From the IMG/VR virus record IMGVR_UViG_3300028581_000175, positions 1-29,369 of that record: a stretch of DNA of 29,369 bases. The stretch is one strand, 5' to 3'. Source of the DNA: a virus. The position numbers and the translations under genes were made by a program. Below are positions 1-29,369 of this stretch, in pieces. Numbering within the stretch: the first letter of the stretch is position 1; each line of letters opens with the position of its first letter. The notes under the pieces are model-generated. The model had not been told where the DNA came from. It worked only from the letters and a program-made list of their open reading frames with translations, and did not search any database.

Positions 1-89
1 CGCGAAGATTGCCGAACCATCGGATCGAGAGAACAGCTACCGCTGTTCTCTTTCGGTCCTCGCCCGCTTTCATACCGTTTTTCGATCAT
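1..89 (-). CDS. Partial small protein, runs off the left edge
   Basis: An ATG at 89 on the minus strand overlaps the TGA stop of the gene before it as ATGA, the coupling used throughout this operon. The frame then stays open for 29 codons to the window edge, starting MIEKRYESGRGPKENSG. The visible part is hydrophilic and rich in Lys, Arg, Ser and Gly, with no recognisable domain. The support is the coupling and the open frame. The function is unknown and the rest of the gene lies outside the window. Confidence 0.4.
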   Translation of the reverse strand, partial: MIEKRYESGRGPKENSGSCSLDPMVRQSS

Positions 90-334
90 AGTTTTTCCTC
101 CGGTAGCTGCCTCTCATCCGCGCCGTTGGGCCGCCGTGGTGCGCATTTCTTTTTACGGCGCTTTTTGGATGGCTTTCTGCCAGCGCCTTTCCTTAATCCT
201 CCGTGCGGAGTCGGGGCGATGCCCCTGACCCTACGCGCAGCTTGGATTGCCTGCTTGGTGACTCCGAATTTTCGCGCCAACTGGACATCCGTTTTCGTCC
301 AGTCGGCGCGGTCGTAAGCATCCCGGTAGTTCAT
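86..334 (-). CDS. Small HTH-like basic protein
   Basis: This 82-aa product begins MNYRDAYDRADWTKTD and carries a helix-turn-helix-like stretch, TDVQLARKFGVTKQAIQAAR, near residues 14-33. A very basic tail follows (GGLRKGAGRKPSKKRRKKK). The pattern of an organism deciding between similar helices, 'A.KFGVT.QAI..AR', is typical of small homeodomain/Trp-repressor-like DNA-binding folds, so DNA binding is likely; the target is unknown. The frame is open further upstream, but the ATG at 334 is chosen because it overlaps the preceding stop as ATGA and the upstream extension is Arg/Pro-rich and looks like antisense noise. The 3' end overlaps the next start in the same way. Confidence 0.65.
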   Translation of the reverse strand: MNYRDAYDRADWTKTDVQLARKFGVTKQAIQAARRVRGIAPTPHGGLRKGAGRKPSKKRRKKKCAPRRPNGADERQLPEEKL

Positions 335-612
335 GCCTGGGAGAACCACGCGGCGGCGTTGAGGTTGAGGGTTTTCATCGCGGCGACCGTCTCTTCGGTC
401 TTGGCGATGGCTTTTCCGCCGTTCTGCTTGACTCCACGGCGGCCACCCCACTGGCGACCGTTTTCGATGTCGGCCATGAGCCGACCCTCTGCGTTTGTCA
501 CGAGGAGGATCGCTTTTTTCCGTGAGGTGGTAGCGGGTTGAGCCAGCAGGAAAGCGGCGGCGGATTTGTGGGCTGCGTATTTTTCTGAGCGTGTGTTGGT
601 GTTGTTTTTCAT
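331..612 (-). CDS. Hypothetical protein, first gene of the leftmost unit
   Basis: A 93-aa product, MKNNTNTRSEKYAAHKSAAA onward, mixed alpha/beta in composition, with a short hydrophobic strand (AILLVTNAEGRLM, residues 34-46) and a Gly/Arg-rich middle. I do not recognise the family. It is the first gene of a separate leftward group: a good promoter lies just upstream (622-650) and 140 bp separate it from the end of the main early operon. A possible Shine-Dalgarno sequence, TAAGGG, lies about 5 nt before the ATG. It is coupled by ATGA to the small HTH gene, so the two may act together as an accessory (moron-like) unit. That role is inference. Confidence 0.6.
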   Translation of the reverse strand: MKNNTNTRSEKYAAHKSAAAFLLAQPATTSRKKAILLVTNAEGRLMADIENGRQWGGRRGVKQNGGKAIAKTEETVAAMKTLNLNAAAWFSQA

Positions 613-621
613 GACGCCCTT

Positions 622-650
622 ACTTTATTCAAACCTTGTCTTGATTGCAA
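622..650 (-). promoter_or_regulatory. Predicted sigma70-type promoter for the leftmost group
   Basis: On the minus strand a TTGCAA -35 box (650-645) and a TAAAGT -10 box (627-622) are separated by exactly 17 nt. The start of transcription would fall near 614-616, only a few bases before the ATG at 612, so the leader would be very short. Called from box match and spacing only. Confidence 0.5.
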
Positions 651-698
651 GAACTATTTTCATCTTTTTTCGACGCTCTTTTCCGGCCTGCCCAACAA

Positions 699-800
699 GC
701 CGGTCCAGGAAATCGCTGGCCAGTGGGTGTTGAGATGGATGGTTGCGTCATATCAGCTTTCAAACGGAGGTTCCGCGAAAGCCAGCGATTTCTGACCGGC
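699..800. repeat. Inverted repeat with 20-22 nt arms and 60-nt spacer
   Basis: The arm at 699-720 is, apart from a 2-nt length difference, the reverse complement of the arm at 781-800. A 12-bp core, GAAATCGCTGGC (709-720) against GCCAGCGATTTC (781-792), is perfect. The right arm lies inside the 3' end of the zinc-ribbon gene and the left arm just past its stop, so leftward mRNA could fold into a long-looped stem at the end of the early operon. No U-tract follows, so it is not a standard intrinsic terminator. Confidence 0.6.
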
Positions 801-944
801 AGCGTTCGGCGGTTTTTTCTTCGAGAACCATGATCTCCTGCATAGGACGGATCGGCAGAACCAGCCGAACTCGGTCTGTATCACGCGGTGGGCGCAGGAG
901 GGACAGAGTCGGCGGGTCCATTCGCGGGAGGGTTTGCGATTCAT
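753..944 (-). CDS. Small zinc-ribbon-like protein
   Basis: A 63-aa basic protein with a CPSC pair at residues 14-17 and two further cysteines at 30 and 35 (WFCRSVLCRRSW). The CxxC-x12-Cx4C spacing suggests one structural zinc, as in small zinc ribbons that bind nucleic acid or protein partners. It starts at the ATG at 944, which overlaps the stop of the winged-helix gene as ATGA. It is the last gene of the main early operon. A competing frame over the same bases lacks coupling and looks antisense-like. The exact role is unknown. Confidence 0.55.
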   Translation of the reverse strand: MNRKPSREWTRRLCPSCAHRVIQTEFGWFCRSVLCRRSWFSKKKPPNAAGQKSLAFAEPPFES

Positions 945-1294
945 ACGAAAACCAGTTGGCCGGTGTGGAGTTCGCGGAACTCGGGGCGCTTGCCGGTGCG
1001 CTCGTTCCGCCAGGCATTGCGGCGTGCTCGCAGGGTGAGGTATCGGGAGATGCAGTGTTTACGGTCTTCTTTGTCGCACTCGAAAAATTCCTGCGTGGCT
1101 GCGAACCGGATGTGCTTGAACCCCTGGGTGGAGCTGCTCACACAGTTTAAGGACAGGAGGCCGGGCTTGCCGTTAGCTGAGCGCAGGCGGCGCTCGTTGA
1201 CGCCAAAGCGCTCACAGATCTCCGCACCGCTGACCCAGCGCGGCTGGGTGCGGAGCCATAGGTCCATCTGTGTTGCGAGCGCGGCGGCATCCAT
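941..1294 (-). CDS. Winged-helix DNA-binding protein, early region
   Basis: A 117-aa product. Residues about 15-60 read as a winged helix: WVSGAEICERFGVNERRLRS gives the helix-turn-helix, and the following GFKHIRFAATQEFF gives the wing and next helix. The C-terminal third is strongly basic (RYLTLRARRNAWRNERTGKR). Small proteins of this kind are common in early regions of phages and act in replication or regulation; I cannot place it more exactly. It starts 3 nt after the GemA-like stop and is coupled by ATGA to the zinc-ribbon gene downstream. Confidence 0.65.
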   Translation of the reverse strand: MDAAALATQMDLWLRTQPRWVSGAEICERFGVNERRLRSANGKPGLLSLNCVSSSTQGFKHIRFAATQEFFECDKEDRKHCISRYLTLRARRNAWRNERTGKRPEFRELHTGQLVFV

Positions 1295-1297
1295 AAT

Positions 1298-1492
1298 TCA
1301 GAACGGCTCGTCCTCCGGATCGGCGAAGTGGGCGACCTCGTTGATGATGATGTCGGCAGGAAGGCCGCGCGCGGGCGATGGCGCGGCCGTGGGAGGATTG
1401 ACCGCGTGCATGCAGTAGCCAAGCGGCCGGGAGGGAGGCACAACAGGGATCGGACCTGTCACGGTGGCGGGCTTTATCCGCCGTGTTGTCAT
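1298..1492 (-). CDS. Possible nested in-frame product of the GemA-like gene
   Basis: Codon 181 of the GemA-like frame is an ATG (1492) preceded by AAGGAGG with 8-nt spacing, the best Shine-Dalgarno sequence seen in this operon. Translation from it would give a 64-aa protein beginning MTTRRIKPATVTGPIPVVPP. Alternatively two once-separate genes have become fused. The ribosome-binding site is visible in the sequence; its use is inference. Confidence 0.35.
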   Translation of the reverse strand: MTTRRIKPATVTGPIPVVPPSRPLGYCMHAVNPPTAAPSPARGLPADIIINEVAHFADPEDEPF

Positions 1493-2032
1493 AGGCCGCT
1501 CCTCCTTTAGCGTGGTAGAGTCTTGTGCGGGGGAACTGAAAGATCTGCTGCCGCCGTCGAGCGTGTATTTGCGCCGGGGTTGCGCGGGTGCCTCGGTGCG
1601 GGTGTCGTGTCCAGTATGAGATCCGGCGCGGTTATGGATGGTGTTCCGGAACTTGATGAGTTGATCACCTGGTAGCCCGCACCAGTCGTTCGTTCCGAAG
1701 ACATCGCGGGCGATGGCGGCAAGATATTCGTCGCTGAGCCCCGCTGCCCTGGCATCCTGCCGGATGCGCCACACCGAGTTTTCGCGATCCCGGTCTCTGA
1801 CCTCCACCTCGTCGCACAAGTGAGCTGTAGCGGCCAGCCAGCGCGAGAAATCACGGTTCACGAAAGACTTCATGGACCGGGCGGTGCCATCCTCACTCTT
1901 GAGCCCGCACATGATGTGCGTGGCATAGCGGCGCTGGTCCTTTTTCGCGCTCGTCTCGTGAGCCCATCCCTGGCAGGCGAGGATCTTCGCCCACGTCCGC
2001 CAGTATTTCTGTTCTTGTTTGGGAGTTAGCAT
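1298..2032 (-). CDS. GemA/Gp16-like early protein with Pro-rich C-terminal extension
   Basis: A 244-aa protein. Residues about 90-135 (RIRQDARAAGLSDEYLAAIA, then the RDVFGT..W..LP.DQL..FRN stretch) resemble the C-terminal half of the Mu Gp16/GemA (DUF1018) family, a small early protein of Mu-like phages that modulates host gene expression. The N-terminal part (LTPKQEQKYWRTWAKILACQGW) is helical. After residue about 150 the protein becomes low-complexity and proline-rich, unlike Mu GemA, and ends in an acidic tail (HFADPEDEPF). The family call is by eye and moderate. An internal ATG with a near-perfect ribosome-binding site may give a second, shorter product. Confidence 0.6.
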   Translation of the reverse strand: MLTPKQEQKYWRTWAKILACQGWAHETSAKKDQRRYATHIMCGLKSEDGTARSMKSFVNRDFSRWLAATAHLCDEVEVRDRDRENSVWRIRQDARAAGLSDEYLAAIARDVFGTNDWCGLPGDQLIKFRNTIHNRAGSHTGHDTRTEAPAQPRRKYTLDGGSRSFSSPAQDSTTLKEERPMTTRRIKPATVTGPIPVVPPSRPLGYCMHAVNPPTAAPSPARGLPADIIINEVAHFADPEDEPF

Positions 2033-2040
2033 GGGGTGGA

Positions 2041-2076
2041 AAAATGCGAAATGTGGAATGTGGAATTAGGAATGAC
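2041..2076. repeat. Mini-repeat family A, copy 1 (ATTCC units)
   Basis: Read leftward this stretch is CATTCCTAATTCCACATTCC followed by a further CACATT unit. It fills the gap between the 29-aa gene and the GemA-like gene and contains the TAA stop of the 29-aa gene. A second copy lies at 3109-3134. Confidence 0.7.
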
Positions 2077-2155
2077 GTGGCCTCCAGCAACGTCCCCGCT
2101 GCCCCTCGCGCAGGGCGATGAGCAGCAGGAGACAGTTGAGGGCGCGGAGGGTCAT
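2066..2155 (-). CDS. 29-aa hydrophobic microprotein
   Basis: The product MTLRALNCLLLLIALREGQR plus 9 more residues has one short hydrophobic helix (residues 5-15) and a basic tail ending RPRHS. The ATG at 2155 overlaps the stop of the 60-aa membrane protein as ATGA. The last two residues and the TAA stop are contributed by mini-repeat A, which suggests the natural end was replaced when the repeat arrived. The function is unknown; coupling to a membrane protein hints at a shared membrane role. Confidence 0.4.
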   Translation of the reverse strand: MTLRALNCLLLLIALREGQRGRCWRPRHS

Positions 2156-2334
2156 ACGCGGATGCCGTAGGGGGTGCGGCGGTGGATGCGGAACTGCTCG
2201 CGGCGGCGGCGGTTCTCGCGCGAATCGTGCCAGATCCGGATGAGCGTGTAGCCGACGAGCACGGTGAGGAGCCCGAGCGAATAGACGCAAAACATGAGCT
2301 GGTAGATCTCGCGGATCGTGATCTCGATGGTCAT
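2152..2334 (-). CDS. 60-aa single-pass membrane protein
   Basis: A helix of about 20 hydrophobic residues (LMFCVYSLGLLTVLVGYTLI, residues 13-32) is followed by a strongly basic tail rich in Arg (DSRENRRRREQFRIHRR), predicting one membrane pass with the tail in the cytoplasm. No signal cleavage site is evident. It sits in the early operon just after mini-repeat B and is coupled by ATGA to the 29-aa gene. Small early membrane proteins of phages often block superinfection or perturb the host membrane; nothing here shows which. Confidence 0.6.
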   Translation of the reverse strand: MTIEITIREIYQLMFCVYSLGLLTVLVGYTLIRIWHDSRENRRRREQFRIHRRTPYGIRV

Positions 2335-2340
2335 AGGAAG

Positions 2341-2373
2341 AAGTTGGCGGTTTTCAGTTGGCGGTTGGCAGTT
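2341..2373. repeat. Mini-repeat family B (AACTG/CCGCCAACTG units)
   Basis: Read leftward the stretch consists of AACTGCCAACCGCCAACTG followed by AAAACCGCCAACTT, an imperfect tandem of CCGCCAACTG-like units. The TGA stop and the last residues (LPTAN) of the 159-aa gene are read from it. Confidence 0.6.
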
Positions 2374-2833
2374 CTTCGGCGCGGTTCCACTCGACTTTGA
2401 TCTGGGATTTCGGGATCCCGTTTTTGTCGCGGGCGATGGCGGCGGTGATCAGGGCCGGTGCGGCGGCTCCGAGGATGGCGGCGGCTTCGATGCGGAATGC
2501 CTTTCCGGATTTTGCCAGGAGCTTCCATGTGGTGGTGGGCCAGTAGAACTCGGCGAGCCTTCCGACGGCGGCCGTGGCGATCTTCGTATGGGCCTGGGAG
2601 CCGTCCGCGAATGTGCCCTGGATGATGTCTGCGGTGAGGACGACGGGGACGATGGCCTCTGTGCCCCTGGCGAGGAACTGGCGGCCTTCGCGGTCGGGGT
2701 CTTCGAGGTCGATTTGCTCGCCCTTGCGGGCGGCGAGTTCGAGCGTGCTCTCGATGAGGGAGAGTTCTTCTTTGAGCTGCTCGATCTGGGCGCGGATTTC
2801 GAGGCCGCGATCAACGGTAGGCGCGAGGTTCAT
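2354..2833 (-). CDS. Early-region protein, N-terminal coiled coil
   Basis: A 159-aa product. Residues about 10-35 (LEIRAQIEQLKEELSLIEST) are heptad-like and predict a coiled coil. A globular part follows, with a beta-rich stretch (EAIVPVVLTADIIQGTF) and a C-terminal helix/strand region (AIARDKNGIPKSQIKVEW). Its place between ATPase and GemA genes is where Mu-like phages carry Gam and other early proteins, but I do not see Gam motifs, so I leave it unnamed. The start overlaps the preceding stop by one base (TAATG). The last five or so residues come from a mini-repeat. Confidence 0.65.
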   Translation of the reverse strand: MNLAPTVDRGLEIRAQIEQLKEELSLIESTLELAARKGEQIDLEDPDREGRQFLARGTEAIVPVVLTADIIQGTFADGSQAHTKIATAAVGRLAEFYWPTTTWKLLAKSGKAFRIEAAAILGAAAPALITAAIARDKNGIPKSQIKVEWNRAEELPTAN

Positions 2834-3108
2834 TAGCTGAGCCTCCCGATGAGGATGTCGCGGCGTTTGGCGAATGCGGCGATCTGCTTGAGGGTGCCTT
2901 TGTCGATCTTGGCGGACTCGCGCTTGATGGCGCGGATCTGCTTGACGGCTTCGTTTTCGATGCGGGCGATTGCGCGCTGGGTGGCGCGGTGGTGGCGGAT
3001 CTGGTCGCGCGAGGCGCGGCGGATCTGGGTTTCGAGTGCGCGAAGTTCCTTGCGGTATTCGCGGGTCATGTTCGGGCCGCTTGTGGCGGCAGGTGGTGTT
3101 TTTTTCAT
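2833..3108 (-). CDS. Basic coiled-coil protein
   Basis: A 91-aa product, almost entirely helical and rich in Arg, Lys, Glu and Ala, for example RELRALETQIRR-like heptads (residues about 18-60) and IRAIKRESAKIDKGTLKQIA further on. It is probably a dimeric coiled coil, perhaps nucleic-acid binding from its charge. The ATG at 3108 directly follows a copy of mini-repeat A and has no Shine-Dalgarno sequence; an alternative start, MTREYRK, is 13 codons in. The family is not recognised. Confidence 0.6.
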   Translation of the reverse strand: MKKTPPAATSGPNMTREYRKELRALETQIRRASRDQIRHHRATQRAIARIENEAVKQIRAIKRESAKIDKGTLKQIAAFAKRRDILIGRLS

Positions 3109-3134
3109 AATTTGGAATTTGGAATTAGGAATGG
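3109..3134. repeat. Mini-repeat family A, copy 2
   Basis: Read leftward: CCATTCCTAATTCCAAATTC followed by CAAATT. It shares the 13-base block CATTCCTAATTCC with the copy at 2041-2076. It again supplies the TAA stop of the gene upstream and the spacer before the next ATG. Confidence 0.7.
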
Positions 3135-3457
3135 GACTTATGTTTTGTGAGGAAGGCGTCTAGGGCCGGTGTGCTGCGGAGGTAGGTGATGCGGCCGGTG
3201 GGGCCGCGCGAGATGTCGAGCGGCTTCGGGCAGTTTGGGCGGCGGAGTGCCTGGGAGACGAAGGAACAGCCGATGTGCAGCCGTTCGCAAAGCTCGCGGG
3301 GCGTTTCCCAATCCTCGGCTTTGTCGCAGTTGTAGCCGCGTTCGCGCAGCCACTGGATGAATGCCGCCTCGGCGGCGGATTCGACGTGCGGCCCCATGAG
3401 TGACACGGTGCAGATCGCGTCGGTGATGTCCTGGGATTCTATGTGGAGCGCGATCAT
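3125..3457 (-). CDS. Putative DNA-binding early protein
   Basis: A 110-aa product starting MIALHIESQDITDAICTVSL. Residues about 40-80 (WLRERGYNCDKAEDWETPRE, then LCERLHIGCSFVSQALRRPN) resemble a helix-turn-helix with a following recognition helix, and the end (ISRGPTGRITYLRSTPALDAFL) looks like a wing plus helix, so a winged-helix or excisionase-like fold is plausible. The start at 3457 is fixed by a strong GGGAGGGG ribosome-binding site and by ATGA overlap with the 31-aa gene. Longer upstream frames are Arg/Pro noise. The C-terminal HS and stop come from mini-repeat A. Confidence 0.6.
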   Translation of the reverse strand: MIALHIESQDITDAICTVSLMGPHVESAAEAAFIQWLRERGYNCDKAEDWETPRELCERLHIGCSFVSQALRRPNCPKPLDISRGPTGRITYLRSTPALDAFLTKHKSHS

Positions 3458-3549
3458 TTCCCCTCCCTTGCGCGGAGCCAGGCGACGACGGCCGGTAGTG
3501 CTTTGCGCAGCGCGAGGATTTCGGCGGCGGTGATTGGCTGGTAGTTCAT
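3454..3549 (-). CDS. 31-aa microprotein between ATPase and HTH genes
   Basis: The frame reads MNYQPITAAEILALRKALPA then VVAWLRAREGK and stops with TGA overlapping the next ATG. It starts 5 nt after the ATPase stop. It would form one amphipathic helix. Its tight fit between two coupled genes is the main evidence. It could instead be only a leader that keeps ribosomes on the mRNA. Confidence 0.4.
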   Translation of the reverse strand: MNYQPITAAEILALRKALPAVVAWLRAREGK

Positions 3550-3554
3550 GGCGC

Positions 3555-4724
3555 TCAATCCCAATCCGAGTTGTCGACTGCGCCGTTGGACTGGATGCGG
3601 ACGTGGGCTTCCACGAAGTGGGCCATCGTCGTGAACGTGCGGGCCTTGGCGGCGATCTTCTCCGCATAGCGCAGGCGCTCGGTGATCGCCTTGATGCCGT
3701 TGTCCTTGGCCAGCTGGCGCAGCAGGTCGAACGGGATCTCGTTGATGTGCTCGCCGTCCACGATCAGGCTGAGGGTTTTCTTCTTCGCCGGAAACTCGAC
3801 CCCGTAGTGGCCGAGGATCGCGGTGATGTCGTCCTTGCTCGGCATCTTCGGCAGGTGGAACTTATGGACCCCGCGCCGCAGGAGCTGCTCCATCTCGCCG
3901 TGGGTGCCGCCGCGCATTTTCTCCAGGAGGAGTTCCGTGCCGCAGAGCAGCATCCCGCAGCCGACCTCGTCGTAAATCTCCCGGATCACTTCCAGACAGG
4001 CGAAGAAGGAATTGAGCCGGTAGGTGTATTGGAGGAGGTGCAGCTCGTCCAGGATCAGCAGCGTGTCGGGCGAGAGGGCGCGCTTGATGCGGTCAATCGA
4101 ATCCGCCGTGTTCGCCTTGTCGGAATTTCCGCAGCGCTCGTTGATCCGCTTCACCATCCCGCCCAGGCCGGTGGCCGCTTTCATGCGGACGTAGATCGTG
4201 CGGCCGTGGTTGTTATCGGCGGCGAATTTTTCGAGCGCCCAGGTCTTCCCGATGTGCGAGCGGCCCCAAAGGAAGACCGGCGTCTTGGATTCCCGTGCCA
4301 GGTTGCAGGCGTGGAAGATCCGCTCGGCGGTCGGTGTGAGGATGAACTCTCCGATGGGCGTGTAGGCTTTGCGCTGCCGGGCCAGCCAGGCGCGCGACGC
4401 ATCCACCATTTTCGGCGGGACTTCCAGGCGCTCGCGTGTCGTGGCGTTGATGTATTTGCCCGAGTAGATCCGGTAGATCGTGGACGGGTCGAAGTCGATG
4501 GCCTTCGCGAACTCCGGACGGCTGACCGGGTGCTTCGCGTCGATGCACCACAGGAAACAGGCGATCAGGATCTCCTTCGCGTCGTGTGAGCAATGCGCGA
4601 GATTCATGCGGATGTCGTGGAGCGAGAAGTTCCAGGACGCGCGCACGTTGTTGCCAGAATTGGCCTGCGGCTCGGGTTGATTGTTGTCTTCGGGTTCGGG
4701 TGACGTGGTGGTGTCTTTGTTCAT
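3555..4724 (-). CDS. MuB-like AAA+ transposition ATPase (target selection)
   Basis: A 389-aa protein. The Walker A motif is GRSHIGKT (residues 154-161), Walker B is LLILDE (222-227), a sensor-like LLCGTE is at 259-264 and an Arg pair at 283-284 could be the finger. The N-terminal part has a helix-turn-helix-like stretch (VSRPEFAKAIDFDPSTIYRI, 67-86). In Mu, MuB binds DNA with ATP, delivers target DNA to MuA and protects the phage's own DNA from self-integration. The gene directly follows the transposase, as in Mu. Length is somewhat above Mu B (312 aa) because of the N-terminal part. Confidence 0.9.
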   Translation of the reverse strand: MNKDTTTSPEPEDNNQPEPQANSGNNVRASWNFSLHDIRMNLAHCSHDAKEILIACFLWCIDAKHPVSRPEFAKAIDFDPSTIYRIYSGKYINATTRERLEVPPKMVDASRAWLARQRKAYTPIGEFILTPTAERIFHACNLARESKTPVFLWGRSHIGKTWALEKFAADNNHGRTIYVRMKAATGLGGMVKRINERCGNSDKANTADSIDRIKRALSPDTLLILDELHLLQYTYRLNSFFACLEVIREIYDEVGCGMLLCGTELLLEKMRGGTHGEMEQLLRRGVHKFHLPKMPSKDDITAILGHYGVEFPAKKKTLSLIVDGEHINEIPFDLLRQLAKDNGIKAITERLRYAEKIAAKARTFTTMAHFVEAHVRIQSNGAVDNSDWD

Positions 4725-4739
4725 AAAGTGGTGGTGGTG

Positions 4740-6593
4740 CTAAAGGAGGGCTTCGGAGCTGATGCGCGAAGGCGCGCCAGGCATCTCGTTTTCGTCGTCG
4801 TCCAGGAGGGCCGCGCTGGAGACCTTGCGGAGCTTGCGGGCCGTGGCGCGGTCGCCGGATTCCACGAACGTGCGGCGGGCCTGCAGGGCCTCTGCAGCGC
4901 GCGGGTCACCGGCTGGGAGATTTTCCATAGCGGCGATCTGTGCGCCGCGTGCGATCTGGGTGGAGTTGCCGCGCCCGTCGCTGACTCGGGAAATGTTCGT
5001 GCCCTGCTGGAGACCGAGGTTGCGGAACTCGGAGCGGACGGCTCCGGCGTATCCGCCTTTGGTGCGGTTCTTGGCGCGGTCCGAGTAGTCGAGCTGGGGC
5101 GCGTCGGGCTCGAAGGGGATGATGCCGTAGCTCTGGCCGTGCTTGCTCTCGTAGTCGAGGCGGTTGCTGTCGCTGCTCTCGGCGTCGAAGACGCGGGCTC
5201 CGGCATGCGGGTTGGCGGGATCGAAGCAGACGAGGAGCCGGTAGCCGCGCCCGAGGTGGGCAAGTTCACCGGGAACGGCGAAGGAGAAGGTATGGTTGTA
5301 GTGCTCGACCTTGCAGCGGACGTGGGCGCCGGTGATGGGCCGGATCTCGCGGTAGGGCTGGAAGAGGTAAGCCTGCTGGTCGGGCAGCGCGGCGAGCGGC
5401 TGGGCCTCGATGTCGCGAGCGAAGTTTTCCATGGGCACGCCCTGGATGACGCGGCCCATTTTATTGCGGAGGTTGAACTTCTCCATCGCACCGTTGACGC
5501 GCTCGGCGATATCGCTGATGTGCGGGAAGCCAGCGTTTTTCGGATGCATGCGGCCGGCTGTGCATTTGAGCATGGCGGCGGTGGCCTTCTCGTATTCTCC
5601 GCGTTCGCGCCCGATGGTGATGCCGTCGAGGGAGAGGATGGTCTGGAGCATGTCGAAGCTGCCTTCGATGACGCCTTTGGCTTTTGGGCTGTGGACGTAG
5701 TGGAGGGCGACAGCGTCGGAGATCGAGGCGACGACCTGCTTTTCCTTGTCGTCGTTCACGCCCTTGACTCCGCGCACGGCCTTGGATTTCCAGATGCCGC
5801 GCTCCAGGCGGAACCCGTGGCGCGGGATGCCGTTGAACTGGCAGATGGAGCCGAGGAAACGGACGATGTCTTCGGCGCGGTAGGCGTCGCGGACCCGACC
5901 GATGAGATCGAAGCCGATCCAGCGGGCGGTGGCGGTGTCGATGCAGGCGAGCATCTGGCGGCCGAGGCGGACGCCGAACATGTCGGAGAGTTCGTCCCCG
6001 CCGTAGGGCCACTCATACCAGAAGGGCTGGTTGAGGCTCATGTCGTCGCACTCGAAGAGGTCGCCGCCAGTGAGCGGATGCTCGACCCCGGCTGAGTCCA
6101 CCCAGACATTGTCGCGGTATTGCGTGGCGACGTGCAGGTTGAACCGCTTCGGCCCCCGGGCGAGGTCGCTCTCTTCGCCGGTGACACGGGCGGCGCGCAG
6201 CAGGGCCTTGGGATAGTTGCGGCGCGAGCGGCGCGAAATGATGAGGGTGCGGATCTCGGGCGAGCAGACGGGATCATCGGCGAAGGCTTCGATGCCGTAG
6301 AGCATGGAGCCGCATTGCGCGACGAGGCGGCGCAGGACTGCGCGCTCGGCGTCGCTGATGGGGAGGGTATCTGCCGCGCTCTTCTTTGGCTTCGGGAGCT
6401 TGCGCTTGTCGATGAGTGCGTCGTCGCCCGCGCGCTGCCAGGAGTAGAAGAGCATTTCCAGCCGTTGCTTGGAAAAGCCGATGCGGGCTGAGAAGGCGGC
6501 GAGTCCGCTGGTCAGGTGGTCGGCGGCTTCGAGTGCCTCCATGATCGGGCGCAGCGTTCCGATCCTCTCGCGCTGGTAGGCGTCGAGTGTCAT
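4740..6593 (-). CDS. MuA-like DDE-type transposase
   Basis: A 617-aa protein that would cut the phage ends and join them to target DNA for integration and replicative transposition. The N-terminal part holds HTH DNA-binding segments (ARIGFSKQRLEMLFYSWQ). The RNase H-like core has FECDDMSLN (Asp 183/184) and ACIDTATARWIGFD (Asp 219). GIPRHGFRLERGIW follows at the place where Mu A has GIP..DN, and KGVIEGSFDML (Glu 310) matches the third catalytic residue. The expected second catalytic Asp is Glu 264. A Mu transposase C-terminal beta domain follows (residues about 395-500). The start is set at 6593 by ATGA overlap with the DUF3102 gene. Confidence 0.9.
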   Translation of the reverse strand: MTLDAYQRERIGTLRPIMEALEAADHLTSGLAAFSARIGFSKQRLEMLFYSWQRAGDDALIDKRKLPKPKKSAADTLPISDAERAVLRRLVAQCGSMLYGIEAFADDPVCSPEIRTLIISRRSRRNYPKALLRAARVTGEESDLARGPKRFNLHVATQYRDNVWVDSAGVEHPLTGGDLFECDDMSLNQPFWYEWPYGGDELSDMFGVRLGRQMLACIDTATARWIGFDLIGRVRDAYRAEDIVRFLGSICQFNGIPRHGFRLERGIWKSKAVRGVKGVNDDKEKQVVASISDAVALHYVHSPKAKGVIEGSFDMLQTILSLDGITIGRERGEYEKATAAMLKCTAGRMHPKNAGFPHISDIAERVNGAMEKFNLRNKMGRVIQGVPMENFARDIEAQPLAALPDQQAYLFQPYREIRPITGAHVRCKVEHYNHTFSFAVPGELAHLGRGYRLLVCFDPANPHAGARVFDAESSDSNRLDYESKHGQSYGIIPFEPDAPQLDYSDRAKNRTKGGYAGAVRSEFRNLGLQQGTNISRVSDGRGNSTQIARGAQIAAMENLPAGDPRAAEALQARRTFVESGDRATARKLRKVSSAALLDDDENEMPGAPSRISSEALL

Positions 6594-7390
6594 TTCCCGT
6601 CCTCCGAGAGGCCGAGTTCTGCGGGCGACAAGTTTTTGTCCCAATCGCGGATCTTGCTGGGGACGATGTGCCGGGCGCGGCAGATGTCGTCGAGTTTTTT
6701 GGCCCAGAGCTTGACGAGGTCGGCGACGTTGGCGAGTTCCACCTCGGGGAGCACTTCCCAGCGGCGTTTGCTGTGGAGGTAGTTTTCCTTGAGGCTGACG
6801 AGGCCGAGCTTATACCAGTCCATCGCCTTTTTGAGCGCGTCGTCGAATTCCTTTTCCGGGTCGGTGCGCCGCTTCGTTCCGTTGAGCCGCGTTCGCTTGC
6901 CTCCGTTGTTTTCGCGGGCGTCGCCGAGGTCGAGCAGGAGCTGGGTCCAGGAGCGGTTGCCGATGTATTTGCTCGCGGCCTCCACGACCGGGTTGCTCAT
7001 GTCGAGCTGGGCACCGCTGATCTCGGGCAGGTTGGTTGCAAGATCCCCGAGGAGCAGGCTCTGGGCGTCAAATGTGCAGGGGCCTGCACATTTGAGCTTC
7101 TTGGCCAGTTTCTTGTCGCTGACGGTGGCAAGAAAATCATTGCCAGCCTGCATGCGCTGTGCTGCTGCCCGATACGAGTTCGGGAAATGTTCCTTCACCC
7201 AAGGCATGAAGGCTCCGTGCTCCAGTTTGCGCTTGGCCTCGATGAGCACGAGACCGTGAAGGAGGCGGCAGATGCCTGCTGTGTTCTCATGGAGGTCGCC
7301 CGCGCGGTCGAGGGCCTTGCCCGCCTCGGCGAGCTGGGGGATGGTCATTGCCGAAATATTCCCGGTGGAGGTGGGCTGGAGGGTCTTCAT
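6590..7390 (-). CDS. DUF3102-type phage protein
   Basis: A 266-aa protein. Residues about 34-86 match the DUF3102 pattern: LVLIEAKRKLEHGAFMPWVK then EHFPNSYRAAAQRMQ, i.e. a helix, the G.F..W....F..S.R.AQR.M signature, and another helix. DUF3102 proteins are found in phages and plasmids and are thought to bind DNA through an HTH-like unit; their role is not established. The C-terminal half is helical and charged. The start at 7390 has GGAGG upstream and overlaps the preceding stop as ATGA. A perfect 28-bp palindrome lies within codons 99-108. Confidence 0.75.
   Translation of the reverse strand: MKTLQPTSTGNISAMTIPQLAEAGKALDRAGDLHENTAGICRLLHGLVLIEAKRKLEHGAFMPWVKEHFPNSYRAAAQRMQAGNDFLATVSDKKLAKKLKCAGPCTFDAQSLLLGDLATNLPEISGAQLDMSNPVVEAASKYIGNRSWTQLLLDLGDARENNGGKRTRLNGTKRRTDPEKEFDDALKKAMDWYKLGLVSLKENYLHSKRRWEVLPEVELANVADLVKLWAKKLDDICRARHIVPSKIRDWDKNLSPAELGLSEDGK
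7068..7095. repeat. 28-bp palindrome (13-bp perfect arms) inside the DUF3102 gene
   Basis: TCAAATGTGCAGG (7068-7080) and its exact reverse complement CCTGCACATTTGA (7083-7095) flank a 2-nt GG centre. It encodes the LKCAGPCTF part of the DUF3102 protein. The length and perfection make chance unlikely in 29 kb; a protein-binding site is a reasonable hypothesis. Confidence 0.85.
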
Positions 7391-7608
7391 TTCGAGGCCT
7401 CCATCTTTTCTGCCGCTTCGGATGCGGTCATTCCTTGGCCCGCGCTGGTATTCCTGGCCCACGATCCGCGCTCGATTTCGATGTTTGAGAGGACGTTTGG
7501 GTTGACGCCATGAACACGGCACAGTCGCCGGATGTAGTCGGCGACAGCCTTCGCTGATGCTTGGTATTTTTGTTCGGGTTTTTTCCCATGTGCGGTTGTG
7601 GTTTTCAT
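7387..7608 (-). CDS. Small early protein, possible HTH
   Basis: A 73-aa product. The first half is basic (MKTTTAHGKKPEQKYQASAK) and then VADYIRRLCRVHGVNPNVLS reads as two helices that could be part of a helix-turn-helix. The C-terminus is a short helical tail (MTASEAAEKMEASK). The ATG at 7608 overlaps the stop of the excisionase-like gene as ATGA, and the stop overlaps the next start. It lies between regulator and transposase genes, so a role in early regulation is possible. The family is not recognised. Confidence 0.6.
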   Translation of the reverse strand: MKTTTAHGKKPEQKYQASAKAVADYIRRLCRVHGVNPNVLSNIEIERGSWARNTSAGQGMTASEAAEKMEASK

Positions 7609-7946
7609 AGTGTGGTGAGTTTTTTTGAGCGGAGGCGGGTGGCCTCGGCGATGAGGCGGGTGAGCTGGTGAGCTGAGCAGCGGTGGAGGAGGGCGGCGTA
7701 GCGCTCGAACCAGAGTTCAGGATCGGCACGGAATTGCTCCAGGATGAGGAGGAGCAGGCTGCGGCGTGTGATCCTCTTACGTTCGACCTTGCGCCCGGTG
7801 GGGGCCATCCATTCCAGTTTCCCCTCGTCAATCATGGCATCCACAAAATCAAGGGAGCGGTCGAGGTAGCGGGCGCATTCTTCGGGCCGCAGGAGTTCTT
7901 TTGTCGTTGGAATGAGCCAGTCGAAGGAAGGTTGTGTGTCGCTCAT
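7605..7946 (-). CDS. Excisionase/MerR-type helix-turn-helix protein
   Basis: A 113-aa protein. Residues about 16-60 (ELLRPEECARYLDRSLDFVD, AMIDEGKLEW, then the wing GRKVERKRITRRSLLLLILE) match the helix-turn-helix domain 17/excisionase layout in which a short HTH is followed by a wing leading to R.ITR.SL. The rest is helical. In position it is like Mu Ner, just behind the promoter-proximal regulator and ahead of the transposase, so control of transposition or of the switch is likely. The start has no clear Shine-Dalgarno sequence; 60 nt separate it from the RHH gene. Confidence 0.7.
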   Translation of the reverse strand: MSDTQPSFDWLIPTTKELLRPEECARYLDRSLDFVDAMIDEGKLEWMAPTGRKVERKRITRRSLLLLILEQFRADPELWFERYAALLHRCSAHQLTRLIAEATRLRSKKLTTL

Positions 7947-8006
7947 TGTTTGTGGTTTTGAAAAGTGGTGGGGCGCATTGGATGGCCCGCCCCGTGGCGA
8001 AGGTGA

Positions 8007-8201
8007 TCAGGCGGCGCGGACTGGAAGGCTGAGACGGTCGAGTGCTTGACGGACTGCCCCGCGAATAAATTTCGATCGGTCGGTGTCCGTGATGTTCACG
8101 GCCTCATCGATCAACGGCATCTGGTGTTTCGGGAAATACACCAGGACTGCTTTTGAGCTGCTTTTGGAAAGTGCTCCCCGGTGGCGTTGTTTTGTTTGCA
8201 T
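8007..8201 (-). CDS. RHH (Arc/CopG-type) regulator, leftward arm of the switch
   Basis: A 64-aa protein. KAVLVYFPKHQMPLIDEAV forms the N-terminal beta strand and first helix, and TDTDRSKFIRGAVRQALDRL the second helix of a ribbon-helix-helix dimeric DNA-binding fold. It is the first gene of the leftward transposition operon and paralogous to the RHH gene facing it: both have .VLV, ID.A, DRS.FIR.AV and end in L.(L/I).V.A. It probably binds the TATATGC half-sites in the 78-bp gap and represses one or both promoters. The predicted promoter places the transcript start at its ATG. Confidence 0.8.
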   Translation of the reverse strand: MQTKQRHRGALSKSSSKAVLVYFPKHQMPLIDEAVNITDTDRSKFIRGAVRQALDRLSLPVRAA

Positions 8202-8207
8202 AAACTC

Positions 8208-8236
8208 GCTATATGCCCAGCATATACACCACGCAA
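8208..8236 (-). promoter_or_regulatory. Predicted early (leftward) promoter
   Basis: A TTGCGT -35 box (8236-8231) and TATAGC -10 box (8213-8208) with 17-nt spacing. The first base of the -35 box is 35 nt from the A of the ATG at 8201, so transcription should start at or next to the start codon. Confidence 0.5.
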
Positions 8237-8244
8237 GAAAAAAA

Positions 8245-8273
8245 TTGCGGGAAAATGAAAAAAGATTTTATAT
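8245..8273 (+). promoter_or_regulatory. Predicted rightward (repressor) promoter
   Basis: A TTGCGG -35 box (8245-8250) and a TTATAT -10-like box (8268-8273) with 17-nt spacing. The distance from -35 to the ATG at 8280 is again 35 nt, the same geometry as the leftward promoter. The -10 match is weak on its own; the matched geometry is the support. Confidence 0.45.
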
Positions 8274-8279
8274 GCACCC

Positions 8280-8636
8280 ATGCCGAACGTCAGATCAATC
8301 GACCAGCGCGGAGTTTTAGTGATGATGGATGAAAAGTTTCGCGATGAAATTGATGCAGCTTTTCCAAAGCTCGGCTTTTCGGATCGCTCTACATTTATCC
8401 GTGACGCCGTTTACAAGCGACTTGAGGAAATGAATATCCGTGTTTCTGCCAGCTTGAAAGCCGCGCCGTCACGCGCAGGAAAAGGAGGTCGTCCGAAAAA
8501 GGTGACGATCAACCAGACGGGGAACAAAGTGGCGATTGGGCACATTGAAAATTTGTCATCAGCTTCTGGTGCCCACGTGCAGAAGCCTGTGGAGAAGCCG
8601 AAAGGCAAGCGGGGGAAAAGAAAACCTGACAAATGA
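8280..8636 (+). CDS. RHH regulator with basic C-terminal tail, rightward arm of the switch
   Basis: A 118-aa protein. GVLVMMDEKFRDEIDAAF gives the strand and first helix and SDRSTFIRDAVYKRLEEM the second helix of a ribbon-helix-helix fold, paralogous to the facing 64-aa regulator. Residues from about 60 on form a long, basic, low-complexity tail (GKGGRPKKVTINQTGNKVAI and a final KPKGKRGKRKPDK) absent from the other. By position it is the candidate lysogenic repressor. The start at 8280 keeps the whole beta strand; the internal MM at codons 15-16 would cut it. No Shine-Dalgarno sequence is present, which fits a leaderless mRNA. Confidence 0.8.
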   Translation: MPNVRSIDQRGVLVMMDEKFRDEIDAAFPKLGFSDRSTFIRDAVYKRLEEMNIRVSASLKAAPSRAGKGGRPKKVTINQTGNKVAIGHIENLSSASGAHVQKPVEKPKGKRGKRKPDK

Positions 8637-8746
8637 AAACGCTCCTGACGACAGTCTGCCTCTCAATTCTTCTGCTCTGCGGCGCGCGGGCGGATGTGGA
8701 AGTCTCCTCCTCGCGCTTTTTGCTGATCTGCATTTTCATCGGCTGA
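8633..8746 (+). CDS. 37-aa peptide with two hydrophobic segments
   Basis: The ATG overlaps the RHH gene's TGA as ATGA. The product has a signal-peptide-like start (MKTLLTTVCLSILLLCGARA), then DVEVSSSR, and ends in a second hydrophobic run, FLLICIFIG. It could be a tiny two-helix membrane peptide or, if cleaved, a very short secreted peptide. Being cotranscribed with the likely repressor it should be made in lysogens, where a superinfection-exclusion or toxin-like role is conceivable; this is speculation from position. Confidence 0.45.
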   Translation: MKTLLTTVCLSILLLCGARADVEVSSSRFLLICIFIG

Positions 8747-8764
8747 GTCCGGTGATTCCGGTCT

Positions 8765-8781
8765 AGCCCTACGGGTTTTTT
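8765..8781 (+). terminator. Weak intrinsic terminator-like site after the repressor unit
   Basis: AGCCC-TAC-GGGTT forms a short stem (three G-C pairs plus weaker ends), and its 3' side runs into six T residues (8776-8781). The stem is short for an intrinsic terminator. A small CCGG-TGATT-CCGG repeat sits just before it. Confidence 0.3.
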
Positions 8782-8787
8782 GTCGTC

Positions 8788-8806
8788 GTGGCAGTGTTGC
8801 TGCCAC
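8788..8806. other. Perfect 7-bp hairpin
   Basis: GTGGCAG-TGTTG-CTGCCAC is a perfect 7-bp stem with a 5-nt loop and no T-run on the rightward side. It lies between the end of the repressor unit and the end of a probable leftward gene, where transcripts would converge. Confidence 0.4.
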
Positions 8807-8842
8807 ATGAACGCGGCCACCACCAAGACGCAGCCAAAGCAT

Positions 8843-8875
8843 AAAGCTGAAGGCGGAAAGCTGAAAGCTGAAAAA
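8843..8875. repeat. Mini-repeat family C (AAGCTGAA units)
   Basis: AAAGCTGAAGGCGGAAAGCT followed by GAAAGCTGAAAAA, an imperfect tandem of AAGCTGAA-like units. It lies in what is probably a non-coding gap. Confidence 0.6.
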
Positions 8876-8929
8876 TGGGACGATGTTTCGGCTACTCTGC
8901 GTGAGCGTGCGGATTTTGGAGCGGATCTC

Positions 8930-9178
8930 CTACGGCGTTCGCGGATCGTTCATGCCGCAAATCGCGTAAACCGTTTCGAGCGTCTCGCAGTCCAGGGATT
9001 GACCGTGCTCTTCCAACTCGGCGAGAAGGTCGAGGAGTTGAGCGGCGCGGGCGCGGCCCTTGTCGGTCCATCGGACCCGGAGTGCGCCTTGTTTTATCAA
9101 GCTGGCGTCGATCCAGCCCGCCTTTGCGAGGATGTCAGCGCCATGATTTCCGAAGGATGCGGGAAGATTGTAGTCCAT
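8930..9178 (-). CDS. Small leftward protein, winged-helix-like
   Basis: An 82-aa product from the ATG at 9178 that reads like a natural protein: MDYNLPASFGNHGADILAKA, then GWIDASLIKQGALRVRWTDK (strand-turn-strand wing, followed by GRARAAQLLDLLAELEEHG). Third codon positions are GC-rich as in the surrounding genes, whereas the opposite frame has poorer composition. The pattern 'G.L.....LRVRWT.KGR..A..L' suggests a winged-helix fold. If real it is transcribed against both neighbours, convergent with the repressor unit, as a moron would be. It conflicts with a continuous rightward reading of 8807-9223. Confidence 0.5.
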   Translation of the reverse strand: MDYNLPASFGNHGADILAKAGWIDASLIKQGALRVRWTDKGRARAAQLLDLLAELEEHGQSLDCETLETVYAICGMNDPRTP

Positions 9179-9341
9179 GTGGCTCAGCCTGTCTCTTCGC
9201 CAAAAGGAGGGCAAGCCAAGTGAGCCGCGCAATTTCTTCCGGCGCGGCTGTGCCTCGTGGTGGGGAGTTCATCGCAGCCGCGTCCGGTTTCTTTTCGGGG
9301 GGAAGCGTAGCAGGGGCGGCGGTGGTTTTTTTGTTCTCCAC
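9135..9341 (-). CDS. Alternative leftward small protein, GTG start
   Basis: A 68-aa frame from a GTG at 9341 with GAGG about 6 nt upstream. The N-terminus is Ala/Pro/Lys-rich (ENKKTTAAPATLPPEKKPDA) and the second half helical (EEIARLTWLALLLAKRQAEP). It overlaps the start of the 82-aa leftward gene by 44 nt in another frame, which is long for an operon, and the rightward 64-aa gene for 122 nt. At most one of these two opposite frames is likely to be real. Confidence 0.3.
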   Translation of the reverse strand: MENKKTTAAPATLPPEKKPDAAAMNSPPRGTAAPEEIARLTWLALLLAKRQAEPHGLQSSRILRKSWR

Positions 9342-9414
9342 CGCCGCCCTCTTTGGCTGTGTGCCTGCTCATGCGAAGGGCGCTCCGCTCTCCACCCCTG
9401 CAATCATCAAATGA
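9220..9414 (+). CDS. Alternative rightward small membrane protein, GTG start
   Basis: A 64-aa frame from a GTG at 9220 with a strong AGGAGG 9 nt upstream, ending in a TGA that overlaps the holin ATG as ATGA. It contains a hydrophobic helix (VAGAAVVFLFSTAALFGC, residues about 30-48). The ribosome-binding site and coupling support it, and without it the 9411 ATG has no ribosome-binding site. Against it, the amino acid sequence looks antisense-like and it overlaps the leftward 9135-9341 frame. If real it would open the lysis module. Confidence 0.4.
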   Translation: MSRAISSGAAVPRGGEFIAAASGFFSGGSVAGAAVVFLFSTAALFGCVPAHAKGAPLSTPAIIK

Positions 9415-9707
9415 AAAAAGCACTCCTCAATACCCTGGCCTGGCTGACGGGCGCGTCGAAAACCCTCATCTCCTTTTTGCTGCCGATCCTGGCGGACTCG
9501 TTGTCCGGGCTGCTCACAGCGCTCCTGCCGATTGCGCTGGATGTGGTGAGCGGCCTGGCAGACTCGCCGAAGAGCGGCGCGGAGAAGCGCGCAGCGGCGG
9601 CGGACGCGATCAAGGCAGCGGCGCTGCAGGCCGGAATCAACGCCTCTGCACGGGCTGTGAATCTGGCCATCGAGCTGGCACTTCAAAAGCTGGAGGAGTC
9701 CCGGTGA
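9411..9707 (+). CDS. Holin-like protein (LLH-type)
   Basis: A 98-aa product: a hydrophobic N-terminal region (LLNTLAWLTGASKTLISFLL, then PILADSLSGLLTALLPIALDVV) followed by an Ala-rich amphipathic helix (AEKRAAAADAIKAAALQAGI, then NLAIELALQKLEE). One or two membrane helices plus a charged Ala-rich tail is the layout of LLH-type phage holins, which permeabilise the inner membrane to release endolysin. Its position just upstream of a second membrane protein and the endolysin supports a lysis role. It is coupled to the next gene by GTGA. Confidence 0.6.
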   Translation: MKKALLNTLAWLTGASKTLISFLLPILADSLSGLLTALLPIALDVVSGLADSPKSGAEKRAAAADAIKAAALQAGINASARAVNLAIELALQKLEESR

Positions 9708-10084
9708 AAGACGGAGGCGGACCCTACGGAGCGCCCCTGGTAAAACCCTGGTGGCAATCCCGCACGATCATCGGCGTGGCCGTGATGCTGCTCTCGCAGA
9801 TCCTGCGGGCGGCGAAGGTCGATATCATCGACGCGGAGCTGACCGACATCCTCACGCTTTGCCTGGACACGGTTGGTGCCGGGCTGGCGATCTACGGCCG
9901 CATCGACGCGCGGCACAAGCTCAAGCTAACGCGGCCGGGGGGGCCGTTCAATCCAAGGGCCGAGGTGCGGCGCGGGAAGCGCGCCGGGCAGGTTCGGTGG
10001 TCCGTGGTCTTTTCAATGGCTGGCATCGCATGCTTTTGGTTTGCGATCACATGCCTGGTCCTCTGGTGGGTCGCTCCGAAATGA
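9704..10084 (+). CDS. Membrane protein of the lysis module (second holin-like)
   Basis: A 126-aa product from a GTG that overlaps the preceding TGA. It has a helix at TIIGVAVMLLSQILRAAKVD, a second at ILTLCLDTVGAGLAIYGRID, a basic loop and a third helix near the end (VVFSMAGIACFWFAITCLVL). The first half, 'W.S.TI.G......LL......GLAIYGRIDA', is a pattern I know from many small phage holin-like proteins adjacent to lysozymes. The C-terminal third helix is an addition. Holin or antiholin pairing with the upstream gene is inference. Confidence 0.6.
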   Translation: MKDGGGPYGAPLVKPWWQSRTIIGVAVMLLSQILRAAKVDIIDAELTDILTLCLDTVGAGLAIYGRIDARHKLKLTRPGGPFNPRAEVRRGKRAGQVRWSVVFSMAGIACFWFAITCLVLWWVAPK

Positions 10085-10299
10085 AGAAGCTCACTATGAT
10101 ATTCTGGGGCTTCTTGGCCTTTCACGCGGAAGCGCGCGAGCAATGGCGCGTCGAGCGCTACGCTGAAATGGAGCGTGCCGGTGTGGTCCAGATCGGGACA
10201 TCCGTTCCCGAGCGACGCAACTCCTGGCTACCACGTATCACGCCCGGCTGGCCGTTGCGCGGTGGGAAGTGGCCCATTAAATGGGAGGGCACATTCTAA
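10081..10299 (+). CDS. Small exported protein of the lysis module
   Basis: A 72-aa product with a signal-peptide-like N-terminus (MKKLTMIFWGFLAFHAEA, cleavage likely near AEA) and a mature part of about 54 residues rich in Arg, Trp and Pro. It lies between the membrane protein and the endolysin, where spanin-type or regulatory lysis proteins occur, but there is no lipobox, so it is not a standard outer spanin. Starts by ATGA overlap and ends by TAATG overlap. Confidence 0.55.
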   Translation: MKKLTMIFWGFLAFHAEAREQWRVERYAEMERAGVVQIGTSVPERRNSWLPRITPGWPLRGGKWPIKWEGTF

Positions 10300-10832
10300 T
10301 GCACGCGCTCTGGAAAGATTACTTCGAGCTGCTCATGGAATTTGAGGGCACGGTTTTTGAAAACGATCCGGCAGATCCGGGCGGGGCCACAAAGTTCGGG
10401 ATCGACCAGCGGTCGCATCCAGGTGTGGACATCAAGTCGCTCACGAAGGCCGGTGCCGAGCGGATCTACCTTGCGGAGTTCGGTAAATCTGCCGCCGCCC
10501 ACTTCCCGGCTCCGGTCTCCTTTGTCTATTTCGATCTCGCGGTGAACGCCGGGGAATCCCAGGCCGCGAAGTGCCTGCAGAGGGCGCTCGGCCTCAAGCA
10601 GGTGGATGGGGTTGTCGGCAGCAAGACTCTGGCAAACGCCAACGCCATGATCACGCGAGGAGAGGCCGGGAAGCTCCTGCTGAAACTCTCCGCTCAAAGG
10701 GAACTCTTTTACATGAACCTTGCTCACACGAAACCAAGGATGAGCCGGTTCCTCAAGGGCTGGCTGCGCCGCGCGAAAGCAATTCACCTATGGGCCGTTG
10801 CCCGGCTCAACGAGGGAGGGATGGAACAATGA
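10299..10832 (+). CDS. Endolysin, glycoside hydrolase 108-type lysozyme
   Basis: A 177-aa protein. The N-terminal signature FEGTVFENDPADPGGATKFG (residues 15-34) matches GH108 phage lysozymes, in which the Glu of the E-G pair (Glu 16) is the catalytic acid and DPGG.T..GI surrounds the active site. VYFDLAVNAG and the region LGLKQVDGVVGSKTL match the following helices and the family's C-terminal peptidoglycan-binding part. It would cleave peptidoglycan at lysis. No signal peptide is seen, so release depends on the holin. The start at 10299 (TAATG overlap, GGGAGGG upstream) is preferred over an ATG six codons earlier. Confidence 0.85.
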   Translation: MHALWKDYFELLMEFEGTVFENDPADPGGATKFGIDQRSHPGVDIKSLTKAGAERIYLAEFGKSAAAHFPAPVSFVYFDLAVNAGESQAAKCLQRALGLKQVDGVVGSKTLANANAMITRGEAGKLLLKLSAQRELFYMNLAHTKPRMSRFLKGWLRRAKAIHLWAVARLNEGGMEQ

Positions 10833-11245
10833 ACCAGGGCGAGTTTTTAACTTTGGCCATTGGGGTCGTGGTGCTTTTGGGAAACGCAGTGACGGCCTGG
10901 GCGGTGCTCACGGGCAAGAGTGGCATGCGGACGATCCAACAGCCGCTGCGGGTGCAGCATGAAAAAGACGTGCTAACGAAGGCCGAGCATGTCGAGCACT
11001 GCGGCTACATGGAGCGCCGCGTGGTCGCGCTGGAAGCACGCACAGAGCGTATCGAACGCACGATGCAAAGCGACAAAACGGAGATCATCGACGCCGGAGA
11101 AGAGCGGGCGATCAACATCCACAATCGAATCAACGATATCGACAAGAAGGTCTCCGCGCTCGACGAGCGGACCGGGACCACAAACAGCACGCTCGCGGTC
11201 CAGAGCGCAAAGATCGACCGCATTTTGGAAAGGCTCAAAGCATGA
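10829..11245 (+). CDS. Membrane-anchored coiled-coil protein (Mu gp25/DUF2730-like)
   Basis: A 138-aa product: an N-terminal membrane helix (FLTLAIGVVVLLGNAVTAWA, residues 5-24) followed by a long charged coiled coil (MERRVVALEARTERIERTMQ, then INDIDKKVSALDERTGTTNS). This matches Mu gp25/DUF2730 in architecture and place, between lysis genes and a gp26-like gene. The function of gp25 is not known; an inner-membrane spanin subunit is an alternative because Rz-type proteins share the helix plus coiled-coil layout. ATGA coupling on both sides. Confidence 0.6.
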   Translation: MNQGEFLTLAIGVVVLLGNAVTAWAVLTGKSGMRTIQQPLRVQHEKDVLTKAEHVEHCGYMERRVVALEARTERIERTMQSDKTEIIDAGEERAINIHNRINDIDKKVSALDERTGTTNSTLAVQSAKIDRILERLKA

Positions 11246-11511
11246 ACCCGAAGCAACGCGAAAACCTCCGACTGCTCATCCTCTCCACCATCAACATGGC
11301 GCGCGGTTACGGCGTGCCGATGGATGGCATCCGCATGGGCCTACCTCCGCAACTGCGTCAGCTCGACGCCGACGATCTGCGGGCCGAGGTGCAATACCTG
11401 ATCGACAAAGGATTCGTCGCCCTGGAGGGCAAGGTTATCTCCCCGGAAAATCGGGAATGGAAGATCACGGCCGAGGGCCGGGACTTCCTCGCCACGGAGG
11501 GCCTCGCGTGA
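11242..11511 (+). CDS. Winged-helix protein, Mu gp26-like
   Basis: An 89-aa product. RLLILSTINMARGYGVPMDG, LDADDLRAEVQYLIDKGFVA and the ending REWKITAEGRDFLA match the winged-helix family found just before the small terminase in Mu-like phages (Mu gp26 / VpaChn25_0724 family): helix, HTH, a strand-turn-strand wing, then T..G...A. The role in packaging or late gene control is not established. It is coupled to the gene before, and its TGA is directly followed by the next ATG. Confidence 0.65.
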   Translation: MNPKQRENLRLLILSTINMARGYGVPMDGIRMGLPPQLRQLDADDLRAEVQYLIDKGFVALEGKVISPENREWKITAEGRDFLATEGLA

Positions 11512-12066
11512 ATGAAACCCAGATCCGACTCCAAGCTGAAGATTCTGCCCGAGGAGCGGCAGGAGCAAATCATTGCCTGGGCGCGCACGCAGAAAACGGA
11601 GGAGCATCCCGGTGGGCTGGCCTACGCTCGCGAGCAGCTCGCGGCGGATGGGCTCAAGGTCTCCATGTCCACGCTCTCCGAGTTTGTCTCCTGGTATGGG
11701 CTGCAGCAGCGGTTTTCCAAAGCCGCATCGCGAGCGAACCAGGTCGCGGAACTCCTGCAGCAGCGGAATCCCGACATGGAGCCGGAGCACGTCCGGAAGT
11801 TGGCACAATCGATCTTCACCCTGGAAGCCTTGGACTCGGGGGATGCGGACACGTTTGTGAGCCTGGAGCATCTGAAGCTCGCCCAGGACTCAGCGCGAAC
11901 GAAGGCGGATCTGGAAAACCGGAAGCTCGCATTGGCGACCAGGCGGGTTGTCCTGCTGGAAGACAACGCGGCGAAAGCCAAGGCGGCACTGGAAGGGTTG
12001 AAGACCAAGGGCGGGCTGACGGCCGAGACGCTCAAAACAATCGAGGAGGCTGCCAAGCTTCTATGA
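11512..12066 (+). CDS. Small terminase subunit, DUF3486 (Mu gp27-like)
   Basis: A 184-aa protein. The N-terminal HTH region (LPEERQEQIIAWARTQKTEE, GLKVSMSTLSEFVSWYGLQQ) and the long helical C-terminal part (KLALATRRVVLLEDNAAKAK) match DUF3486, the small terminase subunit of Mu-like phages. It would recognise the phage end for packaging and recruit the large subunit. Typical length for the family. The TGA overlaps the large terminase ATG. Confidence 0.85.
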   Translation: MKPRSDSKLKILPEERQEQIIAWARTQKTEEHPGGLAYAREQLAADGLKVSMSTLSEFVSWYGLQQRFSKAASRANQVAELLQQRNPDMEPEHVRKLAQSIFTLEALDSGDADTFVSLEHLKLAQDSARTKADLENRKLALATRRVVLLEDNAAKAKAALEGLKTKGGLTAETLKTIEEAAKLL

Positions 12067-13475
12067 TCTCGCCTGCATCCCATGTAACCACGAAGCGGCC
12101 GGACTATGTGCCGGAAACCTTCGGCGGGCTCTGCAAGATTTTCCCGACGCGTGACACGCTCCTGCTCAAATACCAGAGCGACTATGTTCTCGACCCGGCA
12201 CAACTCACGCTCATGGAGAAAGCCCGGCAGATCGGGATCTCCTGGGCGAGCGCCTACAAGGACGTGCGGACACAAAGCCAGGTCGATGCCCGGTTGGATT
12301 CGTGGGTGTCCTCCCGTGACGATATCCAGGCACGGCTATTTCTGGAGGACTGCAAGAGCTTTGCAGGGCTGCTGAATCTCGCTGCGAAGGATCTTGGCGA
12401 GAAGGTGATTGATGACGACGGGCACAGTGCCTACGTGCTGCAATTCGCCAATGGCCTGCGGACGCACAGCATGTCCAGTAATCCCGATGCCCAGGCGGGC
12501 AAGCGCGGGCCGCGTCGCCTGGATGAGTTTGCCCTGCACCCCGATCCCCGCAAACTTTACTCCATCGCATACCCCGGCATCACGTGGGGCGGATCGATGG
12601 ATATCATCTCGACCCATCGCGGATCGGCAAATTTCTTCAACAAGCTCGTCACTGAGATCAAGGACAAGGGAAACCCGAAGAAGATTTCTCTGCATACGGT
12701 CACGCTTCAAACCGCGCTGGATCACGGGTTCCTCTACAAGCTGCAGAGCAAGCTGCCCACCGGAGATCCTCGCCAGCAAATGGACGAGGGCGACTATTTC
12801 AACTTCGTCAAGGCCGGATGCCCTGATGAGGAATCTTTCGCGCAGGAATACATGTGCGTTCCTAGCGATGATGCTTCGGCGTTTCTTTCCTATGAGCTGA
12901 TCGACGGGTGCAAATATCCGACCGGCGAACAATGGGAGACGGATCTGCTCGACAGCAAAAACCCGCTCTATGTCGGCGTGGACGTGGGCCGCGATCATGA
13001 CCTGACGGTGATCTGGGTGTTTGAGAAGATCAGCGGGATCAATCTCACGCGCCGGGTTATCGTTTTGAAGGCGCAGACGTTCGACACGCAGGAGGCTGCG
13101 CTGTATTCTGTGCTGGCACTCCCGCAGGTGCGGCGCTGCTGCATCGACCAGACGGGGATCGGGCGACAGTTCGCTGAGCGCGCACAGAAGAGGTTCGGCA
13201 CCTACAAAGTCGAGGGGCTGCATTTCACAGGCCCGGTAAAGGAAGAGCTGGCGTATCCGGTGCGAGCGGCCTTCGAGGATCGGTCAATCCGCATCCCTGA
13301 CAACCAGACGATATTTTCCGACCTGCGCGGAATTCGCAAGGAAACCACCGCGAGCGGGAACATCCGCTTCGCCGGTGAGCGCGGGAAGAATGGCCACTGC
13401 GATAGGTTTTGGGCGCTGGCGCTGGCGCTGCATGCGGGGAAGACGGTCACAAACTTTGAGGCGGTGCTCGTATGA
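12063..13475 (+). CDS. Large terminase, Mu gp28-like
   Basis: A 470-aa ATPase-nuclease that would power DNA packaging and cut the DNA. The deviant Walker A of this family is EKARQIGISW (residues 52-61), Walker B is RRLDEFALH (151-159). The C-terminal RNase H-like nuclease has YVGVDVGRDHDLTVIWV (Asp 307), CIDQTGIG (Asp 362) and HCDRFWALALA (Asp 447). The ARQIG form instead of GKT is characteristic of Mu gp28 relatives. A frame open far upstream (from 10989) is only an antisense-like extension over other genes; the ATG at 12063 is set by ATGA overlap. Confidence 0.93.
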   Translation: MISPASHVTTKRPDYVPETFGGLCKIFPTRDTLLLKYQSDYVLDPAQLTLMEKARQIGISWASAYKDVRTQSQVDARLDSWVSSRDDIQARLFLEDCKSFAGLLNLAAKDLGEKVIDDDGHSAYVLQFANGLRTHSMSSNPDAQAGKRGPRRLDEFALHPDPRKLYSIAYPGITWGGSMDIISTHRGSANFFNKLVTEIKDKGNPKKISLHTVTLQTALDHGFLYKLQSKLPTGDPRQQMDEGDYFNFVKAGCPDEESFAQEYMCVPSDDASAFLSYELIDGCKYPTGEQWETDLLDSKNPLYVGVDVGRDHDLTVIWVFEKISGINLTRRVIVLKAQTFDTQEAALYSVLALPQVRRCCIDQTGIGRQFAERAQKRFGTYKVEGLHFTGPVKEELAYPVRAAFEDRSIRIPDNQTIFSDLRGIRKETTASGNIRFAGERGKNGHCDRFWALALALHAGKTVTNFEAVLV

Positions 13476-15535
13476 ACTGGCTTGCCCGCACTCTCGCTGC
13501 TGTCCGCAAATCGTTTGCAACGGATTTTGCCCGTGGCCTGGATATTGACGGCACGGTGCAGGCGGGGCTGCGGAATCCGTATGCACAGAGCGTGTGGGTG
13601 GCGGCGGCCATCGGCCTGGTGGCGCAGCCGCTGAAGGCGGTGTCGCTGAAGTTTTACCTGGAGGAGGAGGAATACGAGGACGTGGCGCTGTGCGATTGGT
13701 GGAGGCATCCGGCGCGGGGGATGAGCTATGAGGAGTTCCTGGACGCGACGGCTGGCTGGCTGAAGCTGGCTGGGGAGTTCTTCTGGATCTTTGACGACAC
13801 ATTCCTTGCGCGGGGCAACGGTCCGCGCGGGCAGTTCGTGGTCGCCTCGCCCGACCGCATGCGGCATGTGGTGACGGGCGGGCTGCTGCAGGGCTGGGTC
13901 TATACGGATGACGCGGGCCGCCAGATTCCGCTCCTGCAAGAGCAGGTGATCCACGCGAAGCGCTGGAATCCCGCGAATCCCTATCGCGGGCTGGGTGAGA
14001 TCGAGGCGGCGCGGCTGGCGGCGGAGACGGATCTGCTGGCGGGACGCTACGCTCGCGACACCTACGCCAACCAGGGCGATGGCGGCGACTACATCTCGGC
14101 GAAGAACGGCACGCTCACCGATGAGCAGCGCGACCAGGTCACGGCGGCGCTGCGGGCGAAACGCCAGGCGAAGCTGCGGGGGGACTTCCGGCCGCTCTTC
14201 TTCTCCTCGGACATCGAGGTGAAGTCGCCGACGATCACGCCGCCGGATCTGGCGTTTGTTGCAAATCGCCTGCAATCCCGGCACGAGGTCTTCATCGCCT
14301 TCGGGGTTCCGCCCGGCATGGCGGACGTGCAGGCGAGCTACAGCATCGGGAGCGCGAGCGATTATTTCCGGCTGATCCACGGGGCGAGCATGCCGGCGGG
14401 CAATACGATTGCGGGGGCGATGGATGTGCTGATCGCGCGGCAGACCGGGAAGGCGGTGCGGGCGTATTTCGATTTTGACGAACATCCCACGATGCAGCAG
14501 GTGCGCGGCGAGCGGATCGATGCGGCAGCGAAGCTCTGGGCGATGGGAATGCCGATGAAGGAAATCAACGGCTACCTGGACATGGGGATCAACGACTATG
14601 AGGGCTGGGAGGTCGGCTACCTGCCGTTCTCGGTGCAGCCGGTCGGCGAGCCGCTGGCAGAGCAGGAGACGGAGACCGGGGCTCAGGCGGAGCCGCTGGA
14701 TGATGCGGTCGCGCAGATGCAGGCCGCATTCAAGGGCCGTGCGCTCAAGCCGGATTGCAAATGTGGGAGCTTTGAGGACATGAGCGCGGCGGCCACGCGT
14801 GCGCCGGGGTCGAAGTGGGCGGCGCATTGGAGGGCGAGGCAGGGAGCGATCAAGATGTGGAAGGCGAAGTTCGACAGGCATCTCATGGCGGCTCGCGCGG
14901 AGGTGCTCGACCGGGTGACGAAGGGCGCGAAGGCGGTGGCGGCGGATTTCATTTTCGATCTGGAGGAGTGGGAGCAGGGCCTGCAAATGGCGATGCGCAA
15001 GGCCGGGCAGGAGACGCTGGACAAGGCTGGCAGCCAGTGCTTCGCGGAGATCGGCAAGGATGATCCCTGGACGATGCCGCCTGCAAAAGCGTTGTCGTAT
15101 CTGAAGGGCCGCGAGAACTTCTTCACGAACATTGCCGACGAGATTCATACCCAGATCCTCGGGAGCCTGGAGGAGGGGTTTGTCAATGGGGACACGACCG
15201 ACGAGCTGGCTGCGAGGATACGGGCCGAGTTCGCGGGGATCAGCAAGCAGCGCAGCCTGCGGATCGCGATGACGGAGACGAGCGCCGCCTACGGGGCCGC
15301 CCGCCAGGAAGCCCTGGAGCAGTCGGGGATCGAGTATAAGGAATGGCTGACGAGCGGGAATGAGAACGTGCGGCCGAGCCACCGTGCGGCGCAGGGGCAG
15401 ATCGTCCCGGTGAACGAACCCTTTATCATCGGCGGAGCGAGCATCCTGCATCCCGGAGACGGGAGCCTCGGGGCTCCTCCGGCGGAAATCATCAACTGCC
15501 ATTGCGTCGCGCTGGCCACGGAGGAAAAACCATGA
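13472..15535 (+). CDS. HK97-type portal fused to Mu F-like head morphogenesis domain
   Basis: A 687-aa protein. Residues about 20-390 are a portal of the HK97/lambda type: NPYAQSVWVAAAIGLVAQPL at the start, LVHAKR-like VIHAKRWNPANPYRGLGEIE in the middle, then FGVPPGMADVQASYSIGSAS. Residues about 440-687 match the Mu F-like minor head protein: a helical region, then RIAMTETSAAYGAARQEALE, and the terminal signature YKEWLTSGNENVRPSHRAAQ and NCHCVAL. In Mu these are separate genes (gp29, gp30/F). The joining region is acidic and contains a CKC pair. The protein forms the DNA entry ring and nucleates head assembly. ATGA coupled on both sides. Confidence 0.9.
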   Translation: MNWLARTLAAVRKSFATDFARGLDIDGTVQAGLRNPYAQSVWVAAAIGLVAQPLKAVSLKFYLEEEEYEDVALCDWWRHPARGMSYEEFLDATAGWLKLAGEFFWIFDDTFLARGNGPRGQFVVASPDRMRHVVTGGLLQGWVYTDDAGRQIPLLQEQVIHAKRWNPANPYRGLGEIEAARLAAETDLLAGRYARDTYANQGDGGDYISAKNGTLTDEQRDQVTAALRAKRQAKLRGDFRPLFFSSDIEVKSPTITPPDLAFVANRLQSRHEVFIAFGVPPGMADVQASYSIGSASDYFRLIHGASMPAGNTIAGAMDVLIARQTGKAVRAYFDFDEHPTMQQVRGERIDAAAKLWAMGMPMKEINGYLDMGINDYEGWEVGYLPFSVQPVGEPLAEQETETGAQAEPLDDAVAQMQAAFKGRALKPDCKCGSFEDMSAAATRAPGSKWAAHWRARQGAIKMWKAKFDRHLMAARAEVLDRVTKGAKAVAADFIFDLEEWEQGLQMAMRKAGQETLDKAGSQCFAEIGKDDPWTMPPAKALSYLKGRENFFTNIADEIHTQILGSLEEGFVNGDTTDELAARIRAEFAGISKQRSLRIAMTETSAAYGAARQEALEQSGIEYKEWLTSGNENVRPSHRAAQGQIVPVNEPFIIGGASILHPGDGSLGAPPAEIINCHCVALATEEKP

Positions 15536-15666
15536 ACGCGCAAAAACGCCAAAATTCGGGGCCGAAGGCTCCGTATGGGGTGAATTCCCCACTTGAAAAA
15601 GAAAACGCCGCCACCGGGCGGTGCAACGGCTTTGCAATGGCAATGCCAACCGGCTCGAACCTATGA
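15532..15666 (+). CDS. 44-aa protein between portal and protease
   Basis: The frame starts with an ATG overlapping the portal TGA and ends with a TGA overlapping the protease ATG. It reads MNAQKRQNSGPKAPYGVNSP, then LEKENAATGRCNGFAMAMPT and GSNL. It is hydrophilic at first with a small Met/Ala-rich end and no known domain. Exact coupling at both ends in a strict operon is the evidence. It could be a minor head component or only a translational link. Confidence 0.5.
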   Translation: MNAQKRQNSGPKAPYGVNSPLEKENAATGRCNGFAMAMPTGSNL

Positions 15667-16352
15667 ATCAACTCAAACGCACCATTTTCCCGGAGATCCG
15701 GGTTCTCGACGCCGCCGGGGGGCTCGTGGAATACGTCGCCAGCGACGAAACCCTCGACCACTACCGGGAGATCATCCGGGCGGATGGCTGGCGGTTCAAC
15801 CACTTTGCGAAAAACGCGCCGTTTGTGGACAGCCACGACTACTCGACGATTGAGAAGCTGCTGGGCTCGGTGGTGGACTTCCGGGTGGAGGGCCGCAAGC
15901 TGATCGAGGTGGTGAAGTGGGAGCCGGAGGCGAACCCGATTGCGAAGATCGGATTTGCGATGACGCAGGCCGGGCACCTGAAGGCGGTGTCGGTCGGGTT
16001 CCTGCCCACGAAATATGCCGACCGCTACAAAAATGGCGGGGCGGATCTGGCCGCGCAGATCGCGGAACTGGGCCTGGACGCGGAGACAGCCAAGCGCGTG
16101 TCGTGCGTATATCTTGAGCAAGAGCAGATCGAGCTGAGCGCCTGCATCATCGGCGCGAACCCTGCCGCGCTCGCTCGGGCCTACAAGGACGGGGTGATCG
16201 CCGACGGCGACATCGACCTCCTGGCAGAGAGCATTTCCGCAGACACCCAAAAAACCGCCCGTGCCGCAGAGGAAGACGCTGCCGCGACACGGAAGAGGGA
16301 ACAGCGTCGGGCATGGCTCGGGAAACTCGAAAATCAAATTACAAATCTATGA
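15663..16352 (+). CDS. HK97-type prohead protease
   Basis: A 229-aa protein. Features of the prohead protease (U35/S78) family: a strand pair near EYVASDETLDHYREIIRADG, the catalytic-His region VDSHDYSTIEKLLGSVVDFR, LKAVSVGFLP with the catalytic Ser (residues about 105-114) and the downstream EQIELSACIIGANP strand. It would cleave the capsid scaffold or delta region and itself during maturation. The C-terminal residues NQITNL come from an AT-rich mini-repeat. Start by ATGA coupling. Confidence 0.88.
   Translation: MNQLKRTIFPEIRVLDAAGGLVEYVASDETLDHYREIIRADGWRFNHFAKNAPFVDSHDYSTIEKLLGSVVDFRVEGRKLIEVVKWEPEANPIAKIGFAMTQAGHLKAVSVGFLPTKYADRYKNGGADLAAQIAELGLDAETAKRVSCVYLEQEQIELSACIIGANPAALARAYKDGVIADGDIDLLAESISADTQKTARAAEEDAAATRKREQRRAWLGKLENQITNL
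16322..16350. repeat. Mini-repeat family D-like stretch (AAATTACAAAT) at the protease gene end
   Basis: CGAAAATCAAATTACAAATC immediately precedes the capsid ATG and encodes the last residues of the protease. It is markedly AT-richer than its surroundings and resembles common intergenic AAATTACAAATT-type repeats. Only a partial unit is present, so the call is tentative. Confidence 0.4.
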
Positions 16353-17641
16353 AACGCATCAGCACCAAATTGGGCTGCCTGTTTCTTGCCCCGGACAACG
16401 GCGGCGGAACCGGCGGCGGAACCCTGAACGAAAACGAATTCCAGGCGAAAGTGCTCGGAAGCGTCGAGGCCATCGCGCAGAAGTCGAAAGACCTCGAAGC
16501 GAAGATCGCGGCGATTGAGAAAAACGGCGGAGACATCGCCTCGCTGAAGGGCGAGATCGACAAGCTCGCCGCCGACACGCAGGCGCTGCGCAAGGCGAAC
16601 CTTGCCGCCACGACCCGCACGGCTCCCCGCAAGGGTGAAGTCACCGAAGATTGCGCCCGCCACCTCGGCGGCCTCGCACTCGTCGCTGGCCTCAAGGGAG
16701 GGCAACTCGCCGGAGACCGCATCGACGGCATGGTCAAGGACATCCTCGGGGTCGAGGCCAAGACCGCGCTGAGCAGCTCGGACATCCCGCTGCCCGTGCA
16801 ATACAACGCGCAGGTGGTCGAGCTGGTCTCGGCCTACGGCGCGGCCCGTCGCTTCGGCACGGTGTTCCCGCTCGGCGCGGGCACAGTGAAGCTGCCCAAG
16901 CTCACGACCGACCCGGCCTTCGGCCTGATCGCCGCGAGCGGCACCGTCACCGAGAAGAGCCCGCAGGTCGGCTGGGTCACATTCACGCCCGAGAAGTTCG
17001 GCGGTCTCGTCCGCCTGCCCTCCGAACTGGATGAGGACTCGATCATCGCCATCGGGCAGTTCGTCGCCCGCTACAGCGCGCGCCAGCTCGCGCTGGTGGA
17101 AGACAGCAACTTCTTCATCGGCACCGGTGCCGGAAGCGGCGCGAACGGCAGCGTGAAGGGGCTCTGCGTCTCGACCATCGACAACAGCAAGGTTGTCCAG
17201 ATGGCCTCGACGAAGACGAAGTATTCCGACGCCACCCTGGCAAACCTGCGCTCGATCCGGGCCACGGTCGATGCCCCGGTGATCGGCATGGGCGCATACT
17301 ACATGCACCCGAGCTTCGAGCAGCACCTCAGCGGCCTCAACACCGCCGGTGACAAGCCCTACCAGGCGAACGGTTCCCGTGGAGCGACGCTCGACGGCTA
17401 CGCGATCAACTGGGTGGACATCATGCCCGCCTACTCGACGAGCGCGAACGTCTCGAAGGTGTTCGCCCTCTTCGGCGACCTGTCCTACCAATACCTCGCC
17501 ACCCGTGGCGGCGTGCGGATGGACACGAGCAAGGAAGCCGGGTTCACCACCGACGAGATCTGCATCCGCGCTCTGGAGCGCTTCACCATCGGCCTCATGG
17601 CCAACGGTGCGGTGTCCGGCCTGGAGACAGCGGCCTCCTAA
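16349..17641 (+). CDS. Major capsid protein, HK97 fold
   Basis: A 430-aa protein. Residues about 25-90 form a charged coiled-coil delta/scaffold region (KSKDLEAKIAAIEKNGGDIA). The capsid domain follows with typical HK97-family blocks: SSSDIPLPVQYNAQVVELVS, FGTVFPLGAGTVKLPKLTTD, GLVRLPSELDEDSIIAIGQF, and the Gly-rich FFIGTGAGSGANGSVKGL. The end, DEICIRALERFTIGLMANGA, is also typical. The delta region is probably removed by the protease encoded just upstream. Its start overlaps the protease stop as ATGA. A strong RNA hairpin follows its stop. Confidence 0.93.
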   Translation: MKRISTKLGCLFLAPDNGGGTGGGTLNENEFQAKVLGSVEAIAQKSKDLEAKIAAIEKNGGDIASLKGEIDKLAADTQALRKANLAATTRTAPRKGEVTEDCARHLGGLALVAGLKGGQLAGDRIDGMVKDILGVEAKTALSSSDIPLPVQYNAQVVELVSAYGAARRFGTVFPLGAGTVKLPKLTTDPAFGLIAASGTVTEKSPQVGWVTFTPEKFGGLVRLPSELDEDSIIAIGQFVARYSARQLALVEDSNFFIGTGAGSGANGSVKGLCVSTIDNSKVVQMASTKTKYSDATLANLRSIRATVDAPVIGMGAYYMHPSFEQHLSGLNTAGDKPYQANGSRGATLDGYAINWVDIMPAYSTSANVSKVFALFGDLSYQYLATRGGVRMDTSKEAGFTTDEICIRALERFTIGLMANGAVSGLETAAS

Positions 17642-17657
17642 CCTCAACTGCGAAATC

Positions 17658-17700
17658 CTCGCACTCTGCATCGGGCCTGCAAGCCCGGTGCAGCAGCGAG
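17658..17700 (+). promoter_or_regulatory. Strong RNA hairpin after the capsid gene, touching the next RBS
   Basis: An inner 10-bp stem TGCATCGGGC/GCCCGGTGCA (one T-G wobble) with a 6-nt loop is capped below by an outer CTCGC/GCGAG stem across a small internal bulge. There is no T-run, so it is not a standard terminator. The outer right arm is part of GCGAGGAAA, the only ribosome-binding-like site before the ATG at 17712. Confidence 0.7.
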
Positions 17701-17711
17701 GAAACCACAAA

Positions 17712-18332
17712 ATGAACGCAGGATTCTCAAATCTCAAAAACTTAAAGCGCGAGCTGTTGCTGGCCGCCGATTTATCGAAGACCGATAACGACGCCTCCGT
17801 GCTGTCGCTCGGGCTGGGCGTTGCCTCGCTCTTCGAGGGCGCGGCCGGTCGCCGGTTCGCGCGGCAGGAGGAGGTCGATACATTTTCCGCCGAGCGGGCA
17901 TTCTGGATCGTGCGGCGGTATCCCATCGAGACGGTGACAGCGGTCGAGGTGCGCGGGGATTACGCAGGGGGCTTCCTGGCCGTGCCGGGGATGCCCGCGA
18001 ATGTCAACGAGCTTTCGGGGAAGGTGGATTTCCTCGGGTGCCTCGGGGCTTATGGCGAAATGGCGCGCGTAGTATATACGGGGGGCTACTGGTGGGACAC
18101 AGGCGAGACGACGCCCGAGACGATGCCCACGGGCGCGACTCCGCTGCCGGAGGATCTGCGCGCGGCCTGGGTGATGCAGTGCCGGTGGTTCTGGGAACGC
18201 CGCTCGATCACTGACCGCGCGAAGGCGGGGTTTACAGAGGACACGGCGGCGCTCGGATTTGCGGGCACCGATGCGGATCTGCTCATGCCTGTGCGCCAGG
18301 TGATCGCCAACTACCGGAGGATCGCGCAATGA
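17712..18332 (+). CDS. Head-tail connector protein (gp6-like)
   Basis: A 206-aa protein directly after the capsid gene, the usual place of the adaptor that docks below the portal. It is helical at both ends (SLGLGVASLFEGAAGRRFAR, EDLRAAWVMQCRWFWERRSI), with a middle region (YPIETVTAVEVRGD, VVYTGGYWWD) of the kind I associate with the HK97 gp6 / SPP1 gp15 family: the fold places a two-strand hairpin between helices. The start at 17712 has a GAGG site 9 nt upstream that is partly in the hairpin stem. Confidence 0.75.
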   Translation: MNAGFSNLKNLKRELLLAADLSKTDNDASVLSLGLGVASLFEGAAGRRFARQEEVDTFSAERAFWIVRRYPIETVTAVEVRGDYAGGFLAVPGMPANVNELSGKVDFLGCLGAYGEMARVVYTGGYWWDTGETTPETMPTGATPLPEDLRAAWVMQCRWFWERRSITDRAKAGFTEDTAALGFAGTDADLLMPVRQVIANYRRIAQ

Positions 18333-18787
18333 ACATCGAAATCACAGGGATGCAAGCTGTCGTTGATCGGCTGGACCCGCGCGAGATGCTCTCCCGCGTG
18401 GCGCGGGGGATGGACAAGGGGAACCAGCTCACGCTCTCCTATATCCAGAGGAACAAACTTTCGCAGAAGGGGGCGACGACGCTGGCCGTGCGGTCAAATC
18501 GCGGACGTTCCAGCTCCCGGGCCTCGCTCGCCGTGATACGAGGTGACGGGGTCGAAAGCACTATGGGCACAAATGTGCCTTACATGGCTGTGCACGAATT
18601 CGGCTGCAAGCCCTTCACGATCCGCGCCCGCAATGGCAAGGCCCTGCGCTGGGGGAATGCCAGCGGCGTCCACTTTGCGCGCACGGTCCGGCATCCTGGC
18701 TTCCCTGCCCGCCGTATGTTTGCCAGCGGGATCGAGGAATGCGCTGAAATCTACAACCGCAAGATCGGGGAGGAACTGACGAAATGA
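18329..18787 (+). CDS. Head-tail completion/tail protein (HK97 gp10 / Mu gpG type)
   Basis: A 152-aa protein. Two helices (MQAVVDRLDPREMLSRVARG) lead to a basic loop, then VPYMAVHEFGCKPFTIRARN, a Gly/His block typical of HK97 gp10-like proteins (A..hEFG...), and HPGFPARRMFASGIEECAE, the 'hPG..ARPf' box of the same family. It forms part of the head-tail joint or tail completion. Typical length for the family; ATGA coupled on both sides. Confidence 0.78.
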   Translation: MNIEITGMQAVVDRLDPREMLSRVARGMDKGNQLTLSYIQRNKLSQKGATTLAVRSNRGRSSSRASLAVIRGDGVESTMGTNVPYMAVHEFGCKPFTIRARNGKALRWGNASGVHFARTVRHPGFPARRMFASGIEECAEIYNRKIGEELTK

Positions 18788-19212
18788 GCACGCTGGGAAA
18801 AATGCCGGAAGATGTGAAGGCGCTCATTGAGGCATCGCCGATCATGCCGCAGATCCCGGTGATCGTGCGGGAGCGGGGGCAGATCCTGAATGACCTTGAG
18901 ACCGTGCTTGCGGGTCTGGCAATCGGCGTTTACGTGCTGCCGATCCTGCCGGTCGCTCCAATCCAAGGTGCCCCGTTTATTTTCTTCCAGCGGGCAGAGG
19001 TGCGCGTGCGCGTCATCGAGAACCGAAAACTGAACGCTACCGGAGTGGACGCCTACCAAGTCGCCGAGGCCGTGTGCTTGGCGCTCCAGGGGAGCAACCC
19101 CGGAGACATCCTCGCCGCGCCGCTGGAAGTCGCAACCTTTGAACTCAACGAGGATGCACAGGGGATCTCGCTCGACTGCATTTTCCACGCCGCTTTCCAA
19201 CTCAATCCATGA
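18784..19212 (+). CDS. Tail terminator-like protein, copy 1 of a duplicated gene
   Basis: A 142-aa protein in the place expected for a tail terminator/joining protein. It is clearly paralogous to the 142-aa protein at 22302: both share GA.FIF..R.E.RVR.I, N.TG.D, LAL.GSNPG..LA and D.IFHAA.Q in the same order. The mixed alpha/beta pattern (VYVLPILPV, AEVRVRVIEN) fits tail terminator folds, but the assignment is by context. Copy 1 stands between the gp10-like gene and the fibre cassette. Confidence 0.65.
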   Translation: MSTLGKMPEDVKALIEASPIMPQIPVIVRERGQILNDLETVLAGLAIGVYVLPILPVAPIQGAPFIFFQRAEVRVRVIENRKLNATGVDAYQVAEAVCLALQGSNPGDILAAPLEVATFELNEDAQGISLDCIFHAAFQLNP

Positions 19213-19805
19213 AACTGTTTTTCAATAAAGTCACCGGCATCCTGGGCGCGTCGGCAACGGCTTCCACGAATGTCCAAAAGATCACCGTCAAGCGATACCA
19301 GGACGTCGAGGTCGAGCTGACCCCAGTGAAGGCGGACGGGACCATAGAACTCTTCGCGACCGGGAGCACCGGCCTGCTGGTCGTGAAGACGGTCAATGAC
19401 TTCACGGGCACGGCCAAGCTTCTGGACACAACCTGGGACGCTCCCACTCTCGACGGCCGGGGCTACACGTTCGCCTTTGTGGCCGTGAGCGCCGGGATCG
19501 ACACGGCCCTGGGAACGGACCCCTCCAAGACGTTCGCACTGGAGATCGTTATCGTTGAAAGCGGGAAGCGGATCGTCCTGCCGACGATTCAGCTCGTCAT
19601 CGAAAACAACTACTACCGCGAGGACGAGCCGGTTCCTGAAGATCCAGATCCTCCCTACCCGCTGCCAGGCGAACTCGTCACGCAGGGGACCATCTTCGGC
19701 GCGGTCCGGATCTCGGCCGCAGGACTCGAAATCAAAGACACCACCACAAACACCTGGCGTCTCGTCACCTTCAATGCCGGGGAACTCACCTTTACGACTT
19801 TATGA
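19209..19805 (+). CDS. Beta-rich fibre-associated/adaptor protein
   Basis: A 198-aa protein. Residues about 20-140 are beta-rich (ITVKRYQDVEVELTPVKADG, then KTFALEIVIVESGKRIVLPT and IQLVIENNYYRED), a layout I know from N-terminal domains of baseplate upper proteins and fibre-associated proteins of phages. A proline-rich linker (PVPEDPDPPYPLPGELV) and a short C-terminal strand repeat follow. By position it may attach or extend the fibre encoded next. ATGA coupled on both sides. Family call by eye. Confidence 0.55.
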   Translation: MKLFFNKVTGILGASATASTNVQKITVKRYQDVEVELTPVKADGTIELFATGSTGLLVVKTVNDFTGTAKLLDTTWDAPTLDGRGYTFAFVAVSAGIDTALGTDPSKTFALEIVIVESGKRIVLPTIQLVIENNYYREDEPVPEDPDPPYPLPGELVTQGTIFGAVRISAAGLEIKDTTTNTWRLVTFNAGELTFTTL

Positions 19806-21508
19806 AAATCGGAAAACTCATCTCTCAAAGCGGCCGGATCGCCGCCCTGACTCTCGTCGCCGGTGGCGTCGCCTCCCTGGCATTTCTGGCCATCACATCG
19901 CCAGCGGTCGGGCAGACGAACGTGGTCACGAAGACGCTCACTCTCGACACGAATGGCCTGGTCACGAAGCCCACAAACTTCTGGGCCACGAATGCGGCCG
20001 GGATCACGAACGCGGTCGGGACGAACTACGCCACGGCCGCCCAGGGCACGCTTGCGGGTTCCGCGCTGCAGCCAGGCACGGCGATCACCAACGTCTCCGG
20101 CCTGCAAGCGGCGCTCGACGGCAAAGTGGCGACGAACGATTCCCGGCTCACCAATTCCCGTGCGCCGTCCGGATCTGCTGCAGGGGATCTGACTGGAACC
20201 TATCCCTCGCCAACTCTCGCCACCAACGGCGTCACGGCCGGAGCATACGGATCGCAGACCAACACGCTCAGTGTGACCGTGGACGCAAAGGGCCGCGTCT
20301 CCGGGATCTCAGCCAACAGTCCGATCACCCCGGCCAGCATCGGGGCCGCGACCGCCGCCCAGGGAACTCTGGCGGATAGCGCCGTGCAGCCCGCGCGAAC
20401 TATCTCGACCACGGCTCCGCTCACAGGCGGCGGCAACCTGACTGGCAACCTCACGCTCGCAATCTCGTCGGCAGCTACAAACTCAGTCGGCGCGGTCCAG
20501 CTTGCCACGGATGCCGAGATCCAGACCGGAACGGATACGGCGAAGGCCGTGCGACCCTCCGGCCTCGCTGCCTGGTGGACATGGATCAAAACGCAGGCGC
20601 AGACGTTCGCGGGTCCGTTCACGCTGACAGGGAATTTCACCGCTGGCGATGCGGCAGGGGATGAGGCGGTTATCAACGACGACGATCCTCGCGCACCGAA
20701 CCTTACGAGCACGACCTATGCCTCGGCCGCAGATGATAAGGTGATGCTGAATGGCAATGTGGGGGATGCTAAATATCTTCCTCGGATCTCTGGGGATAAC
20801 TCGGACGCAGTAATGGCGATGGCCCTGGCCCAATACCCTGCGCTCCGGCCCGGCACCACATGGCAACTAGCGAACAATGGCACATGGTCAAATTGGGCAG
20901 CTACCTCGACCAGCTCTTGGGTGCAATTACTTAAGCAGCAGAGTGTCGGCAGCGCTGCTGGCTGGGCGCGCGCTGGCTCTTATGGATTTATTCAGAAGTC
21001 CGGGCAATCCGGATCAACTCTTGCGGGTCGCGGATTTACATTTGCATGCTGGCTAAACGCGCCTGGAGATTCTGCCGCCATCGGCCTCGCGACTGATATA
21101 TATTTCGGTGCGCAGTTGACCGAGACCGGAGGGGCATTAACCGCGCGTGGGCTACGAGTCAGGATTGAAGGAAATACCCCTACCAGCAACATCAAGGTCA
21201 CCTCCGCGATCCACGATGGCACGAGCGAGACATTAAGCTCCGCGAACGTGAGCGCGTATGGGTCGGCTGCATTCATTGTGCGCTGGCTGCCTGTAGGATC
21301 AACACCTGCGGCGGGGTCGAAACTTGAGGTGTGGGGGCGTGCGATGGACGGATCGGCAACTCTAATCACGACCGCCACCCTTTCTGGCAGCCTCGGGTCA
21401 GGGTCTTTTGCTGGCTCAGCTCTGGCAATCGTCGCGAGCAGCGCGGGCACAACACCGGGCTATGCCGCCAACTGGGAATTTGGAGGAATGACCGTGTATG
21501 TCCACTGA
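19802..21508 (+). CDS. Tail-fibre-like protein with N-terminal export signal
   Basis: A 568-aa protein. Residues 1-38 look like a signal peptide or membrane anchor: basic start, then AALTLVAGGVASLAFLAITS, then AVGQ. Residues about 75-245 are tail-fibre repeats (TAAQGTLAGSALQPGTAITN, GDLTGTYPSPTLATNGVTAG, VDAKGRVSGIS, then TTAPLTGGGNLTGNLTLAIS). Residues about 340-568 form a beta-rich, Ser/Thr/Gly-rich domain (GRGFTFACWLNAPGD onward, ending in WEFGGMTVYVH) that could be a lectin-like receptor-binding head. The 3' half is visibly AT-richer. Fibres assemble in the cytoplasm, so an export signal is unexpected. Confidence 0.7.
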   Translation: MKIGKLISQSGRIAALTLVAGGVASLAFLAITSPAVGQTNVVTKTLTLDTNGLVTKPTNFWATNAAGITNAVGTNYATAAQGTLAGSALQPGTAITNVSGLQAALDGKVATNDSRLTNSRAPSGSAAGDLTGTYPSPTLATNGVTAGAYGSQTNTLSVTVDAKGRVSGISANSPITPASIGAATAAQGTLADSAVQPARTISTTAPLTGGGNLTGNLTLAISSAATNSVGAVQLATDAEIQTGTDTAKAVRPSGLAAWWTWIKTQAQTFAGPFTLTGNFTAGDAAGDEAVINDDDPRAPNLTSTTYASAADDKVMLNGNVGDAKYLPRISGDNSDAVMAMALAQYPALRPGTTWQLANNGTWSNWAATSTSSWVQLLKQQSVGSAAGWARAGSYGFIQKSGQSGSTLAGRGFTFACWLNAPGDSAAIGLATDIYFGAQLTETGGALTARGLRVRIEGNTPTSNIKVTSAIHDGTSETLSSANVSAYGSAAFIVRWLPVGSTPAAGSKLEVWGRAMDGSATLITTATLSGSLGSGSFAGSALAIVASSAGTTPGYAANWEFGGMTVYVH

Positions 21509-21521
21509 CGCCACTCACAAT

Positions 21522-21938
21522 ATGAAAAAAACCATCGCACTCCTCGCGGCCTGTGTGGTCGCGCTCACCCTCACCGCAACCGCTCAGTCGCTCCTCACCG
21601 ATCCGCCGATCCCCGCCGCACAGGCCCGGGCGATCCGTGCGGCCGAGAACGCGCAGGGCCTCCGCAACTCCATCCTCGGCGGGCTGCGGCACTCGATCAC
21701 CGATCTCTGGTCGGAGGACTACGCTGCCAACGTCGCGACCGCGCAGGCCCTCGGACCGAAGGCTGTTGAGCTTTTCACGCTTTACGAATCCTTCATGGCT
21801 CCAATCCGCGCTCTGCTGCTCGCCTGCGGCGACACAGCATCTGTGACCGAACTTGATGCCCTGGCTGCTCGCGTTCCTGCCCACACGAAAAACCAAGACG
21901 GAACCGTCACCATCACGGAGCCCACTCCCGAGCCCTGA
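21522..21938 (+). CDS. Exported protein of unknown function
   Basis: A 138-aa product with a clear signal peptide (MKKTIALLAACVVALTLTAT, cleavage near ATA/QS). The mature part is mostly helical (PAAQARAIRAAENAQGLRNS, LGPKAVELFTLYESFMAPIR) and ends in a Thr/Glu/Pro-rich tail. I do not recognise the family. The start at 21522 is preferred to an ATG 8 codons earlier that overlaps the fibre gene, because only the former puts the signal peptide at the N-terminus. One nt separates its stop from the lipoprotein ATG. Confidence 0.6.
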   Translation: MKKTIALLAACVVALTLTATAQSLLTDPPIPAAQARAIRAAENAQGLRNSILGGLRHSITDLWSEDYAANVATAQALGPKAVELFTLYESFMAPIRALLLACGDTASVTELDALAARVPAHTKNQDGTVTITEPTPEP

Positions 21939-21939
21939 G

Positions 21940-22305
21940 ATGATCCGCCTCCTCGCCATCGTCTGCCTTTGCCTATCGGCCTGCGCCGCGCGGCCTCCGG
22001 TCGCTGCACCCGCGTTTTCCGGGCAGCTTCGGAATGCATGCGTGGCCGAGGCGGCGGCGATGGTCGAGGGATTGCGCGGGGCCGGGATCGAATCGCGTGC
22101 CCTCCTGATCTCCACGCCAGCTTGGAATCATGCCGTCGCGCTTTATCTCTACCCATCGGGCGACAACCGTCTGTGGGTCTGGGATGCCAACTGGAAAAGC
22201 ATCCGCGTCCGTGCCTGGTGGGATGATCCCGCCAGCATCGCGCGCGCCTGGATCACGGCAACCAACCGGAGCCTGCCAGTCACCTCAGCCACTTTCCTCG
22301 AATGA
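21940..22305 (+). CDS. Lipoprotein with transglutaminase/cysteine-peptidase-like Cys-His-Asp pattern
   Basis: A 121-aa product. MIRLLAIVCLCLSACAARPP is a lipoprotein signal with lipobox L-S-A-C (Cys 15). In the mature part, NACVAEAAAMVEGLRGAGIE puts a Cys (34) at the head of a helix, WNHAVALYLY gives a His (64) and RLWVWDANWK an Asp (82). Cys-helix, His-strand, Asp-strand in this order is the transglutaminase/papain-like layout. It may cleave or crosslink peptides at the cell envelope. Fold and activity are inference; the domain is short for the family. Confidence 0.6.
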   Translation: MIRLLAIVCLCLSACAARPPVAAPAFSGQLRNACVAEAAAMVEGLRGAGIESRALLISTPAWNHAVALYLYPSGDNRLWVWDANWKSIRVRAWWDDPASIARAWITATNRSLPVTSATFLE

Positions 22306-22730
22306 CATCGACCACAGAAATTCCCGTCGCGGTGCTTGATCTGCTCAGGCGGGCCGAGGGCATTCCGGCCGGTGTTGAGTTCATCGAGCGGAAGGAAAAG
22401 AGCATCGAGAACGATATCGAAGCCAGCCTGGCGAAACTCGGGGCCTGCATGTTTGTCATGCCAGTGAAGCCGGTGGAAGTCCAGGAGGGGGCCGATTTCA
22501 TTTTCGTCAAGCGCGGTGAGCTGCGCGTTCGGATCATCGTGGACCCGACGATGAACGAAACCGGGATGGACAGTCCCGAGTTGGCAGCGCAGGCCCGGCT
22601 CGCTCTTCACGGATCGAATCCCGGCAATCTCCTCGCTGACAATCTTCGCCTGGCAAACCCTCCGGTGGAGGAAGTCGAAGACCCATCGGCCGTGGTGATC
22701 GATCTGATCTTTCACGCGGCCTACCAATAA
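22302..22730 (+). CDS. Tail terminator-like protein, copy 2 of a duplicated gene
   Basis: A 142-aa protein paralogous to the one at 18784 along nearly its whole length (IENDIEASLAKLGACMFVMP matches ILNDLETVLAGLAIGVYVLP). It lies immediately before the tail tube gene, the standard place of a tail terminator, so this copy may keep the original role. It is coupled by ATGA to the lipoprotein gene; 21 nt separate it from the tube gene. Confidence 0.7.
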   Translation: MTSTTEIPVAVLDLLRRAEGIPAGVEFIERKEKSIENDIEASLAKLGACMFVMPVKPVEVQEGADFIFVKRGELRVRIIVDPTMNETGMDSPELAAQARLALHGSNPGNLLADNLRLANPPVEEVEDPSAVVIDLIFHAAYQ

Positions 22731-22751
22731 TCCAAGTAACCAAAAAACCAT

Positions 22752-23516
22752 ATGAGCAACCAATACGGAGTAGCATTAAAGTGGGGCAGCGCGGGAGCGC
22801 CGCACCCGGCCACCTGCATCCTGGAGTCTTTCGACTACAAGGATGCTTTTCAAACATACGAGGAGGATGACGAGGCGGGGGATCTCGCGGCGTTGATCCT
22901 GCACGGCCGCAAGGGCGCGATTTCCTTCGGCGGCACGATCACGGATGAGACGGTGGATCTTCCGGACCTGTCGGCGGGCGCGAAGATCGACCTCGAAGCC
23001 GATGAGATCGTGGGCGGGATCGTCCTGTGCTCCAGCATCACGGAGGATTGGTCGCTCGGAAGCGCGAAGAAGTTCTCGGGCGCGGCGACGCACTTCCCAG
23101 ATGCCACGGGCGGCACGGGGGCGGATGCGGGGTCGCTCAACGCGGCCACCCCCACACAGACCCTGTCTCCGGTGATCCGGCCTGCTGACAAGCTGATCTG
23201 GAGCTGCGCGGGGATGACCCATGCTTCCGGCAAGGTTCACAAGCTCTCGGTCGAGCAGACGCTCCAGCTCACGGAGAGCCTGGACGAAGCGGGGAAGATC
23301 GTGGCAATCCAGTCGCATAAATACATGCGCAAGATCTCGCTGGAGATCCTCGCCCTGGCGGCGGCCTCGCGGCCCGCGCCGGATACCGTGCTGGCAGTAA
23401 CCGGGGCACCTTCCAATGCCGCCAACGCCGTCATCACCGGCAGCGACATCAAGTGGAAACGCGGAGGCGCGGCGATGTTCTCGGTCGAGGCGATCTGGTT
23501 CCCTGGGATTTCCTGA
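22752..23516 (+). CDS. Major tail tube protein
   Basis: A 254-aa protein in the tube position, ahead of a probable chaperone and the tape measure gene. It is beta-rich with many Gly/Ser/Thr turns (KGAISFGGTITDETVDLPDL, SAGAKIDLEADEIVGG), consistent with a hexameric tube protein. The C-terminal part (KISLEILALAAASRPAPDTV, then IKWKRGGAAMFSVEAIW) adds further strands. No separate sheath gene of about 400-500 aa is present, so the tail should be non-contractile. No Shine-Dalgarno sequence is visible before the ATG. Confidence 0.75.
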   Translation: MSNQYGVALKWGSAGAPHPATCILESFDYKDAFQTYEEDDEAGDLAALILHGRKGAISFGGTITDETVDLPDLSAGAKIDLEADEIVGGIVLCSSITEDWSLGSAKKFSGAATHFPDATGGTGADAGSLNAATPTQTLSPVIRPADKLIWSCAGMTHASGKVHKLSVEQTLQLTESLDEAGKIVAIQSHKYMRKISLEILALAAASRPAPDTVLAVTGAPSNAANAVITGSDIKWKRGGAAMFSVEAIWFPGIS

Positions 23517-23534
23517 AAAGCGGAAACCTGAGAG

Positions 23535-24215
23535 ATGACCGACGCGCAACTCGATGAGCTGAGCAAACGCCTGGCGGAGGAGGAGGCCAACCCCTTCACT
23601 CCGCAGTGCGTCGCGCGGGCGTTTCTTGCGCAGCCGGTGATGCTCGGTCCGATCCCGCTCCTGACGCTCACCATGCGGGGGTATCTCCGGCTGGAGTCGG
23701 CGCGGTCGCCGTATGTGACGGGGATATTTCCGGAAGACAATGCAGAGCGGCTGCAGGCGCTCTGCCTCGCGGTTTCAGTGCTCTCGGGACGGGGCCTCGA
23801 CCTCCCGGATCTCATGGAGGCGCTCACGCCGGAGCAGGCTATCTATGCCGAGGATCTGGTCACGGATTGCGTGGCGAGAGCCTGGGAACCGGCGCTGCCG
23901 ATGCGCCGTCCGGCGAAGACGGGGGAAGGTGCCGAACCTCCTGCCCGCGACCACGGGTTTGGATGGTGGGTGCGCGTGCTCACGAAGCTGATCGTGGATC
24001 TCGGGTTTACGCGCGACGGGGCGCTGGATTGCCCGATGCCCCAGGCGTTCGCGCTGGTGGCCACAAATGCCGCGCTCGATGGCCTGGAGCCGAAGGAAAT
24101 GAACTACCGGGAGCGGGAGGCGCTAGTGAAGGGGGTCGCCGAAGATGGCCGCGATACTGAAGATCGCGAGCAGCAGAAGGCATGTCCAGAAGAGCATGAG
24201 GTGAATATAGCATGA
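23535..24215 (+). CDS. Probable tail assembly chaperone
   Basis: A 226-aa protein between tube and tape measure genes, the usual place of tail assembly chaperones that hold the tape measure during tail building. It is helical and acidic (DAQLDELSKRLAEEEANPFT, NAERLQALCLAVSVLSGRGL), with a C-terminal tail rich in Glu/Asp. I see no second long frame that would need the programmed frameshift common for these genes. The C-terminal third (MNYREREALVKGVAEDGRDT) is typical in tone. The stop overlaps the tape measure ATG. Assignment mainly by position. Confidence 0.6.
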   Translation: MTDAQLDELSKRLAEEEANPFTPQCVARAFLAQPVMLGPIPLLTLTMRGYLRLESARSPYVTGIFPEDNAERLQALCLAVSVLSGRGLDLPDLMEALTPEQAIYAEDLVTDCVARAWEPALPMRRPAKTGEGAEPPARDHGFGWWVRVLTKLIVDLGFTRDGALDCPMPQAFALVATNAALDGLEPKEMNYREREALVKGVAEDGRDTEDREQQKACPEEHEVNIA

Positions 24216-26704
24216 ACTCTCAAGGATTCACCATCGAAATTAAGACGGTTTCCGACTTGCGTGCGGCCAAATCCGTTGAACAGTCCCTGCAGCAGCAGAT
24301 CATGGCAGCCAAGGCGGCAGGAGCGGCTTACGGCCACCTCAAGACTCAGCTGGATTCCGTGCGAGGAGCGATAGCCAACAAGGGATTTTTCGGTCGCGCG
24401 ACATCGGAGTTGCTGGGGATGGCCGAGCAGGTTCCGGTTGTGGGTTCGCTCATGCGCAGCATGAATGGTGGGGTAGGACTATTAAGCATGGGATTGGTGG
24501 CCCTGGGTGCAGCGGCTGGAGTGGCAAAATCAGCTCTGTCGGCGTTCAGCAAGATCGAGGATCTCCAGACTTCGTTTGTCACGCTGCTGGGCAGCGTGGA
24601 GAAAGCGAAGCAGCGGATGGCGGATCTGAGCAAGTTTGCTGCCGAGACCCCATTTGAACTGCCGGAGGTGGCGCAGGCTTCCAAGGTGCTGGAAAACCTT
24701 ACGTCCGGAGCGCTGAGCACGGGGGCCGGGCTGCGAATGGTGGGCGACGTGGCGGCAGCGGCAAACGCGCCGTTCGCCGAGGTGGCCATCACGATGGGGC
24801 GACTTTACCAGGGGATGCGCGACGGCACGCCAGTGGGAGAGGCTGCGGCCCGGATGACTGAACTGACCGGAATAAATCTCCGACAGGTGAAGAGCTGGGA
24901 TGAGGTCGCGAAGGCCCTTGGAAAATACAACGGGGAAATGTCGCGGCGGTCGGCGACGGTCTCAGGGAAGGAATCAACGCTATCGGATTCCTTTAACATG
25001 CTCATGGTGCAGTTGGGCCGCCCGATTGCTCCTGCATGGAAAAATTTCCTCACCTCGTCGTCGGAGTTCTTGGATAATGTCACCAAGAAGTTGTCCGCGT
25101 TTATCGACCTGTGCGAGCGGAACAGCGGTGCCGTCAATACGCTCGTAGGCGCAGTGAAAACATTGGCAACAGTCTTCGCAGGAAAACTGGTCATCAATAC
25201 CGTCGTGGCGGCGATGAATGGCTTTGCCGCCCGGCTGGCGGCCACAACAACAGCCCTCGCGGCGGAAACGGCGGCCCTGACGGCCAACACGGCGGCGCAG
25301 GCCGCAAACTCCTCTGCCCGCGCAGGAGGAGGTGCCGCATGGGGCAAGAGCGCCGCGCCGTCCGGGCCAGCGTTTGGCGGTGCGCCCTACAGCAAAGACG
25401 CATACGACTCTGCCCGGAAAATGGGCATGCCTGATCAGCAGGCGTTGGAGGCTGCTCGCCGTGCCATGTGGCAGGCTGGGCAGGAGGCCGGAAAGGCGGC
25501 CCCGCTTTGGACGCGACTCGGGGGCGCTCTCGCGGGCGGACTCGGAAAGGCATCAGCCGGGCTTGAAAAATTTATCGGAGGGCTCTTCACCCTTCCGAAC
25601 ATTCTCGCGGCGACCTTTGCAAAGATGGGTGTGGATTTCATGCTCAGCCAGGCGAAGAGGTTTGGCTACAGCATTCTCGGCGGCGCAACCGATGAAGCTG
25701 ACCAGGCAAAAGCTGACGAGATGAGGCTCGCGAAGAGTGAGCAATACGATTCGTTTGCCGAGAGAGTCAAAAACGTAAAAACCCAGGATGAGAGGGACGC
25801 ACTCGCGGAGGAACTCGCCAAAACCGCTCAGGAAGACTCGCAGGGAATCGTAAGCAGCAAGGATGCCGGAGCCCCGCGTGCCGCGCAAAACCTTGTGCTC
25901 AAGAACTCGGTAAAAAACCTTTCGCTCCTGGTGGATATGCTCGGCAGAAAAGAGGGCCTCTTGAGTCCCGAGGAGGTGGCGCTGGAGGCCGCTATCGCTG
26001 CGTCGCGCGAGCGGATCGCGGCGGAGGATGCGCGCAAGGCCAGCTTGGGAAAAGGAATCGCCGGTGCTCAGGAGAAAGCGAAATTCGATGCCATGACCCC
26101 ACAGGAACAGGTGGCGGATCTCCAGAGGCAGGGAGTCGCGCAAAACGAGACCTTCCAATCTTCTTCCTCCACCGATGAGGAAAAGGCGACTGCGGAGGAA
26201 CGCATGGTGGAGATCTATGCCGAGCAGCTCGCCATCAAAGAAAAGATCGCTCAGACGGACAAGGACAACGCCGCCGCCAGGAAAAAGATGGCGGACGATC
26301 TGGAAATGTCCGAAGCAGTGGCCAGCGGGGACAAGAAAAAAATCGCCGGTGTCAAATGGAAGCAGGACTACGCGAACGCGCGGACCGCTGCCGAGCAGGC
26401 GGGGATGACGGAGGCGGATGGCCTGTCAAAATTCGCGATCCGGAACGCGAATGCCTCAATGGAAAAAGCTGACGACCCCAAAAAGCCAACCCCGCTTCCG
26501 GATGCCGGGGAGATCGCGCGGAATGCGCTGAGCGTGTCGTCGATGGCGCGGATCGGCGGCGCGGTTGGCGAGAGTATGCAGGCGGCCGGCCAGGTGGATC
26601 TACTCAAGAAGCAGATCGAGTTGGCGCAGAAGGCGGCGGTTGCGGCTGAGGCGACGGCCGCAAACACGGACATCATCGCGAAGAAGGAGACCGTTTACGA
26701 ATGA
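24212..26704 (+). CDS. Tail tape measure protein
   Basis: An 830-aa protein, the longest in the window. It has an N-terminal helical region, a central hydrophobic block (GGVGLLSMGLVALGAAAGVA, residues about 85-104), a helical TMP-type segment (IEDLQTSFVTLLGSVEKAKQ; then FELPEVAQASKVLENL), Ala-rich coiled coil (AATTTALAAETAALTANTAA, residues about 340-365) and a charged C-terminal part with alternating Lys/Glu. By the usual rule of about 0.15 nm per residue the tail would be near 120 nm (estimate). ATGA coupled on both sides. Confidence 0.88.
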   Translation: MNSQGFTIEIKTVSDLRAAKSVEQSLQQQIMAAKAAGAAYGHLKTQLDSVRGAIANKGFFGRATSELLGMAEQVPVVGSLMRSMNGGVGLLSMGLVALGAAAGVAKSALSAFSKIEDLQTSFVTLLGSVEKAKQRMADLSKFAAETPFELPEVAQASKVLENLTSGALSTGAGLRMVGDVAAAANAPFAEVAITMGRLYQGMRDGTPVGEAAARMTELTGINLRQVKSWDEVAKALGKYNGEMSRRSATVSGKESTLSDSFNMLMVQLGRPIAPAWKNFLTSSSEFLDNVTKKLSAFIDLCERNSGAVNTLVGAVKTLATVFAGKLVINTVVAAMNGFAARLAATTTALAAETAALTANTAAQAANSSARAGGGAAWGKSAAPSGPAFGGAPYSKDAYDSARKMGMPDQQALEAARRAMWQAGQEAGKAAPLWTRLGGALAGGLGKASAGLEKFIGGLFTLPNILAATFAKMGVDFMLSQAKRFGYSILGGATDEADQAKADEMRLAKSEQYDSFAERVKNVKTQDERDALAEELAKTAQEDSQGIVSSKDAGAPRAAQNLVLKNSVKNLSLLVDMLGRKEGLLSPEEVALEAAIAASRERIAAEDARKASLGKGIAGAQEKAKFDAMTPQEQVADLQRQGVAQNETFQSSSSTDEEKATAEERMVEIYAEQLAIKEKIAQTDKDNAAARKKMADDLEMSEAVASGDKKKIAGVKWKQDYANARTAAEQAGMTEADGLSKFAIRNANASMEKADDPKKPTPLPDAGEIARNALSVSSMARIGGAVGESMQAAGQVDLLKKQIELAQKAAVAAEATAANTDIIAKKETVYE

Positions 26705-27423
26705 GCCAGAAATATGGAGATTCTCCCAAGCCTCGCTTGGTGAGCATACGGCAGGAGCGGACTGGAACGACCGTGATGGTGGTGGCTGTGCCCCTGGTGC
26801 TATCGGATGGGGCCGGTCCGCTGGAGATCCCGACAACGACAGTCCCGGCAATTTCCGGCTTCGCGCTTACCGGAGTCCAGGCAAAGCGCACGCCTGGCGG
26901 GAACTGGGAATGGGAATTGAATTTCGAGGGAGGTCAAACCGTCCAGGTTGGCGAGCAGAACACCGAGGAACAAGCGGTGTATTCTCTCGACACGAGTGAC
27001 TCTGAGTCTCCGATCACAAGCCATCCGGATTGGCTCAAGATCAAAGAAAAATACAAGGGCGACGTGAAAGAAGGTGTCATCGAGTTCAAGGATGAGCTTC
27101 CGACTGAAAACAGCGACACCGGGAGCAAGAAGAACCCGATGTTCAAGGTGGACAGCTATCTTTCTTTTGGCGCGGTGTGGTCGAAGACGTATGTAACAAA
27201 AACATTGCCCGGCAATCTCTTCGATGGGATCGAAAGCGTGGTCGCAAATGTTCCGCAGCCGAGATACATCAAACTGCCCAACCTTGGTCGCGGCCGTAAC
27301 TGGCTGAAGCGGGTTCCTTCAATCCGCGTGCGCGGAACGGTGCTGGAAATCACTGAGCGATATCTGCTCTCTGGTCGCGGTGGTTGGAACAGGGATGTTT
27401 ACAAACTGGAGGGCATGGGATGA
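26701..27423 (+). CDS. Tail protein downstream of the tape measure
   Basis: A 240-aa protein directly after the tape measure gene, where siphophages carry distal tail proteins. It is beta-rich at first (RTGTTVMVVAVPLVLSDGAG) and has a charged middle region (LKIKEKYKGDVKEGVIEFKD) and a basic C-terminus (LPNLGRGRNWLKRVPSIRVR). I recognise no exact family. Coupled by ATGA to both neighbours. A role at the tail tip is inference from position. Confidence 0.6.
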   Translation: MSQKYGDSPKPRLVSIRQERTGTTVMVVAVPLVLSDGAGPLEIPTTTVPAISGFALTGVQAKRTPGGNWEWELNFEGGQTVQVGEQNTEEQAVYSLDTSDSESPITSHPDWLKIKEKYKGDVKEGVIEFKDELPTENSDTGSKKNPMFKVDSYLSFGAVWSKTYVTKTLPGNLFDGIESVVANVPQPRYIKLPNLGRGRNWLKRVPSIRVRGTVLEITERYLLSGRGGWNRDVYKLEGMG

Positions 27424-27995
27424 TCTCGGATTCTCTCCAGCACTTATATGTTCAGCCGGGTGTCACCGTGCTCGCGGAACATCACAATGCTCTGGTGCGC
27501 GAGTTGGAGCGCAGGCAGATCCTGGCAGGCAATGGCGTGCGCACGCGGCAGCTCGATAGCGGGATCATTATCAGCTACAGCAGCGAGGGCGGAAACGGGG
27601 TGTCGCATTCCTGGCAGCCGAGCGTCGCCACCACAGAGGGTGGCAAGCCTGCGGTGCGTTTCTCTCGTGGCCTGGTCAATGGTATAGAGCCCAAGATCGG
27701 GGCGTTGAAGATTTCTGACAAGGAGTCCGATCCGCTGGAGATCCCGGAATACAACGACGCCGGTGACTGCTGGCTCTTCGTGGAACTGAAGCTGAATTCC
27801 TTCTGGCAGATCGAAAAGGCCGAGATGAAGGCTTACGCGAAGCCGGAGTGGAAGGCCTGGACGGCGCGGAAGCTGATCGCCATCGCCCAGAAGGACGGAC
27901 GTATCGAGCCGCGCGCCCGTTTCGACTTTGGTTTCATGAGTTCACAGCGGAAGCCCTCGGGGGCATTCCAACAAACATGGTGGGCAATGTCATGA
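27420..27995 (+). CDS. Tail-tip protein, first of two related by an N-terminal motif
   Basis: A 191-aa protein starting MISDSLQHLYVQPGVTVLAE. Residues about 19-33 (LAEHHNALVRELERR) match a motif in the next gene (ISAEKHNALIDEIRRR). The middle is beta-rich (GVSHSWQPSVATTEGGKPAV, DCWLFVELKLN). The motif '(A/S)E.HNALV.E(L/I)' recurs in phage tail-tip and fibre-network proteins in my experience, but I cannot name the family. The frame remains open 12 codons upstream; the ATG at 27420 is chosen for its ATGA overlap. Confidence 0.6.
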   Translation: MISDSLQHLYVQPGVTVLAEHHNALVRELERRQILAGNGVRTRQLDSGIIISYSSEGGNGVSHSWQPSVATTEGGKPAVRFSRGLVNGIEPKIGALKISDKESDPLEIPEYNDAGDCWLFVELKLNSFWQIEKAEMKAYAKPEWKAWTARKLIAIAQKDGRIEPRARFDFGFMSSQRKPSGAFQQTWWAMS

Positions 27996-28858
27996 GTGCG
28001 CTCATGGACAAGCTCGGGGTGAAGCAGCGGATGCCGATCAGCGCGGAGAAGCACAATGCGTTGATTGACGAGATCCGCCGCCGCACTCCGCTGGAAGGCC
28101 CGCGCACGGCCTCTGCAGCGCCGTATCCGCACCCGTGGAGAACGCGGGTGGTGGCGGATGAATCGGGGCAACCTGGAAAATGGAAGGTCTCGATGGTCGC
28201 GGGGTTCGTGAACGATGTGGAAGCCTCGGTCGCATATCTCAAGACCGGAGATCCGCGCGGATGGACGATGCCCGATGATTATCCGGCTTCCCGGATCGTC
28301 GGGGATGTCTGCGAACGGAGCTGGCGGGAAAGCGGGGAGTCCGCGCCGTTTATCCAGCTCGATACGGCTTTAGATTTTGTTGCCGTGACGGACGCTGCCC
28401 GGCCGCAAGCATTCCGGACGGCCGAGGCGTGGGAGAAGGATCTCTTTGTTGCCAGCGTATATCTATATGCACGGCCGCGCGGGATCTTCATGGCCCGCAC
28501 CCTTCCTTCCAGGTATCGGACCTGGGCGGGAAAGATGCCTGCGCGCACACCCTCCTCGATGCTGGCCACCCGCGAGCTGGCCAAGATCTACGTGCTGCGC
28601 GGAAGCGACCCGGCCGACCAACAGGCATTTGTAAAGCAGGAGGAGTTCTGGGATCTGTTCGCTGCAGGGGTCGAGCCGGTGAAGCTGCTCCCGGACTACA
28701 AGCCCATCGGCGGAAGCTTCGGCGGCATCGGCCTTGGCTTCGCGGATGCGGCCCTCGGCACCTTCAATTTCTTCGGCGACTTTATCACCGACCAGGTCAA
28801 CGCGGCCCTTGCGCAGATCGGCTGGCAAACCAACAGCGTGGAGTTCTGGACGGTATGA
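27992..28858 (+). CDS. Tail-tip protein, second of two related by an N-terminal motif
   Basis: A 288-aa protein from the ATG at 27992, which overlaps the preceding TGA (the frame is open earlier but covers coding sequence of its neighbour). Near its start it has RMPISAEKHNALIDEIRRRT, related to the preceding protein. The remainder mixes strands and helices (VSMVAGFVNDVEASVAYLKT, EAWEKDLFVASVYLYARPRG) and ends with a Gly-rich region (PIGGSFGGIGLGFADAALGT) and a helical tail. Probably part of the tail tip or central fibre base; not identified further. Confidence 0.6.
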   Translation: MSALMDKLGVKQRMPISAEKHNALIDEIRRRTPLEGPRTASAAPYPHPWRTRVVADESGQPGKWKVSMVAGFVNDVEASVAYLKTGDPRGWTMPDDYPASRIVGDVCERSWRESGESAPFIQLDTALDFVAVTDAARPQAFRTAEAWEKDLFVASVYLYARPRGIFMARTLPSRYRTWAGKMPARTPSSMLATRELAKIYVLRGSDPADQQAFVKQEEFWDLFAAGVEPVKLLPDYKPIGGSFGGIGLGFADAALGTFNFFGDFITDQVNAALAQIGWQTNSVEFWTV

Positions 28859-29025
28859 GAGTCATCATCGAAAACCCTGCGCCTCTGAATGCCTTCCGGG
28901 CCTTCCCATACAAGGTGAGCCCGTTCCCGTTTGATTGGCTGCGGCAGTTCACAACGCTCGACGACGACGCGGACCCGGAGACGGCTCCCGCGCAACCTTT
29001 GGAGACCTTAGAATCATGGACCTGA
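28855..29025 (+). CDS. 56-aa tail-region protein
   Basis: A small protein MRVIIENPAPLNAFRAFPYK then VSPFPFDWLRQFTTLDDDAD, rich in Pro and Phe with an acidic end. It is coupled by ATGA to the gene before and overlaps the next gene by 10 nt. Small proteins in this position can be minor tail-tip parts. Not recognised. Confidence 0.5.
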   Translation: MRVIIENPAPLNAFRAFPYKVSPFPFDWLRQFTTLDDDADPETAPAQPLETLESWT

Positions 29026-29369
29026 AAATCGGATACGACATCGCAAAGAAACAACTCATCGCTCCGGACGGCGGGGCGCTCACGCTGCCCGCAGTCACGC
29101 AGGGCGACACCTTGCGCCTGGTGCTGCAGGGCATGGAACTCCTGGACTCGGGAGACTACCGCAAGGCGGCGATTCCCTTCGGCACGATCAAATGCGGGAT
29201 CGGGTTCATTGATCGCTCTCCGCTCGATGGCGTGTGGCGCGTGAGCGTGGAGGCCGTCGAGACTCCGGATCTCCCTCACAACATCGGCAAGCAGGCGCTG
29301 GAAGTGGAGCTGAACAAACTCTCGACCGTGATCGCGCGCGGAGGCGTGAAGGTTGTCCAGGGCGGGGCC
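29016..29369 (+). CDS. Partial beta-rich adaptor/baseplate-type protein, runs off the right edge
   Basis: The frame starts MDLKIGYDIAKKQLIAPDGG and stays open for 118 codons to the window end. It continues with TLPAVTQGDTLRLVLQGMEL and DGVWRVSVEAVETPDLPHNI, then LEVELNKLSTVIARGGVKVV. Strand-rich with a G-D-T-L.L start, similar in layout to the 198-aa protein at 19209 and to N-terminal domains of phage receptor-binding assemblies. It probably precedes the main tail-fibre gene outside the window (inference). Confidence 0.55.
   Translation, partial: MDLKIGYDIAKKQLIAPDGGALTLPAVTQGDTLRLVLQGMELLDSGDYRKAAIPFGTIKCGIGFIDRSPLDGVWRVSVEAVETPDLPHNIGKQALEVELNKLSTVIARGGVKVVQGGA

Follow-up and report, generated by a model that had tools for sequence, protein, structure and literature searches.

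In phage T5, the purified receptor-binding protein pb5 blocks infection, and the lipoprotein Llp, whose gene adjoins that of pb5, prevents secondary infection as well as phage loss on debris (PMC9586334). The pneumococcal prophage tail protein PblB, for which a signal peptide is predicted, has a galactose-binding end and, once released, binds to viable bacteria (PMC4508584). The window analysed here, i.e. the whole stretch of 29,369 nucleotides of the IMG/VR record IMGVR_UViG_3300028581_000175, belongs to a Mu-like phage with transposition genes, which, being Mu-like, is probably temperate and most likely has a host among the Verrucomicrobiota bacteria. Like Llp of T5 and Cor of T1 and phi80, its cassette holds a small phage lipoprotein gene beside a receptor-binding gene, with the product expected at the outer membrane, and phage self-protection, as for these superinfection-exclusion lipoproteins, is the leading idea. 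It differs from Llp and Cor in that the lipoprotein of 121 aa has an invariant Cys-His-Asp core, is placed for late instead of early expression and is paired with an exported fibre; a PDB profile search gave no Llp match for it among solved chains. The fibre recalls PblA and PblB of streptococcal prophages, tail-fibre-like proteins with a glycan-binding end at the bacterial surface, as a functional analogy only: PblA and PblB come from Gram-positive hosts, are released in S. mitis by phage-induced permeabilisation and have no described lipoprotein partner.

The cassette consists of the fibre gene (19802–21508), the gene of a 138-aa protein (21522–21938) and the lipoprotein gene (21940–22305), all on the plus strand, and the ORF coordinates confirmed the three consecutive genes and their place in the head-tail region, as given in the initial annotation. 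The export signals read there were likewise borne out by a signal rule and by conservation: the fibre has a Sec signal (AVG^Q), the 138-aa protein another Sec signal and the 121-aa protein a lipobox (LSAC). The cassette is flanked by a tail-completion-like protein (18329) on one side and tail-tube/tape-measure genes (22752, 24212) on the other, and in this phage also by two paralogues of 40% identity in the alignment, at 18784–19212 and 22302–22730, the latter on the plus strand and named tail-terminator-like by position. Directly upstream of the fibre, a 198-aa adaptor-like protein (19209–19805, plus strand) without a Pfam or PHROG family above threshold is 44% identical to a 230-aa protein in the same position in the relative L007, and its C-terminal segment is kept in L009 and L044. 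A likeness of this protein to a baseplate-upper-protein N-domain was seen by eye only.

Intergenic gaps across the cassette are −4, +13, +1 and −4 nt and no promoter-like site was found in the region, which places the cassette inside the late operon. An effect late in infection is thus likelier than one during lysogeny. A PblB-like lysogenic-conversion adhesin, by which the exported fibre would decorate the lysogen and alter attachment to surfaces or glycans, would suit an exported lectin-like protein of a Mu-like, probably temperate phage and has PblB as precedent, but it is quite improbable, given the missing promoter-like site of its own, the overlap with late genes and the occurrence of the same proteins in T7-like phages of presumably lytic habit.

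The signal-bearing fibre-like protein has 568 aa. The stop of the preceding gene and the fibre start codon (ATG 19802) overlap in ATGA (−4 nt), and there is no in-frame start codon further upstream; MKIGKLISQSGRIAALTLVAGGVASLAFLAITSPAVG^QTN, the hydrophobic N-terminus, is therefore genuine coding sequence. The predicted Sec signal peptide covers about residues 1–37 (19802–19912, plus strand), as judged by the rule-based test and family conservation, with a predicted cleavage site SPAVG^QTN placed by eye. It is followed by the mature N-terminal motif TLTLDTNGLVTKPTNFWATN (residues about 45–64; with flanks 19913–20011, plus strand), which was defined in the family alignment. Searches with the fibre gave no Pfam or PHROG match above threshold and no known N-terminal virion-attachment domain, the N-terminus consisting of the signal and the new motif; herein the protein is unlike T7 gp17-type fibres and their attachment domain.

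The C-terminal part (residues 342–568; 20825–21505, plus strand) resembles gp17-type tail fibre or tailspike tips. Residues 348–568 share 40% identity over 222 aa (E = 4e-39) with the tip of a signal-less T7-type (gp17-type) fibre, L012, whose N-terminus is a PHROG tail protein (6e-36), and the distal module is hence homologous to a known tail fibre. The AF2 model of this domain (pTM 0.68), with a mean pLDDT of 58, was used for fold class only; Foldseek returned ConA-like folds, among them the CBM2 module of phage J-1 Dit (5ly8), and the domain models as a ConA-like lectin/glucanase-type domain. The earlier proposal of a receptor-binding kind of protein gains support from this fold and from the distal modules common with true tail fibres. 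A decoy copying the phage's own fibre is not supported: no similar protein is encoded elsewhere in the window or in the 42.9-kb relative G004, which encodes, behind the tape measure, a separate protein of 856 aa that lacks a signal and shows fibre-like repeats by eye. Among INPHARED phages, the fibre matched a single Microcoleus phage, and there over a short stretch only.

The motif just after the signal, VMVDTNGVVxxPxNFWxxN, defines a previously undescribed fibre family, in whose alignment G, P, N, F and N are invariant and V and W nearly so. The exported-fibre design was met again in about 25 further uncultivated phages and prophages, comprising T7-like, Mu-like and other phages as well as Verrucomicrobiota prophages. 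Searching INPHARED with the family N-terminus gave chance-level matches only, and the literature search turned up no report of tail fibres with a signal in Verrucomicrobiota phages. Members were collected nearly all by signal-blind motif searches, and signal peptides were called by our own fixed rule (n-region charge, hydrophobic core, small residues at −3/−1), not by a SignalP-type program. By this rule, a Sec-type signal was present in 21/21 members and in 5/5 new members of a prospective scan (26/26 in total), whereas of the control ORFs 29/234 had one at their annotated start (12%) and 40/234 with any start in the first 40 codons (17%); a chance hydrophobic N-terminus is thereby ruled out. 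The hydrophobic stretches vary in sequence among members but retain the charge, the hydrophobic core and, in most cases, an AxA/G-Q end, as true signal peptides do. A reading in which the N-termini do not work as signals and export is only apparent, through coincidence or a wrong start, is very improbable; the long signal of the window fibre (about 37 aa) and the custom rule speak for it, but the starts are fixed by ATGA overlaps and many relatives have short signals of 17–20 aa with AxA/G-Q. The view that the fibre is exported, and does not become part of the tail by the normal route, is supported. Export has good support, function has not.

Behind the common N-terminus, the distal parts are very different, with tail-collar (L061, PF07484, E = 9e-19), SGNH hydrolase (L052, L055), propeller-like and lectin-like ends, and other members match PHROG tail fibres. 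In T7-like phages, the exported protein is additional to a complete gp17-type fibre and has only 183–275 aa without a long shaft; hhalign of the window C-terminal domain against these proteins was not significant (prob 1.9), and homology with their tips is not claimed. At least two adjacent exported proteins also occur in L007, L009, L059, L052, L054, L035/G009 and L083.

The slot of the family genes is that of a fibre or adaptor, and many of them begin within the stop codon of the adaptor or gp17-like fibre gene before them, an arrangement that would suit a virion partner. Possibly, therefore, the fibre is a virion part after all, namely the distal tip of a two-part fibre with the upstream adaptor (198 aa) or gp17-like fibre as proximal part, being either exported and joined to particles as membranes break at lysis, or made with the signal skipped, or with the signal kept as a hydrophobic docking peptide. 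A two-part fibre is hinted at by the upstream proteins, which share C-terminal ends that go with an exported partner: the gp17-like fibre ends in YLRTDG..TTLYVR...W.PL in 4/5 T7-like phages with the exported protein, and this end is absent in 5 phages without it. Distal modules are also swapped with virion-type fibres (the window fibre and L012; L009 with L018 and G012; the tail collar of L061), and in the relative L080 a comparable slot holds a 118-aa adaptor-like protein and then an 875-aa fibre (PHROG tail) without a signal. We nevertheless regard this main rival as a minority reading, because signal features kept without sequence conservation fit signal peptidase and not a docking surface, the same phages have other fibres, and neighbouring proteins are exported too. 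To our knowledge, no tail fibre is assembled after Sec export.

The 138-aa protein carries a Sec signal by the signal rule, MKKTIALLAACVVALTLTATAQ; its ORF starts at ATG 21522, and an alternative ATG at 21498 would add 8 residues. It is kept in L007 (53%) and L009 (69%) and gave no family in database searches and no INPHARED match. With all three cassette proteins, Pfam, PHROGs, PADLOC and NCBIfam yielded nothing above threshold and PDB profile searches no significant match.

The lipoprotein ORF starts at ATG 21940. In the alignment of 11 phage homologues, the lipobox (LSAC-A in the window) is kept throughout as two residues followed by A-C (LSAC, LTAC, LAAC, LNAC, VAAC) with an invariant Cys, and the triad Cys34-His64-Asp82 is invariant as well. 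In the AF2 core (pLDDT about 90 or more), the Cys stands at a helix start with His and Asp on the following strands, as in transglutaminase-like/papain-like cysteine enzymes; fold matches are mostly of this class, with sub-threshold Pfam matches to PF13471 (E = 0.037) and PF01841 (E = 0.042) and sub-threshold Foldseek matches to papain/transglutaminase folds (best E = 0.15). The invariant triad suggests a putative minimal transglutaminase/papain-like enzyme at the outer membrane, which differs from PF13471/PF01841 enzymes in its small core (about 90 aa), Pfam scores below cut-off and lipobox anchor. INPHARED gave no match and a first genome-contig scan no confirmed relative; the protein recurs in more than 10 phages, always beside a fibre gene, which it adjoins or from which one or two small genes separate it in every locus with enough sequence.

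The cassette could also aid lysis or release, if exported glycan-binding or -degrading proteins and the outer-membrane enzyme loosened the envelope or extracellular matrix to let progeny out and the lipoprotein replaced or aided an outer-membrane spanin. The late operon, the SGNH hydrolase domains, the status of the lipoprotein as the only lipobox ORF in the window (strict rule) and its position in T7-like relatives, where small membrane proteins follow it and, a few kb on, holin-like and peptidase genes, would agree with this. It is nonetheless unlikely, as the window endolysin (10281, PHROG lysis) lies at a distance of more than 11 kb, the gene conserved next to the lipoprotein is that of the fibre and not an endolysin, and many family members lack the lipoprotein. 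An Rz1-type o-spanin was rejected: NCBIfam NF038368 scored 12.9 bits against a cut-off of 27 in one relative and did not match the window lipoprotein.

Our preferred reading, held tentatively and at somewhat less than even odds, is that the fibre is an exported receptor-binding protein covering host glycans late in infection. In a host from the Verrucomicrobiota, the cassette proteins would be made late in infection and exported by the Sec route. The fibre would lose its signal peptide by cleavage, leaving a short conserved motif at the N-terminus, then a shaft and a lectin-like tip, and would act in the envelope or outside the cell, where it would most likely occupy the surface glycan bound by phage tips. 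Loss of progeny to the dying cell, to its debris or to a neighbour infected earlier would thereby be avoided. Hydrolase-like tips in the same slot of related phages could remove such glycans, while the lipoprotein may be an enzyme-like accessory at the outer membrane, encoded in this same locus for receptor handling, and the 138-aa protein an exported accessory. Contact among the three proteins is conceivable, as is the anchoring or processing by the lipoprotein proposed in the initial annotation. The three as one obligate complex are not supported, since the members occur apart: the signal-bearing fibre is often found without the lipoprotein (e.g. L009, L038, L049, L052, L085), and ordinary fibres that lack a signal can also have the lipoprotein beside them (L012, L023, L027, L004).

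Receptor masking is supported by the signals in all 26 members, the clustering of exported genes, the other fibres of the same phages (gp17-type; the 856-aa protein of G004), the ConA-like C-terminal fold and the precedents of pb5/Llp and PblB. It is weakened by the slot with start–stop overlap, by the C-terminal ends of gp17-like fibres that hint at a two-part fibre, by the tail-collar domain of one member and by the unexplained route of the fibre across the outer membrane before lysis; as the exported fibre has no homology with tip proteins of the same phage, shared receptor specificity is unproven.

In the textbook view, tail fibres are assembled in the cytoplasm. The recurrence of the exported-fibre design suggests that fibre parts are used outside the particle-assembly compartment, perhaps covering the phage's own receptors. 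We consider it fairly probable that unrelated types of Verrucomicrobiota phages have in common a family of Sec-exported fibre tips, in which lectin, hydrolase and collar ends can replace one another and which work outside the cytoplasm, be it as secreted receptor-masking or -clearing proteins or as tips loaded on particles only at lysis. Either outcome, if true, would be a new use of tail-fibre modules, and a conserved Sec signal on such modules in T7-like, Mu-like and other phages of one phylum would imply either that fibres also function apart from the virion or that they can be assembled by a new route. The signal together with VMVDTNGVVxxPxNFW provides a signature for finding such genes, and the small lipid-anchored enzyme-like protein is a candidate for testing. 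For the Verrucomicrobiota, a phylum almost without cultured phages, the cassette offers a candidate mechanism of self-exclusion or release.

Because the window, a 29,369-base IMG/VR virus record, carries transposition genes (a PHROG transposase and a DNA transposition protein, the MuA/MuB-like genes at 3555-6644 on the minus strand), an endolysin at 10281, a large terminase (PHROG) and a tape-measure protein at 24212, it was classed as a Mu-like tailed phage. This transposable phage probably has a Verrucomicrobiota host, since prophage members of the fibre family sit in genomes of Verrucomicrobiota, and a genome of that phylum also encodes a 39% relative of the window's portal. The three ORFs named in the initial annotation were all found, in the order given and within the late operon: the fibre (19802-21508, 568 aa), the 138-aa protein (21522-21938) and the 121-aa lipoprotein (21940-22305), all on the plus strand. 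The joints of this cassette are overlaps or short gaps (−4, +13, +1 and −4 nt), and no promoter-like site was found across 17500-24500. A neck/tail-completion-like protein at 18329 (match to PHROG 26, E = 0.0015) lies on one side, and tail-tube-like and tape-measure genes on the other. Two copies of a tail-terminator-like gene, named by position and 40% identical, flank the cassette (18784-19212 and 22302-22730), which looks like a duplication around its insertion; in the related loci L007 and L009 a single copy was seen, the downstream one. None of the INPHARED isolate phages had the cassette genes. The 42.9-kb relative of the window, G004, ends with a FecR-like exported gene on the other strand (L070, G004:41838-42872; assigned by eye), and this stretch probably belongs to host DNA adjoining the integrated phage.

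The hydrophobic fibre N-terminus with an AVGQ end, as previously described, was confirmed: charge, long hydrophobic core and AVG^Q are present, and its start and the preceding gene's stop overlap, with no further in-frame start upstream. The signal peptide claimed for the 138-aa protein (N-terminus MKKTIALLAACVVALTLTATAQ) and the lipobox claimed for the 121-aa protein (MIRLLAIVCLCLSAC) were equally readable, the latter being the only such ORF in the window under a strict lipobox rule. Judged from sequence, the signals of all three proteins are real. Signals were tested with a simple fixed rule, self-written. Of 234 control ORFs from these phages, some of them false ORFs, 29 passed it at the annotated start and 40 when starts anywhere within the first 40 codons were accepted.

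Among the viral contigs with a relative of the lipoprotein are T7-like phages that encode a short signal-bearing protein between their gp17-like tail fibre and the lipoprotein. These short proteins share with the window fibre the motif VMVDTNGVVxxPxNFWxxN just after the signal; the L018 protein has the signal and lacks the motif. A signal-blind search, based on a DNA pattern that covers the motif's second half, returned more members in viral contigs, in two Verrucomicrobiota genomes and in one genome labelled Burkholderiaceae; the remaining matches were unrelated or short reading frames. When 388 Verrucomicrobiota genomes were searched with a profile, prophage members were added, few in number and not signal-blind, as the profile contained signal columns. 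At the first stage, 21/21 family proteins tested passed the signal rule, a set into which L007 entered by position, not motif; members of the family are not all independent. The automatic cleavage point was imprecise for several members, and in L048 it plainly fell too far from the N-terminus. A prospective scan with the first-half motif pattern gave five new members, 5/5 with a signal. This conservation makes a strong case for the predicted export of the fibre, and an artefact of apparent export is very improbable. At the new loci L082 and L085 an adaptor-like gene lies directly upstream of the family gene; at L083 a further exported protein follows directly downstream (7680-8075, reverse-complement coordinates). 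The latter and L059:2362-2769 are small, unrelated exported proteins after an exported fibre, an arrangement paralleling the place of the 138-aa protein. An exported beta-helix-like protein with the motif was also observed beside glycosyltransferase genes, apparently outside any phage (L058:1-1656).

Distal parts differ greatly across the family: a tail-collar domain (L061, PF07484, E = 9e-19), SGNH/GDSL hydrolase domains with scores below the Pfam cut-off (L052:809-2830 and 2844-4385; L055:2032-4071), fibre repeats, and propeller-like repeats (by eye). The two exported, motif-bearing genes of L052 stand in tandem. Modules of L009 match fibres of L018 and of G012. Over 222 aa, the C-terminal domain of the window fibre shares 40% identity with the tip of a T7-type tail fibre that has no signal (L012). 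The model of this window domain (mean pLDDT 58, pTM 0.68) matches ConA-like folds, namely PL7 alginate lyases, the phage J-1 Dit carbohydrate-binding module, VIP36 lectin and viral ConA/LamG proteins; a lectin fold is suggested by a low-confidence model together with homology to a fibre tip. From this homology and these fold matches, the window fibre is taken to be made from receptor-binding-type parts.

The lipobox is kept in eleven phage homologues of the lipoprotein, the other ten being 33-83% identical to that of the window, and Cys34, His64 and Asp82 are invariant among them. In the model the core is predicted with confidence (block means 80-95), and its helices and strands follow the order found in transglutaminase/papain-like enzymes; fold and Pfam matches point to this class as well, below significance. 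In every locus with enough sequence the gene comes after a fibre gene, either immediately or with one or two small genes in between. Chromosomal relatives in Verrucomicrobiota (L064, L065, L066), apparently exported and in non-phage surroundings, suggest a host origin of the phage gene and are its possible source.

A virion tip that carries a signal is a less probable reading, favoured by the family gene occupying the fibre slot, by a translational overlap that links it to an adaptor or fibre gene, and by the correlation of the upstream-fibre end with an exported partner (4/5 phages that have the partner vs 0/5 that lack it). This gp17-like C-terminal end, YLRTDGDxSTTLYVRAxxxWKPL (L018, L021, L025, L037), was seen only at loci where the next gene encodes an exported partner, for which it could be a docking site. 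The upstream 'adaptor' (198 aa, 19209-19805 in the window) is so labelled by position and appearance, and gave no family in Pfam or PHROGs. Two further readings are rated lower: a release function for the cassette is rather improbable, and a lysogen adhesin unlikely.

Our leading, still tentative, reading is that the fibre is an exported receptor-binding protein whose site of action is the envelope. Action off the virion is favoured because other fibres are present in the same phages (gp17-like in the T7-like phages; in G004 an 856-aa protein after the tape measure, with fibre-like repeats by eye), because a long shaft is missing from some exported members, because neighbouring proteins are exported too, and because precedents are published. 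Free receptor-binding protein blocks infection, and Llp, located next to pb5, averts both secondary infection and the loss of phage on debris (PMC9586334); a tail protein from a prophage, itself predicted to carry a signal peptide, is able to decorate bacteria (PMC4508584).
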